Shown in pieces: positions 1-64,000 of a stretch of 64,000 bases of DNA. Position numbers and translations under genes: made by a program. Where the stretch lies: NCBI GenBank assembly GCA_001799845.1, contig MGUG01000041.1, forward strand, positions 124,001 to 188,000, given 5' to 3'. This DNA comes from Elusimicrobia bacterium GWC2_64_44 (GTDB taxonomy: Bacteria > Elusimicrobiota > Elusimicrobia > Elusimicrobiales > UBA9959). A model generated the notes under the pieces. The model did not search any database. It was not told where the DNA came from and was given only the letters and a program-made list of their open reading frames with translations. Each line of letters begins with the position of its first letter. Position 1 is the stretch's first letter.

Positions 1-266
1 GCCAGGGCGGCCAGCACGGTGGCGCGGTCGGCGGCCTTATTGAAAGGCCGGGAGGGTCCTTTGAGGCGCCTTACGGAGGCGTCCGAGTTGAGGCCCAGGA
101 ACAGGAAATCTCCCAATGAGCGGGCCTTCTCCAGCGAGTACACATGCCCCGCGTGCAGCAGGTCGAAGCAGCCGTTGGTGAAAACGGCCTTTTTGCCGGC
201 CTTTTTCAGGGCCGCCCTCACGGCGACGGCCCTTTTAACGGACAGGATCTTGCCCGCGGTGCGCAT
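1..266 (-). CDS. rfaE2: D-glycero-beta-D-manno-heptose 1-phosphate adenylyltransferase (HldE C-terminal/RfaE2 type), 3' part cut by window edge
   Basis: Read from the ATG at 266, the protein begins [14 protein letters not shown] and continues through the nucleotidyltransferase signature [14 protein letters not shown], then [17 protein letters not shown]. The HAGH is the HxGH ATP-binding motif of the cytidylyltransferase fold, and the rest matches the adenylyltransferase that activates heptose-1-phosphate for LPS inner core. Only about 88 residues are inside the window. There is no N-terminal kinase domain, so this is the stand-alone C-terminal-domain form (RfaE2) rather than bifunctional HldE. 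Its start overlaps the stop of accC by one base (TGATG), so it is probably translationally coupled at the end of the minus-strand operon. Identification is strong from motifs; full length cannot be judged. Confidence 0.88.
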
Positions 267-1630
267 CAGGCGGCCTTTACGGGCTCGGCAGGGGCCAGCA
301 GGCGTTCCATGAAGCCGGTGTCGGTGCTGCCGGCCTTGAACTCCGCGCTCTCTACTATGAGCTGGTGCGCGTCTATGGTTGTCTTCACGCCCTTCACCTT
401 GAATTCGGCCAGCGCGCGGCGCGAGCGCTCTACCGCCATCTCGCGGGTGGGGGCCCAGACTATGAGCTTCGCGAGCATGCTGTCGTAATAGATGGGCAGG
501 TTGTAGCCGGCGTAGACATGGGTGTCGACGCGGATGCCGGGGCCGCCGGGGAGCAGCCACTCTTCTATGCGGCCCACGGAGGGCGCGAAGTTGCGGCTGA
601 AATCCTCGGCGTTGATGCGGTGCTCTATGGAATGGCCGGTGAGCGGTACGGTGTGGCCGCCGGTGTAGGTCAGCTTCTCTCCGGAGGCGGCCAGCAGCTG
701 CTCGCGCACCAGGTCGAAGCCGGTCACGCACTCGGTCACCGGGTGCTCTACCTGCAGGCGGGTGTTGACTTCCATGAAGTAGAATTCGCCGGTCTGGGTG
801 AGCAGGAATTCCACCGTGCCCACGCCGACGTACTTGGCGGCCTCGGCCAGGTCCACGGCCGCCTTCTCGAGCTTCGAGCGCAGCTTCTTGTCCACGGCGG
901 GGCTGGGGGTCTCCTCCACCAGCTTCTGGTGGCGGCGCTGTATAGAGCAGTCGCGCTCGGGGAAAGCTATCACGTTGCCGTGGGTGTCGCGGGCGAACTG
1001 CACCTCTATGTGGCGCGGCAGCTCGATGTATTTCTCGAAATAGACCTCGCCGTTGCCGAAGGCGGCCTTGGCCTCGCTGGAGGCCATGTTCATCTCGTTG
1101 GCCAGCTGGGCGGCCTCGCGCACTATGCGTATGCCCTTGCCGCCGCCGCCGGCGGCAGCTTTAATCATTATGGGAAAGCCGATCTTGGCCGCCGCGGCGG
1201 CCGCTTCTTTGACGGAGACGCAGTCCTTGGTGCCGGGCGTCACGGGCACGCCGGCCTTTACCGCCATCTTGCGGGCCTCGGCCTTGTGGCCGAGCTGCTG
1301 TATAGACTTGGGCGACGGGCCTATGAAGGCGATGCCGTTGTCGCGGCAGGCGGCGGAGAAATCGGCGTTCTCGGAGAGGAAGCCGTAGCCGGGGTGGATG
1401 GCGTCCGCGCCGGTGACCTTGGCGGCGGCGATGATGGCCGGGATGACCAGGTAGCTTTCCTTGGCCATGGCCGGGCCTATGCAGACGGCCTCGTCGGCCA
1501 GGCGCACGTGCAGCGACGACCGGTCGGCCTCGGAATAGACGGCCACTGAAGGCACATTGAGCTCGCGCAGCGTGCGGATGACGCGCACCGCGATTTCGCC
1601 GCGGTTGGCGATCAGAACTTTTTTAAACAT
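266..1630 (-). CDS. accC: acetyl-CoA carboxylase biotin carboxylase subunit
   Basis: At 454 residues this is the usual AccC length. It has the N-terminal fold start [20 protein letters not shown], the [10 protein letters not shown] motif (about 79-88), the ATP-grasp glycine loop GGGGKG (161-166), the [16 protein letters not shown] segment and the catalytic stretch [16 protein letters not shown] (about 285-300). It carboxylates biotin on the carrier protein using ATP and bicarbonate, the first step of malonyl-CoA synthesis. The biotinyl-domain gene lies two genes upstream, separated by a zinc-ribbon/TPR gene, which is not the usual adjacent accB-accC order. No carboxyltransferase genes are in the window. 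It could in principle serve another biotin-dependent carboxylase; sequence alone does not separate these. Confidence 0.95.
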
Positions 1631-1664
1631 GGGTCCTCCAATATATCTGCGGCACCGGCCCGCG

Positions 1665-3374
1665 CTACTTTTTTGGCGGCGCGCCCGGGGGCGGCGGCGC
1701 CGGCGGGGCTTTCTCCACCTTGGCTTTGCTGGTCCAGAGGTTGATCAGGAAAATGAAGATATCCCGGGTCTCGGCCTTGCGCGTGGAGGGATTGTAGGTT
1801 TCCTCGCGCAGGAAGACGCGGTATTCGGGCCCGGCCACGTGCACGGCCAGCCAGGCGTCCTTGGGCAGGAACTTGGCGTTCCTGCCGGCCCGGGCCTTCA
1901 GGGCCTCGAACTGCTGGCGGCGGGCTTCGCCTATTGGCGGCATGCCCTGCTGGAAGCGGGATTTCTGGGCGAAGGCTATAGCCTCGGGGCCGGCGGAGCC
2001 GCTCATGTAATTCAGCCGTTTCCTGGTGTCGTCCTTCTCCGGGTTCTGCAGGCAGAGGCTGGAGGCCGTCATGACCTCGTTGAGCGCCTTCTCGTATTCC
2101 TTCAGGTAGATGTAGGAGTCCGCGCGGTTCATGTGCAGGGGGCAGAGCTGCTCCGCGGTCAGGCCGGGCCATTTTAAAAGCTTGTCGTATTCCTGCAGGG
2201 CCACGCGGTCGCGCTGCAGGTAGCGCAGGCAGTCGGCGTAGTGCGAGTGGTACTGGAACAGGTTCTCGCTGACGTAGCCGCGGGGGTAGATCTCCGCGGT
2301 GTCTATGGTGCGCTTGCAGGATTCAGCGGCCTTCTCATGCAGGCCCATCAGGAACTCGGTAGCGCAGAGATAGGCGGAGGAGCGCGGGTCCACCGGGTCC
2401 GTCAGGTAGAGCTTCTGGGCCAGGAACAGCGCCTGGGGGATGTCCTGGCGCCGCATGGCGTCGTCGATGGGGGCGAACAGGACCCAGATATAGGGGCGGG
2501 CCCAGCGGTTGTGCTCGCGCACGAAGGAGATATAGTCCGGCTTCCACTCGCCGCCCGCCTCGCGCAGCTGGTAGCGGATCATCGCGGCGTCGGCTGTCAT
2601 GGTGAACACCTGCACGTCCTTGAATTCCCAGGCCGGGGCCTTGGCGTAGTAGTCCGTGCTGTTCTTGAGGTACTCCTCCAGGGAGCAGGCGGCCTTTGAG
2701 TTGGAGGACAGCAGGTCGTAGGCCTTCTCGAACTTTCCCTCGGAGATGGCCGTCAGGTAGGACTTGGCGGTCATGGTCAGGCGCAGCTTAGGCAGCGAAG
2801 GCGCCGCTATCATATAAAGTATCGCCAGCAGCACGCCGGCCAGCAGCACTGTCAGCACGGGGCCGGCCAGCCTTCTTATCAGGCCCAGGCGCAGCGGGTG
2901 GGGCAGCGCGGTCTGCTGCGGCAGGCGCGCCGAGTCCGGGCTCATGGCGCTGGTGACCTTTTCGGGCGGCAGCGGGGCCGGCTTAGCCTGCGGCGGTTTG
3001 GCGGGCGCAGGGGCGGGTGCCGCGGCGGGCTGGGGCGGCGGCGGCACGGCTTTGCTCCTGAAGGAGGTGGCCCGCTCCGAGACGGTGTCCTGGATGGACT
3101 CCATCTCTATCTTGAAGGGATGCTTTTGCTCCGGCATGGGCTGCTCGGCCGGACGGCCGGGCGGCGGGGGCGGCGGCGCCTCCTGCCGGGGCGGCGGCTG
3201 CAGCGCCAGCACCGCGCCGCACTGGTCGCAGTAGTTCTTCTCTACCTTGTTGGCAAAGCCGCATTCCCCGCAGATCTTGTCCAGCGGGGTATTGCATTTC
3301 AGGCAAGTGTCGCCCAGCATGTTCGGCAGGTAGCCGCACTTGGGACACTTGATGACCGAAGGCTTTGCCGGCAT
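1665..3374 (-). CDS. zinc-ribbon membrane protein with C-terminal TPR-like region
   Basis: This 569-residue protein is not a family I can name. The N-terminus has two zinc-ribbon knuckle pairs: CPKCGYLPNMLGDTCLKC, then CGECGFANKVEKNYCDQCG (residues about 9-53). A Pro/Ala/Lys-rich linker follows (about 55-170), then one predicted membrane segment (about 185-208, VLTVLLAGVLLAILYMIAA). After that comes a domain resembling NTF2/DUF4864-like stress or scaffold modules and a helical, TPR-like region (about 300-460). The C-terminus is again proline-rich. The topology suggests cytoplasmic zinc ribbons and an outward-facing helical domain. It sits between the biotinyl-domain gene and accC (3-base and 34-base gaps), but nothing in it suggests a carboxylase role. 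It may simply be a passenger in the operon. Confidence 0.7.
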   Translation of the reverse strand: MPAKPSVIKCPKCGYLPNMLGDTCLKCNTPLDKICGECGFANKVEKNYCDQCGAVLALQPPPRQEAPPPPPPGRPAEQPMPEQKHPFKIEMESIQDTVSERATSFRSKAVPPPPQPAAAPAPAPAKPPQAKPAPLPPEKVTSAMSPDSARLPQQTALPHPLRLGLIRRLAGPVLTVLLAGVLLAILYMIAAPSLPKLRLTMTAKSYLTAISEGKFEKAYDLLSSNSKAACSLEEYLKNSTDYYAKAPAWEFKDVQVFTMTADAAMIRYQLREAGGEWKPDYISFVREHNRWARPYIWVLFAPIDDAMRRQDIPQALFLAQKLYLTDPVDPRSSAYLCATEFLMGLHEKAAESCKRTIDTAEIYPRGYVSENLFQYHSHYADCLRYLQRDRVALQEYDKLLKWPGLTAEQLCPLHMNRADSYIYLKEYEKALNEVMTASSLCLQNPEKDDTRKRLNYMSGSAGPEAIAFAQKSRFQQGMPPIGEARRQQFEALKARAGRNAKFLPKDAWLAVHVAGPEYRVFLREETYNPSTRKAETRDIFIFLINLWTSKAKVEKAPPAPPPPGAPPKK

Positions 3375-3377
3375 CGT

Positions 3378-3755
3378 TTACCTGGGCTCGAAGAAGAAGA
3401 GGGGCTGGCCGTATTCCACCGGCTTTCCGTCCTCGATGGAGATGATCTTGAGCAGGCCGTTGGAGGGAGCCGTGACGCTCTTGAAATCCTTGCCCACTTC
3501 CACCACGCCGAGCTCCTGGCCGCTCTTCACGGAGGAGCCTTCTTTCAGGTGGTTGGTCTTGCCCGGACGGGCGAAGCGGAAAATGCCGATGGACGGCGAG
3601 AGCACCGGCTCCATCGACGAGGCGATGGCGGCGCTGTGCTCGGGGCTGTTGTTGAGCTTCAGGCTGATCTTGTCGTCGCCGTTCCTCCAGGTTATTTCCT
3701 CGAGGTCCGTGCTTTCCATCCACTTGGTGAGTTTTGTCAGCGTTTTGACGTCCAT
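3378..3755 (-). CDS. biotinyl-domain (BCCP-like) protein with altered biotin motif
   Basis: The 125-residue protein has the layout of AccB: an N-terminal helical region (MDVKTLTKLTKWMESTDLEE), a short linker, then an 80-residue biotinyl/lipoyl barrel beginning VLSPSIGIFRFARPG. In the hairpin where BCCP carries E-A-M-K-M, this protein reads E-V-G-K89-D. The modified lysine is present at the right place, but both flanking methionines, which biotin ligase recognises, are gone. The barrel is otherwise intact (GSSVKSGQELGVVEV and the closing KPVEYGQPLFFFEP). It may be the real carboxylase carrier with an atypical motif, a lipoyl-like or unmodified domain, or a diverged paralogue. Neighbourhood with accC favours a carboxylase link. 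I withhold the symbol accB. Confidence 0.75.
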   Translation of the reverse strand: MDVKTLTKLTKWMESTDLEEITWRNGDDKISLKLNNSPEHSAAIASSMEPVLSPSIGIFRFARPGKTNHLKEGSSVKSGQELGVVEVGKDFKSVTAPSNGLLKIISIEDGKPVEYGQPLFFFEPR

Positions 3756-3771
3756 GTTACCTCCGTAAATT

Positions 3772-4212
3772 TTAAAGACCGGCTTCCGACGGGTCGAAGG
3801 CCTGCGGCAGCAGCTTGCCGGCCTTGGTAAAGGTCACTTTCTGCTTCTTCGCCATCGGGAACCAGTCGACGTAGATTATCTCCGCGTCCTTGGGGGCGAA
3901 CTCGATGATGACCTGGCGGCAGGCGCCGCAGGGCTTGGCGCTCTTGGCGGCCACCGACAGGGCCCGGATCTTCTTTTCGCCGTGGCTGACGGCCTTGAAG
4001 ATGGCCACGCGCTCGGCGCAGATGGCCAGGCCGAAGCTGGCGTTCTCCACGTTGCAGCCGGTGTAGATGCGGCCGGACTCCGCCAGCACCGCCGCCCCGA
4101 CCGGGTAGCGCGAGTACGGGCAATAGGCGTTCTTCTGCGCGTTCTTGGCGGCCTCTATCAGCTCGGCGCGCCAGGCGTGGGTGTTGCTCTTCTTCGCGGT
4201 TTTTTTTGCCAT
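3772..4212 (-). CDS. cdd: cytidine deaminase
   Basis: This 146-residue protein matches the small tetrameric cytidine deaminase, which deaminates cytidine and deoxycytidine to uridines in pyrimidine salvage. The motifs are the substrate loop CNVENASFG (53-61), the zinc and proton-shuttle motif CAER (C65, E67) and the second zinc pair PCGACRQ (C95, C98). A lysine-rich N-terminal extension (MAKKTAKKSNTHAW) precedes the core. The start is 2 bases after the mtnP stop, and the biotinyl-domain gene follows after 16 bases. Pairing with mtnP puts two nucleoside-salvage enzymes at the head of this operon. Confidence 0.93.
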   Translation of the reverse strand: MAKKTAKKSNTHAWRAELIEAAKNAQKNAYCPYSRYPVGAAVLAESGRIYTGCNVENASFGLAICAERVAIFKAVSHGEKKIRALSVAAKSAKPCGACRQVIIEFAPKDAEIIYVDWFPMAKKQKVTFTKAGKLLPQAFDPSEAGL

Positions 4213-4214
4213 TT

Positions 4215-5075
4215 TTATCCCAGTATCAGCTTCAGTTTTTTGTAGGTCGCGGCCGGGAAGTTTTCCTTGTGCGTCAGCAGCGAGCCCTTTATGAATTCCG
4301 GGCAGTGGTTGCGGCAGCCGGCCGCGGCCACCAGCGGTATGATCTTCACCAGCAGGCGGCGGATATTGTGGATGTTCTTGGTCATGGTCTCGGAGACCTG
4401 GTGCTGGTCCACTTCCTCGCCTTCCTTCCAGCAGTCATAGTCGGTGACCAGGCTGACGGGGGCGTAGTGGAAGCCGGCCTCGCGGGCGAGCTTGGCCTCG
4501 GTGGCCATGGTCATGCCGATGATGGAGTAGCCCATCTTGCGGTGGAAATTGGACTCGGCCTTGGTGGAGAAGCCTGGGCCTTCCATGCAGCAGTAAGTGC
4601 CGCCCTTATGGGCCTTGATGCCCAGCTTCACGGCCTCTTTGTACATCATGTCGGAGACGGCCATGCAGAAGGGCTCGGCCATGGGGACGTGGCCCACTAT
4701 GCCGTTGCCGAAGAAGGTGGAGGGGCGGCCCTTGGTCTGGTCCACGAACTGGTCGGGGAAGACGAAGTGGGTGGGGGGCAGCTCTTCGCGCAGGGAGCCC
4801 ACGGCGCTGGCCGAGATGATGGTTTTTACGCCTATGGACTTGAGGGCCCACATGTTGGCGCGCTGGTTGATCTCGCCGGGGAGCATGGCGTGCTTGCGGC
4901 CGTGGCGGGGGAGGAAGGCGACTTTTATGCCGGCCAGGGTGCCGAGTATTATCTTGTCCGAGGGGTCGCCGAAGGGGGTTTTTACCTTTATTTCCTTCAA
5001 AATCTTGAGTTCTTCCATAGCGTAGAGGCCGGTGCCGCCTATTACGCCTATTTCCGCCAGTACTTTATTAGCCAT
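4215..5075 (-). CDS. mtnP: S-methyl-5'-thioadenosine phosphorylase
   Basis: At 286 residues it fits the PNP/MTAP family class II trimeric phosphorylases, which split methylthioadenosine (a polyamine and quorum-signal by-product) into adenine and methylthioribose-1-phosphate. Visible motifs are the phosphate loop GVIGGTGLY (10-18), the RHGRKHAMLPGEINQRANMWALK-type block (split here across about residues 57-79), SAVGSLRE (about 89-96) and TYCCMEGPGFSTKAE. It lies downstream of a strong ribosome-binding site (AAGGAG, 8 bases before the ATG). It is probably the first gene of the minus-strand operon ending in rfaE2. A purine nucleoside phosphorylase activity cannot be excluded, but the SAVGSL and PGFSTKAE forms favour MTAP. 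Confidence 0.88.
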   Translation of the reverse strand: MANKVLAEIGVIGGTGLYAMEELKILKEIKVKTPFGDPSDKIILGTLAGIKVAFLPRHGRKHAMLPGEINQRANMWALKSIGVKTIISASAVGSLREELPPTHFVFPDQFVDQTKGRPSTFFGNGIVGHVPMAEPFCMAVSDMMYKEAVKLGIKAHKGGTYCCMEGPGFSTKAESNFHRKMGYSIIGMTMATEAKLAREAGFHYAPVSLVTDYDCWKEGEEVDQHQVSETMTKNIHNIRRLLVKIIPLVAAAGCRNHCPEFIKGSLLTHKENFPAATYKKLKLILG

Positions 5076-5172
5076 TATCCGCTCCTTGCCTTATTTAAAT
5101 GAAATCGTCCTATGACCGGAGCCCTGAAAGGTGCATCCCGCCATTAATAAGTATTTTATAATAATTGAAACC

Positions 5173-5202
5173 GAAAAAGGCGCGAAATCTCGCTTTGGCG
5201 CC
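5173..5202 (-). terminator. rho-independent terminator of the serine hydrolase gene
   Basis: Read on the minus strand, a GGCGC ... GCGCC hairpin with an AT-rich internal stem is followed by TTTTTC, about 10 bases after the stop of the beta-lactamase-like gene. It separates that gene from the mtnP operon. Confidence 0.6.
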
Positions 5203-5212
5203 CTCCCGCGGC

Positions 5213-6292
5213 TCACGCTCCGGAGGGCCTGCCTTTTTGGGCCGCGGCGTAGTTGGTCTCGGTCCGGTAATACTCGTAGGTGCTCCTGGCCACCCTGGCT
5301 ATGAAATTCTTGGCGCTGGCGTAGTCCGGCACCTCGCCGGTCAGCACGGCTATGACATAGTCGCCGCGCGGCGAGAAGACTATGCCCACGTCGTGGCAGG
5401 AGCGGCGCAGCAGGCCGGTCTTGTGGCCCAGCTCCCAGCCGGGCGGCAGGGCTTTGCGCAGGCGGGTGCGGCTTTTATTGTTGTGCTTGAGCACGTCCAG
5501 CATGTATTCGCTGGAGGCCGCGTCCACTATCTCGCCCAGGTAAATGCGCTCCAGCAGGCCGGCCATCTCGCGCGGCGTGGTGTAGTTTTCCCGCTCCACC
5601 CGGCCGGAGGCCAGGCTCATTCCCTCCTGGAAGATGCCGGTATGCACCAGCCCCAGCTCCCCGAAGGCCCGCTGCAGGTAATCTATGCCCGCGTTGGCGA
5701 TGAGCATTTTGGTCGCGGTGTTGTCGCTCTCCGTTATCATCTTGAAAAGGATCTCCGTCACGCTCAGCGTGGTGCCCTCCCGCGCCCACTTCAGCGACCC
5801 GGAGCCGCCGGCCCTGTCGCGGCGGGTGAGCTTCATGCGCGTCTCGAGCGAAAGTTCCCCGCTCTTTATCTTGCTGAGTATGGAGACCATGATGGGCACT
5901 TTTATAAGGCTGGCCGAGGGGAACAGCCGGTCGGGGTTATGCTGCCAGACCCTGCCGGAGTTGAGATCTTTGAGGTAGATGCCCACGTGGCCGCGGTAGC
6001 CCGAAGCGAGCTTGTCGAGGGAGGCCGTCATGTTATCCCATTCCACGTCCCGGATGGGGTTGGGAACGGAGGCTCTCTGTAAGGCGGGCGGGTCGGGTTG
6101 GTTCAGGCCGCTCAGCGCGCGGAGGCCGCCCTGGTAGGCGAAATAGCCGGCTACCGGGAGCAGGGCCAGGGCCGCCCAGGCCAGGCATTCGGCCGCCTTG
6201 GGGCCGGGCGCCTCCCAGGGGGGCGGGCAGGAGGGCCGCGCTGGCGTTGAAGCCGCGTCGGTGTTTTTCGTCTTGTTGCCGGTGGTTTTCAC
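5213..6292 (-). CDS. class A beta-lactamase-like serine hydrolase, membrane-anchored
   Basis: This 359-residue protein has one N-terminal membrane segment (about 37-54) and a penicillin-recognising domain. It carries the full triad of motifs: S-x-x-K as SASLIK (S128, K131), S-D-N at 189-191 (ESDNTAT) and K-T-G at 291-293 (GHKTGLL). The class A omega-loop glutamate motif E-x-x-L-N is not evident. The region just before TTPREMA is shorter than in true lactamases, reading RVERENYTTPREMA. It could therefore be a cell-wall peptidase/esterase or a slow-deacylating binding protein rather than a resistance enzyme. The start is GTG at 6292, chosen for the GGAGGACCT ribosome-binding site directly upstream. 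It has its own terminator. Confidence 0.8.
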   Translation of the reverse strand: MKTTGNKTKNTDAASTPARPSCPPPWEAPGPKAAECLAWAALALLPVAGYFAYQGGLRALSGLNQPDPPALQRASVPNPIRDVEWDNMTASLDKLASGYRGHVGIYLKDLNSGRVWQHNPDRLFPSASLIKVPIMVSILSKIKSGELSLETRMKLTRRDRAGGSGSLKWAREGTTLSVTEILFKMITESDNTATKMLIANAGIDYLQRAFGELGLVHTGIFQEGMSLASGRVERENYTTPREMAGLLERIYLGEIVDAASSEYMLDVLKHNNKSRTRLRKALPPGWELGHKTGLLRRSCHDVGIVFSPRGDYVIAVLTGEVPDYASAKNFIARVARSTYEYYRTETNYAAAQKGRPSGA

Positions 6293-6545
6293 AGGTCCTC
6301 CTCTGCCTTTATAGTATAGGGGGGACTCGTGCCGAAAATGTTACGGTTTATTCAGGAAATATTCAAATCTTCCGGACCCTGCGCGGATAAGTGCGTGGCC
6401 GCCGCTCCTATTTGATATTGACCCGCTTTCGAAATTGCTATACAGTCTTTACTGAAGGGGTAGGGAAAATCTTTGCCATATGCGGATTCGCGTCCGCCGG
6501 CTGAAAAAGCCGGCGCCGGAGCCGTTATTTCCGCGTGGAGGGGTT

Positions 6546-7841
6546 ATGACAGTCAAGATGAGGCCGTCGGTGGAGGAAGCCTACAGGCGCTTCCTGCCCA
6601 GCGAACTGATAGACATGATGGGCGAAAGCCGGATAGAGGACATAGTCCCCGGCGGGCATGTGGAGAAACGGATGACCATCATGTTCTGCGACATCCGGGA
6701 TTTCACCGGGCATACGGACCGCATGTCCTCGGGCGAGTGCATGCGCTTCGTGAACTCGTTCATGGGCGCCATGGAGCCGGTCATCCACAAGGGCGGCGGG
6801 GTGGTGGATAAATTCATCGGCGACGCGGTGATGGCCGTGTTCCCGGGTCCGGCCGAGGACGGCGTCAGGACGGCCGTGGCGATGATGGATGCCCTGAACG
6901 GCATCAACCGCTCGCGCGGCGCTGACGAAAAGCACTTTATCCGGGCCGGAGTGGGGCTGAACACCGGGATGGCCCTGATCGGAGCGGTGGGGGACCTTGA
7001 CCGCATGGAGCCGACGGTGGTCAGCAGCGCGGTCAACCTGGCCTCCAGGCTGGAGGGGCTCACCAAGACCTACGGCGTGAGCATCATTATCAGCGAAGAC
7101 ACGCGCAACGCCATGCAGGCGCCCAATGCGAGGATCAGGTTCCTCGACCGCGTCAGGGTGAAGGGCAAAACCCAGCCGCAGTCCATCTACGAGGTCTTTG
7201 AGGGCGATCCCCCGCAGGAAGCCGCCGGCAAAGAACTGACAAAGGGAAAGTTCGAAGAGGCGGCCGCTTACTACCATCTCAAGGAGGTCGGCCGCGCCAG
7301 GCGCCTCTTCGCCGACTGCCTCGCGACGGTTCCCGGCGACAAGGCCGCCGCGTTCTACCTTGAGCGCTGCAGGCTATTTGAAACTACAGGCCGGCACGAA
7401 GGGACCGGGGAACTGGCCGGTACGCTGGCCTGGAACGAGGATTTCGAGGTCGGGATAAAAACTATAGACCTGCAGCACCGGAAGCTCTTCGACAAGATGA
7501 ACGAGGTGGCGCCGCTCATCGGCTGCGCGGAACACGGCTGTCTGGGAGAACTATGCAAATTCCTGGCCGACTATGCCGTGTTTCACTTCAGCTACGAGGA
7601 GAAGCTGATGCGCGTGAGCGGCTACCCGTTCATCAATGACCACATAGCCGAGCATCGCCGCTTCAGCGCGGTCCTGGAGAGCTTTGTCGGGGAGATCGGC
7701 GCGGGGGCCGGCGAGAGGCAATTCCTTGTCTTCAAGGTGCATACCTTCCTGCTGGATTGGTTCGCCCTGCACTCTACCGGGATGGATCGCCACCTGGGGG
7801 TCTACCTGCGGGACCCGGAACGCGCGAAGCCGCCAGCGTAG
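6546..7841 (+). CDS. class III adenylate cyclase fused to bacteriohemerythrin
   Basis: This 431-residue, two-domain protein has no membrane segment. Residues about 40-215 are a class III nucleotide cyclase: metal aspartates in FCDIRDF (D49) and GDAVMAVF (D93), the adenine-contacting lysine K89 in DKFIGD, and the transition-state Asn/Arg in SSAVNLASRLEGL. A short linker (about 225-285), TPR-like in feel, leads to a complete hemerythrin domain. Its di-iron ligands are H311, H347-x3-E351, H366-x3-H370 and H409-x4-D414. The domain pair implies cAMP production controlled by O2 or NO bound at a di-iron site. The start at 6546 is preferred to an ATG at 6480 because GGAGGGG lies just before it. No cAMP receptor gene is in the window. 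Confidence 0.88.
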   Translation: MTVKMRPSVEEAYRRFLPSELIDMMGESRIEDIVPGGHVEKRMTIMFCDIRDFTGHTDRMSSGECMRFVNSFMGAMEPVIHKGGGVVDKFIGDAVMAVFPGPAEDGVRTAVAMMDALNGINRSRGADEKHFIRAGVGLNTGMALIGAVGDLDRMEPTVVSSAVNLASRLEGLTKTYGVSIIISEDTRNAMQAPNARIRFLDRVRVKGKTQPQSIYEVFEGDPPQEAAGKELTKGKFEEAAAYYHLKEVGRARRLFADCLATVPGDKAAAFYLERCRLFETTGRHEGTGELAGTLAWNEDFEVGIKTIDLQHRKLFDKMNEVAPLIGCAEHGCLGELCKFLADYAVFHFSYEEKLMRVSGYPFINDHIAEHRRFSAVLESFVGEIGAGAGERQFLVFKVHTFLLDWFALHSTGMDRHLGVYLRDPERAKPPA

Positions 7842-7880
7842 GGGTTGCCGCAGGTCATTCCGCCCACCGGGCGGAAGTTG

Positions 7881-7886
7881 TAGAAT
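7881..7886 (+). promoter_or_regulatory. -10 box, leaderless start
   Basis: TAGAAT lies 6 bases before the ATG of the DMT transporter gene, so transcription would begin at or within a base or two of the start codon. No Shine-Dalgarno sequence and no clear -35 box are seen. Confidence 0.5.
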
Positions 7887-7892
7887 CGGTTG

Positions 7893-8759
7893 ATGGACAG
7901 GCTGATAATAGTTTCCTGCCTCTGGGCTTTTTCCTTCGGCATAAACAAGGCCTGGGTGGCCGGCGCCGACCCGGTGCTGGTCAGTTTCATCCGGCTGGCG
8001 CTGGCGCTGCTGGCGCTGCTGCCCTGGCTGCGCTGGCCGCGCGCCGGGCGCGCCGCGGTGCCCGCGCTGCTGGGGATAGGCGCGGTCCAGTTCGGGCTGA
8101 TGTACGTGGCGCTGAACTACTGCTTCATAGTCCTGCAGGCCTACCAGGTGGCCCTGTTCACGGTATTCACGCCGCTTTACGTGGCGGCAATGCACTCGCT
8201 GCGCCGCGGCCGGGCCCCGCTGGGGCTTTTTGCAGCGGCCGCCGCCGCGCTGGCAGGCGCAGCGCTGGTAGAGCGCTGGCAGGTGGACCGGCGCACGTTC
8301 TGGGCCGCCTTCGGCGTGATGCAGGTTTCGAACCTCGCCTTCGCCTGGGGGCAGGTGGCCTACCGGGACTGGCGCCGGCGCAATCCCGGCGAGAACGACC
8401 TGGCGGTCTTCGGCTGGCTTTACCTCGGCGGCGCGCTGGTGGCGCTGGCCTGGGCGGCCTTCGGCTCGGACTGGGGAGAGCTCGCGTCCTACCCGGCGCA
8501 GCGCTGGGCCGCGCTCGTCTATCTGGGCCTCGTGGCTTCCGGCGCGGGTTTCTACCTCTGGAACACTGGCGCCCTGCGCGCCCGGCCCGGCGTGCTGGCG
8601 GTGATGAACAACCTCAAGAGCCCGCTGGCCGTGCTGGTTTCCGTTATCTTCTGGGGCGCCTATGCCGCCATGTCCCCGCGCGACTGGCTCTTCCTCGCCG
8701 CCGGCTCCGCGCTGATCATAGGCGCCGCCGCCTCCGCAAGCCGGACCTCCGAAGAATAG
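7893..8759 (+). CDS. EamA/DMT-superfamily transporter
   Basis: This 288-residue, very hydrophobic protein has about ten predicted membrane helices arranged as two EamA repeats, the usual size for drug/metabolite transporters. The second half includes the NNLKSPLAVLVSVIFWG helix typical of this superfamily (commonly V-x-x-L-x-P-[LV]-x-[AV]). Substrate cannot be read from sequence; relatives export amino acids or metabolites. The start is the ATG at 7893; a TTG codon directly before it is in frame, but a -10 box at 7881-7886 suggests a leaderless message starting about here. It stands alone between the cyclase gene and a shared bidirectional terminator. Confidence 0.82.
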   Translation: MDRLIIVSCLWAFSFGINKAWVAGADPVLVSFIRLALALLALLPWLRWPRAGRAAVPALLGIGAVQFGLMYVALNYCFIVLQAYQVALFTVFTPLYVAAMHSLRRGRAPLGLFAAAAAALAGAALVERWQVDRRTFWAAFGVMQVSNLAFAWGQVAYRDWRRRNPGENDLAVFGWLYLGGALVALAWAAFGSDWGELASYPAQRWAALVYLGLVASGAGFYLWNTGALRARPGVLAVMNNLKSPLAVLVSVIFWGAYAAMSPRDWLFLAAGSALIIGAAASASRTSEE

Positions 8760-8773
8760 CCGCGGTCGGAATA

Positions 8774-8812
8774 AAGAAGAAGGCCGCGCTTTGGGCGCGG
8801 CCTTCTTCTTTT
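8774..8812. terminator. bidirectional terminator between DMT transporter and glyA
   Basis: A 16-base stem (8774-8789 with 8795-8810) has a 5-base loop, with A-rich left and T-rich right flanks. It therefore ends transcription in both directions between the convergent transporter and glyA genes. Confidence 0.85.
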
Positions 8813-8825
8813 GCTGCGGTTTCGC

Positions 8826-10076
8826 CTAGTTCTCGAAGCCGGGGTACATGGGGAAGCCGGCGCAGAGCTGCTTGACCTGCTCCTTGATGCCCTTGAGCGC
8901 TTTGTCGTCGGAGGCGTGCGTGATGGCCTCGTCGAACAAACCGGCGATGACGGCGATCTGCTTCTCCTTCATGCCGCGCGTCGTGACGGCCGGGGTGCCC
9001 AGGCGCACGCCGCTGGTGATCATCGGCTTCTGCGGGTCGTAGGGGATGGTGTTCTTGTTCACCGTGATCCCGGCCTTGTCCAGCGCCTTCTCGGCGTCGA
9101 GGCCGGTGATGTTCTTGGCGCGCAGGTCCACGCTCAGCAGGTGGCAGTCGGTGCCGCCGCTGACGATGCGGTAGCCGCGGCCCTGCAGCTCGCGGGAGAG
9201 CTTGCGGGCGTTCTTCAAGACCTGCGTCTGGTACTCCTTGAACTTCGGGGAGAGCGCTTCCTTGAAGCAGATGGCCTTGCCGGCGATGGCGTGCATCAGC
9301 GGGCCGCCCTGGTTGCCGGGGAAGTTGGTGCGGTCCACGGCCCTGGCGTAGGGGGCTTTGCACATTACCAGGCCGCCGCGCGGGCCGCGCAGGGTCTTGT
9401 GGGTGGTGGTGGTCATGATGTCGGCGTATTCCGCCGGCGACGGGTAAATGCCCGCGGCGATGAGGCCGGCGTAGTGGGCGATGTCGGTGACCAGGAAGCA
9501 TTTCCAGGCGTCGGCCGCGCGCTTGATGCGGGCCCAGTCCCATTTGCGGGAGTAGTTGGAGGCGCCCGCCATGATGAGCTTGGGGCGGAACTTCTCTATG
9601 TCCTTCTCCATCTTCTCGTAGTCGATGAGCTCGGTCTCCTGGCTGACGTCGATGGTGACGATCTTGAAGTAGAGGCCGGAGAAGTTGAGCGGGTGGCCGT
9701 GGGAGAGGTGGCCGCCGTGGGAGAGGTTGAGGCCCATCACGGTGTCGCCGGGCTTTATCAGGGAGAGATAGGCGGCTATGTTGGCCTGGGTGCCGGAGTG
9801 GGGCTGGACGTTGGCGTGATCGACGCCGAAGAGCTTCTTGGCGCGGTCGATGGCCAGCTTCTCTACTACGTCGACGTGTTCGCAGCCGCCGTAATAGCGC
9901 TTGCCCGGGTAGCCCTCGGCGTACTTGTTGGTGAGGACGGAACCGAGCGCTTCGAGGACGGGGCGGGAGGTGTAGTTCTCGGAGGCGATGAGCTCCAGGT
10001 TGTTCTGCTGGCGCAGCACTTCGCCCTTTATGGCCTGGTAGAGAGAGGGATCGTTCTTTTTAATCTCGTCGTACAT
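8826..10076 (-). CDS. glyA: serine hydroxymethyltransferase
   Basis: At 416 residues this is the normal bacterial GlyA length. It has the N-terminal NNLELIASENYTSRPVLEALGS block, YAEGYPGKRYYGGCEHVD (PLP and folate site), the aspartate motif VTDIAHYAGLIAAG, and the PLP-lysine segment T-T-T-T-H-K-T-L-R-G-P-R-G-G. It interconverts serine and glycine while loading methylene-tetrahydrofolate. A GGAG ribosome-binding site precedes the ATG. The upstream phosphatase gene overlaps its start by 17 bases, so it is probably last in the minus-strand operon HD-GYP, rsmI, phosphatase, glyA. Confidence 0.97.
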   Translation of the reverse strand: MYDEIKKNDPSLYQAIKGEVLRQQNNLELIASENYTSRPVLEALGSVLTNKYAEGYPGKRYYGGCEHVDVVEKLAIDRAKKLFGVDHANVQPHSGTQANIAAYLSLIKPGDTVMGLNLSHGGHLSHGHPLNFSGLYFKIVTIDVSQETELIDYEKMEKDIEKFRPKLIMAGASNYSRKWDWARIKRAADAWKCFLVTDIAHYAGLIAAGIYPSPAEYADIMTTTTHKTLRGPRGGLVMCKAPYARAVDRTNFPGNQGGPLMHAIAGKAICFKEALSPKFKEYQTQVLKNARKLSRELQGRGYRIVSGGTDCHLLSVDLRAKNITGLDAEKALDKAGITVNKNTIPYDPQKPMITSGVRLGTPAVTTRGMKEKQIAVIAGLFDEAITHASDDKALKGIKEQVKQLCAGFPMYPGFEN

Positions 10077-10566
10077 TTGTTTCTCCTTGTGGCGGCGGGG
10101 CCGCTATCCTTATTTTACTTTTTTTCAGCTTTCCCAGCGCGGCCTTGACCGCCGCCTTGATGAGCTTGAAGACCTCGAAGTAAAAAAAATCGTCGCGGCC
10201 GTAGGGGTCCGCTATGTCGTCGTGCCCGAAGCCCGCGTACTCCACCAGCGTCAGCGTTTTTTTTGCCGCCCGGGGGTAGCGCGCTATGATGTCGGCCTTG
10301 TGGGCGGCGGTCATGGCCAGCACCAGGTCGTGGCTCTTTATGAGCTTGCCGGTCAGCGGGACCGGCACGTGCTTAAAATCTTTTATCCCTTCTTTGGCCA
10401 GCAGGTCGGCCACGGCTTTTGGTTGGCGAATGTCCGGGGAGGCTTCCAGGCCTGCCGAGAAAAAATTTATCTTAAGCTTTTCGTCGGAGGCAAGCTTGGC
10501 GGCGTAATAATGGGCCAGCACCGAGCGGCAGGTGTTGCCGGTGCAGACGAAGAGCACTTTTTTCAC
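10060..10566 (-). CDS. low-molecular-weight protein-tyrosine/arginine phosphatase family protein
   Basis: Translated from the GTG at 10566, this 168-residue protein starts VKKVLFVCTGNTCRS, the P-loop CxGNxCRS of the LMW phosphatase fold. The later IADPYGRDD supplies the general-acid D-P motif. It lacks arsenate-reductase-specific cysteines that I can recognise, so a protein phosphatase (YwlE/Wzb-like) is more likely than ArsC. A longer in-frame upstream stretch is Arg/Gly-rich shadow translation and is not included. The start overlaps the rsmI stop by four bases (GTGA), and the end overlaps glyA. A Ser/Arg-phosphate substrate is possible in the YwlE subgroup; this is not decided by sequence. 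Confidence 0.85.
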   Translation of the reverse strand: MKKVLFVCTGNTCRSVLAHYYAAKLASDEKLKINFFSAGLEASPDIRQPKAVADLLAKEGIKDFKHVPVPLTGKLIKSHDLVLAMTAAHKADIIARYPRAAKKTLTLVEYAGFGHDDIADPYGRDDFFYFEVFKLIKAAVKAALGKLKKSKIRIAAPPPQGETNVRRD

Positions 10567-11279
10567 GGCAGGTCCCCGCCGGGCTCGGGGCCTTCCGGCT
10601 CTTCTTCTACGGAGTCGGACGGGCGCAGCAGTACCACCACTTCGCCTTTGACCTCTCCGGCGGCTTCCACTTTGGCTATGGTCTCGTCTATCAGCGCGCC
10701 GGTCCACTCCTCGTAGATCTTGCTGATCTCGCGGGCGACTATGGCGGTCAGGCCGGGGCCGAACTCTTCGCGCGCGAGCGCGAGGAATTTCTTCAGCCGG
10801 TAGGGGGATTCAAAAAGGATGACGGTCTTCTTCAGCTCGAAGGCGGCTTTAAGGGCTTTGACTATCTTGCCGCGCGAGCGGGGCAGGAAGCCGAGGAAAA
10901 CGAAGGAATCGCAAGGCAGGCCGGAGCCGGCGGCCGCGGCTATCACGGCGGACGGGCCCGGCAGCGCCGTGACCTTGGTGCCGGTAGAGCGCGCGAGCGC
11001 CACCAGCTTGCGGCCCGGGTCGGAGATGCACGGCGAGCCGCCGTCGGTGACCAGCGCGGCGCTTTTGCCGCTGCGCAGCCAGGCCATGGCGCCGGCCACG
11101 GATTTCTCGTCATGCTCGTTGTAGCGGAATAGTTTTTTCTGCAGGCCGAAATGGTTGAGCAGGTTGACGGTGCGGCGGGTGTCCTCGCAGAACACGGCGT
11201 CGACCTCTTTGAGCGCCTCCAGCGCGCGCAAAGTGATGTCCTTTAAGTTGCCTATCGGGGTGGGGACGATGAAAAGCAT
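10563..11279 (-). CDS. rsmI: 16S rRNA (cytidine-1402-2'-O)-methyltransferase
   Basis: This 238-residue protein opens MLFIVPTPIGNLKDITLRAL, the RsmI signature. It also contains DAVFCEDTRRTVNLLNHF, VTDGGSPCISDPGRKLV (SAM-binding) and TALPGPSAV. It methylates the ribose of C1402 in the 16S decoding centre. At the C-terminus it has a short acidic tail (EEEPEGPEPGGDLP) beyond the family core. Its ATG shares a base with the HD-GYP stop (TAATG) and its stop overlaps the phosphatase start, so all four genes are coupled. Confidence 0.95.
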   Translation of the reverse strand: MLFIVPTPIGNLKDITLRALEALKEVDAVFCEDTRRTVNLLNHFGLQKKLFRYNEHDEKSVAGAMAWLRSGKSAALVTDGGSPCISDPGRKLVALARSTGTKVTALPGPSAVIAAAAGSGLPCDSFVFLGFLPRSRGKIVKALKAAFELKKTVILFESPYRLKKFLALAREEFGPGLTAIVAREISKIYEEWTGALIDETIAKVEAAGEVKGEVVVLLRPSDSVEEEPEGPEPGGDLP

Positions 11280-12508
11280 TACTTCGCGAACTCGGGCCAG
11301 CCGTCCTTCTCGAGCTTCAGGAAGGCGGTCACCACCTGCGGGTCGAACTGCTTGCCCGAGCCCTTGACCAGTTGGTCCTCGGCTATCGCGACGGAGAGGG
11401 CCTTGCGGTACGGGCGGTCGCTGCGCATGGCGTCCCACGCGTCTATGGTGGCCACTATGCGCGCGCCCAGCGGGATCTCCTCGCCTTTGAGGCCTTCGGG
11501 GTAGCCCATGCCGTTGAACCATTCCTGGTGGTACAGCACCATCTGCGAGACCGGGCCGAGGAAATGGATGGGGGAGAGGATCTGGTAGCCGATGGCCGGG
11601 TGCTTCTTGATCTCGTCGTACTCCTCGGTGGTGAGCTTGCCCGGCTTGGAGAGGATAGCCCCGTCTATGCCGATCTTGCCGATATCGTGCAGGAGCGCCG
11701 CGTACTCGACGTAGCGCAGCATCTGCGCCGGCATGTGCAGCTCTTCGGCGAGGCGGCGGGCCTTCTGCCGCGCGCGGCCGGCGTGGTCGCCGGTGTAGGA
11801 GTCCTTGGCGTCTATCACGCGCGCGAGCGTCTGCACCATCTCCAGGTAGAAGTTCTCGAGGCTCTCGTAAAGCTTTATGTTCTCCAGCGTTATGGCGGTC
11901 TCGCCGGCCAGCAGCGTCAGGAACTTCAGGTCGTAGTCGGTGAAGGATTCTTTCTCGCGGGAGAGGTGGAGGTTGAGCACGCCGAAGGGCTTTTCTTTGA
12001 GCTTCAGCGGGATGGCGATGAACGGGTCCTTCTGCTCTTCCTTGCCGATGAAATCCTTGTACTGGTTGTTCTGCGCCGGATCGGTGACGAAGATGGTCTC
12101 GCCGGTCTGGAACGCGCGGCCGGCGATGCCCAGGCCGGGCTTGATGCGGGTGCTCTCTATTACCTCTTTGGAAATGTTCCTGGAGGCGCAGATGCGCAGC
12201 TCGTCGGCCTGGACGTCGTGGATCATCAGCGAGCCGCGCGGGGAGCTGATCAGGTCGCAGGCGGATTCCACCACGGTCTGGTAGAACTCCTCCTTCTTGA
12301 TCTGGCCGGCGTTGACTATTCCTATCTCGTGGATGGTCAGCAGGCTCGTCAGCAGCTCGTCGAACTTGCTCCAGGTGGTCTTAAGCGAGGCCTCGCTGCC
12401 GCTGTCCTCCGAGGAGGGCTTGTCCAGCTTAAGGTTATAGATCTTGCTCAGCAGGGCGCCGATGAGGAAAAGGAGAATGACTATCACCAGCGAGAGCAGG
12501 TATATCAT
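11279..12508 (-). CDS. GAF and HD-GYP domain protein (probable cyclic-di-GMP phosphodiesterase)
   Basis: The 409-residue protein has one N-terminal membrane segment (1-21), a linker, a GAF sensor domain (about 70-215) and an HD-GYP domain (about 222-405). In the latter, DAKDSYTGDHAGRARQ, ALLHDIGKIGI and HPAIGYQIL are intact. The GYP segment reads HQEWFNGMGYPEGLKGEEIP, with Asn where many members have Asp, and the GYP triad is kept. These proteins hydrolyse cyclic di-GMP; the metal ligands look complete, so activity is likely. A -10 box seven bases before the ATG suggests a leaderless message. The gene diverges from dapB and leads the operon down to glyA. Confidence 0.88.
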   Translation of the reverse strand: MIYLLSLVIVILLFLIGALLSKIYNLKLDKPSSEDSGSEASLKTTWSKFDELLTSLLTIHEIGIVNAGQIKKEEFYQTVVESACDLISSPRGSLMIHDVQADELRICASRNISKEVIESTRIKPGLGIAGRAFQTGETIFVTDPAQNNQYKDFIGKEEQKDPFIAIPLKLKEKPFGVLNLHLSREKESFTDYDLKFLTLLAGETAITLENIKLYESLENFYLEMVQTLARVIDAKDSYTGDHAGRARQKARRLAEELHMPAQMLRYVEYAALLHDIGKIGIDGAILSKPGKLTTEEYDEIKKHPAIGYQILSPIHFLGPVSQMVLYHQEWFNGMGYPEGLKGEEIPLGARIVATIDAWDAMRSDRPYRKALSVAIAEDQLVKGSGKQFDPQVVTAFLKLEKDGWPEFAK

Positions 12509-12515
12509 TATAAAG

Positions 12516-12521
12516 AGAATA
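12516..12521 (-). promoter_or_regulatory. -10 box, leaderless start of HD-GYP gene
   Basis: On the minus strand TATTCT lies 7 bases before the ATG at 12508, so the transcript should begin at about the start codon. A -35 box is not obvious. Confidence 0.5.
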
Positions 12522-12565
12522 GCAAAGCGGGGCGGGGGAAGGCAACGGAAGGCGGGCGGGCGTTA

Positions 12566-12594
12566 TTGTGCGATGAATATATAAAGTTTATAAT
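12566..12594 (+). promoter_or_regulatory. sigma-70-type promoter of dapB, leaderless
   Basis: TTGTGC, a 17-base spacer and a perfect TATAAT end 7 bases before the dapB ATG at 12602. A start point 7-8 bases after the -10 falls on the initiation codon. No ribosome-binding site exists. This is the cleanest leaderless promoter in the window. Confidence 0.75.
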
Positions 12595-12601
12595 AAGTTT
12601 A

Positions 12602-13315
12602 ATGAAAAGACCCCTTAAGGTGCTTGTCTGCGGGGCGGCCGGCCGCATGGGCCGCGCCGTGCGGGCTGAAATAGAGGCCGATCCGGCTTTCGCCTACGCC
12701 GGCGGGGTGGAGCACGAGGCCGGGGCGTCCGCCGAGGGCCCCGGGGCCTTCGCCGGGCTGCTTGCCGCCGCGGACGCGGTGGTGGATTTCTCGGCGCCCG
12801 CGGCCGCCTGCGGCTACGCCGCCGCCTGCGCCAAGGCCCGGGTGCCTTTCGTGACCGGCACCACGGGGTTCTCCAAACCCCAGCTGGCCGCGCTGCGCGC
12901 CGCCGGCCGTAAAACGCCGGTCTTCTTCTCGCCCAATATGAGCCCCGCGGTCAACCTGACCTTTGCACTGGCGGCGCTGGCGGCGGCCCGGCTGAAAAAT
13001 TTCGATATCCATATCCATGAGGCGCACCATACCGCCAAGAAGGACGCGCCGTCCGGCACCGCGCTGCGCTACGCCGAGCGGATAGCCGCCGCGCGCGGCG
13101 GGGCCCTGCCGCCCATCAGCAGCGTCCGCGCCGGCGACATAGTGGGCGACCACACGGTGCTCTACGCCGGGCCGCACGAGCGGGTGGAACTACGCCACAT
13201 GGCGCATTCCCGCGCGGTGTTCGCGGCCGGAGCGCTGAAGGCCGCCGCCTGGCTGGCGGGCAAAAAGCCCGGCTTCTACGATTACGCCGACCTGCTGGAC
13301 CTTAAGGGCTTTTAG
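12602..13315 (+). CDS. dapB: 4-hydroxy-tetrahydrodipicolinate reductase
   Basis: This 237-residue protein has the NAD(P)H-binding start VLVCGAAGRMGRAV, DFSAP at about 62-66, and the catalytic signature EAHHTAKKDAPSGTA (140-154, with H142/H143 and K146). It reduces the dihydrodipicolinate precursor in lysine and diaminopimelate synthesis. At 237 residues it is slightly short of the E. coli form (273), mainly through shorter N-terminal loops. The start at the ATG 12602 is fixed by MKRPLKVLVCGAAG and by the promoter immediately upstream. The gene stands apart from other lysine genes. Confidence 0.95.
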   Translation: MKRPLKVLVCGAAGRMGRAVRAEIEADPAFAYAGGVEHEAGASAEGPGAFAGLLAAADAVVDFSAPAAACGYAAACAKARVPFVTGTTGFSKPQLAALRAAGRKTPVFFSPNMSPAVNLTFALAALAAARLKNFDIHIHEAHHTAKKDAPSGTALRYAERIAAARGGALPPISSVRAGDIVGDHTVLYAGPHERVELRHMAHSRAVFAAGALKAAAWLAGKKPGFYDYADLLDLKGF

Positions 13316-13333
13316 GCCCGCAACGGAGACTTT

Positions 13334-14281
13334 ATGAGCAAAGTTGAACTTCTGAACTGGTTCTTATTCGCGCTGGCCGTACTGGCCGGCGTGATAGTGT
13401 ATATGGCCTACGGCAAGAGCTCGGCTATCATCCAGCCGGCCCGCAAGGGCGTATTGGCCTTCACGCCCGACAACTACAAGCTGGCGCATGAGGCGGTGGA
13501 GTTCGCCACCGCCGACGGCGTGCGGCTGAAGGGCTGGTTCATCCCGGCGCCCGGCGGCGAGAGCGGCCGCACCATAATTTTCTGCCACGGCTGGGGCTCC
13601 AACCGCGGCGAGGCGCTGCGCGACACCTGGTTCCTGGCCGAGCAGGGCTTCAACCTGCTCTACTTCGATTTCCGCGCCTCCGGCGAGAGCAAGGGCAATG
13701 TGTCCAGCGTGGGCTACCTGGAAACGCGCGACTTCGACGCGGCCTACGAGTTCCTGAAGACTAACCGCCCGCAGGCCGCCGAGGCGGTAGGCGTGTACGG
13801 CGTCTCCATGGGCGGCGCGGTGGCGGTCTACTCAGCCGCGAAATACCCGGAGCTGGCCTGCGTGCTCGCCGAGAGCACCTTCCTTTCGTATAAGCAGGTG
13901 GTGGCCAACTGGAGCTGGCGCCGCCTCAAGACGCCGTTTTTTCCGCTGGTCTGGCTCACGCTGTTCTTCGTGCGCCGCAAGCTGAAGGCGGACCCGGAAC
14001 CCTACAGCCCGCTCTACAACGCCCCCAGGGTGAAGGTCCCGGCGCTGTTCATCGACGGCGATAACGACGACCTGGTGCCGGTGCCGGACGCCGAGCGGCT
14101 CTTCGGGCTCTGCGGCTCGGAGCGCAAGCAGATGTGGGTGGTGGCCGGCGCCTCGCACGCTAAGTGCGCCGAGGTGGGCGGCGAGGTGTACAAGAGCAAG
14201 ATGTCGGCGTTCTTCGGCGAGTTCCTGACGGAGCCGGAGCCGCCCAAAATGGATCCTCCGCCGGTGGCGGCGAAGGCCTGA
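13334..14281 (+). CDS. membrane-anchored alpha/beta hydrolase (FrsA/YfhR-like, S33-type)
   Basis: A single N-terminal membrane helix (about 8-26) precedes an alpha/beta hydrolase domain. The oxyanion region is FCHGWGSNRGEALRD, the nucleophile elbow is GVSMGG (serine about residue 157), the acid lies in FIDGDNDDLVP and the base in GASHAKC. A charged and proline-rich tail follows. The 315-residue size fits YfhR/BEM46-type hydrolases of unknown substrate, which face the periplasm or cytoplasm depending on anchor orientation. It follows dapB by 18 bases with GGAG nearby and may be cotranscribed with it. Confidence 0.8.
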   Translation: MSKVELLNWFLFALAVLAGVIVYMAYGKSSAIIQPARKGVLAFTPDNYKLAHEAVEFATADGVRLKGWFIPAPGGESGRTIIFCHGWGSNRGEALRDTWFLAEQGFNLLYFDFRASGESKGNVSSVGYLETRDFDAAYEFLKTNRPQAAEAVGVYGVSMGGAVAVYSAAKYPELACVLAESTFLSYKQVVANWSWRRLKTPFFPLVWLTLFFVRRKLKADPEPYSPLYNAPRVKVPALFIDGDNDDLVPVPDAERLFGLCGSERKQMWVVAGASHAKCAEVGGEVYKSKMSAFFGEFLTEPEPPKMDPPPVAAKA

Positions 14282-14314
14282 AAACCGCCTTTTTGGAATT
14301 TCGGAAAATAGCTG

Positions 14315-14343
14315 TTGCATTCTCCGTCGGCATAATGTAGTAT
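14315..14343 (+). promoter_or_regulatory. strong promoter of small basic protein gene
   Basis: TTGCAT, a 17-base spacer and TAGTAT lie about 75 bases before the ATG at 14420. The same TTGCATT start and 17-base spacing recur before the lysine-rich peptide gene at 17826. Confidence 0.65.
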
Positions 14344-14419
14344 TTTCCTATCGCCCCCGACGGGTGCGAAAAATGCCCCGACGAGAACAGTGGGGGGAAG
14401 TTAACGGAGGAAAGTAAAA

Positions 14420-14656
14420 ATGGCTGAAATGATACAGAAAGTTGGTCTGAAGCGTGAGAAGGGTTACCTTTACTTCATCGACAAGAAAGGCGACATCTCC
14501 TGCGCGCTGATGGCTCGCGGCAAAAAGAAGGGCGGCAAAGCCAAGGTCGCCGTGAAGGTCGGCCTGAAGAAAGACAAGGGCTACCTGTACTTCATCGATA
14601 AGAAGGGCAACATCTCCCGCGCCATCATGAAGAATTCCGGCAAGAAAAAGAAGTAA
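14420..14656 (+). CDS. small basic protein with two copies of a GYLYFIDKxG motif
   Basis: This 78-residue, very lysine-rich protein is built from two near-identical units. The first is VGLKREKGYLYFIDKKGDIS (about 8-27) followed by CALM, and the second is VGLKKDKGYLYFIDKKGNIS (about 47-66) followed by RAIM. Each is followed by a Gly/Lys tail (ARGKKKGGKAK and NSGKKKK). From memory, short proteins with a similar K-G-[YF]-L-Y-F-[IV]-D motif occur in some other bacteria without known function. The gene has a strong promoter, a GGAGG ribosome-binding site and a terminator, so it is likely to be highly expressed. Basic composition suggests RNA, DNA or ribosome binding; this is inference. Confidence 0.8.
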   Translation: MAEMIQKVGLKREKGYLYFIDKKGDISCALMARGKKKGGKAKVAVKVGLKKDKGYLYFIDKKGNISRAIMKNSGKKKK

Positions 14657-14674
14657 TCCTTCTTTCTCTTGACG

Positions 14675-14709
14675 AACCGCCCGGCCTCAAAACCGGGCGG
14701 TTTTTTTAT
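14675..14709 (+). terminator. rho-independent terminator
   Basis: A 10-base stem (AACCGCCCGG with CCGGGCGGTT, 14675-14684 and 14693-14702) is followed by a run of seven T. It ends the small basic protein transcript. Confidence 0.9.
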
Positions 14710-14727
14710 GCCCTGCGCGTCGTGCGC

Positions 14728-14854
14728 CGGCCGGGCGGGGAGGGCCCCGTGCTCCTGGGCAGAGGGAAACCGTTGCGCGGTTTCCCCCCACCTTGGGAAT
14801 TTAAGGTGGGGCCCCCCTTCCCCAAAGTCGCACGGAACCCTCCCCGCCCGGCCG
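14728..14854. repeat. multi-hairpin foldback element, 17-bp perfect outer arms
   Basis: Outer arms CGGCCGGGCGGGGAGGG (14728-14744) and its exact complement (14838-14854) enclose two further perfect hairpins. One is GGGAAACCG/CGGTTTCCC (14764-14772, 14778-14786); the other is CCCCACCTT/AAGGTGGGG (14786-14794, 14803-14811). GTGC/GCAC near the arms (14749-14752, 14830-14833) extends the pairing. There is no coding capacity and no T-run. The shape resembles the elements at 16316 and 56996, but the core sequence is different. Confidence 0.8.
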
Positions 14855-14893
14855 TCGCGGAGAGAACGCCGTCTTGGGTATAAAGTTTTATAG

Positions 14894-14899
14894 TAGAAT
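14894..14899 (+). promoter_or_regulatory. -10 box, leaderless start
   Basis: TAGAAT ends 6 bases before the ATG at 14906, with no Shine-Dalgarno sequence. This is the same arrangement as dapB. Confidence 0.5.
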
Positions 14900-14905
14900 T
14901 AAGAT

Positions 14906-15619
14906 ATGAAGAGCCTGATTTTGCTGCTTTTATGCGCTGTGCCCGTTTCGGCGGAGTGGGGGAGGGGCGAGGGGGCCGCGGCGGGGGCGCTGGCGGACTC
15001 GCGGGCCGAGGTGCAGATAATCGGCGGAGCGCCGCTGCTGGAGCTGCTCGCGGCGCGGGACAAGTCAGCGCTGCCGCTGACGATAGGCGGCGTGAACTTT
15101 TTGGCCACGGTGGTTTTCGACGCTGAGTGGGAGACCTGGTTCTCGCTGAAGCCCATAGGCGCGCCGCTGGCCGCCGGGGCCTGGAAAGAGACCGCGCTGG
15201 CCGCCGGCGCCGTCTATAAGCACAAGGGGCTCACGCTCAAGCTGAAGGCAGCGGAAGGAGTGGTCTCTATAGAAAGCTCTACCGGCGAGAAACTGCAGGT
15301 CGCCGTCAATTCCCTTTTTGACCTCGCTTACGAAAAATCGCAGAAGGTCACCTTCGGCGGGATCGTCACCTACGCCGTGTTCCGCAACCTGGAGCCCCTG
15401 GCCGAAAGCGAGGGTACCGTCGCCCTGCGCGTCGGCTCCGACGGCCTTTATTATTATTCCCTCACCCCGGACTCGCTGATAGAGGCCGCGCCCCGCTGGC
15501 TGCTGGCCGTCAACGGCGTGCTTTACGGCCTGCGCGTGGACGCGGCGTCGCTGCTCTTCGTCTCCAAACAGATAGAAATGGCCAAGCCGGCCTTCACACA
15601 GGAGCGCGCCCGCCGCTGA
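14906..15619 (+). CDS. secreted protein of unknown function
   Basis: The 237-residue protein starts with a clear signal peptide (MKSLILLLLCAVPVSA, cleavage about 16/17). The mature part is about 220 residues, alternating hydrophobic and polar in a way that suggests beta structure, for example VAVNSLFDLAYEKSQKVTFG and LYYYSLTPDSLIEAAPRWLL. I recognise no family and see no catalytic motif, cysteine pattern or lipobox. It is a single-gene unit with its own leaderless promoter and terminator. Confidence 0.7.
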   Translation: MKSLILLLLCAVPVSAEWGRGEGAAAGALADSRAEVQIIGGAPLLELLAARDKSALPLTIGGVNFLATVVFDAEWETWFSLKPIGAPLAAGAWKETALAAGAVYKHKGLTLKLKAAEGVVSIESSTGEKLQVAVNSLFDLAYEKSQKVTFGGIVTYAVFRNLEPLAESEGTVALRVGSDGLYYYSLTPDSLIEAAPRWLLAVNGVLYGLRVDAASLLFVSKQIEMAKPAFTQERARR

Positions 15620-15636
15620 GGCCCGCGCAAAAGTGA

Positions 15637-15670
15637 GGGCGGCCCTCCTCGCGGAGGGCCGCCCTTTTTT
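15637..15670. terminator. terminator between convergent genes
   Basis: An 11-base stem (GGGCGGCCCTC at 15637-15647 with its complement at 15654-15664) is followed by TTTTTT. It serves the plus-strand secreted protein gene. Confidence 0.9.
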
Positions 15671-15689
15671 ACTGCGGAAGAACTGAGGC

Positions 15690-16238
15690 TTAAACTTTCT
15701 TACCCTTCTCTTCCAGCCTGGCCTTCAGCTTCTCGGTGCGGGTCTTGCAGCCCTCCGAGAGCTTGTCGGCGTTCTTTATCAGGCAGTCGCGCACACGGCC
15801 CTCGCCGGGTTTGACCTCGCCGCACAGCTTCTGTACGTCGGCCGCGCAGACCTTATTGCCCTTGTTCTTTTTAGCCTTGGCGTTCTTGCCGCCCAGGCCC
15901 CCGCGCATCTTGAAGCCGTTCCTGAAGCCGGCCCCGAAGCCCTGGCCGTACTCGCGCATGCAGGTATTGCCGCCGCGGTTGCCGCGGCGCGCGAACTTGC
16001 CGCCGCGCTTGCCCTTCTTCTCGGCCGCGAGCGTCCGGCGCTCGACGCAGGCCTTGGACAGTTCCTTCTCGTGCTCCTTGAGGCAGGCCGCTACCCGGCC
16101 CTCGCCCGGCTTCACGTCCTTGCAGAACTTGGCCGCGTCTTCCGCGCAGGGCCCTTTGCCCTTCTCGGCCGCCGCGGGCAGGCTCAGCGCCAGGCCCAGG
16201 CCCCCGAGTGTTAAAGCAACCAGTATGTAGTTTTTCAT
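15690..16238 (-). CDS. secreted protein with two GLG1-type Cys-rich repeats
   Basis: A signal peptide (MKNYILVALTLGGLGLALSLPAAA) is followed by two copies of a four-cysteine repeat. The first reads C-AEDAAKF-C-KDVKPGEGRVAA-C-LKEHEKELSKA-C; the second reads C-AADVQKL-C-GEVKPGEGRVRD-C-LIKNADKLSEG-C. This matches the Cys-rich GLG1/FGFR repeat best known from animal Golgi proteins and also found in bacteria. Between them lies a Lys/Arg/Gly-rich stretch with one cysteine. The 182-residue start at 16238 is chosen because AAGGAG sits 7 bases upstream; an ATG two codons earlier sits too close to it. Binding of an anionic ligand is plausible from the charge but unproven. Confidence 0.75.
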   Translation of the reverse strand: MKNYILVALTLGGLGLALSLPAAAEKGKGPCAEDAAKFCKDVKPGEGRVAACLKEHEKELSKACVERRTLAAEKKGKRGGKFARRGNRGGNTCMREYGQGFGAGFRNGFKMRGGLGGKNAKAKKNKGNKVCAADVQKLCGEVKPGEGRVRDCLIKNADKLSEGCKTRTEKLKARLEEKGKKV

Positions 16239-16315
16239 AACCATGCTCCTTTCTTCCGCTCACTGGTACAACGGCCGGCCCCGGCATTTTATTGCATGGC
16301 TCTAGAGCGATGGGG

Positions 16316-16410
16316 TGCCGAGGCATGGCCCGCCGCCCTAATGATAGGCGGTCCGCTCCGGACCTTGGCCCTGCGCCCTAAAATCGCTCGCGACGGGCCA
16401 TGCCTCGGCG
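16316..16410. repeat. foldback repeat, copy 1, with conserved core
   Basis: Outer arms (16316-16332 and 16394-16410) pair over 17 positions with one G-T mismatch. The core (16333-16393) contains hairpins CCGCC/GGCGG (16333-16337, 16347-16351) and GGTCCG/CGGACC (16350-16355, 16359-16364). The core is nearly identical to 57135-57193, while the arms are unrelated in sequence to those of that copy. It lies between the minus-strand Rieske gene end and the Cys-rich protein gene start. No gene fits inside the 207-base gap. Confidence 0.85.
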
Positions 16411-16445
16411 CGCGGACATATCTTATTAGGAAGGGAGTGAATGCG

Positions 16446-16802
16446 TCAGGGGATGTCGACGAAGACGGCGCCGTTCTCTAGTTTGACGGGCCAGGTTTTC
16501 AGGCTGCGGGTCTTGTGGGCCGGGTCGGCCGGGTCGGCGTGCTTGCTGTCCGGGGCTTTGGGGGCCGGGCCGCTGAGGGCCTCGCCGCTGCGGATGTCGA
16601 ACTGGGCGTAATGCAGCGGGCAGGTGAGGATCCAGCCGGTCAGCGCGCCGCGCTCCAGCCGCGCGTTGGCGTGGCCGCAGGCGCGCTCCACCGCGTAGAA
16701 GGTCCCGCCGTAGTTGCAGACCACCACCTCGCGGCCGCCCAGCGCGGCGGCCTTCATGCCGCCCGGCGCTATTTCTTTTTCTTCGAAAGCTTTAATGAGC
16801 AT
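16446..16802 (-). CDS. Rieske-type [2Fe-2S] ferredoxin
   Basis: This 118-residue protein has the Rieske box pair: C-G-H in VERACGHANARLERG and C-x-x-H in LTCPLHYAQFD. It has no membrane anchor, so it is a soluble ferredoxin-like Rieske protein of the type that feeds oxygenases or reductases. A polar insertion (KAPDSKHADPADPAHKTRS) precedes the last strands. It is the last gene of a four-gene overlapping operon (Rieske, glutaredoxin, FTR, Rieske); its start overlaps the FTR stop by 11 bases. Confidence 0.87.
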   Translation of the reverse strand: MLIKAFEEKEIAPGGMKAAALGGREVVVCNYGGTFYAVERACGHANARLERGALTGWILTCPLHYAQFDIRSGEALSGPAPKAPDSKHADPADPAHKTRSLKTWPVKLENGAVFVDIP

Positions 16803-17136
16803 CGGTAAGGTCCAGCTTGTTCTCGGGGATCTGCTTGAGCTTGTCCGGGTCCGTCACGTCCTTGTGGACGAAGAGGCCGCACCAGCAGCGCTTCATCGCG
16901 TCGTAATGCCTGCGGTGGAAAGGGATGCACGGGCAGACAATGCGCATGTTCTCCGCCCGGTCCTTCGTGCGCGCCTGGCAGGGGCAGTAGGGGATACCGG
17001 TCTCGGCTTCCAGCGCCGCCTCCTGCTCCAGCAGGAAGTCGGCATCCTCCTCGACGGGCGTGAACTTGTAGCCGAGCTTGTCTACGAGCGGCGCAAAGAG
17101 GAAGCGCAGAGCGGCCTTGCGGGCCTCCGGGTTCAC
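16792..17136 (-). CDS. ferredoxin-thioredoxin reductase catalytic subunit-like protein
   Basis: From the GTG at 17136 the product is 114 residues long. It carries the FTR beta-chain cysteine pattern: C51-P-C53-Q-A-R, C68-P-C70 and C84-W-C86-G-L-F-V. These residues hold the [4Fe-4S] cluster and the redox-active disulfide that passes electrons from ferredoxin to thioredoxin-like partners. The variable FTR alpha chain known from plastids and cyanobacteria is not here, as is usual for such bacterial homologues. The GTG overlaps the glutaredoxin stop (GTGA). The likely partner is the adjacent glutaredoxin-like protein, with one of the flanking Rieske proteins as possible electron donor (inference). 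Confidence 0.87.
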   Translation of the reverse strand: MNPEARKAALRFLFAPLVDKLGYKFTPVEEDADFLLEQEAALEAETGIPYCPCQARTKDRAENMRIVCPCIPFHRRHYDAMKRCWCGLFVHKDVTDPDKLKQIPENKLDLTDAH

Positions 17137-17384
17137 TTCTTCTCCAGCTGCTTGCCGAACTCGTCCGGGTCGTAGCCCTGCACGCAGGCGCCGCCGATGC
17201 GCGTGAAGGGGAAGGAGCCGGTGCAGCCGTCCTTCTTTATCTCGGCCATGATCTTTTCCTGACGGGCGTCGTCCTGCTTGTCGTAGTCTATCGCCTCGTA
17301 GGGGATCTTCAGGTCGTCGAAGTATTTTTTTGTTTTCTTGCACCACAGACAGGTGCTCAGCGCGTAAATGACAACTTTTTTCAT
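17133..17384 (-). CDS. glutaredoxin-like protein
   Basis: This 83-residue thioredoxin-fold protein has the dithiol motif C12-L-W-C15 after the first beta strand (MKKVVIYALSTCLWCKKTKKYFDDL) and the cis-proline region SFPFTRIGG. The length and TRIGGACVQGYDPDEF match small glutaredoxins/NrdH-like proteins. It lies directly before the FTR gene, overlapping at both ends (ATGA with the preceding Rieske gene, GTGA with FTR). It is probably reduced by FTR rather than by glutathione; that is inferred from the gene order. Confidence 0.87.
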   Translation of the reverse strand: MKKVVIYALSTCLWCKKTKKYFDDLKIPYEAIDYDKQDDARQEKIMAEIKKDGCTGSFPFTRIGGACVQGYDPDEFGKQLEKK

Positions 17385-17689
17385 GGCAGCCTCACCAGTA
17401 CTTTACCGTTTTCTATCCGTACCGCGTAACTCTTCAGGCCCAGCTCCGGCGCGTCGAGAAAGCGCCCGCTCCTGACGTCGAAGCGCCAATCGTGGCAGGG
17501 GCACTGCAGCGTCCAGCCGTCGAGCCGCCCGGAGGTCAGCGGGCAGCCCATGTGCGGGCAGCGGTTCTCCAGCGCAAAGACCTCGCCGTCGCGCCTCACC
17601 AGCAGCACCGGGAGGCCCGACGGGAAAACCGCGAAGGGCCTCTCCTGGGGCAGCTTTTCCAATTCGGCGACGGCCGTTTCTTGCGTCAT
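17381..17689 (-). CDS. Rieske-type [2Fe-2S] ferredoxin
   Basis: The 102-residue product has the Rieske motifs C-P-H in LENRCPHMGCPL and C-x-x-H in LQCPCHDWRFD, plus the closing DAPELGLKSYAVRIENGKVLV. It has no signal or anchor. Extra cysteines next to each box (HMGC, CPCH) may form the disulfide seen in high-potential Rieske proteins. The start at 17689 is set by a TATAAT six bases upstream, giving a leaderless first gene of the four-gene operon. It is only distantly similar to the last gene of the operon. Confidence 0.87.
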   Translation of the reverse strand: MTQETAVAELEKLPQERPFAVFPSGLPVLLVRRDGEVFALENRCPHMGCPLTSGRLDGWTLQCPCHDWRFDVRSGRFLDAPELGLKSYAVRIENGKVLVRLP

Positions 17690-17695
17690 TTTTTC

Positions 17696-17701
17696 ATTAT
17701 A
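17696..17701 (-). promoter_or_regulatory. -10 box of the Rieske/FTR operon, leaderless
   Basis: Minus-strand TATAAT is a perfect match and lies 6 bases before the ATG at 17689. No ribosome-binding site is present. Confidence 0.6.
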
Positions 17702-17757
17702 TAAAAACTTGCCGGAAAGGCCGGAGAAAATATTTTCTGAAAACCGCAAGAAAAGTG

Positions 17758-17786
17758 TTGCATTACCTACGGACAATATATAGAAT
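17758..17786 (+). promoter_or_regulatory. strong promoter of lysine-rich peptide gene
   Basis: TTGCAT, 17 bases, TAGAAT. It closely resembles the promoter at 14315-14343, which drives the other small basic protein, so the two genes may be coregulated. Confidence 0.7.
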
Positions 17787-17825
17787 CAAATCACAGCGCA
17801 AGTTGGCGCAAGGAGAAAAAGAACA

Positions 17826-17912
17826 ATGCCTAAAGCTAAAAAGAAAGTTGCGAAGAAAGTCGCGACCAAGAAAGTTGCGAAGAAAGCCGTAAAGAAAGCG
17901 AAGAAGAAGTAG
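17826..17912 (+). CDS. 28-residue lysine-rich, histone H1-tail-like protein
   Basis: Starting at the ATG 17826 the product is MPKAKKKVAKKVATKKVAKK followed by AVKKAKKK. It is only Lys, Ala, Val, Thr, Met and Pro, in K-K-V-A / K-K-A repeats like histone H1 C-terminal tails and bacterial Hc1/AlgP-type proteins. AAGGAG lies 10 bases upstream, a promoter at 17758 and a strong terminator follows, so this is a real transcription unit and not just low-complexity sequence. It probably binds DNA or RNA by charge. Confidence 0.75.
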   Translation: MPKAKKKVAKKVATKKVAKKAVKKAKKK

Positions 17913-17932
17913 TTCGCTTCCTGGCGTAAAAA

Positions 17933-17972
17933 GGCGGCGCCCGGGCGTATGCTCGGGCGCCGCCTCTGTTTT
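17933..17972 (+). terminator. rho-independent terminator
   Basis: An 11-base perfect stem (GGCGGCGCCCG at 17933-17943 with 17954-17964) is followed by TCTGTTTT. It ends the lysine-rich peptide transcript. Confidence 0.9.
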
Positions 17973-17997
17973 GTAGAAGTGTTACAATATAGCTGTC

Positions 17998-18915
17998 ATG
18001 ACGGGGAATTTTTTTATCATCAATCCGGCGGCCGGCCACGGCCGGGCCGGGAAATTCTGGGAAGGGATAAAGGACCGGGCCCTGCGCCTGGCGCCCGCCT
18101 CCGGCTTTGCCGTGACCGGCGGGCCGGCCCACGCGGCGGAGCTGGCGAAAGAGGCCGTCCTGGGCGGCGCCGAAAAAATATTGGCCGTGGGCGGCGACGG
18201 GACTTTCTGCGAGGCCCTGGAAGGCGTGCTGGCCGTTCCGGCGGAGCGCCGCCGCGCCGCGCTGGGCGCTTTCCCGGCCGGCTCCGGCTGCGACCTGGCC
18301 CGGCACCTCGGCTGCCCGCGCGACGCAGAGGGCCTGTTGGCCATGCTCGCGCGCGGTACCGTGCGCCCGATGGACGCCGGGCGCCTGCAGTACACCAGGG
18401 AAGACGGCACGCCCGGCGTGCGGCATTTTATCAACATCGCCGCCTTCGGCCTGGCCGGCGACGTGGCCCACCAGATAAAAGAAATGGGCAAGCCGCTCGG
18501 CGGCACGGTGTCTTATGCCGTCTCCTCGCTGCTCTCTATAGCCGGGGCCCGCGCCAAAGAACTGCGGTTGAAGGCCGACGGGCGCGATATCTCCGGGCGG
18601 TACCATCTCGGAGTGCTGGCCAACACCTCGTCTATGGGCGGCGGCATGCTGGTGGCCCCGGGCGCCAAAGACGACGACGGACTGATGGACCTGGTGCTGG
18701 TGGCGGACATGAGCAGGCTCGCGCTCGCGCGCAAGTTCCCGCTGCTGTATAAGGGCACGCACCTGGCTTCCCCCGGCGTGTCGCTGGTGAGCCTGCGCCG
18801 GCTCGAGGCGGATTCTGACGAGACCGTCTACCTTAATATCGACGGCGAGGCCGACGGCCGCCTCCCCGCGGTGTTCGAAGTGCTGCCGCGCGCGGTGAAC
18901 ATACTTACCCCATGA
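17998..18915 (+). CDS. diacylglycerol kinase family (DagK/YegS-like) lipid kinase
   Basis: This 305-residue protein has the DAGK catalytic domain: the opening FFIINPAAGHGRAG, the nucleotide loop GGDGT (65-69), the PAGSGCDLARHLG block and the C-terminal D-G-E-A-D motif (LNIDGEADGRLP). Members phosphorylate diacylglycerol, sphingosine-like lipids or phosphatidylglycerol at the membrane. Substrate is not decided by sequence. TACAAT lies 9 bases before the ATG, so the leader is at most a few bases. The stop overlaps the next gene by four bases (ATGA). Confidence 0.88.
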   Translation: MTGNFFIINPAAGHGRAGKFWEGIKDRALRLAPASGFAVTGGPAHAAELAKEAVLGGAEKILAVGGDGTFCEALEGVLAVPAERRRAALGAFPAGSGCDLARHLGCPRDAEGLLAMLARGTVRPMDAGRLQYTREDGTPGVRHFINIAAFGLAGDVAHQIKEMGKPLGGTVSYAVSSLLSIAGARAKELRLKADGRDISGRYHLGVLANTSSMGGGMLVAPGAKDDDGLMDLVLVADMSRLALARKFPLLYKGTHLASPGVSLVSLRRLEADSDETVYLNIDGEADGRLPAVFEVLPRAVNILTP

Positions 18916-19526
18916 AGAACGACGAGGTTCTCAACAGCGTTACCCACATGGTCGGCGCGGCGCTGGCCCTGGCGGGGCTGATAGTGCTGGTAGTGTCGGC
19001 CGCGCAGCGCGGCGACGCCTGGCGCGTGACGGGCTTTTCCATCTACGGCGCCACGCTGTTTTTGCTCTACCTCTCTTCCTCGCTCTACCACTGCACCAGC
19101 GGCCGCGCCAAGCAGATCTTCAGGATCTTCGACCACCAGAGCATCTACCTGCTGATAGCCGGCACCTACACGCCCTACACGCTGGTGCCGCTGCGCGGCG
19201 CCTGGGGCTGGTCCATCTTCGGCGTGGTCTGGGGCCTCGCGGTCTTCGGGATAATACTTGAGGTCGTCAACGGCAAGGGGAGGCGCCTCCCTCAGCTGGT
19301 GATCTATCTCCTGATGGGCTGGCTGATCATGATAGCCATGAAGCCGCTATTGGCCGCCCTGCCTTTCTGGGGCGTTGCTTGGCTGCTGATAGGAGGGGTT
19401 TTCTATACTTCCGGCGTAGCTTTCTACGTCATGAGCCGGCGCTTCCCGTATTTTCACGGCGTCTGGCACCTTTTCGTGCTGGCCGGCAGCGTCTGCCATT
19501 ACTTTTCCGTGCTCTTCTACGTTTAA
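18912..19526 (+). CDS. hemolysin III / PAQR-family membrane protein
   Basis: The 204-residue protein has seven predicted membrane helices and the family's metal-site motifs: N-S-V-T-H at the N-terminus, S-S-x-L-Y-H-C (SSSLYHCTSG), FDHQSIYLLIAGTYTP, and the late HGVWHLFVLAGSVCHYF. These are the Ser/His/Asp zinc ligands of PAQR proteins such as YqfA/HlyIII. In eukaryotes they hydrolyse ceramide-type lipids; in bacteria the role is linked to membrane homeostasis. Overlap with a lipid kinase gene fits a membrane lipid role. Confidence 0.9.
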   Translation: MKNDEVLNSVTHMVGAALALAGLIVLVVSAAQRGDAWRVTGFSIYGATLFLLYLSSSLYHCTSGRAKQIFRIFDHQSIYLLIAGTYTPYTLVPLRGAWGWSIFGVVWGLAVFGIILEVVNGKGRRLPQLVIYLLMGWLIMIAMKPLLAALPFWGVAWLLIGGVFYTSGVAFYVMSRRFPYFHGVWHLFVLAGSVCHYFSVLFYV

Positions 19527-19542
19527 CCCCGGAGTATAAACC

Positions 19543-19884
19543 ATGAACTTGGTAGACCTTTTTCTGGCGGTGACGGTGCCGGTGCTGACGCTGGTGGTGA
19601 TCTTCGGGAAAGATCTTGTCCGGCATGAGCAGCAGAAAGCGGGGCAAGAGCCGGGGCGGCCCGCCCTTACTTTTCACCAGGCTAAAACCATGCCCGCAGT
19701 GATACTGGTAGTTTTCGGTTTCATCCATTATGTCCTGATCCTCGAAGTCGCGCGGCATGTAACCCAGCCGTTCCTGCGCTTCGTCTACGGGGCGCTGCTG
19801 GCGCTGCCGGTCTACACCATGTACACGGTGGCCGTGCTTTTGTACTACCTGGTCCTGCGCTTTAAGAACCGGAAAGCGCTGTAA
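19543..19884 (+). CDS. small three-helix membrane protein, unknown function
   Basis: The 113 residues contain three predicted membrane helices (about 5-22, 50-70 and 80-105) joined by short charged loops (FGKDLVRHEQQKAGQEPGRP). I recognise no family. It follows the hemolysin III gene by 16 bases with GGAG upstream, so it is probably cotranscribed with the lipid kinase and PAQR genes. Confidence 0.6.
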   Translation: MNLVDLFLAVTVPVLTLVVIFGKDLVRHEQQKAGQEPGRPALTFHQAKTMPAVILVVFGFIHYVLILEVARHVTQPFLRFVYGALLALPVYTMYTVAVLLYYLVLRFKNRKAL

Positions 19885-19962
19885 GTCGCTCGCGTGGCAG
19901 GGCCGATCCGGGTCCCGGTTCCGTATCGCGGCCGGAATGTGGTAAAATTAACAGGTAGTTCC

Positions 19963-20037
19963 GGGTGGTTAGCTCAGCGGTAGAGCGCTGTCCTCACACG
20001 ACAGATGTCACAGGTTCAAATCCTGTACCACCCACCA
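19963..20037 (+). tRNA. tRNA-Val, anticodon CAC
   Basis: The sequence folds into a full cloverleaf. The acceptor stem is GGGTGGT/ACCACCC, the D stem GCTC/GAGC, the anticodon stem CTGTC/GACAG with loop CTCACAC, and the T stem ACAGG/CCTGT with TTCAAAT loop. The CCA end is encoded (20035-20037). The anticodon CAC reads GUG valine codons, which are common in this GC-rich genome. An upstream TAAAAT (19943-19948) is a likely -10 box. Confidence 0.96.
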
Positions 20038-20047
20038 GATTTTAATT

Positions 20048-20075
20048 TTGCCGCTTAACAGCGGCAATTTTATTT
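20048..20075 (+). terminator. terminator after tRNA-Val
   Basis: TTGCCGCT/AGCGGCAA with a TAAC loop is followed by TTTTATTT, 10 bases after the tRNA. It separates the tRNA from the DedA gene. Confidence 0.85.
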
Positions 20076-20087
20076 AAGAGGGGTTCA

Positions 20088-20759
20088 ATGGAAATATTCG
20101 ATAAACTGTTCGCGTTCCTGGTGCACGCCTTTGACGTGCTGCTGCACCTGGATAAATACCTGGGCGCGGTCATACAGGACTACGGCGCCTGGACTTATCT
20201 GATCCTCTTCCTTATAATCTTCTGCGAGACCGGCCTGGTGGTCACGCCTATCCTGCCGGGAGATTCGCTGCTTTTCGCCATCGGCGTCTTCTGCGGCCTG
20301 GGCGACCTGGACATCTACAAAACGCTGGCGCTGCTGTCCGTCGCGGCCGTGCTGGGCGACACGGTTAACTACGCCGTCGGCAACTATATCGGCCCGAAGG
20401 TGTTCCACTACGAGAATTCCCGCATCTTCAAGAAAGAGTACCTGCAGAAGACGCACGCCTTCTACGAGAAATACGGCGGCAAGACCATCATCATCGCCCG
20501 GTTCGTGCCCATCGTGCGCACCTTCGCGCCCTTCGTGGCCGGCGTGGGCGCCATGACCTACGGCAAGTTCCTCTCCTATAACGTCATCGGCGGCCTGCTG
20601 TGGGTGTTCTCCATCACGTTGGCCGGCTACTTCTTCGGCAGCATCCCGGTAGTGAAGAACAATTTCACCACGGTCATACTCGCCATCATCTTCATCTCCG
20701 TGCTGCCGGGCGTAATAGAATACGTCAGGCACAAAAGGGCTGCCAGGCCCGTCCAGTAA
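20088..20759 (+). CDS. DedA-family membrane protein
   Basis: This 223-residue protein matches DedA: the opening amphipathic helix, [22 protein letters not shown] (E and D of the family motif), the [13 protein letters not shown] block, the [28 protein letters not shown] segment (split here as two motifs; its R-F-x-P-x-x-R-T-x-x-x-x-x-A-G is diagnostic) and a final helix. DedA proteins act as phospholipid or undecaprenyl-phosphate flippases/scramblases. GAGGGG precedes the start. The next gene starts 7 bases on. Confidence 0.93.
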
Positions 20760-20765
20760 TTACAC

Positions 20766-21905
20766 ATGAAACGCTCCGATATCTGTTTGGCTATACTGGC
20801 CGCTTCGCTGCTGACCGCTCCCGCCTGGAGCTATCTGGAGCAGGATATCGAGTTCGCCTCAAAGGACGGACATGTCCTCAAGGGGAAAATAGCTTATCCG
20901 GACAAGCCTTTGAAGGACCGGCCGGCGGTGGTGCTGGTGCACGGCAGCGGCCCCGCCGACATGGATCACTGGCTGCCGGGCGACCAGCCCGGCCTAAGAA
21001 GCACTACCGGACAGCCGGTCCGGCTTTTCGTGCAGCTGCGGGACGTTTTCCTGCAGGCGGGCTATGCCGTGCTGCGTTATAATAAGCGGGGGTATGGCGT
21101 TTTCCCGGAAAGCATCGTAATGGGAAAGGAGGGACCGGTCTGGGAGAACCCGGTTTCCGTGACCGGCACCTACCCGAACCTTGTGGACGATTCGCTCCAG
21201 GCGGTGGAGTTCCTGCGCGCGAGGCCGGGCCAGGGCGCGGCCCCGGTATTTATGGCCGGCATCAGCGAAGGGACCGCGGTCATCATCGACGCCGCGGCCC
21301 GCGACGGGAATATCGCCGGGCTTGTCCTGCTCAGCCCGGTGGCCAGGAATCTCCGCGAGACTCTCTACTACCAGAACGTGACAAGGTTTTTGGACCTGGC
21401 GAAAGCCCGGGTGGACGCAGACCGCGACGGGGTTCTATCGGGGCGGGAACTTTCGAAGTTCACCCCGGAGGAATTTCCCCCGGCCGCCGAGCCGATAGAT
21501 CTTGACGCGGACCGGGAAGCGACGGTCCTCGAGCTGGAAGCGTATCTTATAGACAAGTTTAACGGCCTGGCCGACAGGCTTACGAGCGTGGATCCGTTCA
21601 GGGAATATTACAGGGGAAAATTCGCCCTGACTCCCGGTTATAAAGAGTCCATCCCGAAACTGACCGGCAAGGTGCTTCTGGTCCAGGGCGAGGCCGACGT
21701 GCAATGCCCGCGGCCCGAGGCGCTGGTCCTGGCCGGGTATTTTAAAGCGAATCCGCGGGTGAATTTCACCTTTAAGAGTTTTCCCGGCCTGGGCCATGCC
21801 TTCTCGGTAAACCTGGGTAAAAACAAATTGATAAACACTATCGGGCCTATCGAGCCCCCGGCGCTCGATTGCATAAAAGCCTGGGCTTCTAAAGCGCAGC
21901 CTTGA
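20766..21905 (+). CDS. secreted alpha/beta hydrolase with an EF-hand-like insertion
   Basis: The 379-residue protein has a signal peptide (MKRSDICLAILAASLLTAPAWS, split about 19/20) and an alpha/beta hydrolase fold. These are the VLVHGSGPADMD oxyanion strand, the GISEGT elbow (serine about 179), LVQGEADVQCPRPEA for the acid region and GLGHAFS for the base. Between the elbow and acid strand is an insertion with a canonical calcium loop DADRDGVLSGREL (about 219-231) and a degenerate second copy DLDADREATVLELEAY. The family is the acyl-CoA thioester/dienelactone-like secreted hydrolases; the EF-hand insertion suggests calcium dependence. It follows dedA closely and may share a transcript with it. 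Confidence 0.82.
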   Translation: MKRSDICLAILAASLLTAPAWSYLEQDIEFASKDGHVLKGKIAYPDKPLKDRPAVVLVHGSGPADMDHWLPGDQPGLRSTTGQPVRLFVQLRDVFLQAGYAVLRYNKRGYGVFPESIVMGKEGPVWENPVSVTGTYPNLVDDSLQAVEFLRARPGQGAAPVFMAGISEGTAVIIDAAARDGNIAGLVLLSPVARNLRETLYYQNVTRFLDLAKARVDADRDGVLSGRELSKFTPEEFPPAAEPIDLDADREATVLELEAYLIDKFNGLADRLTSVDPFREYYRGKFALTPGYKESIPKLTGKVLLVQGEADVQCPRPEALVLAGYFKANPRVNFTFKSFPGLGHAFSVNLGKNKLINTIGPIEPPALDCIKAWASKAQP

Positions 21906-21916
21906 GTCTCCCGCGG

Positions 21917-21948
21917 TGTAAGAAAACCGGTCGTTCCGCGTAATAACG
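21917..21948 (+). promoter_or_regulatory. predicted ECF-sigma promoter upstream of the sigma gene
   Basis: TGTAAGAAAA, 11 bases, GCGTAATAACG. The same two blocks with the same 11-base gap occur at 33375-33406, before a paralogue of a gene in this operon. This implies self-activation of the sigma factor. Confidence 0.8.
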
Positions 21949-21969
21949 TTGGGAAGCGCCGGCAAACCT

Positions 21970-22464
21970 ATGGGCTTCGAAGAGCTGTACGATAAATATT
22001 TCCAGCGGGTATACAATTATATCCGCTACCGCGTACTCGCGCGCGACGCGGCGGACGACCTGGTCTCGGCCGTGTTCGAGAAGGTGCTGGACAAGTTCGA
22101 CGCGTACGACCCGGACAAGCCGGTAGAGCCGTGGCTGTTCGCCATCGCGCGCAACACGCTCAACGACTACTACCGGCGGCGGGCGGTGCGCGGCGGGCTC
22201 TCGATAGACGGCTTCGAGGAGCGCCTGGCCTCCGGCGAGTCGGTAGAGCGCTCGGCCGAGCAAAGCGAGGCGAACGCGCGCCTGCTGGCCGCGATGGGCG
22301 GCCTTTCAGAGGCCGAGCGCGAGCTGATAGCCATGAAGTACGCGCTCAACCTGAGCGGCCGGGAGATGGCTGAGCAGACGGGACTCACCGAGAGCAACGT
22401 GGGAGTGACGCTGTTCAGGGCGCTGGGCAAGCTGCGGGACCGGCTGGGGCCGGAGGGCATATGA
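21970..22464 (+). CDS. ECF-type RNA polymerase sigma factor
   Basis: This 164-residue protein has the two-domain ECF layout. Sigma region 2 is FEELYDKYFQRVYNYIRYRVLARDAADDLVSAVFEKVL..PWLFAIARNTLNDYYRRR (quoted in parts), and region 4 is LSEAERELIAMKYALNLSGREMAEQTGLTESNVGVTLFRAL. The start ATG at 21970 lacks a clear ribosome-binding site; a TTG 21 bases earlier is in frame. Its promoter matches one in front of the distant gene at 33434, so the regulon probably includes itself and that gene. The stop overlaps the next gene by four bases. Confidence 0.9.
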   Translation: MGFEELYDKYFQRVYNYIRYRVLARDAADDLVSAVFEKVLDKFDAYDPDKPVEPWLFAIARNTLNDYYRRRAVRGGLSIDGFEERLASGESVERSAEQSEANARLLAAMGGLSEAERELIAMKYALNLSGREMAEQTGLTESNVGVTLFRALGKLRDRLGPEGI

Positions 22465-22799
22465 AAGAGGAAAATTTAGACGGTAAGGAATTCGCCGGGC
22501 TGGAGCTGCGCCTGCGCAGCGCCGACCTGAGCGCCGACAGCGCCGTGAAGGACGCGCTGAGGGCGCGGCTGCTGGCCCGCGCCCGCCGGCCGGAGCGGCT
22601 GCCGGTCTTCGCCTGGCTCGCGCCGGCCTTCGCCGCGGCGGCGCTGTTCGTGACTTTCGGCCCGCGGCCCGGTAACGCGCCCGCTGCGGCACTGCCGGCG
22701 CTGACGGCCGCGGCCTCGACGTACGGCCTGCCCGATGATGGCTATGGCCCCTGCGGCCGGCGCGGCCTGGGGGATGTCCTGGCTTCGGAGCGTTTTTAA
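22461..22799 (+). CDS. small single-pass membrane protein, probable anti-sigma factor
   Basis: The 112-residue protein has a charged N-terminal cytoplasmic part (KDALRARLLARARRPERL), one membrane helix (about 47-66, AWLAPAFAAAALFVTFG) and a short outer tail (PDDGYGPCGRRGLGDVLASERF). No zinc-binding anti-sigma motif (HxxxCxxC) is present. It overlaps the sigma gene by ATGA. This position is typical of an anti-sigma factor, and the topology fits, but the assignment rests on context. Confidence 0.6.
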   Translation: MKEENLDGKEFAGLELRLRSADLSADSAVKDALRARLLARARRPERLPVFAWLAPAFAAAALFVTFGPRPGNAPAAALPALTAAASTYGLPDDGYGPCGRRGLGDVLASERF

Positions 22800-22810
22800 G
22801 GAGAACAGGT

Positions 22811-23590
22811 ATGAAGAATATTCTTGTCCTTGCCATAATGCTGTCGGCCTGGCCGGCCTGGGCTCTTGAGATCAAGAGCTCGGTCAACGCGAAAGGCGAG
22901 CTCGAAGACGAGATAAATCTGCCATTCGTGAACGATCCCGCGGCCGTGGGCCGGTGGGAAGCGGTGGACTTCGTAGGTGAGCCCGGCGATTTCGACCCGT
23001 CTGCCCGGGCAGCGAGGGGAGAGCTGTTCTTCAAAGAGCTGGTGCTGCTGCCCGACGGCAAGAGCCCCGTAGGCTGGTGGACCTGGACCAGGGGGGCGGT
23101 GATGCACGCCAACGACCGCACCGCCAGCCGTTATGAAATAAAAAACCTGGGCGGCGCGCAGTACATGTTCTTCGAGTGGAAGAGCGGCGACTATACCCTG
23201 CGGCGCATGAAGCCTAAATACTACGTGTTGAAGAAGACGGCCGGCGTGCGCCGCGACAATATAAACCTGCCTTTCCGCGACGATCCCGCCGTGGTGGGCG
23301 TGTGGGAGAGCGTTGACTTCGTGGAAAGCCCCGCAAAATTCGATCCCGCGGTCCCGGCCTGGAAGGGCGACCTTTACCTTAAAGAGCTGGCCTTCCTGCC
23401 CAAAGGCAAGGGCGGCAAGCCCTGGTGGACCTGGACCAGGGGCGTGGTGCTGCACCAGGGCGACAAGACCGCCAGCCGGTACGAGATAAAAAAGATAGGC
23501 GGCGCGGACTACCTGTTCTTCGAATGGAAGAGCGGTGACTACGTCTTCCGCGGCGCCAAACCGTTCTACTACGTCCTTAAAAGGAAATAG
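22811..23590 (+). CDS. secreted protein with two lipocalin-like/BlaR1-tail-like repeats
   Basis: A signal peptide (to about residue 20) precedes two homologous units of about 100 residues (about 33-123 and 138-258). Each starts [ED]INLPF, then WE-[AS]-VDFV, then WWTWTRG, TASRYEIK and FFEWKSGDY, and ends YYVLK. From memory, a very similar unit occurs at the C-terminus of Firmicutes M56/BlaR1-type regulatory proteins and in small secreted proteins, with unknown ligand; I could not check this. It lies 11 bases after the anti-sigma candidate and is probably controlled by the same sigma promoter. A single-unit paralogue is at 33434. Confidence 0.8.
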   Translation: MKNILVLAIMLSAWPAWALEIKSSVNAKGELEDEINLPFVNDPAAVGRWEAVDFVGEPGDFDPSARAARGELFFKELVLLPDGKSPVGWWTWTRGAVMHANDRTASRYEIKNLGGAQYMFFEWKSGDYTLRRMKPKYYVLKKTAGVRRDNINLPFRDDPAVVGVWESVDFVESPAKFDPAVPAWKGDLYLKELAFLPKGKGGKPWWTWTRGVVLHQGDKTASRYEIKKIGGADYLFFEWKSGDYVFRGAKPFYYVLKRK

Positions 23591-23605
23591 CCGGTCCGCT
23601 GAAAC

Positions 23606-25480
23606 ATGAAAACCCTGGTCGACCGCTTGCGCGGCGTTTCCGACGACGCCTTCTTCCGGCTGCTGCTGCTCGCCGCCGCGGCCGGCGCGGCCCTGCTGCA
23701 GGCGCGCTACGACGTGGGTTCCATAAACGACGACGCCAACTTCGTGCTGTTGGCGAAATTCCTGGGCGACCGCCTGTTCACTCCGGGCGGGGCCGGCTTC
23801 GCCAAGGTTTTCGCGCATTTCATGCCGGGCTACCCGCTTTTCCTCGCGCCGTTCACCGCGGTTTTCGAGCCGCACTGGGCCTGGCTGCGCTTGACCACGG
23901 CTGCCGTTTCGCTCGCTACCGTGTACGGGTGGTGGCGGCTCCTGGAGGGCTGGCTGCCCGCCGAGCAGCGGCGCTGGGCCACGCTGCTCTACGCGCTGCA
24001 CCCGGTCTTTCTCCTGTGCTCGGGCATGGTGATGGCTGACCCGTTCTTGGCCGGCCTTTTCGTGTTCGCGCTGCTGGGGCTGCGCCGGGTGCTTGAAGGC
24101 ACAGGCGGGGTCTGGGCGTACGCGCTGCTCTGCGCCGCGGCCGCCTGGGCCGTCTGGACAAAGCCCATCGGCCTTGTGCTCGCCCTCGCGCTCACGGCCG
24201 CCCTGCTGGCGGGCAAAGCCTGGAAGGCGCTGCGCTATACGGCGCTGCTGGTCTGGCTGCCCTGGCTGGCGGCCGGCGTCTCGGCTTTTCTGCGGGATCA
24301 GAGCCATACGGATTACACCGGTTACCTGCTGCGCGGACTGGCCGCCCTGGCGCAGCAGTCGTTTCTTGAGCGCGCCTACAATTCGCTGCACGCGTATATC
24401 CTGCTGTACGGTTTCACTCTGCCGTGGCCGCGCGGCACGGCCTTCGACCTGGCCGGCGCGCTGGCGATAGCGGCGGTCCTTGGCCTGGGGGCCAAAGGGC
24501 TGCACGGCCTCCTGTCCGGCCCGACGCCGGGCCGGCTGCTGGCCCTTGCCGCGGGGCTGCTCGTCGCCGGGCAGGCGCTGGTACTTTCTCTCTGGACCGT
24601 CAATTCGGAGCGCTACGCGCTGCCGCTGCTGCCGTTCGGCGCGCTGTTCCTGGTTTCCGGCCTCTACGGCTGGTGCCGGTCCCGGCCTATTGCCGCGCGG
24701 CTGCTCCTGGCCGGGACAGCCCTGGGCTTTTTGATACACACCGGCCTGCTGGTCCGCGAAACTCACTCGGCGCTGCGCGCGCCGGAGAGCAGGCTGTACT
24801 TCCGGACGCTGGCCTGGATACGCGCCGAAACCCCGCCGGAGAGCAGGTTCGCCGGCAACGGCCCCCTTATCGACCTCTACACCGGGCGCTCCGGCTATGG
24901 CCTGTCCGCCGCGGTCAACGCGGACGTTTTCTTTTCCTACCTGGCCGGCCTGCGCGTGACCCACGCCCTGGTGGACGACAGGGGCGTTCTCGCCGCGCAG
25001 GGCTCCTACCTCAATAACCAGGCCTGGCAGAAGGCGATGGAAAAAGGCTGGATCCGCGGCCACCCGCGCGTTTTTCAGAAGATCTATGCCGACCCCGTAG
25101 AAAAAACGGAGGTCTACCGCGTAACTCTCCCCGCGCGCTGGGCCGAGGCCGCCGGGTTCTATGCGCAGGCGGAGCGCGACCTCCGGGGTTCCGACCTGGC
25201 GGCGGCGGACGCTAACCTGCGCCGCGCGCTGGCCGAAGTGCCGGATTTCCCGTCGGCCCTTATGGCGCTGGCATCGGTGGAGCTGGTCCGGCGAAACGCC
25301 GCCGGGGCGGAGCGGCCGCTGCGCCGCGTTCTCGAGGTGGAGCCCAATTTCCCGCGGGCCACGCAGCTGCTGGCGGGCCTGCTGGACAGCCAGGGCCGCA
25401 AGAGCGAAGCGGACCGGGTCCGCGCCGCCGGGCTGGCCGCTCTTTCGGCCGCTCCCTTTGAAGTCGGTGCAAGACCTTGA
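23606..25480 (+). CDS. PMT/ArnT-type membrane glycosyltransferase with C-terminal TPRs
   Basis: The 624-residue protein has 11-12 predicted membrane helices with the GT-C diacid motif early (NDDANFVLLAK, about 37-47), as in ArnT/PMT (dolichyl- or undecaprenyl-phosphate sugar-dependent transferases). After the last helix comes a soluble part containing three TPR-like units (AEAAGFYAQAERDLRGSDLA, ANLRRALAEVPDFPSALMAL and RPLRRVLEVEPNFPRATQLL). Acceptors may be lipid A, a surface glycan or proteins. The start follows the secreted protein by 15 bases, so it could be in the sigma operon. The TPR tail is uncommon for this family. Confidence 0.8.
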   Translation: MKTLVDRLRGVSDDAFFRLLLLAAAAGAALLQARYDVGSINDDANFVLLAKFLGDRLFTPGGAGFAKVFAHFMPGYPLFLAPFTAVFEPHWAWLRLTTAAVSLATVYGWWRLLEGWLPAEQRRWATLLYALHPVFLLCSGMVMADPFLAGLFVFALLGLRRVLEGTGGVWAYALLCAAAAWAVWTKPIGLVLALALTAALLAGKAWKALRYTALLVWLPWLAAGVSAFLRDQSHTDYTGYLLRGLAALAQQSFLERAYNSLHAYILLYGFTLPWPRGTAFDLAGALAIAAVLGLGAKGLHGLLSGPTPGRLLALAAGLLVAGQALVLSLWTVNSERYALPLLPFGALFLVSGLYGWCRSRPIAARLLLAGTALGFLIHTGLLVRETHSALRAPESRLYFRTLAWIRAETPPESRFAGNGPLIDLYTGRSGYGLSAAVNADVFFSYLAGLRVTHALVDDRGVLAAQGSYLNNQAWQKAMEKGWIRGHPRVFQKIYADPVEKTEVYRVTLPARWAEAAGFYAQAERDLRGSDLAAADANLRRALAEVPDFPSALMALASVELVRRNAAGAERPLRRVLEVEPNFPRATQLLAGLLDSQGRKSEADRVRAAGLAALSAAPFEVGARP

Positions 25481-25588
25481 TGCTTCACGGTTTTACTCCC
25501 GGTTTCCGGGCGGTTTTTGATAATATGAATAAAGAAGACGGCGCGGGGCCGGTTTTCAGGAACGTGCCCGGGCCGCGGCGGAATACCA

Positions 25589-26275
25589 ATGGATATAATA
25601 AATATTAAAGAGCTTAAGAAAGATTACCCGCTGGGCGACACCATAGTGCCCGCGCTGCGCGGCGTGGACCTGACGGTAGCGCAGGGCGACTTCATGAGCA
25701 TCATCGGGCCCTCAGGCTCCGGCAAGACCACGCTGCTCAATATCATCGGCTGCATAGACCCGGCCACGTCAGGCAGCGTGCAGGTGGGCGGCCGCGAGAT
25801 CACCGACCTCACCGACCGGCAGATCACCGAGATCCGCCTCAACAAGATAGGTTTCATCTTCCAGACCTTCAACCTCATCCCCGTGCTGGACGTGCTGGAG
25901 AACATAGAGTTCCCGCTGCTGCTGATGAAGCGCTCGCCGGCCGAGGCCCGCAAGCGCGCCGAACAGCTGGTGGAGGAAGTGGGGCTGAAGGACTACGCCG
26001 TGCACCGCCCGTCGGAACTCTCCGGCGGCCAGCGCCAGCGCGTGGCCATAGCCCGCGCGCTCGTCACCAAGCCGGACATCGTGCTGGCCGACGAGCCCAC
26101 CGCCAACCTGGACTCCGTCACCGGCGCTTCCATCCTTGAGCTGATGAAGAAGATGAACGAGCTGGAGAACACCACCTTCATCTTCTCCACGCACGACGCC
26201 AACGTCCTTAAATACGCCTGCCGTATCGTCAAGATCAAGGACGGCCTGATAGAAAAGGAGCCCGTCGCCGCGTGA
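25589..26275 (+). CDS. LolD/MacB-type ABC transporter ATP-binding protein
   Basis: This 228-residue nucleotide-binding subunit has Walker A GPSGSGKTT (about 40-48), the signature LSGGQRQRVAIARAL and Walker B IVLADEPTANLD. The layout (LDLEN/PLLL in the Q-loop region) matches lipoprotein-releasing or MacB exporters. It is first in a five-gene unit with two FtsX-like permeases, a LolA-like protein and an outer-membrane barrel. The ATG lacks an obvious ribosome-binding site; the next gene overlaps its stop by four bases (GTGA). Confidence 0.93.
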   Translation: MDIINIKELKKDYPLGDTIVPALRGVDLTVAQGDFMSIIGPSGSGKTTLLNIIGCIDPATSGSVQVGGREITDLTDRQITEIRLNKIGFIFQTFNLIPVLDVLENIEFPLLLMKRSPAEARKRAEQLVEEVGLKDYAVHRPSELSGGQRQRVAIARALVTKPDIVLADEPTANLDSVTGASILELMKKMNELENTTFIFSTHDANVLKYACRIVKIKDGLIEKEPVAA

Positions 26276-27786
26276 AACTGATAGCCACCATCGCCTGGCG
26301 CAATATCCTGCGCCACAAGGGCAAGAGCCTCGTGATAGGGATCATCCTGTTCACGGGCGCTTTCCTGATGACGCTCGGCAACGGCGTCATCTCGGGCATG
26401 GCCAGGGGTATAGAGAAGAACATCATAGAAGGCTTCATGGGCGACATAGCGCTCATCAGCACGGCGCAGAAGTCGGACAATATCCTGCTGAATCTGATGG
26501 GTGCCAGCATCGAGCCCATCAATACCTATAAGAAGATAAAACCGGTGCTGGCGGCGCAGCCTTTTATAAAGAGTTTTCTGCCGGTGGGCAAGAATCTCTC
26601 CATGGTCCTCGACGAGCGGTCCGACACGCCGGGCTTCGCCTACCTGATAGGCGTGGACTTCGCCGAGTACCGCAAGATGTTCCCGGATAATTTCACGGTC
26701 ATCGAGGGCAGTTATCCGGCGCCGGGCGAGCGCGCCCTGCTTTTCCCGGATTTCGCGCGCGGAGAATTTTACCGGTATTACAATGTCTGGTTCGTGCCGG
26801 AGGGCGGGGGCGCGGTGAAGGCCAACCTCAGCAAGGAGGCACTCGCCGACGCCGACCACCTGATCCTCAGCAGCAGCGCCGTGCTGCTGGGCATGTCGAG
26901 CGGCATCAATACCACCAACGACATCCGCTTCCCGGTGAGGGGCGTCATCAAGTACCGCGCGCTCAACCAGATCTTCGGCCATTTCTGCCTGGTCGACATC
27001 GAGGCCTACCGCGACTGCCTGGGGTACTTTACCGCCGCCGACATGGCCGCGCAGGTGCCGAAGGAAGAGAAGAAACTCCTGGGCCTCGAAGGCGGCGACC
27101 TGGATTCCATGTTCGGCGAAGAGGCCATGGTGGTGGCCGACTATAAAAAAGCGCCGAAGAAGATAGCCGCGGAAAAGGCAGTGCCCAGCGACACCGAGGA
27201 CGGCACTTACAACGTAGTGTTCATCAGGCTGGTCCCCGGCGCCGGCTACGACGCCGCGCTGGAGAAGCTCAATAGGGACCTGGCCGCCGCCGGCACCGGC
27301 GTGAAGGCCGTGCCGTGGAACAAGGCCTCCGGCCCCATCGGCGGCATGGCCGTCATAATAAAAGGCGCGCTGTTCGTCTTCGTCATGCTGCTGTTCAGCG
27401 TGGCCATCATCATCATAGTGAACACCCTTTCCATGGCCGCCATGGAGCGGGCCTCGGAGATAGGCATGATGCGGGCCATCGGCGCGCATAAGACCTTCAT
27501 AGCCGGCATGTTCCTCGGCGAGACGGCTATACTTTCGGCCGCGTTCGGCGGCGGGGGGATAATAGCCGGGGTCATAGCCGTACGCGTGATCCCGCTGCTG
27601 CGCATCACCACGGCCAACGACATGCTGCAGATACTCTACGGCGGCAACTATTTCAACCCGCTGCTGAGCGTGACGGGCATACTGCTGACCGTGCTGCAGC
27701 TGGCGCTGGTGACCGTTATTGCGGCGGTGTACCCAATGCGCGTGGCCACCGGGATCACCCCGCTGGACGCCATTTCGAGAGATTGA
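26272..27786 (+). CDS. FtsX/MacB-type ABC permease, first of pair
   Basis: Translated from a GTG at 26272, this 504-residue protein has one membrane helix near the N-terminus (IAWRNILRHKGKSLVIGIIL), a large periplasmic domain (about 45-360) and three C-terminal helices (about 365-385, 415-445, 465-490). The final loop reads RASEIGMMRAIGAHK, the conserved FtsX motif. This is the MacB/LolCE fold, which does not carry substrate through the membrane but drives periplasmic partners. It pairs with the next, different permease. Confidence 0.92.
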   Translation: MKLIATIAWRNILRHKGKSLVIGIILFTGAFLMTLGNGVISGMARGIEKNIIEGFMGDIALISTAQKSDNILLNLMGASIEPINTYKKIKPVLAAQPFIKSFLPVGKNLSMVLDERSDTPGFAYLIGVDFAEYRKMFPDNFTVIEGSYPAPGERALLFPDFARGEFYRYYNVWFVPEGGGAVKANLSKEALADADHLILSSSAVLLGMSSGINTTNDIRFPVRGVIKYRALNQIFGHFCLVDIEAYRDCLGYFTAADMAAQVPKEEKKLLGLEGGDLDSMFGEEAMVVADYKKAPKKIAAEKAVPSDTEDGTYNVVFIRLVPGAGYDAALEKLNRDLAAAGTGVKAVPWNKASGPIGGMAVIIKGALFVFVMLLFSVAIIIIVNTLSMAAMERASEIGMMRAIGAHKTFIAGMFLGETAILSAAFGGGGIIAGVIAVRVIPLLRITTANDMLQILYGGNYFNPLLSVTGILLTVLQLALVTVIAAVYPMRVATGITPLDAISRD

Positions 27787-27788
27787 CT

Positions 27789-29546
27789 ATGCTGCTCATA
27801 AGACTCAGCCTCCGCAACCTCCTGCGCCAGAAACGCCGCAACCTGCTGCTGGGCTCCGCCATGGCCATCGGCGTGGCCATCCTCGTAGTGGCCAACTCCT
27901 TCTCGCACGGCATCTCGGATATCATGTTCAACAAGATCATGCGCTATGTCACCGGGCACGTGGCGGTGCGCTTCAACGAGCGCGGCGGCGTCTGGCGCGA
28001 GATCTTCCGGGACAGGGACCGCGCTTTCGCGGCGCTCAAGGACGAGCCGTTGATAGAGCAGGCGGACGAGTCCATAGCGATGTTCGCCCGCGCCATCGGC
28101 AACGGGCGCTCGGACAATATCATCCTCATCGGCGCGGACACGCGCAAGGGCGCCAGCCGCGAGCAGCTGGCCGAGCTGGAGGAATCCTTCCGGCTGGTGG
28201 AAGGCAGCTGGAAGGACGTGGAGAACACGGCCATAGAGAACCCGGTCATCATTTCACAGGACAAGGCCCGCTACCTCAACGTCAAGAAGAGCGACACGGT
28301 GCGCGTGCGCTTCCGCAACATGTTCGGCCAGGACCAGGCCGCCAGGCTTACCGTGGTGGGGATCATGAAGATAGACAATATCTTCATGCAGGGCGTCACT
28401 TTCCTGGAGATGGGCCGCGCCAAGGAGCTGCTGGGCTATCGCCCGTGGGAGACCGGCAGCCTCAGCCTGAAGATAAAAGACCCTCAGAAGAACGCCGCCG
28501 CGCTGGCCGACCGCCTGCACGAGAAGTTCCAGCCGGGCACCGCGGTCATCTACGCCTCGGTCTCGGGCCGCTCCGGCCGCCGGCCGGCGGCCGTGCTGGG
28601 CTTCAAGACCGACGACGCGGCTAAGGCGAAGATATCCGGCATGCTGAAGCCGGGCTCGGGCGGCTTCGACAAGCTGTTCCTGAAGAACGGCGTGCTGCTG
28701 TCGGCGGGGCTGGCCCGCGCGCTCGGCGTCTCCGCCGGAGAAAAGATAACCCTGAAGTACGACCGCATGTTCGAGAAGGGGCCGAAGGAGGCGTCATACA
28801 CGGTCAGCGCCGTCTGCGCTTCCGGCGACTGCCCGCAGGATAACGCGGTGCTGATGAACGGCGCCGCCTTCTACGAGCTCTATTACGCGGACCTGCCCGC
28901 TCCGCCCGGTCCCGGGGTCAAACCCTGGGCGCCTCCGGCCGGAGGTTGGGGTGCGCTGGCCGCGCCGGAGTGGATCCTGCTGGACCGCACCTACACCTCG
29001 GACGACTACAAGGCGAAGTACCAGGAGATCTCCCGCAACAAGTGGAAGGGCACCACCATCGACGTATCCACCATGTACGAGACGGCCAGCGATATCCTGA
29101 AGCTGGAATCGGTGCTGAACCTCATCACGCTCTCGGCCGTGCTGGTGCTGTTCTTCATTATCCTGCTGGGCGTGGTGAATACGCTGCGCATGACCATCCG
29201 CGAGCGCACCCGCGAGATAGGCACCGTGCGCGCCATCGGCATGCAGCGCCGCGACGTGCGCGACATGTTCCTCCTGGAGACCTTCTTCCTGACGCTGTTC
29301 GCCTCCGCCGCCGGGCTGCTGCTCGGCTTCGGGGCCATGCGGCTGCTGTCGCTCATCACCTTCAATATAACGGACAACCCGCTGGGCATGCTGCTGATAA
29401 ACGGGCACCTGTACTTCCTGCCCACTTTCTCCGGCGTGGCGGGCAGCGTGCTGCTGATAATCGCTATAGCCGTAGGCACGGCCTTCTTCCCGGCCCGGCG
29501 GGCGGCCAACATGCCGCCGGCCAAGGCGCTGGGCCATTTCACATGA
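27789..29546 (+). CDS. FtsX/MacB-type ABC permease, second of pair
   Basis: The 585-residue protein shares the topology of its neighbour: an N-terminal helix (RNLLRQKRRNLLLGSAMAIG), a large periplasmic domain and three C-terminal helices, with the loop RTREIGTVRAIGMQRRDV. It is not a copy of the preceding gene; identity is limited to the helices. LolC/LolE-type heterodimers are the best-known precedent. The start ATG at 27789 is two bases after the previous stop, preferred over an in-frame TTG just before it. Confidence 0.92.
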   Translation: MLLIRLSLRNLLRQKRRNLLLGSAMAIGVAILVVANSFSHGISDIMFNKIMRYVTGHVAVRFNERGGVWREIFRDRDRAFAALKDEPLIEQADESIAMFARAIGNGRSDNIILIGADTRKGASREQLAELEESFRLVEGSWKDVENTAIENPVIISQDKARYLNVKKSDTVRVRFRNMFGQDQAARLTVVGIMKIDNIFMQGVTFLEMGRAKELLGYRPWETGSLSLKIKDPQKNAAALADRLHEKFQPGTAVIYASVSGRSGRRPAAVLGFKTDDAAKAKISGMLKPGSGGFDKLFLKNGVLLSAGLARALGVSAGEKITLKYDRMFEKGPKEASYTVSAVCASGDCPQDNAVLMNGAAFYELYYADLPAPPGPGVKPWAPPAGGWGALAAPEWILLDRTYTSDDYKAKYQEISRNKWKGTTIDVSTMYETASDILKLESVLNLITLSAVLVLFFIILLGVVNTLRMTIRERTREIGTVRAIGMQRRDVRDMFLLETFFLTLFASAAGLLLGFGAMRLLSLITFNITDNPLGMLLINGHLYFLPTFSGVAGSVLLIIAIAVGTAFFPARRAANMPPAKALGHFT

Positions 29547-29553
29547 GGAACAA

Positions 29554-30315
29554 ATGACTAAACTGCTTTTGATAGCGCTCGTGTTCGCGCCGTGGACGGC
29601 CGCGGCCGCCGACAGCCGCGTGACGCCCATACTGAAGGCCATAGACGCCAACTACAAGATGAAGAAGGACCTGCGCGCCGACGTGACGCTGACTCAGCAG
29701 CGCGCCGGACAGGGCACCAAGATCATAGACATGGCCTATTTCCGCCGCGACTCGGACGACGCCTTTCTGATAGTCATGAACGCGCCTGAGAACGAGAGAG
29801 GCAACGGCTACCTGCGCGTGGGCGACAATTTCTGGATGTACCGCAAGAACACGCGCACCTTCCAGCACGTCAATCGCGACGAGAGCATAGGCGGCACCGA
29901 CGCGCACAGCGACGACTTCGAGACGCGCAAGCTGGAAGAGCTCTACGGCCCCGCGCTGGACGCGGCCGGCAAAGAGCTCTTCTCCGAGGGGCTGCTGGGC
30001 AAGGTGCCGGTCAATAAATTCGAGCTGAAGGCCAAGGTTAACGACGTGGACTACCCCAGGCATATCTACTGGACCCGCCGCGACAACGACCTGCTGCTCA
30101 AGCAGGAATCCTACGCCGCCTCCGGCACGCTGATGCAGACCGCCTATTTCCTGAAGTTCACCGAGATAGAGGGGCGCTATGTGCCGGTGAAGCAGCTGTT
30201 CATCGACGAGTTCGAGAAAGGCAACAAGACCATAGTGGAGATAGCCAACATAGTCCCCGGCAAGCTCGAGGACAAGATCTTCACCAAGGCTTACCTGGAG
30301 AACCTGAGCAAATAA
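29554..30315 (+). CDS. LolA-like outer-membrane lipoprotein-sorting protein
   Basis: The 253-residue exported protein has a signal peptide (about 1-19, TKLLLIALVFAPWTAAAA) and then a LolA/LolB-like beta domain. The family pattern is visible in LRADVTLTQQRAG, GNGYLRVGDNFWMYRKNTRTF and GLLGKVPVNKFELKAKVNDVDYP. No lipobox cysteine is present, so it should be soluble in the periplasm, as LolA is. It is 8 bases after the permease, and the barrel gene follows with 1 base between. Confidence 0.87.
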   Translation: MTKLLLIALVFAPWTAAAADSRVTPILKAIDANYKMKKDLRADVTLTQQRAGQGTKIIDMAYFRRDSDDAFLIVMNAPENERGNGYLRVGDNFWMYRKNTRTFQHVNRDESIGGTDAHSDDFETRKLEELYGPALDAAGKELFSEGLLGKVPVNKFELKAKVNDVDYPRHIYWTRRDNDLLLKQESYAASGTLMQTAYFLKFTEIEGRYVPVKQLFIDEFEKGNKTIVEIANIVPGKLEDKIFTKAYLENLSK

Positions 30316-30316
30316 T

Positions 30317-31585
30317 ATGCGCAAACTCCTACTGGCCCTGGCGCTCTTACCCGCTGCGGCGTTCGCGGAGGACGCGGCCTCGGAGCTTGAGATGTTCGGC
30401 TCGCCGGAGCTGGTCACGCAGGCCGCCTCCACCGAGCCTGCACCGGCGGAGAAGAAGAGCGTCGGCTTCTCGGGCGCTGTGACGAGCGTGATGGAGGACG
30501 TGGTCTATAGTTCCTCCGACTCGCTGAATACCTACATCCTGGGCAGCCTGCTGCTGGACGCGCGGCTGAAGAACGGCGTGAAGGCCTTCGCCAGCCTGGA
30601 GACCAGCTATTATCCCAAAACACGCCAGACCACCTCCACGCTGCGCGAGTTGTTCGTGGATTTCAATATCGCCGACCGCGTCTACTTTCGCACCGGCAAG
30701 CAGGTGCTGCAGTGGGGGCGCTGCTACCTGTGGAACCCCACCGACCTGGTCAACGTCGAGAAGATCCCCTTCGTGCCCAAGGTGGGCTCGCGCGAAGGCG
30801 CCTATGGCCTGAAGCTGCATGTCCCGTTCGGCACCAAGTACAATATCTACGGCTTCGCGGACACCGGCAGCGCCGGGACCGGGGGAGAACTTGCCGGCGC
30901 GCTGAAGCTCGAGCTGCTGGCGGGCCGCACGGAGATGGCTTTCTCCGGCTGGACCAAGAAGGACCGCAGCCCGGTGTTCGGCTACGACGTCTCCAGCAGG
31001 CTCGGCAGCGTGGACATAGCCGGCGAGGTCAGCGCGGCCGGCCGCGACAACGGCCGCTACATCCGGAATAACAACGGCACGCTGGAGACTTTCAGGAAAG
31101 AGACCCAGTGGCCGCTGAAGGCCGCGGTGAATTTCAGCAGGGGCTTCAGGGTGGGCAACTTCAACGACCGGCTGCGCGTGACCAGCGAGTTCTTTTACAA
31201 CCAGACCGGCTATGTGAAGACGCCGTTCCGGGACAAGGGCCTTTACGCATACTCGGGGCCGCTGGCGGCGGTGCTGCCCGCCGGCACCAAGGGCCTGTAC
31301 CTGCTGGGCAGCGGCCTCTACGACTCCAACTACCTGGGCCGCCATTACGGCGCGCTGTTCACCAGCGTCAGCCGCTTCCTCATCACCGACCTGACGCTGA
31401 ACATGAACTACATACACAATTTCAACGACAGCACCGGCGCCCTCTCGGCCGGGTTGAACTACAAGAATCTCAACGACTTCAGCGCCGGCTGCCTGCTGCT
31501 GGCCCCGCTGGGGCCCGCCGACGGGGAATACACCTTCTCCGGAGCAAAACTCTTCGCCCAACTCACCGCCGGGGTCTCCTTCTAG
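30317..31585 (+). CDS. outer-membrane beta-barrel protein, partner of the export operon
   Basis: The 422-residue protein has a signal peptide (MRKLLLALALLPAAAFAEDA) and an alternating amphipathic pattern of some 16-18 strands. It ends in an aromatic residue (QLTAGVSF) as outer-membrane barrels do. Segments such as FRTGKQVLQWGRCYLWNPTDLVN resemble the DUF1302-type porin-like family. As last gene of the ABC/FtsX/LolA-like operon, it may be the outer-membrane receptor or conduit for the exported molecule. No substrate is indicated. Confidence 0.78.
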   Translation: MRKLLLALALLPAAAFAEDAASELEMFGSPELVTQAASTEPAPAEKKSVGFSGAVTSVMEDVVYSSSDSLNTYILGSLLLDARLKNGVKAFASLETSYYPKTRQTTSTLRELFVDFNIADRVYFRTGKQVLQWGRCYLWNPTDLVNVEKIPFVPKVGSREGAYGLKLHVPFGTKYNIYGFADTGSAGTGGELAGALKLELLAGRTEMAFSGWTKKDRSPVFGYDVSSRLGSVDIAGEVSAAGRDNGRYIRNNNGTLETFRKETQWPLKAAVNFSRGFRVGNFNDRLRVTSEFFYNQTGYVKTPFRDKGLYAYSGPLAAVLPAGTKGLYLLGSGLYDSNYLGRHYGALFTSVSRFLITDLTLNMNYIHNFNDSTGALSAGLNYKNLNDFSAGCLLLAPLGPADGEYTFSGAKLFAQLTAGVSF

Positions 31586-31654
31586 GCGGCCCGGCCGCGG
31601 CCGCCGATCGGCTTTGCCCCGCCTTGCCACGATATAGTAAACTTTGAGCCGGGT

Positions 31655-31960
31655 ATGGGAAAGGTAATTCCGTTAGTAATTTTATTCGCCTGCGCCGCGG
31701 CCTGCCTGCCGCGGGCCAAGGCGCCGGCGTCCCCGGCCAAGGCGCCGGCGTCTCCGTCCCGGAGGGAGGCTGTGGCGACCCTCTCCCCGGAGCAGGCCAA
31801 GCTGGTGGAGCAGCTTTACTACAAGGCCGTAGGCGCCTACAGCCGCAACGACCTGGGCGCCGCCAGCGCCCATCTCAAAGAGATCCTGGCGATAAATCCC
31901 GCCCACAAGCCCGCCCTCGAACTGCGGGAGACCATACGCCTGGCCACCAAACGCAATTAG
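31655..31960 (+). CDS. TPR-motif lipoprotein
   Basis: The 101-residue protein has a signal with a likely lipobox (VILFAC, cysteine at 12). A Lys/Ala/Pro linker follows in which AKAPASP occurs twice in tandem (about 22-35), then one TPR-like pair (SPEQAKLVEQLYYKAVGAYSR and LGAASAHLKEILAINPAHKP). The next gene, the histidine kinase, starts 13 bases later, so they may be cotranscribed. Confidence 0.65.
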   Translation: MGKVIPLVILFACAAACLPRAKAPASPAKAPASPSRREAVATLSPEQAKLVEQLYYKAVGAYSRNDLGAASAHLKEILAINPAHKPALELRETIRLATKRN

Positions 31961-31973
31961 TGCCCTGGGAACC

Positions 31974-33314
31974 ATGAAGATCAAACAGTACAGGGAGACA
32001 ATAGTAAACGTCGTCCTGGCGCTGTCTGTGGTCATCCTGCTGGTCATCGCCGGCGTCTCGGGACTGATAGTGGACTCGGCCAGGCGGGCCGCGCTGGAGG
32101 CCATGAAGCAGAGGGTCGCCATGTTCTCCGCCAGGGCGGGCGCGGCCCTGTTCCCCAGTACGGACCACTTCGCGCTGCACTTCCTGGTCAACACGGTCAA
32201 GCTGGACAGCGCGGTCAGCACGGCGGCCGTGCTGCGGCAGGACGGGGCGATCCTCTCCCATTCCGACCCGGAAAAGATAGGCGACACCGACTCCGGCAAG
32301 GAGAGCGAGAAGGCCAGGAAGGCCAAGACGGCGCTGCTGCAGGAGTATCGCGACGCAGAGGACCGCCGCTGCTATTATTTTTCCGGCCCCATCCTTGTAG
32401 GCCCACGGCGCCTGGGCACGGTAGTTGTGACGGCCACTGAGGGTACGCTGGACGAACTGCTCGGCCCCACCCGGCAGAGGCTGGGCTTCATCCTCCTGGC
32501 CGCGCTGGCGGCCATCCCGGTGCTGCTGCAGCTGCGCTACCTGCTGCGCGCCGAACAGCGGGCTACCGCCATTAAGTCGGCCATGATGCGCACCGTCAGC
32601 CACGAATTCAACAACGCCATCACTGTATTGGACACCTCCGTGTTCATGCTGCACGAGACCGAGCCCGACCGCAAGGACCGGAACCGGGCCGCCCTTTACG
32701 CCACGCTGAAGTTCGAGACCAAGTCGCTGTCCCGCTACGTGAAGAACATCCTCAACGAAGCCAGGATGGAGGCCGGGCGCTTCAAGGTGGAAAAGAAAGA
32801 GCTCGCGCTGCGCGACCTGGTGTCCCGCATCGTTAATTCGATGGAAGGGCTCATGCGCCAGAAGGACGTGACCTTCAAACTCGAGGTCCCGGGCGAGCCG
32901 CTGCCGGTAGAGGCCGACCCGGAAGCCATGTCGCTGGTGATCTCCAACCTGATGGGCAACGCGGTCAAGTACGTGCCGCGCGGCGGCAGCGTGCTGGTGC
33001 GCCTCTCCCAGGACCCGGCCAGGCCGGAGCTGGTCTCTTTTTACGTGGAGAACAGCGGGCATGGTATAGCGCCCGAAGATATGAAGAAACTGAAGCGGGA
33101 ATTCTACCGCACCGAGGACGCCAAGACCGCGGCGTCCGGCTTCGGCCTGGGGCTGCGCATCTCCAACGAGATGCTGCGGCTGCACGACAGCGAGCTGCAT
33201 ATCTACAGCGAGTTCGGCAAATACTCTGCTTTCTCTTTCTCGCTGCCCGCCGCCAAACCGCCCGCGCCGCCGGTGCCGGAGCAGGAAAGCGACAAAGAAA
33301 AGAAGAAAGCCTGA
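31974..33314 (+). CDS. orphan sensor histidine kinase
   Basis: This 446-residue kinase has two membrane helices (about 10-32 and 166-185) around a periplasmic double-Cache/PAS-like sensor. The DHp H-box is TVSHEFNNAITVLDTS (H about 208). The catalytic domain carries the N-box NLMGNAVKYVP, the G1 motif GHGIAPED and G2 GFGLGLRIS. The C-tail is Pro/Glu/Lys-rich. The H-box N-N-A-I differs from the usual [LV]-R-T-P-L and resembles HWE/His-Asn variants. No response regulator lies near; its partner must be elsewhere. Confidence 0.88.
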   Translation: MKIKQYRETIVNVVLALSVVILLVIAGVSGLIVDSARRAALEAMKQRVAMFSARAGAALFPSTDHFALHFLVNTVKLDSAVSTAAVLRQDGAILSHSDPEKIGDTDSGKESEKARKAKTALLQEYRDAEDRRCYYFSGPILVGPRRLGTVVVTATEGTLDELLGPTRQRLGFILLAALAAIPVLLQLRYLLRAEQRATAIKSAMMRTVSHEFNNAITVLDTSVFMLHETEPDRKDRNRAALYATLKFETKSLSRYVKNILNEARMEAGRFKVEKKELALRDLVSRIVNSMEGLMRQKDVTFKLEVPGEPLPVEADPEAMSLVISNLMGNAVKYVPRGGSVLVRLSQDPARPELVSFYVENSGHGIAPEDMKKLKREFYRTEDAKTAASGFGLGLRISNEMLRLHDSELHIYSEFGKYSAFSFSLPAAKPPAPPVPEQESDKEKKKA

Positions 33315-33345
33315 CGCCCGGCCCGCAAGGCTCACCTCTGACCGC

Positions 33346-33375
33346 AACCGGGCACCCGCCCGGTTCCTGTTTTTT
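33346..33375 (+). terminator. terminator of the histidine kinase gene
   Basis: AACCGGGC (33346-33353) pairs with GCCCGGTT (33358-33365), then CCTGTTTTTT. It abuts the ECF-sigma promoter. Confidence 0.85.
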
Positions 33376-33406
33376 GTAAGAAAAACGGGGGCACTGCGTA
33401 ATAACG
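33375..33406 (+). promoter_or_regulatory. predicted ECF-sigma promoter
   Basis: TGTAAGAAAA, 11 bases, GCGTAATAACG: the same two blocks and gap as 21917-21948. It drives the single-unit lipocalin-like protein gene at 33434. Confidence 0.8.
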
Positions 33407-33433
33407 GGTAAGAAGGCGAAACGAGGAGGCTTT

Positions 33434-33904
33434 ATGAAACTCTGGCATATAGCGGTTACGGCGGCGCTGCTCGGCTTCGGCACCCTGGCGCTGGCCGCGG
33501 AGATCAGGATAGAGACCGCGGAACTGGACGGACGGCTGGTGGACAATATCGACCTGCCTTTCGTCGGCGACCCCGCGGTGCTTGGCGAGTGGCGCAGCGT
33601 GGACTTCGTGGCCGAGCCGGGGGACTTCGTCCCGGGCGCGAAGCGGTTCGGGGGCGAACTGTACCTGGGCGGCTTCAACTTCTTCCACGGCGGCGCCATG
33701 GGCGTGCTGCCTAACGCGCCCGCCTCGGCGCCGTGGTTCAGGTGGACCAAAGGCGTGGTGACGCACAGGGGGGACAAGACCGCGTCCCGCTATCTCATCA
33801 AGGAGCTTAAGGGGGCGACCTACATGTTCTTCGAGTGGAAGAGCGGCGACTATACCATAAGGCACCGGGCCCCGGAGTACTATGTGCTGAAGAAAGTAAA
33901 ATAG
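33434..33904 (+). CDS. secreted lipocalin-like/BlaR1-tail-like protein, single unit
   Basis: This 156-residue protein has a signal peptide (about 1-22) and one unit of the domain duplicated in the gene at 22811: NIDLPFVGDP, WRSVDFV, WFRWTKGVVTHRGDKTASRY, TYMFFEWKSGDYTIR and YYVLKK. It has a consensus GAGGAGG ribosome-binding site and, unlike neighbours, the ECF-type promoter shared with the sigma operon. It is therefore a probable member of the same regulon. Its ligand is unknown. Confidence 0.8.
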   Translation: MKLWHIAVTAALLGFGTLALAAEIRIETAELDGRLVDNIDLPFVGDPAVLGEWRSVDFVAEPGDFVPGAKRFGGELYLGGFNFFHGGAMGVLPNAPASAPWFRWTKGVVTHRGDKTASRYLIKELKGATYMFFEWKSGDYTIRHRAPEYYVLKKVK

Positions 33905-33922
33905 CGCCCCCGCACAGAAAGG

Positions 33923-33948
33923 AGCCCCCCTTCGCGGGGGCTTTTTTC
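33923..33948 (+). terminator. rho-independent terminator
   Basis: AGCCCCC (33923-33929) pairs with GGGGGCT (33936-33942), followed by TTTTT. Confidence 0.87.
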
Positions 33949-33951
33949 TTG

Positions 33952-33981
33952 TTGACCGGGGCGAGCGGGTTGTGTTAGAAT
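33952..33981 (+). promoter_or_regulatory. promoter of the TetR operon
   Basis: TTGACC, an 18-base spacer and TAGAAT. The start point would fall about 33988, inside the operator. Confidence 0.75.
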
Positions 33982-33984
33982 ATG

Positions 33985-34006
33985 TATGAACGAACGCTCG
34001 TTCATA
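33985..34006 (+). promoter_or_regulatory. TetR-family operator, 22-bp palindrome
   Basis: The two half-sites TATGAACGA and TCGTTCATA are perfect complements around a four-base centre with two mismatches (20 of 22 positions symmetric). It covers the expected transcription start and ends one base before the regulator's ATG, so bound TetR would block its own operon. Confidence 0.85.
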
Positions 34007-34007
34007 T

Positions 34008-34631
34008 ATGGCTAAAGCGGCGCTAAAGACAAAAAAGAACGGCTCGGCCCCCAACCTGGACCGCATACTGGCGGCGGCCTCGCTGCTGTTCACCCGCAAG
34101 GGCTACAACGGCACCTCCACGCGCGACATCGCGGCCGAGGCCGGCGTGTCGCTGGGCAATATCTACAACTACTTCGGCACCAAGGAAGAGATCTTCGTCC
34201 TGCTGCTGGAGAAATACGAGAAAGAATATTTCAGCCCCGACCAGCCGCTAATCAAGGCGCTGACCTCCACCGCCTTCCCCGACAACATAGAGGGCCTGGG
34301 CTTCGCTTCCCGCGAAATGGTTGAGAAATTCTCCGCCTACATCCTCCTTATCTATGTGGACGTGGTCGAATTTGAAGCCAAACACGTGAACAAGATGTTC
34401 GCCCGCATGCGCCAGGGCTACGCCGCCGCGCTGAAGGCCGGCGGGCATAAGGCGAAGAGCCGCATAGCCGCGGACATCGACCCGGTGGGCGCGCTGATGA
34501 TGGTGACCTGGAACTATTTCAACTACTTCATCATGGAGAAGCTCTTCAAGGTGAAGGGCCATTACGGCCTGGCCGACGAGCAGGCCGTGAAGCTGTTCGC
34601 GAGGGTGTTCAAGCGGGGGATACTGGCATGA
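34008..34631 (+). CDS. TetR-family transcriptional regulator
   Basis: The 207-residue protein has an N-terminal Lys-rich arm, then the TetR DNA-binding domain: RILAAASLLFTRKGYNGTSTRDIAAEAGVSLGNIYNYFGTKEEIF (quoted in parts). The C-terminal ligand domain (about 75-200) is helical and family-variable, and may sense acyl-CoA given its neighbours. The gene has a promoter and operator of its own upstream, and ATGA overlap links it to the CoA-transferase gene. Autorepression with derepression by a CoA ester is the simplest model (inference). Confidence 0.92.
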   Translation: MAKAALKTKKNGSAPNLDRILAAASLLFTRKGYNGTSTRDIAAEAGVSLGNIYNYFGTKEEIFVLLLEKYEKEYFSPDQPLIKALTSTAFPDNIEGLGFASREMVEKFSAYILLIYVDVVEFEAKHVNKMFARMRQGYAAALKAGGHKAKSRIAADIDPVGALMMVTWNYFNYFIMEKLFKVKGHYGLADEQAVKLFARVFKRGILA

Positions 34632-35962
34632 CCATGACTTTGGAAAGACCGGCGGCGACGCGCAAGAGCTCCTACGCCGACAAGCTGATAACGGCCGAAG
34701 AGGCCGCCGCGAAAATAAAGACCGGCGACGACGTGGTGGTGGCCCAATGCGCCTCCGAGCCTCAGGGCTGCATGTCGAAGTTCCACACGGCCGCACCGCG
34801 GGTGAAGGACGCGCGCGTGTTCTCCGTGCTGACGCTCAAGCCCTACGATTTTTACCTGAAGCCGGAGATGAAAGGGCACTTCGAGCTGGCGAGCTGGTTC
34901 CACGCGCCCGGCTCGCGCCAGGCGCTCGCGGCCGGGGCCGGCACCGTCACCTACGTGCCCAATATGCTGCACCGCGCCGCGCTCGACCGCCTGCAGGCCC
35001 GCAAGCCGGACATCTTCTTCGGCACCTGCACCCCGCCCGACGCCAGGGGCTATGTCTCGCTGTCTCTCGGTATCACCTACGAGAAAGATATCCTGGAAGC
35101 CGCCGGGACCGTGATCCTGGAGGTGAACCGCAATCTGCCGCGCACCTTCGGCGACACCCACCTGCACGTGAGCGACGTGGACTGGTTCGTCGAGCACGAC
35201 CAGGAAGTGCCCGCCCTGCCCCCGCCCAGCCCGGACGCCACGGACCTCGCGATAGGCAATTACATCGCCGAGCTGGTGGACGACGGGGCCACGATACAGC
35301 TGGGCATAGGCGGCATCCCCAACGCCGCGGCCCTGGCGCTGAAGGGCAAGAAGGACCTGGGCGTGCACACCGAGATGCTGGTGGACTCGGTGATGGAGCT
35401 CTACGAGGCCGGCGCCATAACCAACAAGCGCAAGGCCCTGCTCAAGGACAAGTTCGTCTGCACTTTCGCCATGGGCTCGCGCAAGCTTTACGACTGGCTG
35501 GACAATAACCCGGCGGTGGAGTTCAGGCGCGGCTCCTGGGTCACCGACCCGGCCGTGATACGGCAGAACTCCCGGATGGTATCCATCAATACCTGCATCA
35601 CCGTGGACCTGACCGGCCAGGTGGCGAGCGAATCCATCGGTCCCGTGCAGTATTCCGGCACCGGCGGCCAGACCGACACCGCCGTGGGCGCGAAAGAAGC
35701 CTATGACGGCCTCGGCAAATCCATCATCGCCTGCCGCTCCACGGCGAGGAAAGGCACGGTCTCGGCGATAGTGCCCATGCTGCCCGAGGGCACGGCCGTT
35801 ACGCTGCACCGCGCCAACACCGACCACGTCGTGACCGAGTTCGGCATCGCCCGGCTGCGCGGCCGCACCGTGCGCGAGCGCGCGGGCGCCCTGATAGGCG
35901 TGGCCCACCCGGATTTCCGCGGAGAGCTGCGAAAGCAGGCGGAAAAACTGGGCTATCTCTAA
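34628..35962 (+). CDS. acetyl-CoA hydrolase/CoA-transferase family protein
   Basis: This 444-residue protein is of the butyrate/4-hydroxybutyrate/acetate CoA-transferase family. It has the N-terminal IKTGDDVVVAQCASEPQG region, DTHLHVSDVD, and LGIGGIPNAAALAL (CoA-binding). The glutamate that forms the acyl-CoA intermediate is in QVASESIGPVQYSGTGGQTD (E about 336), followed by GTVSAIVPML and TEFGIARLRGRT. It moves CoA between acyl groups or hydrolyses acetyl-CoA. With the following thiolase it could take part in acetoacetate/butyrate metabolism; which acid it uses is not known. Confidence 0.9.
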   Translation: MTMTLERPAATRKSSYADKLITAEEAAAKIKTGDDVVVAQCASEPQGCMSKFHTAAPRVKDARVFSVLTLKPYDFYLKPEMKGHFELASWFHAPGSRQALAAGAGTVTYVPNMLHRAALDRLQARKPDIFFGTCTPPDARGYVSLSLGITYEKDILEAAGTVILEVNRNLPRTFGDTHLHVSDVDWFVEHDQEVPALPPPSPDATDLAIGNYIAELVDDGATIQLGIGGIPNAAALALKGKKDLGVHTEMLVDSVMELYEAGAITNKRKALLKDKFVCTFAMGSRKLYDWLDNNPAVEFRRGSWVTDPAVIRQNSRMVSINTCITVDLTGQVASESIGPVQYSGTGGQTDTAVGAKEAYDGLGKSIIACRSTARKGTVSAIVPMLPEGTAVTLHRANTDHVVTEFGIARLRGRTVRERAGALIGVAHPDFRGELRKQAEKLGYL

Positions 35963-35999
35963 ATTTGTATTTCAGTTAATCTAACGGAGGGATAATAAA

Positions 36000-37178
36000 A
36001 TGAAAGAAGTCTTTATAGTGGACGGCGTGCGGACGGCGATAGGCAGCTTCGGGGGCGCGCTCGCCGATTTCAGCGCCGTGGAGCTGGGCAAAGTGGTGAC
36101 CAAGGCCGTGATAGAGCGGGCAGGCGTCAAGCCCGCCGACATCGACGAGGTGCTGATGGGCTGCATTTACCAGGCCGGCCAGGGCCAGGGCGTGGCGCGG
36201 CAGATAGCCGTGGGCTCGGGCATACCGGTGGAGAAGACCGCCGTGACGCTCAACATGCTGTGCGGCTCGGGCATGCGCACCGTGGCCAACGCGGCGCAGA
36301 GCATCATGTGCGGCGACGCCGAGATGATAGTGGCCGGCGGCGCCGAGAGCATGACCAACGCTCCCTATTTGCTCAAGAAGGCCCGCTACGGCTACAAGAT
36401 GGGCCACGGCGAGATCATAGACAGCATGATAGGCGACGGCCTGACCGACGTCTTCAACAATTACCACATGGGCGTGACCGCCGAGAACCTGGTGACGAAA
36501 TACAGCCTGACCCGCGAGGAGCAGGACAAGTTCGCCGCCGAGTCCCAGAACAAGGCCGAGAAGGCCCTGAAGGAAGGCCGTTTCGCCGACGAGATCGCCC
36601 CGGTTATGATACCGCAGCGCAAGGGCGACCCGGTGGCCTTCAACAAGGACGAATACCCCAAGGCCGGCGTTACCGCCGAGGGCCTGGCGAAGCTCCGCGC
36701 CGCGTTCAAGAAGGACGGCTCCGTGACAGCCGCCAACGCCTCTGGCATCAACGACGGCGCGGCCGCCCTGCTGATAGCCTCCGGCGACGCGGTGAAGAAG
36801 CATAACCTCAAGCCCATGGCGAAGATAGTTTCCTACGCCTGGGCCGGCGTGGACCCGTCCATCATGGGCATCGGCCCCGCCGAAGCCGTGCGCAAGGCGC
36901 TGAAGAAAGCCAACTGGGAAATGAAGGACGTGGAGCTGATAGAGGCCAACGAGGCCTTCGCGGCGCAGAGCCTCTCCGTCGCCAAGGAACTCGGCTTCAA
37001 CAAGGACATCGTCAACGTGAACGGCGGCGCCATAGCCCTGGGCCACCCCGTGGGCGCGTCCGGCGCGCGCATTATCGTCACGCTGATCCACGAGATGAAG
37101 AAGCGCGGCGTGAAGAAAGGCCTCGCCACCCTCTGCATAGGCGGCGGCATGGGCATCGCCATCTGCGTCGAGCGCTGA
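36000..37178 (+). CDS. acetyl-CoA acetyltransferase (thiolase)
   Basis: This 392-residue thiolase is complete. The nucleophilic cysteine is in LNMLCGSGMRTVANAAQSI (about C88), EANEAFAAQSLSV is present, the catalytic His lies in GGAIALGHPVGASGARI, and the second cysteine lies in CIGGGMG near the C-terminus. It condenses two acetyl-CoA to acetoacetyl-CoA or does the reverse. A GGAGGG ribosome-binding site precedes the ATG; the gene is 37 bases after the CoA-transferase and ends with a terminator. Confidence 0.95.
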   Translation: MKEVFIVDGVRTAIGSFGGALADFSAVELGKVVTKAVIERAGVKPADIDEVLMGCIYQAGQGQGVARQIAVGSGIPVEKTAVTLNMLCGSGMRTVANAAQSIMCGDAEMIVAGGAESMTNAPYLLKKARYGYKMGHGEIIDSMIGDGLTDVFNNYHMGVTAENLVTKYSLTREEQDKFAAESQNKAEKALKEGRFADEIAPVMIPQRKGDPVAFNKDEYPKAGVTAEGLAKLRAAFKKDGSVTAANASGINDGAAALLIASGDAVKKHNLKPMAKIVSYAWAGVDPSIMGIGPAEAVRKALKKANWEMKDVELIEANEAFAAQSLSVAKELGFNKDIVNVNGGAIALGHPVGASGARIIVTLIHEMKKRGVKKGLATLCIGGGMGIAICVER

Positions 37179-37202
37179 AGCAAAGCTAAGCGTAAATAAA
37201 AA

Positions 37203-37232
37203 CGGCCCCGGAACGCTCCGGGGCCGCTTTTT
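37203..37232 (+). terminator. rho-independent terminator of thiolase operon
   Basis: A 10-base stem CGGCCCCGGA/TCCGGGGCCG (37203-37212, 37217-37226) is followed by CTTTTTT. Confidence 0.9.
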
Positions 37233-37344
37233 TGTCGATACGGCATTGGCGGAACGGCCGGGTGTGGATCCCGCGGTTATCAGCGGCGGCAGTAAACCGC
37301 ACTTGTTTTGTATAGTTTGCTAATTAGATAGTGCGGGGGGAAAT

Positions 37345-38025
37345 ATGATCGGCTTTATTCTTTTTTTCGGGTTGCTGACGGCGGTGTGGTTCGTCCCCGC
37401 CTGGCTGATGGCGGGCAGGGTGCAGCGCGGGGGCGGCTGGCCGCTGGGCTGGGCCGCGGCCGTCTGCGCGCTGAGCCTGGGCGGCTGGACGACCCTGCTG
37501 GGCTGGGAGAATATTCGAGGCTGGATGATACCGGCCTCTCTGGCGGCGCCATACGCCATGCTCTGGCTGGCCGCGCTCTGCGGCCGCGGCGAACCCGCCA
37601 CGGAGCAGGCGGCCCGCTGGCAGCTGCCGGCGGCGGCGCTCCTGCTGCTGGTCTACGGCGCCGGGACTACCTACTGCTGCGCGCAGTATTACGGTTGGCG
37701 TATGACCAAGGGCAGCGGGGAACGGGCCACACTGGGGCAGCTTGCCGGCCTGCGCAGTTCGCTGCAGATCTACTCCGGGGACACCGAGGGCGGTCGCCCG
37801 CCTTCCCTTGAGTCGCTGATCCCTAAATATCTTTCGGAAATACCGCGCGCACACCCGGTTATGACCCTGAACGGGGTGGTGCGCCACCCGCCCAGCCGTA
37901 AGACCCTGACCGCCGCTGCGCCCGACGACGGCGGCGGGTGGGTATACAACCCGGCCGACGGCACCGTGCGCGTGAACTGCACCCACCCGAACCTGATGGG
38001 CGAGACGCGGATGTGCGATCACTGA
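37345..38025 (+). CDS. polytopic membrane protein with C-terminal pilin-like domain
   Basis: The 226-residue protein begins with about four predicted membrane helices (about 2-22, 35-52, 60-80 and 92-110). It then has a periplasmic-type domain resembling the C-terminal half of type IV pseudopilins: GQLAGLRSSLQIYSGDTEGG, RPPSLESLIPKYLSEIPRAHP and DGGGWVYNPADGTVRVNCTH. This resembles major pilins, in which the domain follows a class III leader; here there is no prepilin peptidase site or single N-terminal pilin helix. No assembly genes are near. It is flanked by a GGGGGG ribosome-binding site and convergent genes. Confidence 0.7.
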   Translation: MIGFILFFGLLTAVWFVPAWLMAGRVQRGGGWPLGWAAAVCALSLGGWTTLLGWENIRGWMIPASLAAPYAMLWLAALCGRGEPATEQAARWQLPAAALLLLVYGAGTTYCCAQYYGWRMTKGSGERATLGQLAGLRSSLQIYSGDTEGGRPPSLESLIPKYLSEIPRAHPVMTLNGVVRHPPSRKTLTAAAPDDGGGWVYNPADGTVRVNCTHPNLMGETRMCDH

Positions 38026-38047
38026 GCTTAGCGGAAAACCCGTGAAA

Positions 38048-39064
38048 CTACCGCTCGGGATGCGTCTCTGATTCAAGCGCTTTGAGGAAACCAGCGATCT
38101 CGGCTGCCTGGCTCTGGTCCAGTTCCGTGTCCAGTTGGAGGCGCGCCATCAGCGCGATAGCCTGGGATAGGGTGGCCACGCGCCCGTCGTGGAAATACGG
38201 CGGGGTGCGCGTGACGTTGCGCAGCATTGGAACCTTGAAAATGTAGCGGTCTTCATTGCGCCGGGTAAGTTCGTATAGGCCCTGGTCCGCGCGGTTGCGG
38301 TAAGGGTGATGGATCCCGAGCCGTTCCAGCAGTCCGCCGCCGACCAATACCCCGTTATGGCATTGTATGCAGCCCGTGTTCATAAAACGGCTTAACCCCT
38401 TCCTCTGCCCGGCGGAAAGGGCGCCGGGCTCGCCTTTCAGATAGCGGTCGAAAGGGGCCGGGGAGATCAGCGTGCGCTCGAAAGCCGCTATGGCCCGTGC
38501 GGCGTTGTCGTAGGTGACTGGCCTGGGTTGCCCAGGGAACGCCTCGGCGAAGGCAGCCCGGTAGCCGGCAGACCGGTTCAGTCTCGCCTCAACGCTCTTC
38601 GCCGAAGGCATTGCCATTTCAAGAGGGTTTAGCATCGGGCCTTTGGCCTGCTCGGTCAGGTCGGCGGCCCTGCCGTCCCAGAACTGCGAGTCCTGGAACC
38701 CGGCGTTGAGCACCGTGGGCGAGTTGCGGCGCCCGAGCGCGCCGCGGGCGCCGGGAGAAACTGGGCGGCCGTCGTCCCCGGCCCTGCCGCCGTCCAACCG
38801 GTGGCAGTCGTTGCAGGACTGTGCCCCGTTCGCCGAAAGGCCCCGTTCAAAATACAGGCGCCGCCCCAGTGCGGCGAGTTCCGCGGTATCGTTCTCGCCG
38901 CCGGGCATCCGTTCGGGCAGGCTGCCGAAGACGATGCGTATAGCCAAGGCCTCTCCTTCCAGGGAGGCTGAGCGCGCCGCCGGCTCCTGGCGGCAGCCGC
39001 AGAGGGCAGCCGCCAGGAGCGTCAGCGCGCAGGCTCTTATGCCGGGCGCAGCGAGTCCGTTCAT
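38048..39064 (-). CDS. di-haem cytochrome c peroxidase / MauG-family protein
   Basis: This 338-residue lipoprotein (LLAAALCGC lipobox) has two haem c motifs, CNDCH and CIQCH, about 160 residues apart, as in CcpA/MauG. The [17 protein letters not shown] segment holds the conserved tyrosine/histidine region near the C-terminal haem. The N-terminal [23 protein letters not shown] matches the family. Such proteins reduce H2O2 or oxidise protein side chains. It starts at ATG 39064 right after the Cys-rich periplasmic gene (15-base gap), suggesting a working pair. Confidence 0.9.
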
Positions 39065-39078
39065 TCTGGCCGCCTGCG

Positions 39079-39471
39079 TCAGCCTGCCTTGGTTATATCC
39101 TCCACGAAGATCACCTGCACGCCCTTCCCCCTGGCAAGGACGCCTTTTACCCTTACCGGCACCCCGACCAGCTTGGAGCGCTTGGTGGTGATGACCGGCT
39201 TGTGCATCTGCTTGGCGAGCAGCAGGTACTGAGTGCCGTCGGCCCCGGTAAAAAGAACGGGATCCCCTGCCTTTATGCAGCTCAGGCAGCATCCCTCCGG
39301 GCAGAGCTTGCCCGCGTGGGCGAACGTGCAGTAGGTGCAAGAAATGGTGCCGCCAATAGCCACCTCCTCGCCCTTGACCGCCGCCTTTCCGGCCTCTTCC
39401 GCCCCGATCGCCAGGAACCCGCCTGCCGTCAACGCTAGCGCCGCAACCCCCGCCAGTATCATACGTTTCAT
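39079..39471 (-). CDS. periplasmic Cys-rich protein preceding the di-haem peroxidase
   Basis: The 130-residue protein has a signal peptide (about 1-23) and a mature domain with a cysteine cluster C-T-Y-C-T-F-A-H-A-G-K-L-C-P-E-G-C-C-L-S-C (45-65). An OB-fold-like strand set follows (GDPVLFTGADGTQYLLLAKQ, LVGVPVRVKGVLARGKGVQVIFVEDI). Cysteines and a histidine suggest metal or cluster binding or disulfides. I cannot name the family. Gene order points to a partnership with the peroxidase, perhaps as its substrate or electron donor. Confidence 0.65.
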   Translation of the reverse strand: MKRMILAGVAALALTAGGFLAIGAEEAGKAAVKGEEVAIGGTISCTYCTFAHAGKLCPEGCCLSCIKAGDPVLFTGADGTQYLLLAKQMHKPVITTKRSKLVGVPVRVKGVLARGKGVQVIFVEDITKAG

Positions 39472-39701
39472 GTTTGTCCTCCCGTGTTTCTATGGCCGGA
39501 TCTCCCGTCCCTCCGGGGATAAATGGCCTATGCCAATAACTCTACTTCACTTCCACGCGTTCGGCGAGGTCAGCTTTCCTTTTCTTGTTGACTTTAATCC
39601 TCATAATTGAGCCCGGGAACTGGCGGGGATACCTAATAAAAATTGAAAATAAATTTAGTGGTGGCCGGGTCGAGTATTGAGATAGACTGTCATTGCGTTC
39701 T

Positions 39702-39989
39702 ATGGGAACACTTGCCGAAGAGAGGATGAACTACGCATTAAGGCTGCACGATATGGGTGTTTCTATCGATGTCGTATGCTCAAAGCTCGGGATAAGCCGC
39801 CGCACGTTCTACTGCTGGAAAGGAAAGCGTGAGGCGCACGCTATGGGTGAGCATAAAACCCGGAACCTGGAATCAAACCCCACGCATAACATGAACAGCA
39901 TGACTGCCCTGCCAGCCACCAGATACGAAACTGCACCCGCAACATCGGCAGATGTCGGGCCGGCAGAGTCGCTCTCTCCGGAAGATTAA
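39702..39989 (+). CDS. HTH protein, IS3-type transposase OrfA-like remnant
   Basis: This 95-residue protein begins with a helix-turn-helix like that of transposase_8/OrfA: LRLHDMGVSIDVVCSKLGIS, then RRTFYCWKGK. The rest (about 60-95) is low-order and shows no leucine zipper. There is no OrfB or inverted repeat flanking it. The upstream 100 bases are AT-rich compared with neighbours, a sign of foreign origin. It is either a degraded insertion sequence or a small domesticated regulator. Terminator follows. Confidence 0.5.
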   Translation: MGTLAEERMNYALRLHDMGVSIDVVCSKLGISRRTFYCWKGKREAHAMGEHKTRNLESNPTHNMNSMTALPATRYETAPATSADVGPAESLSPED

Positions 39990-40018
39990 CTTGCCCGCCA
40001 AAATGGTGGCGAGATAAT

Positions 40019-40044
40019 GCCCCGGGACGGCCCGGGGCTCTTTA
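40019..40044 (+). terminator. terminator-like hairpin
   Basis: GCCCCGGG (40019-40026) pairs with CCCGGGGC (40031-40038), followed by TCTTTATTT. Confidence 0.8.
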
Positions 40045-40091
40045 TTTGCCGTCGGGGCTGGCGGCCGGCTATATGATAAAATAAAACTCTG

Positions 40092-41006
40092 ATGCCGAAA
40101 ACCGAAGGCAATAAGTGGGTGAGCGAGCAGGCCTGCGTCTACATGGCCCATACCTGCAATCTCGCCTGCGTTTACTGCCAGCACCCGCCTAACGGCCACA
40201 GGCAGGACCCCGCGGCCTGGGCCGCGCGGCTCAAGAAGCGCGGCGTGAAAGCCGTCAGCCTGGAGGGCGGCGGCGAGCCTACCGCCAATCCCGATTTTTT
40301 CGCCTGGATCCGCGCCCTGAAAAAAAGCGGCGTTAAACAGTTCATGCTGTCCACCAACGCCGTGGCGCTGGCCGACGAGGCGTTCTGCGCCAGGGCCTGC
40401 AAGGCGGTAAATCTTTTCACTGTGAATTTCCCTTCGCACTTGCCCGAGGTCTACGCCCGGGCCACCCGCAGCGTGAAGTACCCGCTGGCGCTGAAGGGCC
40501 TGCTTAACCTCAAGCGCCTAGGCGCGGGTGACCGGCTGCGCTTCTTCCACATAGTATCGGGCTTCAACTATAAATACCTGCCCGGTTTCTCAGCCTGGAT
40601 CGTGAAAAATTTCCCTGACTGCTCCGTCAGCTTCGTCTTCGTGCAGAACAAGGGGCGGGCGCTCCTGGCCAAGGGCGCGGTGCCGCGCTACTCCGAGGCC
40701 GCGCCTTATATCAAGGCCGCGCTGGCCCGCCTGAAGCTGGGCGGCTGCCGCGCCGCGGTGCAGAACGTGCCGCTCTGCGCGCTGAAGCACTTCGAGGGTT
40801 TCGCCTTCGAGTTTCAGCGCTGGCGCCGTGGCGACGCCGCCCTGGAGGGGAGCCTCGAGCCGAAGGCGCCATCGCGGCAATGTGCGCTCTGCGCGCTGGA
40901 GCCGGCCTGCTGCGGCGCCCGGCGGGATTATCTCGATGCGCACGGCGGGCGCGAGCTGAAGGCTTCGCGCAAAGCCCCCGCCGCCATAAAACCGGAGAGA
41001 TTTTAG
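40092..41006 (+). CDS. radical SAM protein with C-terminal Cys cluster
   Basis: The 304-residue protein has the radical SAM cluster motif C-N-L-A-C-V-Y-C (22-29), the GGEPTANPDF motif and a C-terminal cysteine group (CALCALEPACCGA) resembling SPASM/auxiliary-cluster regions. It is the first gene of a tight unit with two U32-like proteins. Radical SAM enzymes with U32 partners could modify RNA, a cofactor or a peptide. There is no precursor peptide visible. A -10-like TAAAAT lies 9 bases before the ATG. Confidence 0.85.
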   Translation: MPKTEGNKWVSEQACVYMAHTCNLACVYCQHPPNGHRQDPAAWAARLKKRGVKAVSLEGGGEPTANPDFFAWIRALKKSGVKQFMLSTNAVALADEAFCARACKAVNLFTVNFPSHLPEVYARATRSVKYPLALKGLLNLKRLGAGDRLRFFHIVSGFNYKYLPGFSAWIVKNFPDCSVSFVFVQNKGRALLAKGAVPRYSEAAPYIKAALARLKLGGCRAAVQNVPLCALKHFEGFAFEFQRWRRGDAALEGSLEPKAPSRQCALCALEPACCGARRDYLDAHGGRELKASRKAPAAIKPERF

Positions 41007-41012
41007 CGCGCC

Positions 41013-41972
41013 ATGAAAATAGTCGCCTCCTTCTCCAGGCTGAAAGAAATAAAACCCCTCGCAGCAGCCGGCGCGGACGAGCTGTATTGTTCCGTGGACC
41101 CGCTTTTTTCTTTCGGCGACCCGGTGGGCCTGCCCGGCTTCAGGGAACTCGGGCGCGCGGCCGACGCCGCCCACGCGCTGGGCCTCAAACTTTCGCTGGC
41201 GGTCAACCACGTCAACCCCGTCTTCAAGTTGAGCGAAGAGGCCGGGCTGGTCCGCAAATTTTCCGCGGCCAGGGCGGCCGGCGTGGACGCCTTCATCTTC
41301 GCCAACCCCGGAGTGCTGACGCTCCTGAAACGCGCGGAGCTGCGCGGCGCGCAGCTGCACCTCAGCTCCGTGCAACCCTGCTTCAACAGCCTGACCGCCG
41401 GGCTCTTCATCGGCCTGGGCGTGTCCCGCGTCATACTGCCCAACCAACTGGCCCCGCGGGAAGCGGCGGCCCTGCTGAAACTCTGCGCGGCGCGCGGCGT
41501 GGATACGGAGCTTTTCGACTACCGCTTCTTCGGCTGCGCCTACGTCAACGGCCGCTGCGGCCTGCACCGCCCCGACAATTACACCTTGAAGGTCCGCGTC
41601 CCGCCCGGCTCCATGTGCAGGCCCGAGATGGGCGGCGCCGCGCTGCCGCGGGCGGTCAATCTGCGGCCGGCCTGGCAGGACCGGTTGCCCGGGCTCTCGG
41701 CCCGGTTGGCTGCCCGCTTCGGCTGCGGCGGCGGGCCCAGGCTGGCCAACGCGGCCTCCTTCTTCGACTACTTCGCTTCCGGGGTGCAGTATCTCAAATA
41801 CGGCACACGGCCCGACCGCGCCGCCGTCAAAGCGCGCAAGGTGGCGGAGCTGCGCTCTATGCTCGACCTCGCTTCGGAGCTGGCCGCCGCGCTGCCGCGC
41901 GCAGAGGCCCGCGAGCGGTTCATTTTGAAGATGGAAAAATGGGACGGGGGAAAGGTGCGCCATGCGTCTTGA
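41013..41972 (+). CDS. peptidase U32-family protein A
   Basis: This 319-residue protein has the U32 barrel beginning MKIVASFSRLKEIKPLAAAGADELYC and an Fe-S-cluster-like cysteine set: C-A-Y-V-N-G-R-C-G (about 176-184), then C at about 205 in PGSMCRP and a cysteine at FGCGGG. U32 proteins act in [4Fe-4S]-dependent hydroxylation (UbiU/UbiV, RlhA, TrhP), not usually as peptidases. It lies 6 bases after the radical SAM gene and overlaps the next by 11 bases. The pair with the next gene resembles UbiU/UbiV by arrangement only. Confidence 0.8.
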   Translation: MKIVASFSRLKEIKPLAAAGADELYCSVDPLFSFGDPVGLPGFRELGRAADAAHALGLKLSLAVNHVNPVFKLSEEAGLVRKFSAARAAGVDAFIFANPGVLTLLKRAELRGAQLHLSSVQPCFNSLTAGLFIGLGVSRVILPNQLAPREAAALLKLCAARGVDTELFDYRFFGCAYVNGRCGLHRPDNYTLKVRVPPGSMCRPEMGGAALPRAVNLRPAWQDRLPGLSARLAARFGCGGGPRLANAASFFDYFASGVQYLKYGTRPDRAAVKARKVAELRSMLDLASELAAALPRAEARERFILKMEKWDGGKVRHAS

Positions 41973-42783
41973 GCAAGGCGTAAAATTAATTTCCCGCCCT
42001 GGCGCTCCCGGGGCGGACGTGGCCGCCGCGAAAAAGCTGCTGCCGCACCTGGACTGGATATATCTCGGCGCCGAGTTCTGCGAGAATTTGCTGGAAGACG
42101 GCTTCTGCGGCGAGGCCGAGCGCTGGCAGGCCGAAGGCAAGAAGGTCTGCCTGCTCACGCCGCTGCTGACCGAAAGGGGCGTCAAGGCGCTCGGCTCCCT
42201 GGGCCGTCGCCTGATGGCCGCCTGCTCCGCCGGGCGCCTGGACCCGGCCAGGCTGGAACTGACCGTCAACGATCTCGGCGCCGCGGCCCTGGCCGCCAGG
42301 GAGCGGTGGCCGTTCAAACTGGCCGCCGGGCGGCAGATCTCGCACAATTTCCTGCAGCTGGAGAAAAAACACCTTAAGGCCGTGAACCGGCCCACGCTGG
42401 CTTTCTTCGCGGACCTGGGTATAGAGCGCTTCGAGCTCTCTCCCGCCGGCCGCCTGCCGCCGGCTAATTTTCACTCCAGGGCTTTCGGCCTGGGCCGCGA
42501 GGCCTTCAAGGTGACGCTGCATTATCCCTACCTGGACCTGACCACCACGCGCACTTGCCTGGTGGGCATGCCTTACGTGGCGCCCAAGGATTCGGTGAGC
42601 GGCATCAACTGCCTGCGCGAATGCGAGGCCTGCTCTTTCGAAGTGGACCATCCCTGGATCAAAGAGAAACTGCAGATCCGCGGCAATACCGTATTCGCCG
42701 CTTTCCCGAAAAAGGTTCAGTACGCTCCGGCGGAAGCCGGCCGCCTGAACGCCGACCGGCTTGTTTACAGCCCCTTGGTCTGA
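41962..42783 (+). CDS. peptidase U32-family-like protein B
   Basis: The 273-residue protein is shorter and more diverged than protein A. It has VKLISRPGAPGADVAAAKKLL, the YLGAEFCENLLEDGF region, HNFLQLEKKHLKAVNR and a cysteine cluster (C-L-R-E-C-E-A-C after SGIN, plus an earlier C in TTTRTCLVG). Together these could ligate an iron-sulfur cluster. Its start overlaps the end of protein A, so they are probably translated together and may form a heterodimer. Substrate unknown. Confidence 0.7.
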   Translation: MRLEQGVKLISRPGAPGADVAAAKKLLPHLDWIYLGAEFCENLLEDGFCGEAERWQAEGKKVCLLTPLLTERGVKALGSLGRRLMAACSAGRLDPARLELTVNDLGAAALAARERWPFKLAAGRQISHNFLQLEKKHLKAVNRPTLAFFADLGIERFELSPAGRLPPANFHSRAFGLGREAFKVTLHYPYLDLTTTRTCLVGMPYVAPKDSVSGINCLRECEACSFEVDHPWIKEKLQIRGNTVFAAFPKKVQYAPAEAGRLNADRLVYSPLV

Positions 42784-42827
42784 CCGCCGTGTTCGCGGCC
42801 GCGGCAGAAGTTTTCTAGGAGGACGCT

Positions 42828-44534
42828 ATGGTAAATTCCGGAGAAGAACAGTCCCCTTCGCGCCTGAAGGCCATCGAAGACCGCCTGGCGCGGCTGGAGA
42901 GACTGCTGGACCTGAAGCCGCATCCGGCCGCCACGGCCCCCGCCGTGGTACCCGCCGCGGCCCCCGCCCCCCGCGCGCCTATAGCGTTCCCGCCTCCTCC
43001 GGAGCTGCCGCGGATGCCGCTCCCGCCGGCGCAGAGCGCCCCGCAGCAGCCGTTGAGAACCGGCAGCTGGCTGGGCGCGGTGGCCGTGATCTGCTTCGTG
43101 CTGGCGGCCGGCTTCATCATCAAGCTCTCGCTCGATTCCGGCTGGCTGACGCCGCTGCGGCAGATAGGCCTGGCGCTGATGTTCGGCCTGGGCCTGGTAT
43201 CGGCCGGCCTGATGCTGCTGGACGCCGACCGCGAGTACGCCTCCTTTTTGCCCGCCGCCGGCGTGATAGTGCTCTACGCCGCTATCTTCGCGGCGCACCG
43301 CCTCTACGCGCTGCTGCCTTTCGAAAGCGCTCTGTCGATGTCCGCCATGATCTCCGGGCTGTGCGTGTGGCTGTACACGCGCATCCGCTCGGACATTTAC
43401 CCGGTGGCGGCCGCGGCCGGCTCGTACTGCGCCCCGGTGGTGCTGCACCTGGGCGCGGCTTCCGAGTTCAGCGTCTATTATTACCTGCTTTGCTCGGTGG
43501 GCTTTGCGGTGATCTCGGTCTGGGTGCGCTCGCGCACGCTGACCATGGTGTCGGCGTACCTGGCCATGCTGATGACGGCCTTTACCGGCCTGGCCCTGAA
43601 GAACGACCCGCTCACGGCCGCCATGCTGGCGCTCAACTTCGTGGTGCTGTCGGCCGGGGTTTACTTCTACAGCTCCCACAACGACGCCCCTCTTACCGAA
43701 GAGGAGGCGATGGGCTTCATGCCGGCGCTGATGTTCTTCTATGCGATGGAATATTACTTCGTCGACCGGCTGGCGCCGGGGCTGGCCCCGTGGCTGTCGC
43801 TCGGCTTCGCCGGGCTGCTGCTTGGGCTGTACCTGGCCGCCAAGCGGCGCTTCCCCGGGGAGAGCATCGGCAGCGGGAACCTGGTGCTCGCCTTCGCCAC
43901 GGTGGTCTGCTTCCACTCTTTCTACCTGGAGCTGCTGCCGAAGGACGCCAGGCCCTGGCTGTTCGGCGCCATAATGCTCGCGCTCTGCGCCCCGGCGCTG
44001 AAACTCGCCGGCGCGGGCCGGCCCGGGCCGCTGCGCATACCGGCGCTGGGCGTGCTGGCCGTGCTGGCGCTGGAATACCTCTCCATGGCCTCGCATCTCT
44101 TCTCCGGCGACGGCGCGCAGTGGCTGGCCGCGGCCTTCTTCGCCGTGCTGGCCATGTGGGCTCTGATAGGCTTCAAGGGCGAAGAGCTGGCGGGCACTCA
44201 CGGCTACGGCCCGCTGCTGGGCGCGGCGCATTTGCTGGCCGTGCTCGGCCTCTACCGCCTCACCAAAGACTCGGGGTCGCTCTATGTCTCCGCCTCGTGG
44301 CTGGTCTACGCCGGCGCGGTGATGGGCTATGCCTTCTCCCGGCGCGACGCGGCCATGGCGCGCTCGGCGGTGTTCGTGCTGGGCTTCGCCGCCGGCAAGG
44401 CGCTGCTCTACGACGCGGCCTCCGCCCCGACGGTGGTGCGCATAGTCTGCCTGCTGCTCACCGGGGCGGCGCTGTACGGCTCCGGCTTCTTCCTGCGCAA
44501 GATCTCCGGCTGGAAGGACGACGCTGCCGCCTGA
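42828..44534 (+). CDS. DUF2339-family polytopic membrane protein
   Basis: The 568-residue protein has a short charged and coiled N-terminus (RLKAIEDRLARLERLLDL), a proline/alanine-rich linker (about 28-70), then about 18-20 predicted membrane helices. The first, GSWLGAVAVICFVLAAGFII, with KLSLDSGWLTPLRQIGLALMFG, is characteristic of DUF2339. Function of this family is not known. It has a GGAGG ribosome-binding site and lies 44 bases after the U32 pair. Confidence 0.82.
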   Translation: MVNSGEEQSPSRLKAIEDRLARLERLLDLKPHPAATAPAVVPAAAPAPRAPIAFPPPPELPRMPLPPAQSAPQQPLRTGSWLGAVAVICFVLAAGFIIKLSLDSGWLTPLRQIGLALMFGLGLVSAGLMLLDADREYASFLPAAGVIVLYAAIFAAHRLYALLPFESALSMSAMISGLCVWLYTRIRSDIYPVAAAAGSYCAPVVLHLGAASEFSVYYYLLCSVGFAVISVWVRSRTLTMVSAYLAMLMTAFTGLALKNDPLTAAMLALNFVVLSAGVYFYSSHNDAPLTEEEAMGFMPALMFFYAMEYYFVDRLAPGLAPWLSLGFAGLLLGLYLAAKRRFPGESIGSGNLVLAFATVVCFHSFYLELLPKDARPWLFGAIMLALCAPALKLAGAGRPGPLRIPALGVLAVLALEYLSMASHLFSGDGAQWLAAAFFAVLAMWALIGFKGEELAGTHGYGPLLGAAHLLAVLGLYRLTKDSGSLYVSASWLVYAGAVMGYAFSRRDAAMARSAVFVLGFAAGKALLYDAASAPTVVRIVCLLLTGAALYGSGFFLRKISGWKDDAAA

Positions 44535-44574
44535 GCGGCGCGTCCCCGGTCCGGCCGTCACTAAATAACCATGG

Positions 44575-44604
44575 GTTGACATTCGTCAACTCATGCTGTA
44601 GGCT
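44575..44604 (+). promoter_or_regulatory. promoter overlapped by a palindrome
   Basis: TTGACA (44576-44581) and, after 17 bases, TAGGCT (44599-44604). The -35 box lies within GTTGACATTCGTCAAC (44575-44590), a perfect 6-base inverted repeat. A repressor site is a possibility. Confidence 0.55.
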
Positions 44605-44621
44605 ATATATCACGGGTATAT

Positions 44622-45947
44622 ATGGCTAAAGTCTCCATCTTCGCGTTTATCTGCGCCCTGCCGGTACTGCCGGCCGCGGCGCAGCCGGACTTTTCCTCCG
44701 CGCTGGAGTCCATCCGGCAGGAAGCCGTTATGCCGGTTGACAATACCCGCGTGCAGCAGGCGCTGCCGCAGCCGGTGGCGGAGCGGGTGAACCAGCCCGG
44801 CTCCTCGGAATACCTTTTCAGGATCTACGGCCAGGATTTTAACAAGCACGCCGGCTGGCACATGGACCTGCTGTCCCTCTACCGCCGGGGCGCGGGCGGC
44901 AGGCGGCCGCCGCTGGAGGACGCGCTGGCTTCCATAAAGGCGCTCAGCATCCTGGGCGGCGGCGCCGAGCCGCTGGCCTCGGGCGACACCCTCTACTGGC
45001 TGCAGAAAGAACTGATCGCGGTGCTGAAGTACGCCCCGGATAAAGAGGCGCGCGGCGCCGCCGCGCTGGCGCTGGGCGTGGCCGCCTCCGGCAAGCAGGC
45101 GCAGGAGGCGCTGGCCGCGCTGGCGTCTACGGTGCTCTACGAGAGCGAGGCCTTCGAGGTGCGGCGCTTTGCCGTGATGGCGCTGGCCGGCACCGGGCAG
45201 GCGGCGGCCGTGGCGAAGCTGCAGGACTGCGGGCGCACGCTCGCCGCCGAACACGACTTCATAGGCCGCGGCAAGTTCCGCTACGAGGAGGACGAGAGCT
45301 CCTGGTCGCTGGAGGCCGCCATAGTCAACGCCCTCGAGTCCATGCTGCGCAGCGAGGCGGGCAACGAGGCGCTGGCGGCGCTGAAATACTTCGGCCACCT
45401 CTACAATTCCACCTGCGGCAACTTCACGGTGATCAAGCTGCCCGACGACGAGGGCATAGACGAGACGCTGCTGGTGAACGCGCGGCTGGCGCTGGCGCGC
45501 GGCGCGGGCTCGGGCAGCTACCTGTTCAGCAACAGGAACAACCCGGAGACCGGCTCGGCCAAGTGCCTGCTGCCCATCGTCAACGGCGGCGACCTGTGCG
45601 AGCTGAGGACCACGGCCGCGCGCCTGTTCCGGGACCTGCACGGCGCGGTGCTCTCCCCGACGGGCAGCTATGTGGAGGGCCGGGCCGACTGCAACGAGCT
45701 GATCACCAACAAGGTCATGCTGGAGTTCGCCAAGATCTACCTGGAGGGCCTGGGCACCGGCGCGCTGGTGAAGGGCGCGATAAGCGCCTCGGTGAAGGGC
45801 CTGCGCGTGGTGGCCGGCATCAAGCGCGCGGCCAAGGTGGAGAAGTACCGCAAGTTCATGGACATGGCCTACGGCCACTACGAGCGCGTCGACCGGATAA
45901 AGGATTACACGGAATACATGAAGGCGCTGGGCAAAGCGTCGCGCTGA
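44622..45947 (+). CDS. secreted HEAT-repeat-like protein
   Basis: The 441-residue protein has a signal peptide (MAKVSIFAFICALPVLPAAAQ). It then has helical repeats in the middle third resembling HEAT/PBS lyase units (EARGAAALALGVAASGKQAQEALAALAS and EAFEVRRFAVMALAGTGQAAAVAKL), and a C-terminal part with a possible hydrophobic helix (about 380-400). It has cysteines that may be paired. I cannot name the family or its role. It has its own promoter and terminator, so it is a single-gene unit. Confidence 0.65.
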   Translation: MAKVSIFAFICALPVLPAAAQPDFSSALESIRQEAVMPVDNTRVQQALPQPVAERVNQPGSSEYLFRIYGQDFNKHAGWHMDLLSLYRRGAGGRRPPLEDALASIKALSILGGGAEPLASGDTLYWLQKELIAVLKYAPDKEARGAAALALGVAASGKQAQEALAALASTVLYESEAFEVRRFAVMALAGTGQAAAVAKLQDCGRTLAAEHDFIGRGKFRYEEDESSWSLEAAIVNALESMLRSEAGNEALAALKYFGHLYNSTCGNFTVIKLPDDEGIDETLLVNARLALARGAGSGSYLFSNRNNPETGSAKCLLPIVNGGDLCELRTTAARLFRDLHGAVLSPTGSYVEGRADCNELITNKVMLEFAKIYLEGLGTGALVKGAISASVKGLRVVAGIKRAAKVEKYRKFMDMAYGHYERVDRIKDYTEYMKALGKASR

Positions 45948-45962
45948 CCTCAGCGGCCAATG

Positions 45963-45998
45963 AAAAAGCCCCGGTAACACCGGGGCTTTTCTTTTTTG
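45963..45998. terminator. bidirectional terminator
   Basis: AAAAGCCCCGG/CCGGGGCTTTT around TAACA, with A- and T-runs on both sides, between convergent genes. Confidence 0.9.
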
Positions 45999-46017
45999 CG
46001 GCGGCAGGCGCCCGGGG

Positions 46018-46434
46018 CTAGCGGGCGCAGGGGAAACTGTCGTTGGGTAAATTTTCCAGCCTGAAGCCGTCCTTGTCCTTCACCAGCACGAAGCTGTCCA
46101 CGGCGTTGCCTTTCTCGTACTCGGCGTCGAAGCGGTAGTAGAACCGCTTTTTCCTGATGTTCAGCAGCTTGAAGCTCTTCCTCGCCCCGCCGGTATGGCG
46201 CCCCAGCTTTTCGAAGGCGTCCCGCAGCGTGTCCTCGGCGGCCGCGGCCCGGGCTTCGGGCGTGAGCAGGGCCGAGCGGATATAGGCGAAGTCCCTGGAG
46301 TTGTAATGGTTGTAGTAGTCGGCCACCACTTCAGCGGTGTCGGTACCGCCCCGCAGCGTCAGCGGTACCACATAGGCCAGGAAGGCGAAGAACAGGACGG
46401 AGAGCGCCAGTATTATTTTCTGAAAGGCGGCCAT
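46018..46434 (-). CDS. small anchored NTF2/DUF4864-like protein
   Basis: The 138-residue protein has one N-terminal membrane helix (about 7-27) followed by an extracytoplasmic domain of about 105 residues: TAEVVADYYNHYNSRDFAYIRSAL, RFYYRFDAEYEKGNAVDSFVLVKDKDGFRL. This pattern of a helix then antiparallel strands fits NTF2/DUF4864-like folds. A single cysteine (near the C-end) may be unpaired. It is downstream of rlmN with 13 bases between. Confidence 0.55.
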   Translation of the reverse strand: MAAFQKIILALSVLFFAFLAYVVPLTLRGGTDTAEVVADYYNHYNSRDFAYIRSALLTPEARAAAAEDTLRDAFEKLGRHTGGARKSFKLLNIRKKRFYYRFDAEYEKGNAVDSFVLVKDKDGFRLENLPNDSFPCAR

Positions 46435-46447
46435 CGGCGCTCCCGCT

Positions 46448-47470
46448 TTATTTTCCCGCGAGCTGCCCGCAGGCGCCGGCTATGTCGTCGCCGAGGCTCT
46501 TGCGCACGGTGACCTCGAAGCCGTAGGTCTCCATCAGGCCGGCGAAGACTTTCACGCGGTCCCGCGCCGGGGCGCGGTACGGGCCGCCGGTGCGGTTGTA
46601 GGGGATCAGGTTGACGGTGAAATACTTGGGGGCTGCCACCGCGCGCAGCCAGGAGCTCAGCTTGGCCGCTTGCGAGCGGCTGTTGTTGAGGCCGTCCATC
46701 AGGACGAACTCCACGAGCACGCGGCGCTTGGTCATGGCGATGTAGTCGTTGAGGGCCTTGGCGAGCTGCGAGAGCGGGTACTGGCGGTTGAGCGGCACCA
46801 GGTCGTTGCGCAGGTCGTCCTCGGAGGCGTGCAGCGAGATGGCCAGGTTGCACTGCGGGAAATCCTTGGCGAAGCGGCGGATGCCGGGCACGTGCCCGGC
46901 GGTGGAGACGGAGATGTGGCGCTGGCCCAGGCCTATGCGCTCCGGATCCGTCATGGTGCGGATGGCCTCGCTCACCGACTCGTAATTATAGAAGGGCTCG
47001 CCCATGCCCATGAAGATCACGCTGGCTATCTTCTGGTTGCGGTTCTTTTTCAGGTAGGAGGCGGCCGCGAGGAACTGGTCTACGATCTCGTCGGGGGAAA
47101 GGTTGCGCTTGAGGCCCTTGCGGCCGGTGGCGCAGAACGGGCAGCGCACCGGGCAGCCGGCCTGCGTGGAGACGCAGAGGCTCCAGCGCTCGCTGGTCAG
47201 GTTCAGCAGCACGGTCTCTATCTTCAGCCCGTCCTTCATCTCGAAGCAGAACTTGATGGCGTCGCCTTTCTTGGAGACCAGCGTGTCGGCTGTGTCGAGG
47301 GTGTTGAGGCGGAACTCGCCCTCCAGCTTGTCGCGCAGCGGGGCGGGCAGGGCGGAGATCTCGTCCCAGGAGGCGGCGAAGTTCTTGAAGATGGCCTCGT
47401 GCACCTGCTTCAGGCGGAAGGCCGGCAGGCCGTTGTCTTTGAGGAAGACGGAAAGCTTTTTAAAGTCCAT
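46448..47470 (-). CDS. rlmN: 23S rRNA (A2503-C2)/tRNA A37 methyltransferase
   Basis: The 340-residue protein has the radical SAM motif C-P-V-R-C-P-F-C (CVSTQAGCPVRCPFCATG), GMGEPFYNY, ISVSTAGHVPGI and C-terminal cysteine DDIAGACGQL. The catalytic cysteine pair used by RlmN is thus present. It methylates 23S A2503 and tRNA A37. -10 box lies 6 bases before the ATG. Confidence 0.96.
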   Translation of the reverse strand: MDFKKLSVFLKDNGLPAFRLKQVHEAIFKNFAASWDEISALPAPLRDKLEGEFRLNTLDTADTLVSKKGDAIKFCFEMKDGLKIETVLLNLTSERWSLCVSTQAGCPVRCPFCATGRKGLKRNLSPDEIVDQFLAAASYLKKNRNQKIASVIFMGMGEPFYNYESVSEAIRTMTDPERIGLGQRHISVSTAGHVPGIRRFAKDFPQCNLAISLHASEDDLRNDLVPLNRQYPLSQLAKALNDYIAMTKRRVLVEFVLMDGLNNSRSQAAKLSSWLRAVAAPKYFTVNLIPYNRTGGPYRAPARDRVKVFAGLMETYGFEVTVRKSLGDDIAGACGQLAGK

Positions 47471-47476
47471 AGCTAT

Positions 47477-47482
47477 ATTATC
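47477..47482 (-). promoter_or_regulatory. -10 box of rlmN, leaderless
   Basis: GATAAT on the minus strand ends 6 bases before the ATG at 47470. No ribosome-binding site. Confidence 0.5.
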
Positions 47483-47488
47483 CCAAAT

Positions 47489-47512
47489 AAAAAGCCCGCC
47501 GGGGGGCGGGCT
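47489..47512 (-). terminator. terminator of the secreted esterase-like gene
   Basis: Read on the minus strand, AGCCCGCC/GGCGGGCT is followed by TTTTATTT. It separates that gene from rlmN. Confidence 0.85.
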
Positions 47513-47530
47513 CGGCGCGGGCGGGGCCGC

Positions 47531-48712
47531 TCAGGGGCGGCACATGTTGGCCAGCGGGGTCTTGGAGCAGTCCACCACGTGCGGCGCTACCGCCGGGCGG
47601 AAAACTTCCACCGCTATCTCTTTCTCCAGAGTCTTCAGCGAGGCCTTGAAGTCGAAGAAGTAGGCGCCGTGCCAGGCCTTGATGTCGCGGATCTTGAAGA
47701 GGTCCTTGCGGGCCTCCTTGCGCAGCGGCTTGTAATGCAGGATGAAGTCTATGAGCTTGGGCTCCACGTTCTCCACTTCGGCGTCGGCCTGGAAATTGGA
47801 GTCCGCGGCGGGGATCTCGTTGGAATAGGCGTCGCGCATGGCCCAGAAGTTGCGCCAGGTGCCCACAATGGAGGGCTTCCTGACCAGCTTCTCCAGCTTT
47901 TCCTTTTTGACTTCCAGCTTCATGAACAGCTTGACCACGTAGTTGGCGGGCACCAGCGGGGAGCCGGCGGTGATGAGTTTGTCTATGCGCACGTCGGGCC
48001 TGGCCGCGGCAACGCGGTGCAGGGCCGTGTGGGTCAGCACCGAGCCCCAGCTGTGCGCCAGGATGTAGATAGGGCGGCCGGAGTCCTTGAAGGAGTCGTA
48101 GACCTCGGTGATCTTGGCCTGCAGCTGCGGAATGGTCTGCTTGGAGTCGCCGGGGTCGCGGGACCAGCGGAAAGGGATGACTATCACGTTATGGTTCTCG
48201 TAGCCCGGGATCTCCTTGAGCTTCAGCTCCAGGTAGTTGTCGGGCAGGCGGACGTCCCGCACCAGCTCCCGCGCGTCTTCATCGTACTCGGGGAAGAAAT
48301 AGCGCGGGTTGAAGCCCACTATCCCGTTGACGATGTCGCTGTCGGTGATGTCCTTGTTGCGGGTGAAGAACTGTATCATGCGCAGGAAGTTGCGCAGTTC
48401 CAGCGAGCCCCAGCCGATCTCGCCGAAGCTGAGGCCGGAAACGGTAATGACCACAGGGTCCAGGCCGTTCTTCTTGCCGAGGGTTTCCACGAAAACGGGG
48501 CGCGGGAGGGCGGCGGGGGCACGGTTTTCACTGGCGGCAGCTTCGCCGGTCAGGGGGGAGCCTTCGAACGCCGGCTGGGGGGCGGCAGGGAGCTGGTAGG
48601 CGGAAAGTTCGCGCACATCGGCCGCGCTCAGGGTGTTGAGCTCGGCTGCGGAGGCTGCGGAACAGGTGAAAACTGCTATAAAGGTGAAAAGGGCGGTTTT
48701 AAGGGCTCTCAT
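47531..48712 (-). CDS. secreted lipase/esterase-like alpha/beta hydrolase
   Basis: The 393-residue protein has a signal peptide (MRALKTALFTFIAVFTCSAASA). It has a hydrolase elbow AHSWGS in GRPIYILAHSWGSVLTHTAL (serine about 221) like GxSxG lipases with alanine at the first place. A preceding strand VVITVSGLSFGEIGWGSLELR may form the oxyanion site, and a C-terminal WHGAYF may supply His. The N-terminal 60 mature residues are Pro/Ala-rich. Substrate cannot be told. TAGTAT is 8 bases from the ATG; the gene diverges from the sulfatase gene, so the 48-base space holds both promoters. Confidence 0.65.
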   Translation of the reverse strand: MRALKTALFTFIAVFTCSAASAAELNTLSAADVRELSAYQLPAAPQPAFEGSPLTGEAAASENRAPAALPRPVFVETLGKKNGLDPVVITVSGLSFGEIGWGSLELRNFLRMIQFFTRNKDITDSDIVNGIVGFNPRYFFPEYDEDARELVRDVRLPDNYLELKLKEIPGYENHNVIVIPFRWSRDPGDSKQTIPQLQAKITEVYDSFKDSGRPIYILAHSWGSVLTHTALHRVAAARPDVRIDKLITAGSPLVPANYVVKLFMKLEVKKEKLEKLVRKPSIVGTWRNFWAMRDAYSNEIPAADSNFQADAEVENVEPKLIDFILHYKPLRKEARKDLFKIRDIKAWHGAYFFDFKASLKTLEKEIAVEVFRPAVAPHVVDCSKTPLANMCRP

Positions 48713-48760
48713 ATAGTAAAATACTAGTATAAATCTAGCAGTTATCCTTGATATCTGTCA

Positions 48761-50602
48761 ATGAAGGCGGTCGGCGTTAAAACCATGTTCTCCAAGCCAA
48801 ACTTTAAGCGCTTTGCCGCCTTCCTGGGGCTGAACTTTTGCCTCTCGCTGGCTATCTGCTCCGTTTTCCTGCTGTACGCGGGCTCCCACCCGCTGGGGCT
48901 GGCTTATGCCGGCGCCGCGCTGGTCTCCAACACGGCCCTGCTGGCCGTGGCCGTGGGTATACCCGCGCTGCTGCTGTACCTGACCCGGCTGCCGGCCCTG
49001 CCCGGGGCGCTGCTGGCCGTCTACCAGCTAGGCCTGGTGACGGACGTGGCCGTATATAAGATCTTCAAGTTCCACCTGAACTCCATGGTGCTGAACCTGG
49101 TGCTGACCCCTGGCGGGCTGGAGTCGCTGGACCAGGGCTGGGGCACCAAGGCGCTCTTCGTCCTGGCCGCGGCCGGCGCCGGCGCGGCGCAGTGGTGGTT
49201 CTGGCGGCTTTCGGCCGGGGCTGCCGGCTGGCGGCTATCCACGGGCAGGCGCCCGCTGGCGCTGGCCGGCCTGCTGCTGCTGTTCGTGGCGGCCGACAAA
49301 GGGCTTTACGCCTGGGCCAATCTCTACGACGCCGTGCTGGTAACCCGCAACTCCCAGCTGTTCCCGCTCTACCAGCCGCTGCGGGTGCGCAGCTTCGCCT
49401 CCAAATACCTGGGCGTGAAGCTGGACGCCGAGGTGCGCGGGGGCATAGACGTCCGTTACTCCGGGCTGGACTATCCCAAAGCGGCGCTGCGCTCCGAGCC
49501 GCCGGCCCGCCCGCTGAACTTCGTGTTCATCGTGGTGGACTCGCTGCGGGCCGACATGCTGGACCCGGAGATCATGCCCGAGACCTGGGCCCTCGGCAAG
49601 AAGTCCGCGGTGTTCAGGAACCATTACAGCGGCGGCAACGCCACCCGCTTCGGCATCTTCTCCATGCTCTACGGGCTCTACGGTAATTACTGGTTCCCCA
49701 TGCTGGGCGAGCGGCGCGGCCCCGTCTTTATAGACGAACTGAAGCGGCAGGGCTATGACCTGCGCGTCTACGCCAGCGCCAAGCTCAGCTTTCCCGAGTT
49801 CAATAAGACCTGTTTCGCAGGTGTGCCCCGGGAGGGCATCTACGACGAGCCGGCCGGCGCCAACGGCGCGGAGAAGGACCTGGGTATCTCGGAGAAGTTC
49901 CTGTCCTACCTGCGCTCGCGGGACGCTAAAAAGCCATATTTCTCTTTCATCTTCTACGACGCCTCGCACGGCAACTACGACCCGCAGCCGGGGCTGGAGA
50001 AGTTCAAGCCCGCCTTCGGCGTCAGCCAGCTGGCGCTTAACAAGGACAATGTGGGCGGGCTTTTTAACCGCTATAAGAATTCCATCCTGGGAGACGACCT
50101 GCTGGTAGGCAGGATCATCAAGGAGCTGGAGGCGCGTGGCGGCCTGAAGGATACGGCGGTGCTGGTGCTGGGCGACCACGGCGAGGCTTTCCTGGAGCGG
50201 GGCCGCTACGGCCACAACCAGGGCTACAGCCCTGAAGAGCTGCGCGTGCCGCTGGTGCTCTACCTGCCCGGCCGAGCCCCGGCCGAGCTGAAGCATCCCA
50301 CCAGCCACCTCGACATCGTACCCACGCTGCTGCCGCTCGCGGGGGTAAAGAATCCCGCGGCCGACTATGCCAGCGGGCGGTCCCTTTTCGAGGCCGCGGG
50401 GCGGCCTTACCTGACTGCGGCGTCCTGGGACACGGCCGGGCTCATAACCCCGGACGGTATACTGGAGATGCCCCTGGAAGCCTATAAAGGCGGGCTGAAG
50501 GTGTTCGACCCGGAGTACCGGGCGCTGGCCGGCAAAGAGGCCGCGCAGTTCTCGCCTCAGATCCTGCAGTTCCAGCGCGAGGCGAGGCGTTTCAGTAAAT
50601 AG
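48761..50602 (+). CDS. YejM/PbgA-like inner-membrane sulfatase-family protein
   Basis: The 613-residue protein has five N-terminal membrane helices (about 18-185) and a periplasmic alkaline-phosphatase/sulfatase fold starting LNFVFIVVDSLRADMLDPEIMPETWAL. NATRFGIFSMLYGLYGNYWF holds the position of the usual nucleophile; DHGEAFLERGRYGHNQ matches the metal-binding C-end. YejM/PbgA in Enterobacteria lacks full metal activity and controls LpxC stability and lipid A level. The order of motifs makes this a likely homologue, but an LtaS-like phosphotransferase is not ruled out. An in-frame ATG at 48785 is an alternative start. Confidence 0.78.
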   Translation: MKAVGVKTMFSKPNFKRFAAFLGLNFCLSLAICSVFLLYAGSHPLGLAYAGAALVSNTALLAVAVGIPALLLYLTRLPALPGALLAVYQLGLVTDVAVYKIFKFHLNSMVLNLVLTPGGLESLDQGWGTKALFVLAAAGAGAAQWWFWRLSAGAAGWRLSTGRRPLALAGLLLLFVAADKGLYAWANLYDAVLVTRNSQLFPLYQPLRVRSFASKYLGVKLDAEVRGGIDVRYSGLDYPKAALRSEPPARPLNFVFIVVDSLRADMLDPEIMPETWALGKKSAVFRNHYSGGNATRFGIFSMLYGLYGNYWFPMLGERRGPVFIDELKRQGYDLRVYASAKLSFPEFNKTCFAGVPREGIYDEPAGANGAEKDLGISEKFLSYLRSRDAKKPYFSFIFYDASHGNYDPQPGLEKFKPAFGVSQLALNKDNVGGLFNRYKNSILGDDLLVGRIIKELEARGGLKDTAVLVLGDHGEAFLERGRYGHNQGYSPEELRVPLVLYLPGRAPAELKHPTSHLDIVPTLLPLAGVKNPAADYASGRSLFEAAGRPYLTAASWDTAGLITPDGILEMPLEAYKGGLKVFDPEYRALAGKEAAQFSPQILQFQREARRFSK

Positions 50603-50618
50603 GGGCCCCGGCTCCGTT

Positions 50619-50650
50619 AACGGCCCGCTATCCCGCGGGCCGTTTTATTT
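50619..50650 (+). terminator. rho-independent terminator
   Basis: AACGGCCCGC (50619-50628) pairs with GCGGGCCGTT (50635-50644), followed by TTATTTT. Confidence 0.88.
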
Positions 50651-50716
50651 TAGGGGTTGAAATACGCCCCGGCGCACACTATACTATCAAAGCGCTGTTA
50701 TTACGCGCTTATATTT

Positions 50717-53700
50717 ATGAAGTCACGTCTGCTCCTGCTTCTCCTCTGTCTCTGGGCCGCTCCCGTTTCCGCGGAGCTGTCGGGCATTGATATACCCGGG
50801 ACGAAGGATAGCGTGCGGACTGCCTGCGCCGGCATAGAGGCCGGGCTGGCGGGGGCCGAGGCGCGTTACCGCGTGCTGGCCTCTTCGGCCATGCCCGCGC
50901 CGGAGGCTTGGGCTGCCTACCGCGACGGCCTGGCCGAAACCGGCGAAGCGGTCAAGGGCGCGGACGCCTACGTTGAAGAGTTCTCAGGGCTGATGGAGGG
51001 GTTGGAAAAAGCCGACCAGAAGCCCGACGACATGAACGACCTGCGCGTGCTGCGGGCTTACGCCGAGGCGCGCCGGGACGCGGTGCAGGCGCATTACGCC
51101 GCGGCCCTGCAAAAGCTGGACCAGCTGGAAGAGCGGCTCGCTTCTTCGGTGCCGGTACCCCTGGACCCCGCCGCGGCCGATGCGGAAAAGAAGCGGCAGC
51201 TGCAGGCGGCGGAGAAAGCCCGGCAGCTGGGCGACAAGGGCCGGGAGTTCGCGGCCATCCGGCAGTTCTCGGGGCTGGACCCGCAGCGCGGCGGGGAAAT
51301 GATGAATAAGTTCTTCGACGGCCTTTCCCCGGCCGAGCGCGGCGATTTCGCCGTGCGCCTGCAGGAGGCGAAAAGACCGGCCGTTAAAGGCGGCTCGGCG
51401 CTGGCGCCGGGCGCCCGCGTTCCCAAACCGCTGTACCGGCCCATGGGCGCCGTGGTGCCCGGGGTTTCCGACCCACGGGACGAGGGTTTGGCGCAAGGCC
51501 GCGCGGACGCCGGCAAGCCGGCCAGGAAAGAGAAGCCGGCGGTCACAGGCGCGGACCTGAGGCTGGGCATGTGGTCGGCCGTCGGCAAATTCTCGCCGGG
51601 GCTGGCCGCCCCGCACCTGCGCGAGGCCTCGCTGGAGCAGGCCGCAGGGGCCAAGGCGGACTGGCTGGGCAAGAAGCGCCAGGATTTCCTGGCCCTCGCA
51701 GCCGGGGCCAAGAGCCCCGAAGAGAGGGCGGGACACGAGCGGACGGCGGCCGGCATAGACGCCCTGCTCGCCAAGCGCGGCCCGATAGGGGAGCTCGGCG
51801 GCGCCGGCGAGCGCGGCGAGGCGCTGGGAGAGTGGAACAGCTCCGTCACCCGCCTGCTGGACGGCTCCCAGGAGGGCAAGACCGAGCGGGAGCTGCTGGA
51901 GCGCAAAGGCGCGCTGGACGCGCAGTACGCCGCGCTGAAGACCGACGCCGAACGGGCGAAGTGGCTCAAAGAGCGCGGCGCGGAATACGACGAGAACGGC
52001 GGCCGGCTGGCGGCCTTCTACCAGGGCAACCGGGAATATCTGGCCGCCCGCGCGGCCGCCGCCGAGTCGCAGCGGTTCCTGCGGGCGAGCCTCCCGAATT
52101 TCAGCGACGGCACCAACTTCACCGCCGGCGAGCTGGGTCTGCCGCTGCCGCCCGGCCAGAAAGTCTCCGTCTCCGCGCTCAAGGACGGCCCGCGCGGGGT
52201 CTCCTATACCGGCGCCGACGGGCTGGCGCATTTCCAGAGCTTCGACGACACGGTGCGCGTCAACGAATTCCTCGACGCTTCCGGCGGGAAGCGCTCGCTC
52301 GAGATGCGGGTGGCCGCCGACGGCACGGTTAACAGCGCCGAGCGCCTGCCCGGCGGCCAGCTGCTCAAGACCGAGCAGCGCCGGCCGGACGGCACGCTGA
52401 CCGTCGAAGTCTACGGCCCCGACGGCAAGGCCGCCGCCTCCCGGCTTACCCGGCCTGACGGCTCTTCGGTGGAGGCGCAGGTGCTGGGCAAGGAAGGCGT
52501 GAAGCGCGTGATCTACACCGACGCCAAGGGCGCGGCCACCTGGGAGGCAGCTTCCGTTGCCGGCGGCTATCCCAAACAGAGCGGCCGTATCGTCGGCGGG
52601 GTGATGGTGCTCGACAGGCTGGAGCTGGACCCGAAGACGGCCAAGGTCCGGACCGGCGATTATATCCTTGAGACCAGGGTGGAAGGCAAGCCCCAGGGCC
52701 TGGAGGTGGACGCCGAGGCCATCAAGCGCCTGCCGGAGGCGCAGCGCGCCGCCGCCGCGCGGGAGGCGGCGGACGCCCTCGCCCCCGGCGACAAGCACCG
52801 GGCCGGGCCGCTGGCCCAGTTCATCAACCAGGCCTCGCGCCAGGGCGGGCCGGGCGGGCAGACCTCTATCATAGCGGCGAAAGACGACAAGGGGAACCCG
52901 GTTTACCTGGCCAGGATCACCTACGCCGACGGTTCGTTCAAGGAGGTGCTGGGCCAGTGGGACAAGTTGTCAAAAGCCGAAGCGGCGGGGCTGCCCAGCG
53001 ACGTGGGCCTGAACATCAGCGTGCGCTCCGGGGCGACTGAGAAGGACCTGGCCGAGCGGCAGTACCTGAAGCTCTTCAGGTTCTGCGGCGACAACGTTAC
53101 CGACCGCTACGGCGCCGAAAGCCGCGTCACCGGCAACTGGTTCGTCGGCTACGGGGCCGAGGCCGACAACTACGTGCACCGCAGCTACAGCGGGACCAAC
53201 AGGGATTTCAAGACGATCCACACCGGCACCGAGGAGCTCTTCACCAGCCCGAGCATCTTCGGCCACGCCGGCAACGCCGTCGGCACCCTGGGCAAAGGCG
53301 CCGTGCAGCTTACCGGCTCGGCCATAGCGGTGGTGGGCGCGGGCACCGTGGGCTGGGCCGACAAGCATTTGCAGGCCGAGTTCCTGGAGCGCGCCAAATC
53401 GAATTTCTACGGCAACGACGTCAGCCGCACGCTGGGCCGGGATTACCTGGGCGACCGCTACACCGAAGGCTACGCCGGCATGAAGGTCGACGATACCCGC
53501 AATATCCAGAACGTCGGCAGCGAGATGGCCTCGATGGGGCGCCCCACGCTGGGCGCGGTACTGCAGGGCGGCGTCGAGTTCTCCAACGGCGTGGCGACTT
53601 CGCTGATAACCGCCCCGCTGGGCGGGCCCGTGACGGGCGCGCTGGGCAAGACCGGCACCGTCGGCGCTACTGTAGCCAACGTGGCCGGCAAGGGCTACGG

Positions 53701-54427
53701 CGCCTACAAGAGCGTCAAGGGCGTTTACGATACCGGCGCCGCCGGGGTGGAGTTCGTGCAGGCCTACCGCGCCTTCGACGAGCACGACCCGGCCAGCAAG
53801 GAGCGCTACTACGCCGCCGTCACCGACCTGACCGCCAAGGGCCTCAACGCGCCCAAGACCGTCAGCGGCGCCTTCAAGCTGGCCGAGACGGCTAAGGACG
53901 TGCGCGGCGCGCTCTCCGGCAAGGGGCCCTCGCCGATACTCGGCGCGGACGGCAAGCCCTACCAGGCGCCGCCGGCCGAACTGAGCGACTTCCGCAAGTT
54001 CATGCTGGGCAAGAACGAGCCGGGCATGCTCACGCGCGTGATGACCAAGGACCTCGGCGGCGGGCTGGACCCGAAGATCAACATAGACCTCTCCAATAAC
54101 CCCGTCTCCAGGGCGGTGAACGCCGTGGACAGGTGGGCCACAGCCAAGGTGGACAGGTGGAGCGGCAAGGACAGTGAGATCGCCAAGCCCGGGCTTATAA
54201 TACCGGGCCAGGCAATACCGAACCCCGACGCGAAGATAGTGGTCCCCGGGCAGGCGGTGCCGAGGCCCGAGGCGAAGATAATAGTTCCGGGGCAGGCGGC
54301 CGCGAAGCCGGACGCCGTGATAATAATACCCGGGCAGGCCGTGCCGCGGCCCGACGTCAAGATAGTGATCCCGGGACAGGTGGAGCCCAGGCCCGACGTG
54401 AAGCTGGTGCTGCCCGGCGGCGACTAG
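50717..54427 (+). CDS. large secreted protein with C-terminal 14-residue tandem repeats
   Basis: From the ATG at 50717 the product is 1236 residues long with a signal peptide (MKSRLLLLLLCLWAAPVSA). The first 450 residues are helical and coiled-coil-like, with Ala/Glu/Lys/Arg-rich stretches. The middle (about 480-650) has repeated DG-x-G-x-[TL]-x-x-E beta hairpins that recall Rhs/YD-type sequences. Residues about 880-1080 are Gly/Ala-rich and hydrophobic with possible membrane-inserting helices. The C-end has five 14-residue repeats and part of a sixth. I know no family with this layout. It may be a surface adhesin, a polymorphic toxin relative or a cell-envelope scaffold; no toxin domain can be named. 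It has a single-gene transcript. Confidence 0.7.
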   Translation: MKSRLLLLLLCLWAAPVSAELSGIDIPGTKDSVRTACAGIEAGLAGAEARYRVLASSAMPAPEAWAAYRDGLAETGEAVKGADAYVEEFSGLMEGLEKADQKPDDMNDLRVLRAYAEARRDAVQAHYAAALQKLDQLEERLASSVPVPLDPAAADAEKKRQLQAAEKARQLGDKGREFAAIRQFSGLDPQRGGEMMNKFFDGLSPAERGDFAVRLQEAKRPAVKGGSALAPGARVPKPLYRPMGAVVPGVSDPRDEGLAQGRADAGKPARKEKPAVTGADLRLGMWSAVGKFSPGLAAPHLREASLEQAAGAKADWLGKKRQDFLALAAGAKSPEERAGHERTAAGIDALLAKRGPIGELGGAGERGEALGEWNSSVTRLLDGSQEGKTERELLERKGALDAQYAALKTDAERAKWLKERGAEYDENGGRLAAFYQGNREYLAARAAAAESQRFLRASLPNFSDGTNFTAGELGLPLPPGQKVSVSALKDGPRGVSYTGADGLAHFQSFDDTVRVNEFLDASGGKRSLEMRVAADGTVNSAERLPGGQLLKTEQRRPDGTLTVEVYGPDGKAAASRLTRPDGSSVEAQVLGKEGVKRVIYTDAKGAATWEAASVAGGYPKQSGRIVGGVMVLDRLELDPKTAKVRTGDYILETRVEGKPQGLEVDAEAIKRLPEAQRAAAAREAADALAPGDKHRAGPLAQFINQASRQGGPGGQTSIIAAKDDKGNPVYLARITYADGSFKEVLGQWDKLSKAEAAGLPSDVGLNISVRSGATEKDLAERQYLKLFRFCGDNVTDRYGAESRVTGNWFVGYGAEADNYVHRSYSGTNRDFKTIHTGTEELFTSPSIFGHAGNAVGTLGKGAVQLTGSAIAVVGAGTVGWADKHLQAEFLERAKSNFYGNDVSRTLGRDYLGDRYTEGYAGMKVDDTRNIQNVGSEMASMGRPTLGAVLQGGVEFSNGVATSLITAPLGGPVTGALGKTGTVGATVANVAGKGYGAYKSVKGVYDTGAAGVEFVQAYRAFDEHDPASKERYYAAVTDLTAKGLNAPKTVSGAFKLAETAKDVRGALSGKGPSPILGADGKPYQAPPAELSDFRKFMLGKNEPGMLTRVMTKDLGGGLDPKINIDLSNNPVSRAVNAVDRWATAKVDRWSGKDSEIAKPGLIIPGQAIPNPDAKIVVPGQAVPRPEAKIIVPGQAAAKPDAVIIIPGQAVPRPDVKIVIPGQVEPRPDVKLVLPGGD
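54194..54424 (+). repeat. tandem 42-bp coding repeats
   Basis: Five in-frame units of 14 residues and a half unit: consensus [IL]-[IV]-[IV]-P-G-Q-A-x-P-[RN]-P-[DE]-[AV]-K. Bases differ between units while the amino-acid pattern is kept, so the repeat is old and selected at the protein level. The Pro-Gly turn suggests a beta-solenoid or extended wall-spanning stalk. Confidence 0.85.
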
Positions 54428-54780
54428 GCGCCTTCGGCCCTGTCCCTGGCCCGCGCCCTCGCGCGGGCTTTGCTTTTTCTGTGCTTTTCTATCTCCCGCA
54501 GGCGCTCCGAGGTTTCGGGGGAGATCTTGAGTTCTATCTCGTCCACCAGCTCCCTCAGGGCGAGGAAGCGGTTGACCGAGCGCTTGCGCTCGCGCTGGCA
54601 GCGCACGACGAGGCCCAGCGGCGCGTAGCGCAGCAGCACGGCGTTGGAGGTCTTGTTGATCTTCTGGCCGCCCTTGCCGCTGCCGCGGGTGAACTGCTCG
54701 TCCACCAGGCGCAGGTCGATCTTGAGCCGGGCGATGCGCTCTTTGAGCGCCTGCGCCTTGGCCGGCGTGATGTCCGACAT
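54424..54780 (-). CDS. small GGQ release-factor-like protein (ArfB/PrfH type)
   Basis: The 118-residue protein has the catalytic motif GSGKGGQKINKTSNAV (about 33-48) of class I release factors, followed by LVVRCQRERKRSVNRFLALRELVDEIE, and a basic tail (KHRKSKARARARARDRAEGA) as in ArfB/YaeJ, which places it on stalled ribosomes. No codon-recognition domain is present. GTG at 54795 is an alternative start. Its stop shares a CTAG tetramer with the stop of the converging large gene. The relA-like gene ends 20 bases upstream. Confidence 0.87.
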   Translation of the reverse strand: MSDITPAKAQALKERIARLKIDLRLVDEQFTRGSGKGGQKINKTSNAVLLRYAPLGLVVRCQRERKRSVNRFLALRELVDEIELKISPETSERLREIEKHRKSKARARARARDRAEGA

Positions 54781-54800
54781 TTCCGGGAAATTCACTTGCT

Positions 54801-56243
54801 CTACTCCAGCGGCTGGCCGTGCTCGCGCAGGTACTTGCGGATATGGGAGCGCGCGCCGGCGGTCTTCACCGTGCCCAGCCAGTCCTTCTTCGGGGCGGAA
54901 TTCTTGCGCGTCACTATCTCGCAGATGTCGCCGCTCTTCATGGGGTGGTCGAGGCGCACCATCTTGTTGTTCACCTTGGCGCCTATGCAGGTGTTGCCGA
55001 TGTCGGTGTGGATGGAATAGGCGAAATCTATGGGCGTGGCGTCCACCGGCAGGGGTTTCACGTCGCCCTTGGGCGTGAAGATGAAGATCTGGTCGAGCTC
55101 CAGGTCGGTCTTGAAGCTCTCGATGAACTCGCGCGGGCTGGAGAGGTCCTGCAGCCATTCCATCCACTGCCGCAGCCAGTTCAGTTTTTCGTCGAGGTGC
55201 TTGTCGGCGCCCTTGTCGCCCAGCTTGTAGCGCCAGTGAGCGGCGATGCCGTACTCCGAGGTGTGGTGCATGTCCTCGGTGCGGATCTGGATCTCTATGA
55301 CCTCGCCCGAGGCCGCCATGACGCTCGTGTGCAGGCTCTGGTAGAGGTTCATCTTGGGCACGGCGATATAGTCGGTGAAGGAGCCCGCCACCGGCTTGAA
55401 GACCGAGTGCACCGTGCCCAGCAGCGCGTAGCAGTTGATGACGGTGTCGGTGATGACGCGCACGGCGAGGGCGTCCTGGATCTCCTCGAAAGGCTTCTCC
55501 TGGCGCAGCATCTTGCGGTAGATGGAGTAGAGGTTCTTCACGCGGGCCAGCACGCGGTGCGGCACCTGCGCGCCGGCGAGGTGGGCCTCGAGCTCCTTCT
55601 TGAAATTCTCCAGCAGCTTCTCGCGCATGGCGTAGCGCAGCTGCACCTTGGCCAGCAGGCTCTGGTACTCGTCGGGGTGCAGGTACTTGAAAGAGAGGTC
55701 CTCGAGCTCCGACTTCAGGTGAAAGATGCCCAGGCGCTGCGCGAGGGGGGCGTAAAGGGAAATGGTCTCGTGGCTGATCTCCAGCTGCTTCTCGCGCGAT
55801 AAAAAGTTCAGCGTGCGCATGTTGTGCAGGCGGTCGGCCAGTTTGATCACTATGACGCGGATGTCCTTGGCTGTGGCCAGGATCATCTTGCGCCAGTTCT
55901 CGGCCTGCGCCTCGTCGCGCGAGGAGAACTTCAGCGTCTCTATCTTGGTCACGCCGGCCACCAGCGCGTAGATCTCCTTGCCGAACTCCTTCTCGAAGGT
56001 CTCGTGCGGGATCTTGGTGTCCTCCAGCACGTCGTGCAGCAGGCCGGCCGCTACGGTCTCCAGGTCCATCTTGAAGTCCACGAGTATTTCCGCCACGGCC
56101 GCGCAGTGCACGAAGTATTTTTCGCCGGAGGCGCGCTTCTGCTCCTGGTGCGCCTCGCAGGAGTAGTTCCACGCGTACTCCAGCACGGTGGTGTCCTGCG
56201 AGGAATATTCGCGGAATTTCTTGAGCAGCTCGTCTAGTTCCAT
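54801..56243 (-). CDS. RelA/SpoT homologue lacking the regulatory C-terminus
   Basis: The 480-residue protein has the HD hydrolase (LLHDVLEDT and KLADRLHNMRTL intact), the ppGpp synthetase (DALAVRVI, DYIAVPKMNLYQSLHTSV, EIQIRTEDMHHTSEYGIAAHW) and a TGS domain (DQIFIFTPKGDVKPLP...). It ends where family members (about 700-750 residues) continue into helical, zinc-finger and ACT domains. In the synthetase loop the usual PKxNGYQSLHT reads PKMNLYQSLHT, Gly to Leu. It is probably a bifunctional enzyme with reduced ribosome control; synthetase activity is to be tested. The following ORF is a different gene, so this is not a frameshift product visible here. Confidence 0.87.
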   Translation of the reverse strand: MELDELLKKFREYSSQDTTVLEYAWNYSCEAHQEQKRASGEKYFVHCAAVAEILVDFKMDLETVAAGLLHDVLEDTKIPHETFEKEFGKEIYALVAGVTKIETLKFSSRDEAQAENWRKMILATAKDIRVIVIKLADRLHNMRTLNFLSREKQLEISHETISLYAPLAQRLGIFHLKSELEDLSFKYLHPDEYQSLLAKVQLRYAMREKLLENFKKELEAHLAGAQVPHRVLARVKNLYSIYRKMLRQEKPFEEIQDALAVRVITDTVINCYALLGTVHSVFKPVAGSFTDYIAVPKMNLYQSLHTSVMAASGEVIEIQIRTEDMHHTSEYGIAAHWRYKLGDKGADKHLDEKLNWLRQWMEWLQDLSSPREFIESFKTDLELDQIFIFTPKGDVKPLPVDATPIDFAYSIHTDIGNTCIGAKVNNKMVRLDHPMKSGDICEIVTRKNSAPKKDWLGTVKTAGARSHIRKYLREHGQPLE

Positions 56244-56247
56244 GTTG

Positions 56248-56967
56248 TCAGTCTCCGAAGTAGCGTATCAGCATTACCGTGGCGAAGCCGAGCGGGAAGA
56301 TGGCCGGCGTGAGGCGGTCGTAGGCCTTATGCAGGCGCGGCAGGATGTCGGCCATGGCGATATAGAGGAAGGAGCCGCCGCTGAGGCCCAGCGCGAAGGC
56401 CTCGGCGCCGGGCGGAAGGTTGCGGATCAGCGGGGCGGCTATGAAGGCGCCGGCGGGGGTGGCCGCCGCCAGCAGCAGGCTGAACCTGAAGGCCTGCTCC
56501 CTGGTGCGGCCCGCGTGCAGCAGCAATGACACCAGCGTGATGCCGTCGGCGAACTTGTGCAGTACCACACCCAGCGCGACGTTCAGCCCCGCCACGGCGC
56601 CCGGAGAGAAGCCGACCGCTATGTTGAAGCCGTCGAGCAGGGAGTGGAGGCCCATGGCCAGCAGGGCGGCCGCCCCGAGGTGGTGGACGTGGCAGTCTTC
56701 CATAAACTCGCTGCAGGAGCTGTGCGCCGCGAAGGTCTCCAGAGTGAACAGCGCCAGCAGCGCGGTCAGCGCGCCGTAGGCGACGGCGTTGGGGGAGAGC
56801 GCCGCGCCCTCGGGCAGGATGTCCAGCAGCGCGGCGGAGACCAGCACGCCCGCGGCGTAGGCCAGCGCCCGCGCCAGGAAGGTCTTGCTGAAGCCGCCGA
56901 ATTTAAGGACCGCGCCGGCCCCGGCCAACGTGAAGATCACGGCGATAATGCTGAAAATAATTACCAT
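56248..56967 (-). CDS. ZIP-family metal transporter
   Basis: The 239-residue protein has eight predicted membrane helices. The metal motifs are in helix 4, HSLLDGFNIAVGF, and helix 5, HKFADGITLVSLL (H-x-x-x-D-G and H-K-x-x-D), plus a His pair in CHVHHLG. It should take zinc, iron or manganese into the cytosol. The start at 56967 gives the first helix MVIIFSIIAVIFTLAG; a longer in-frame extension is Arg/Pro-rich and lies in the repeat, so it is left out. It begins a unit with the Rel and GGQ genes. Confidence 0.87.
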   Translation of the reverse strand: MVIIFSIIAVIFTLAGAGAVLKFGGFSKTFLARALAYAAGVLVSAALLDILPEGAALSPNAVAYGALTALLALFTLETFAAHSSCSEFMEDCHVHHLGAAALLAMGLHSLLDGFNIAVGFSPGAVAGLNVALGVVLHKFADGITLVSLLLHAGRTREQAFRFSLLLAAATPAGAFIAAPLIRNLPPGAEAFALGLSGGSFLYIAMADILPRLHKAYDRLTPAIFPLGFATVMLIRYFGD

Positions 56968-56995
56968 AAAAATCGCTTTAAGAATATCGGATGGG

Positions 56996-57211
56996 GCCGG
57001 TGAGGCACGCCCGGCTCGCTCATAAGCGGCCGCGGCAGAAGAGGGCCTGCGGTCCTCCGCCGGCGGAGAACGAGGACCTGTCGCTGCGCTCCATCCGTCG
57101 CGCACACAGTGCGCTCCTCAAACAATCTCCGCCGCCGCCCTAATGATAGGCGGTCCGCTTCGGACCTTGGCCCTGCGGCCTAAAATCGCTCGCCGGGCGT
57201 GCCTCACCGGC
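56996..57211. repeat. foldback repeat, copy 2, with conserved core
   Basis: Perfect 19-bp outer arms GCCGGTGAGGCACGCCCGG (56996-57014) and complement (57193-57211). Adjacent to the right arm, 57135-57193 carries the core found in copy 1 (16333-16393), with the same two hairpins and only a few changes. Between left arm and core lie about 120 bases of unrelated sequence, including CCTCCGCCGGCGGAG, a small palindrome. It fills the 251-base gap between msbA end and ZIP start. Confidence 0.85.
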
Positions 57212-57218
57212 GAAGCCT

Positions 57219-58979
57219 CTAGGTCTGCGCCTCGTAGAGGCCCCGGTAGACGCCGCCGAGCTTCAGCAGCTCTTCGTGCGTGCCCGTCTCCGCCAGTTCG
57301 CCTTTCTTGAGCACAAAGATCTTGTTGGCGTTCTTCACCGTGGACAGCCGGTGCGCCACCATTACCACGGTGCGCCCGCCCAGGATGCGCTCTATGGCGC
57401 CCTGCACGGCCTGCTCGCTCGCGGTGTCCAAATTGGAAGTGGCTTCGTCCAGAAGCAGGATCTTGGGCTTCTTGATTATGGCGCGAGCTATGGCCAGCCG
57501 CTGGCGCTGGCCGCCGGACAGCTTCACGCCGCGCTCGCCCAGTACCGTGTCGTAGCCCTGCGGCATCGCCTCTATGAAAGCGTGAGCGTCGGCGGCCTTC
57601 GCGGCCTCTATCACCTCGGCCATCGAGGCGTTCGGCATGCCGGTCTTGATGTTGCCCAGCACCGTGTCGTCGAAGAGGATCGTGTCCTGCGTCACCAGGC
57701 CCATGTGCGCGCGCAGGTCGGTCGTGTCCAGGTCCAGCATGTCGTGGCCGTCTATCTCCACCTTGCCCGACACCGGGTCGAAGAAGCGCAGCAGCAGGTG
57801 GATGATGGTGGTCTTGCCCGAGCCGGACGGGCCCACGAAGGCAGCCACCTCGCCCGGGTTGATGGTGAAGGAAAGGCCGTTGAGCACCTGCGTGTCGCGC
57901 GAGGGGTACTTGTAGCTCACGCCGCGGAACTCTATCTTGCCGTCCAGGCGGTCTATGTTCTTGGTGTCAGCCTTGATCACCACCGCGGGCTGTTCCTCCA
58001 GGATCTGGTAGATGCGCTCCCAGGAGGCCATGCCCTGCTGCAGCTTGGAGTTGAGGTTGCCGATGTTCTTGAGCGGCACATAGGCGGTGACGTAGGCCGC
58101 GAGGAAAGAGAAGAAGTTCTCCACGGTCATCGTGCCGGCAAAGATGGCTTTTCCGCTCAGGTAGATGATGGCCAGCAGCACCATGCCGCTGATGAACTCC
58201 ATCACCGGTCCGCTCATGGCGGTGGCGCGCAGGTAGCGCATCATCTTGCTGAAGTAGGCGTCGTTGGAGACCTTGAACTTGGCTATGGCCTGCTCTTCGT
58301 AGTTGAAGGCTTTCACTACGGTGATGCCCTGCAGGCTCTCCTGGAACTTGTGCGAGATCTCGCCCACGATGACGTTGCTCTCGGCCGAGGCCTTGCGCAT
58401 TTTTTTGCCCAGCACGCCCAGCAGGGCGCCTATGAGCGGCAGCACTACCACCGCTATCAGCGCCAGGCCCCAGTTGAGGTAGAACAGCAGGCCCACGCAG
58501 GCCACCACGGTCAGCACGTCGCGGATGCCGTAGAGCGGGATGAACTGCACCGTGCTCTGCACGTTGTTGAGGTCGTTGATGACGCGGCTCATCACGTCGG
58601 AAGAGCGCTTGCGCCAGTAGAACTCGAGCGAGAGGCGGTGGATGTGGGCGAACAGGTCCTCGCGGACCTTCTGCACCACCCGCTGGCCTATCCAGCTCAT
58701 CAGGTAGGCGTTGATGTATTCCACCAGCATCCGCAGCACGAACAGCGCCGGCAGGCCGAAGACGATCAGGCGCAGCAGGTCCATGTTCTTGTCCATGAAC
58801 ACGCCCTTGATGACCGGGCCGGAGATGTAGATGACCGCGTTCTTGATCACCGCGAGGACGATCATGGAGACGGCCGCCTGGGCGAGGCGGATCTTGTGGG
58901 GCTTGAGGTACTGCAGCAGGGCCCGGACCAGGACCTTGAACCTGGCTTTATCCTGCGCGGCGCGGGCGGGGTCCGTCAT
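57219..58979 (-). CDS. msbA: lipid A export ATP-binding/permease protein MsbA-like
   Basis: The 586-residue half-transporter has six predicted membrane helices, and a nucleotide-binding domain with Walker A GPSGSGKTT, the Q-loop TQDTILFDDTV, signature LSGGQRQRLAIARAI, Walker B ILLLDEATSNLD and the H-loop MVAHRLST. The neighbour lpxB (1-base gap) and the lipid A setting favour MsbA over other exporters. It flips core-lipid A over the inner membrane. Confidence 0.88.
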   Translation of the reverse strand: MTDPARAAQDKARFKVLVRALLQYLKPHKIRLAQAAVSMIVLAVIKNAVIYISGPVIKGVFMDKNMDLLRLIVFGLPALFVLRMLVEYINAYLMSWIGQRVVQKVREDLFAHIHRLSLEFYWRKRSSDVMSRVINDLNNVQSTVQFIPLYGIRDVLTVVACVGLLFYLNWGLALIAVVVLPLIGALLGVLGKKMRKASAESNVIVGEISHKFQESLQGITVVKAFNYEEQAIAKFKVSNDAYFSKMMRYLRATAMSGPVMEFISGMVLLAIIYLSGKAIFAGTMTVENFFSFLAAYVTAYVPLKNIGNLNSKLQQGMASWERIYQILEEQPAVVIKADTKNIDRLDGKIEFRGVSYKYPSRDTQVLNGLSFTINPGEVAAFVGPSGSGKTTIIHLLLRFFDPVSGKVEIDGHDMLDLDTTDLRAHMGLVTQDTILFDDTVLGNIKTGMPNASMAEVIEAAKAADAHAFIEAMPQGYDTVLGERGVKLSGGQRQRLAIARAIIKKPKILLLDEATSNLDTASEQAVQGAIERILGGRTVVMVAHRLSTVKNANKIFVLKKGELAETGTHEELLKLGGVYRGLYEAQT

Positions 58980-58980
58980 G

Positions 58981-60129
58981 TCAGCTCAGGTGGGCTATGA
59001 TCTTCTTGGCGGCGCGCTCGGCGGCGCCGTGCTCGCCCAGCATGGTGCGCAGCCCGGTCAGTTCCTTGCGGGCGGCCTGCATGCGCGGCGGGTTGTTGAT
59101 GAACGAGAAGGCTTCCTGCGCCAGCCCGTCCACGGTGGCCTTCTCCTGCACCAGCTCTTTGACGGCCGGCTTCTTGAGGAGGATGTTGACCAGGGAGATG
59201 TAGGGCGTCTTGATGATGCGCTTGGCCACCTCGTAGGTGAGCTTGTTCATCTTGTAGGCCACGGCCATCGGCACGCCCAGCAGGCCGTTCTCGAGGGTGG
59301 CGGTGCCGGAGCAGGTGAAGGCGAAGTCCAGTTTCGCGCGCTCGGCGTAGTCCTTCTCGCGCACGATCTCGATGTCCTTGGACCAGTACTTCTCGGCGTG
59401 CTCGAGCGCGGTCACTATGTGCTCGTCGGGGAATTCCGGCACGGCGAACAGGTAGCCGCGCGCCTTGGGATGCTTCTCCTTGATGCGGTAGAAGGCCTTC
59501 ACGAACAGCGGCAGGTGGCGGTAGATCTCGGTCTTGCGCGAGCCGGGCAGGATGCCGATGCGCCAGGCGCCGTCGGCGGGCGGGAAGTCCTTCTTTACCG
59601 GTTCGGGCATCAGGTCCAGCAGCGGGTGGCCGACGAAGGTGGCGTTGCCCTTCACCTTCTTGTAGAGGTCCGCTTCGAAGGGGAAGATGACGAACATTTC
59701 CTTGGTGAGCTTGGCCAGCTTGGCGGCGCGGCCCGGGCGGGAGGCCCAGACCTGCGGGCTGATGTAGTAGAACGCCGGGATCTTGCGGTGCGCGGCCAGG
59801 CCCAGTACCTGGTGGTTGAAGCCGTAGAAGTCCACCGCGATCACGCAGGCGGGGCGCTTCTCCTCGAGGTAGCGGCGCACCAGCTTGATGAGCTTGAACC
59901 ACAGCAGGAAATGCTTGAAGGGCGCCTCGAAGCCCACGGCGCCCACGGAGACGAGGTTGTAGAGGAAGCGGTTGGAGACCTCGTGCATGCGCACGCCGCC
60001 CATGGCGGTAACGGTGATCTCCGGGTCCTGCTCGCGCAGCGCCTTGATCAGGCCGGCGGCGTGCAGGTCGCCGGACGGGTCGCCGGCCACTATCAGGATG
60101 TTCTTGTTGACTGGTGCTATTTTAGCCAT
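58981..60129 (-). CDS. lpxB: lipid-A-disaccharide synthase
   Basis: This 382-residue GT19 protein opens NILIVAGDPSGDLHAAGLIKAL, has AVGFEAPFKHF, VDFYGFNHQVLGLAAHRKIPAFYYISPQVWA (in parts) and GILPGSRKTEI, then CSGTATLENGLLGVPMAVAYKMNKLTY. It joins UDP-diacylglucosamine to lipid X. The stop is one base before the MsbA start. It follows the Gfo/Idh gene by 47 bases. Confidence 0.96.
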   Translation of the reverse strand: MAKIAPVNKNILIVAGDPSGDLHAAGLIKALREQDPEITVTAMGGVRMHEVSNRFLYNLVSVGAVGFEAPFKHFLLWFKLIKLVRRYLEEKRPACVIAVDFYGFNHQVLGLAAHRKIPAFYYISPQVWASRPGRAAKLAKLTKEMFVIFPFEADLYKKVKGNATFVGHPLLDLMPEPVKKDFPPADGAWRIGILPGSRKTEIYRHLPLFVKAFYRIKEKHPKARGYLFAVPEFPDEHIVTALEHAEKYWSKDIEIVREKDYAERAKLDFAFTCSGTATLENGLLGVPMAVAYKMNKLTYEVAKRIIKTPYISLVNILLKKPAVKELVQEKATVDGLAQEAFSFINNPPRMQAARKELTGLRTMLGEHGAAERAAKKIIAHLS

Positions 60130-60176
60130 AAAATCTCCGCGGGCGCGGGGTATCCGGCCGCGTCCTCCGGGCGCGC

Positions 60177-61244
60177 TCAGTGCTTGTCTATGCCGGTGTT
60201 CTTGAGGCCCTCTTCCACCAGCATCTTGGTCGCCTTGCCGATGTCGGACAGGCGGCCGGCCAGGGATTCGGGGGCTTCGTCGGTCTTGGAGCCGGACACC
60301 TCGAAGCGGCGCATGCGCTCGGTGATGCTGAGCGCGAGCCGCAGGGCCTTCAGGCCCTTCTCGCCGCTGGGCGTGGGGGTCTTGGCGGTGCGGATGCAGT
60401 CTATGAAATGGGAGATCTCTTCCCGTATGGGCTGCTTGGGCGCGAACTTGGGGTAGGTGATCTCTATGTCCTTGAGCGAGTTCACCACGGGCGTCTTTTT
60501 GGTGTAGATCTTCAGCTTGGAGCTGACGTAGTCCACCGAGATGTAGGCGTCCTGCTGGTAGATGCGCATGCGGCGGGAGGCTTCCATGGTGGCGCGGCTG
60601 GCGGTAATGTCGGCCACGCAGCCGTTCTTGAACTTGATGCGCACGTTGGAGATGTCCTCGTGCTGGGAGAGCATGCTCGCGCCGATGGCCTCGAAGCTCT
60701 CGATCTCGGAATCTATCATCAGCAGGATGATGTCCAGGTCGTGGATCATCAGGTCCAGCGTGACGCCGGTGGCGGCCACGCGGGGGTCGTAGGGCCCGAG
60801 GCGCTCTATGGTGACGTAGCGGGGGTTCTTGACGTGCTTGAGGGTCTCCACCACGGCGGCGTTGAAGCGCTCGGAGTGGCCCACCTGCAGCACCACTTTG
60901 TTCTTCTCGGACAGCTCCAGCAGCTTGCGGGCGCCCTCTTCGGAATTGGTGATGGGCTTCTCCATCAGCACGTGCACGCCGGCGGAGAGGGCCTTCACGC
61001 CCAGGTCGGCGTGGTATTCGGTGGGGGCGGCTATCACCAGCGCGTCCACCTGGCCGAGCAGCTCCTCCACGGTCTTGTAGGCCACGCAGTTGTGGCGCCA
61101 GGCCAGCACCTGCGCGCGCAGCAGGTTGGGGTCGGAGACGCCCACCAGCTCTACTTCCGGCATGGTAGAAAGGGTTTTAGTGTGGAAACCGCCCAGCTTG
61201 CCTGCGCCCACTACGCCAAAACGGAGTTTTTTGTTTTCAGCCAT
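60177..61244 (-). CDS. Gfo/Idh/MocA-family oxidoreductase in the lipid A cluster
   Basis: The 355-residue protein has an NAD(P)-binding start RFGVVGAGKLGGFH and the EKPITNSEEGARKL motif (the catalytic Lys in E-K-P), and HDLDIILLMID. Its place before lpxB recalls GnnA, which oxidises UDP-GlcNAc at C3 on the way to amide-linked lipid A, but the partner transaminase GnnB is not in this window. It may alternatively act on a core sugar. A leader hairpin GGCGGGC/GCCCGCC (61273-61289) lies between a TAGAAT and the GAGGACA ribosome-binding site. Confidence 0.85.
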   Translation of the reverse strand: MAENKKLRFGVVGAGKLGGFHTKTLSTMPEVELVGVSDPNLLRAQVLAWRHNCVAYKTVEELLGQVDALVIAAPTEYHADLGVKALSAGVHVLMEKPITNSEEGARKLLELSEKNKVVLQVGHSERFNAAVVETLKHVKNPRYVTIERLGPYDPRVAATGVTLDLMIHDLDIILLMIDSEIESFEAIGASMLSQHEDISNVRIKFKNGCVADITASRATMEASRRMRIYQQDAYISVDYVSSKLKIYTKKTPVVNSLKDIEITYPKFAPKQPIREEISHFIDCIRTAKTPTPSGEKGLKALRLALSITERMRRFEVSGSKTDEAPESLAGRLSDIGKATKMLVEEGLKNTGIDKH

Positions 61245-61335
61245 ATGTTGTCCTCAAAAATAGACGGAAACCGGCGGGCTTGGCCCGCCATTTATCTTAT
61301 TATTCTACTAAAAATGGGGGGTTACGGTCCTAAAG

Positions 61336-61387
61336 GGGACGCTGCTTCCTATCTTCCTAAAGTTAGGAAGATAGGAAGCAGCGTCCC
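61336..61387. repeat. perfect 25-bp palindrome, REP-like
   Basis: Arms of 25 bases (61336-61360, 61363-61387) are perfect complements with a two-base centre, and begin GGGACGCTGCTTCC. It is four bases from the stop of the spermidine-synthase-like gene. This form resembles REP sequences moved by Y1-type (RAYT) transposases, from memory; no such gene is in the window. Confidence 0.8.
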
Positions 61388-61391
61388 TTGG

Positions 61392-63386
61392 TTACCACTT
61401 GAGGGCTTTGGGGAGGTTGCGGTAGTCGTCGGTCCACGCCCGCCAGCCGGGGCGGGGGGCGGGGGGCGCCCAGCCGTCCTTGACCAGCCTGGCCAGGTGG
61501 GCGGGGTTATCGGTCGCGACCAGCCACTCGGAGCCCAGGCGGGCCGGGTCGTTGGGGTCGTAGGAAACGCTCTTATAGAGGGTCTTCATGCCGGCGGCCG
61601 CGGCGGAGAGGTCCAGCACCGGCACAATATCCACGAAATTGGCCGAGACGTGGAACACCATCAGCCCCCCGGGTGCGAGCCGCGAGCGGTACAGGGCCAG
61701 GGCCTCGGTGGTCACCAAATGCAGCGGTACCGAGCCGCCGGTGAAGGCGTCCAGGTACAGCAGGTCGAAGCGGCCCGGCGGCTCTTTCTGCAGGTTCACC
61801 CGCGCGTCGCCGGTGATCACGTTCACTTTCGCCTTGCAGCGCGCGAGGAAAGTGAAATATTGCCGCGCTATCAGCTCCACGTCGGGGTCAAGCTCGTAGA
61901 AGGTCCATTCCGTGCCGGGCCTGGCGTCGGCGCAGCTCACGCCCACGCCCAGCCCCACAGCGCCTACGCGCCTGGCGGGGAAATGCGTCAGCACTTCGTT
62001 TATGGGCGACCCCGCCGCGTAGTAGGTAGTGCCCTGATCTTCGGTGCCGGCCGCGGTGCGCTGTATGCCGTGCACGGTGGCGCCGTGCACGAAGCGGCGC
62101 AGGCCCGCGCCCTTGTCCTCCTCCACGCGGTACATGCCGTAAAAATTCCGCAGCGCGAAGACCGTGGTCTCCCCGGAGAGCCGCGCGCCGCCCCAGATGA
62201 TGCCGCCCAGCAGCGCAAGCGACGCCAGCGAGGCCCGGCCGCCGAAGCCCCGCGCCCGCCCGGCCGAGTAGGACATGGCCGCGACAAGCGCCGCCGCCGC
62301 GATATAGAGGTCCGCGAAGCCATAGCCGAAGCGCAGCGCACCGGCGGGCGTGACCAGCGCCGTACCCAGCACGCCGCCGAGGCCCATGGCCAGGTAATAG
62401 CGCGGCGCCAGCCGGTTATGTACCGGCCTGGCCAGGTAAAGCTCCCGGTGCAGCGCCACGCAGACGAAGAACAGCGCCCAGTTGAGCAGGGCCACCAGCA
62501 CTGTGCTGACGGGGCTCTGCAGCCGCCAGAGCGCGATCATCAGCGCGCCCAGCAGGCCGAACAGCAGCACCCGCAGCGCGGTCAGGCTGAACTCGCGGCC
62601 GGAGAAGAGCAGCGCGTACGAAAGCAGGTAGGCGGCTAGCGGGATCATCCAGGTGAGCGGCATCGAGGCCGTGGCCGAGCCCTGGTAGCTGGTCACCGCG
62701 GCTAGCAGCGCGGAGGTGGCGGCCGGCAGGGCCAGCCAGAGCCCCCAGCGGGGCTTCTCGTCGGTCTGCTCCGGCGGGCGCGGGGCCTGGCCGCCAAAAG
62801 GCAGCAGCCGCAGCGCGGCCAGGTAGAGGAAGAAATACAGGAGGTAGAGGCCGCTCCAGAGCCGCGCCGCTTCGCCCAGAGCGAGGCGCGGCTCTACCAG
62901 CATGGCGTAGGAGAACATGCCGGCCAGCGAGCCGGCGTTGGACCAGCCGAACACGCCGAAGGCGCTGCCGCCCTCGGTGTCCGCGAGCAGGCGGTGGCAC
63001 AGCGTAGTGCCGGCGGAGAGCGCTATGAAGGGCAGGCCGATGAACAGGGCCAGCCGCCAGAGCAGGTCCGGCACCGGCGCCGCGAGGGCCTGCCGCGGGA
63101 AGTCGCCGCCGGCGAGGAGGGCGGCCGCGAGCAGGAAGGCCAGGTGTATGATCAGCAGCGGGCGCGCGGGCAGGCGCTCGGAGAGCTGCTGCGCGTAGGC
63201 GTAGCCCGCCACCAGCGCCGCCTGGTAGAAGAGCAGGCAGACGGTCCAGACATAGTAGCTGCCGCCGAACAGCGGCAGCACCTTGGCGCCGGCCATCAGC
63301 TCCAGCTGGAAAAGCAGGAAAGAGCCCAGGAAGGCGGCGGAATGAAAAAGCAGTCTGGGGCCGCTGAATTTCGCGGACAGGTCCAT
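61392..63386 (-). CDS. fused membrane/spermidine-synthase-like protein
   Basis: The 664-residue protein has about 12 predicted helices in the first 400 residues and then a soluble methyltransferase/spermidine synthase-like domain: RVGAVGLGVGVSCADARPG, TFYELDPDVELIARQYF, VITGDARVNLQKEPPGRFDLLYLDAF, and LAPGGLMVFHVSANF. It keeps the Asp/Glu nucleotide-binding motif (YELDPDV) and the DAF motif in place of the aminopropyl catalytic region. Such fusions are found in many bacteria, of unknown substrate. TGATG overlap with the acyltransferase. Confidence 0.82.
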   Translation of the reverse strand: MDLSAKFSGPRLLFHSAAFLGSFLLFQLELMAGAKVLPLFGGSYYVWTVCLLFYQAALVAGYAYAQQLSERLPARPLLIIHLAFLLAAALLAGGDFPRQALAAPVPDLLWRLALFIGLPFIALSAGTTLCHRLLADTEGGSAFGVFGWSNAGSLAGMFSYAMLVEPRLALGEAARLWSGLYLLYFFLYLAALRLLPFGGQAPRPPEQTDEKPRWGLWLALPAATSALLAAVTSYQGSATASMPLTWMIPLAAYLLSYALLFSGREFSLTALRVLLFGLLGALMIALWRLQSPVSTVLVALLNWALFFVCVALHRELYLARPVHNRLAPRYYLAMGLGGVLGTALVTPAGALRFGYGFADLYIAAAALVAAMSYSAGRARGFGGRASLASLALLGGIIWGGARLSGETTVFALRNFYGMYRVEEDKGAGLRRFVHGATVHGIQRTAAGTEDQGTTYYAAGSPINEVLTHFPARRVGAVGLGVGVSCADARPGTEWTFYELDPDVELIARQYFTFLARCKAKVNVITGDARVNLQKEPPGRFDLLYLDAFTGGSVPLHLVTTEALALYRSRLAPGGLMVFHVSANFVDIVPVLDLSAAAAGMKTLYKSVSYDPNDPARLGSEWLVATDNPAHLARLVKDGWAPPAPRPGWRAWTDDYRNLPKALKW

Positions 63387-64000
63387 CAGGCCCCGGCGGC
63401 CAGCAGCCGCTCGGCCTCTTCGGTGAGCGCGTTCAGGGCGTTCTCCAGCTCCAGGGTCTTGGCGGCGATGTCGTCGGTTTCGGCCACGGTTATGGGCGCG
63501 CCGTATACCGCCTCGATGCGGCCGAAGGGCAGTGGGAACTGGTACTTGTCCCAGCTGCGCAGCACCAGCTTTCTCGACAGCGCGCAGGCCGCGGGGATGA
63601 TCGGGATGCCCCCTTTCTGCGCGATGAGGACGACGCCGGCTTGCGCTTTAAAGATGGGGCCCTTCGGGCCGTCGGGGGTGATGCCTATGGAGTAGCCGTT
63701 CCTGGCCGCCTTGATCAGGCCGCGCAGCGCCATGACGCCGCCGGAGCTGCTGGACCCGCGGAGGAAGTTGAAGCCAAGGGGCAGCAGGATGCGGGCGAGG
63801 TACTCGCCGTCCTTGCTCTTGCTGACCATGCCTGTCATGCCGCTGCCGCGGTGCAGCCAGAACATCAGCGCTTCCTGCCGGTGCCAGAGGGCGTAGGCCG
63901 CGGGCCCGGGGTAGTCCTTCTGTCCTTTGATGGTGACGCGCGAGGTCAGGCCGAGGAGGCGGAGGTAGAGCCGCGCCAGCAGCGGGAGCAGCCAGTAAGC
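63386..64000 (-). CDS. DUF374-type lysophospholipid acyltransferase, 5' part cut by window edge
   Basis: The reading frame stays open to base 64000. The 204 visible residues contain YALWHRQEALMFWL, SKSKDGEYLARILLPLGF, RGSSSSGGVMALRGLIKAA and ITPDGPKGP, all typical of DUF374 (LPLAT-like). It lacks the HxxxxD form; its H-R-Q-E holds the expected place. These are suggested to acylate lipid A precursors or Kdo-lipid. It is the first gene seen in the lipid A run. Confidence 0.85.
   Translation of the reverse strand, partial: AYWLLPLLARLYLRLLGLTSRVTIKGQKDYPGPAAYALWHRQEALMFWLHRGSGMTGMVSKSKDGEYLARILLPLGFNFLRGSSSSGGVMALRGLIKAARNGYSIGITPDGPKGPIFKAQAGVVLIAQKGGIPIIPAACALSRKLVLRSWDKYQFPLPFGRIEAVYGAPITVAETDDIAAKTLELENALNALTEEAERLLAAGA

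What the first reader, a model, noticed from the sequence alone, without database searches (positions are those of the whole stretch)
21917..33904. An ECF sigma regulon deduced from two matched promoters
TGTAAGAAAA-N11-GCGTAATAACG occurs with identical block spacing before the sigma gene (21917) and before a single-unit secreted protein gene (33375). The second gene is a paralogue of a two-unit protein encoded in the sigma operon (22811). Shared promoter plus shared unusual domain makes a self-activating sigma regulon likely, with the repeat proteins as its output and a zinc-motif-free small membrane protein as probable anti-sigma.
Basis: partly seen in the sequence, partly recalled or inferred. 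Interest (0 to 1): 0.8.

Follow-up and report, generated by a model that had tools for sequence, protein, structure and literature searches.

The report
Two-promoter sigma regulon of sensor-like proteins
A bacterium of the phylum Elusimicrobiota appears to use a dedicated sigma factor to switch on two promoters, that of its own operon and that of a secreted protein related to one in the operon; the promoter pair recurs across its genus, and the secreted proteins belong to an unnamed domain family that elsewhere is built into signalling proteins.

Summary
In detail: TGTAAGAAAA-N11-GCGTAATAACG occurs exactly at 21917 and 33375 (0.01 expected per window). The regulon reading is strongly supported by comparison; there are no expression data. 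Over 32 genus genomes, TGTAAK-N15-GCGTAWTAAC (up to 1 mismatch) gives 41 matches in 21 genomes, reversed control 3; 39 of 41 lie directly before the sigma gene or a single-unit-type gene. All 25 sigma genes examined with upstream DNA carry the site, 4 gut-type loci included. Of 13 genus genomes without this sigma, 11 have no site; the other two have clusters cut by contig ends. The window's own draft genome shows no further convincing site, so the regulon looks closed: sigma, anti-sigma, two-unit and single-unit proteins. The domain (about 110 aa; no significant Pfam, NCBIfam or PDB match) occurs elsewhere fused to M56/BlaR1, MerR, HAAS, kinase, subtilase and anti-sigma-like proteins, so it is probably a sensor module rather than mere output. 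Best mechanism (inferred): the secreted two-unit protein is the detached extracytoplasmic sensor of the anti-sigma, acting on its conserved C-terminal tail. New variant of a known kind.

The parts
21917..21948 (+). Promoter P1 of the sigma operon: TGTAAG(AAAA)-N11-GCGTAATAACG
21970..22464 (+). ECF sigma factor, 164 aa (ATG 21970; the TTG at 21949 is a less likely start, since relatives begin at the same M-x-F-E-E)
22461..22799 (+). Probable anti-sigma factor, 112 aa, one hydrophobic segment at about residues 50-66 (by eye), no zinc motif
22743..22796 (+). Conserved C-terminal tail of the anti-sigma (YGPCGRRGLGDVLASERF), proposed docking peptide
   Evidence: docking is inference
22811..23590 (+). 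Two-unit protein, 259 aa, signal-peptide-like N-terminus (by eye); proposed detached sensor
33346..33374 (+). Terminator-like hairpin and T run that touches the -35 box of P2
33375..33406 (+). Promoter P2 of the single-unit gene
33434..33904 (+). Single-unit protein, 156 aa, signal-peptide-like N-terminus (by eye)
33926..33940 (+). Terminator-like hairpin after the single-unit gene, which makes it look like a one-gene unit

Best explanation
An ECF sigma factor directs RNA polymerase to two promoters: that of its own operon (sigma, anti-sigma, secreted two-unit protein) and that of a one-gene unit for a secreted single-unit paralogue. Shown by comparison: the promoter pair, its direction and spacing, and its exclusive link to this sigma. 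Inferred: the membrane anti-sigma holds the sigma; the two-unit protein works outside the membrane as its detached sensor partner and acts on the conserved C-terminal tail of the anti-sigma; a ligand or envelope signal changes this contact and frees the sigma; the circuit then amplifies itself, and the single-unit protein buffers the same signal or competes with the two-unit sensor. The regulon part alone I put at about 0.93; the number below is for the whole statement.
For: 39 of 41 genus matches lie directly before these genes and point at them, reversed control 3. 25 of 25 examined sigma genes with upstream DNA have the site. 11 of 13 genus genomes without the sigma have no match, the other two have clusters cut by contig ends. 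In 15 loci sigma, anti-sigma, two-unit and single-unit genes (with or without a sigma start on the contig) are neighbours. Two-unit arrays are fused to anti-sigma-like one-segment proteins at L156, L157, L161 and L155; the first two named and L161 lie in loci with an ECF gene just upstream (L157 with a subtilase gene between), L155 is at a contig end. The anti-sigma tail is conserved in the family and recognisable in gut loci. The domain is fused to M56, HAAS, MerR, kinase and subtilase domains elsewhere.
Against: No expression or binding data. The fused proteins are called anti-sigma-like from position and apparent topology only; no family model matches them. G024 has the sigma operon and site but no single-unit gene, and G012 and G055 likewise show only the sigma site in the stretches read, so the single-unit gene is not essential to the circuit. 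The tail is not strict: G044 departs from it and 3 of 4 gut proteins lack the Cys. One further match in G047, 1 mismatch, lies before an ATG and could be another target. The domain also occurs in proteins that are not evidently regulators (for example L130, L135). A draft genome of 90% completeness can hide sites.
Confidence: 0.6

Rival explanations
1. Same regulon, but both repeat proteins are only effectors (for example ligand-sequestering or envelope-protecting proteins); the anti-sigma senses by itself or through another protein.
For: Both are secreted-type proteins under the sigma's promoters; single-unit lipoprotein-like copies exist in genomes without the sigma (G035, G052).
Against: The same two-unit array is fused to anti-sigma-like proteins beside ECF genes and the domain sits in M56, MerR, HAAS and kinase proteins; the anti-sigma has almost no extracytoplasmic part but a conserved tail.
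Confidence: 0.3
2. The site is a promoter of a different ECF sigma of the same genomes (a paralogue), not of the neighbouring one.
For: Paralogues 41-47% identical exist in 12 places of the genus; ECF specificity cannot be read from sequence alone here.
Against: G033 and G034 have such a paralogue but no neighbouring-type sigma and no site; sites follow the neighbouring sigma in every genus genome that has it.
Confidence: 0.05
3. The element is the operator of a DNA-binding regulator, for instance the TetR-type protein encoded after the single-unit gene.
For: A TetR-like gene lies next to the single-unit gene in the window and in 8 of the 31 fetched stretches.
Against: The element is not palindromic, always points at the gene (39 of 39), has promoter spacing and lies directly before the start codon; it stands before the sigma gene also in loci where no such gene was seen.
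Confidence: 0.03
4. The second site is a relic carried along by duplication of the operon and no longer used by the sigma.
For: The single-unit and two-unit genes are paralogues.
Against: Boxes are kept while spacers have diverged; the variable box letters agree within a genome in 97 of 108 comparisons against a shuffle mean of 64, spacers in 99 of 198 against 87 (relatedness inflates both, and one G047 spacer base was dropped).
Confidence: 0.02

Closest known systems
E. coli RpoE-RseA-RseB (passages of PMC8103513)
   Same: Autoregulated ECF operon with a membrane anti-sigma and a secreted third protein that in E. coli binds the periplasmic part of the anti-sigma
   Different: The third protein is of another family (no RseB/MucB match in Pfam); the extracytoplasmic part of the anti-sigma is a short tail; the regulon seems to hold two promoters
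BldN-RsbN of Streptomyces
   Same: BldN family is the best NCBIfam model (134.8 bits); best PDB chain 6dxo_A, E 2.8e-11 (that 6dxo is BldN-RsbN is recalled); membrane-anchored anti-sigma without need for zinc (RsbN class from a passage of PMC8103513)
   Different: Below the BldN cut-off of 206.45; no match of the anti-sigma profile to any RsbN chain
Lipocalins / calycins
   Same: G-x-W in the domain (invariant in 56 units), all-beta model, weak hits to lipocalins and fatty-acid-binding proteins
   Different: No hit is significant (none with E <= 0.001; best sequence hit E 0.14) and the listed TM-scores are below 0.5
Clostridia-type ECF loci with a fused two-unit protein (L156, L157, L161; own observation)
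   Same: ECF sigma, one-segment membrane protein, two domain units
   Different: The units are part of the membrane protein and there is no separate tail

Membership tests
ECF sigma factors | Only sigma domains 2 and 4 | tested here: met
   Sigma70_r2 1.1e-12 and Sigma70_r4_2 2.3e-11 in 171 aa
ECF sigma factors | -10 box with CGT (hallmark listed in PMC8103513) | tested here: met
   GCGTAWTAAC
ECF sigma factors | -35 box with AAC (early hallmark, not a defining feature now; same passage) | tested here: not met
   TGTAAT or TGTAAG
ECF sigma factors | Encoded with an anti-sigma and positively autoregulated | tested here: inconclusive
   Gene order and conserved site fit; transcription and inhibition not testable
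BldN family (TIGR02952) | Score above the curated cut-off | tested here: not met
   134.8 against 206.45 bits
Class I zinc anti-sigma factors | Hx3Cx2C motif (found only in about half of class I, PMC7406223) | tested here: not met
   No His and one Cys in the window protein
Anti-sigma factors in general | Binds and inhibits the cognate sigma | not testable with these tools
   Position, conservation and apparent topology only; no Pfam family in 15 proteins (CnrY once at E 0.13)
RseB/MucB family | Pfam match of the secreted third protein | tested here: not met
   No such match at E <= 1
Lipocalin/calycin fold | Barrel recognised by structure comparison | tested here: inconclusive

The most novel reading that the evidence does not exclude
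The 110-aa 'EWKSGDY' unit is an undescribed sensor module used across phyla (M56 receptors, MerR and HAAS proteins, kinases, anti-sigmas). In Elusimicrobiota it has been cut loose from the anti-sigma, which keeps only a short conserved tail as docking peptide, and the sigma's whole regulon is the switch itself plus a further copy of its sensor domain: a closed circuit that sets its own sensitivity.
Probability: 0.4. Interest if true: 0.75.

Novelty: new variant of a known kind. Interest (0 to 1): 0.6.

Why it matters
It gives a very small, apparently self-contained sigma circuit in a little-studied phylum, with its promoter defined by comparison alone, and points to a widespread domain, often in signalling proteins, that no Pfam or NCBIfam model in the copies searched covers. 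The contrast between fused units (Clostridia-type loci) and secreted units (here) makes a testable prediction of what touches the anti-sigma outside the cell.

Tried and rejected
TetR operator: rejected because the element is directional, non-palindromic and spaced like a promoter. Housekeeping promoter: the sigma-70 scan of 21500-34200 found 2 candidates, neither at the two sites. Anti-phage defence: no PADLOC match for the four proteins at E <= 0.01. DUF4909: weak in 1 of 56 units, in the two-unit protein (E 0.027) and top but not significant in Foldseek. PF07935 (SSV1 ORF D-335) matches 16 of 56 units, best E 1e-5; where coordinates were shown the stretch is about 19 residues, and I take it as chance resemblance. 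A residue of sigma region 4 that would explain the AAAA/ACTT difference after the -35 box: sought by eye, none clear. Subtilase relative in the own genome: none found, but that search had no positive control. The two genus matches outside the clusters: G026 lies inside a long open frame (taken as chance), G047 lies before an ATG and stays open. Literature, listings only: 'EWKSGDY' 0 papers; Elusimicrobia + ECF sigma factor 1, a sigma-54 study; 4 of 5 ECF/Elusimicrobi terms 53 papers, 20 listed, none with an Elusimicrobi term; RsbN + BldN + anti-sigma 50, 10 listed; M56/BlaR1/lipocalin/anti-sigma terms 1, on regulated proteolysis; Elusimicrobiota + sigma factor + anti-sigma 1, a rhizosphere study. 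Passages were seen of PMC7406223 and PMC8103513 only. The library lacks most subscription journals, so absence there is weak.

Full report
Observation. The two sites are as described: 21917 TGTAAGAAAA-CCGGTCGTTCC-GCGTAATAACG and 33375 TGTAAGAAAA-ACGGGGGCACT-GCGTAATAACG; with up to 3 mismatches the window holds only these two, against 0.01 expected. Both lie between genes. The sigma starts best at the ATG 21970, because the relatives' proteins begin at the same place. The 22811 protein holds two domain units and the 33434 protein one.

Own genome. The window is part of a 3.09 Mb draft in 60 contigs, 90% complete. TGTAAG-N15-GCGTAATAACG with up to 3 mismatches gives the two exact sites and two sites with 3 mismatches; the reversed control gives 1. 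TGTAAK-N15,16-CGTAWTA gives the two alone, control 0. The domain is found in these two genes; a third match has E 0.249. So in this draft the regulon seems to be two transcription units.

Organism. Among named records the nearest two-unit sequences are from Elusimicrobia metagenome genomes such as GWB2_63_16, GWD2_63_28 and STC_50 (which may leave out the window's own record); I therefore place the window in Elusimicrobiota by similarity.

Genus. The single-unit protein has matches (E <= 0.001) in 28 of 59 genomes of the family. TGTAAK-N15-GCGTAWTAAC with up to 1 mismatch gives 41 matches in 21 of 32 genus genomes, reversed control 3 (sums made by hand from its table). From 31 fetched stretches, 39 of the 41 lie directly before the sigma gene or a single-unit-type gene and point at it. 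The other two are in G026, inside a long open frame, and in G047, before an ATG.

Co-occurrence. A sigma at least 55% identical is found in 19 of 32 genomes, 20 genes; 12 further places are 41-47% paralogues. Nineteen of the 20 have the site upstream (G040 with 2 mismatches, so not counted); the twentieth, in G044, is cut by the contig end. With G012 and G055 of other genera (2 and 1 mismatches) and four loci of gut-type Elusimicrobia (L124, L125, L129, L145; 0, 1, 1 and 2 mismatches, sixth -10 letter free) this is 25 of 25 sigma genes examined that have upstream DNA. The six outside the genus were found through their domain neighbour, not by a sigma search. Of the 13 genus genomes without this sigma, 11 have no match; G043 and G054 have one each before a single-unit gene on contigs that end at the cluster. 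G035 and G052 have a single-unit gene but neither sigma nor match; G025 has only a subtilase fusion and no match. G040 has two adjacent single-unit genes, each with the site; G042 has two copies of the whole group. G024 has the sigma group and site but no single-unit gene. The single-unit site of G047 has a 16-base spacer.

Shape of the promoter. In the 25 sigma sites TGTAAT and GCGTAWTAAC carry 1.3-1.9 bits per position except the W (0.5), while the 25 bases upstream stay at or below 0.7. In the 22 single-unit sites the upstream flank is itself conserved (up to 1.4 bits), because a terminator-like G-rich stem and T run precede the -35 box; there is also some conservation just downstream in both sets (up to 1.0 and 1.6 bits). 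All these sequences are related, so the numbers describe, they do not test. The letters after TGTAA come in two main kinds, GAAAA/TAAAA and TACTT, and agree within a genome in 97 of 108 comparisons over 18 pairs (shuffle mean 64; 0 of 10000 shuffles reach it); spacers agree in 99 of 198 (mean 87; 402 of 10000). Since the AAAA kind is in close relatives this is suggestive only. In G024, G041, G050 and G053 the sigma ATG begins 5 bases after the box, so the element cannot act as leader RNA there and the mRNA may be leaderless (inference).

Gene order. In 15 loci of 14 genomes the two-unit gene is followed directly by the site and the single-unit gene; in the window, G029 and G047 about 6-10 kb of other genes lie between, and in G027 the two halves are on different contigs. 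The site pair is kept in all of these.

Anti-sigma. The 112-aa protein has a basic N-terminal part, one hydrophobic segment (by eye) and a short C-terminus. In an alignment of 15 of the 22 family proteins (the 7 with overlong frames were left out) the invariant residues are L14, L18, D22, S27, L33, L37, L38, W52, P55 and, in the tail, C98, G99, R100, G102, L103, D105, R111. In the full set of 26 proteins G044 departs in the last residues, and the four gut proteins end in a related tail (PRG kept; Cys missing in 3 of 4). No Pfam family or PDB chain matches significantly.

The domain. In 56 units from several phyla G-x-W, W-T-x-G, T-A, E-W-K-S-G-D-Y and P-x-Y-Y-V are invariant or nearly so. No curated Pfam or NCBIfam family fits above its cut-off, and the PDB has no significant sequence match. 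AlphaFold2 gives an all-beta unit (pLDDT 88.9) and a less certain two-unit model (83.2, pTM 0.66, 10 sequences). Foldseek lists many lipocalin and fatty-acid-binding-protein rows, none with E <= 0.001: calycin-like is a lead, not a result.

Architectures. Seventy-three loci in genome contigs encode the domain (found with two short peptide patterns, so a lower bound). I scanned 15 of the larger proteins with Pfam: M56/BlaR1 4, HAAS 2 (one below its cut-off), MerR 2, protein kinase 1, subtilase 1, lectin/CARDB 1, no family 4; 4 further Elusimicrobia proteins are subtilase fusions. Three of the four without a family (L156, L157, L161), and L155 at a contig end, have a short N-terminus, one hydrophobic segment (by eye) and two units. 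L156 and L161 overlap or directly follow an ECF-type gene; in L157 a subtilase gene lies between. I read them as anti-sigma factors with the two-unit array attached; NCBIfam and Pfam do not name them. They lack the conserved tail. In Elusimicrobiota the array is a separate secreted protein and the anti-sigma has the tail. That contrast is why I favour a sensor role (0.6) over pure output (0.3).

Mechanism by step. Shown by comparison: promoter pair, link to this sigma, autoregulatory site. Strongly suggested: the 112-aa protein is the anti-sigma. Inferred: the two-unit protein touches the tail; a signal changes the contact; the single-unit protein buffers or competes. Unknown: the signal.

Comparison. 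It works like RpoE-RseA-RseB in layout, without homology of the third protein. By sequence the sigma is nearest to the BldN model but below its cut-off. Features of ECF and anti-sigma classes come from passages of PMC8103513 and PMC7406223.

Noticed in passing
L157:4530-5753; L039, L047, L058, L066, L067, L153: A subtilase (S8) type travels with the domain: fused to it in several genomes and encoded between sigma and the fused anti-sigma-like gene in L157. It could be a protease of the cascade.
   Followed up: partly
window 34008-37178: A TetR-like regulator followed by genes that look like an acetyl-CoA hydrolase/transferase and a thiolase (labels by eye and recall, not searched) lies after the single-unit gene; the TetR-like neighbour occurs in 8 of 31 fetched stretches.
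   Followed up: no
L178 (G047:C54:238844-238874, - strand): A 1-mismatch copy of the promoter before an ATG with an AGGA-rich stretch, outside the cluster; possible extra target in that genome.
   Followed up: partly
L038, L051, L060, L063 (G024, G041, G050, G053): Sigma ATG only 5 bases after the -10 box: possibly leaderless sigma mRNA.
   Followed up: no
L052 and L053 (G042), L050 (G040): Whole sigma group present twice in G042; two adjacent single-unit genes, each with its own site, in G040.
   Followed up: partly
L174, L175, L176 (IMG/VR contigs): Three contigs classed as viral encode relatives of the domain (28-38% identity, 3 of 19 candidate stretches).
   Followed up: no
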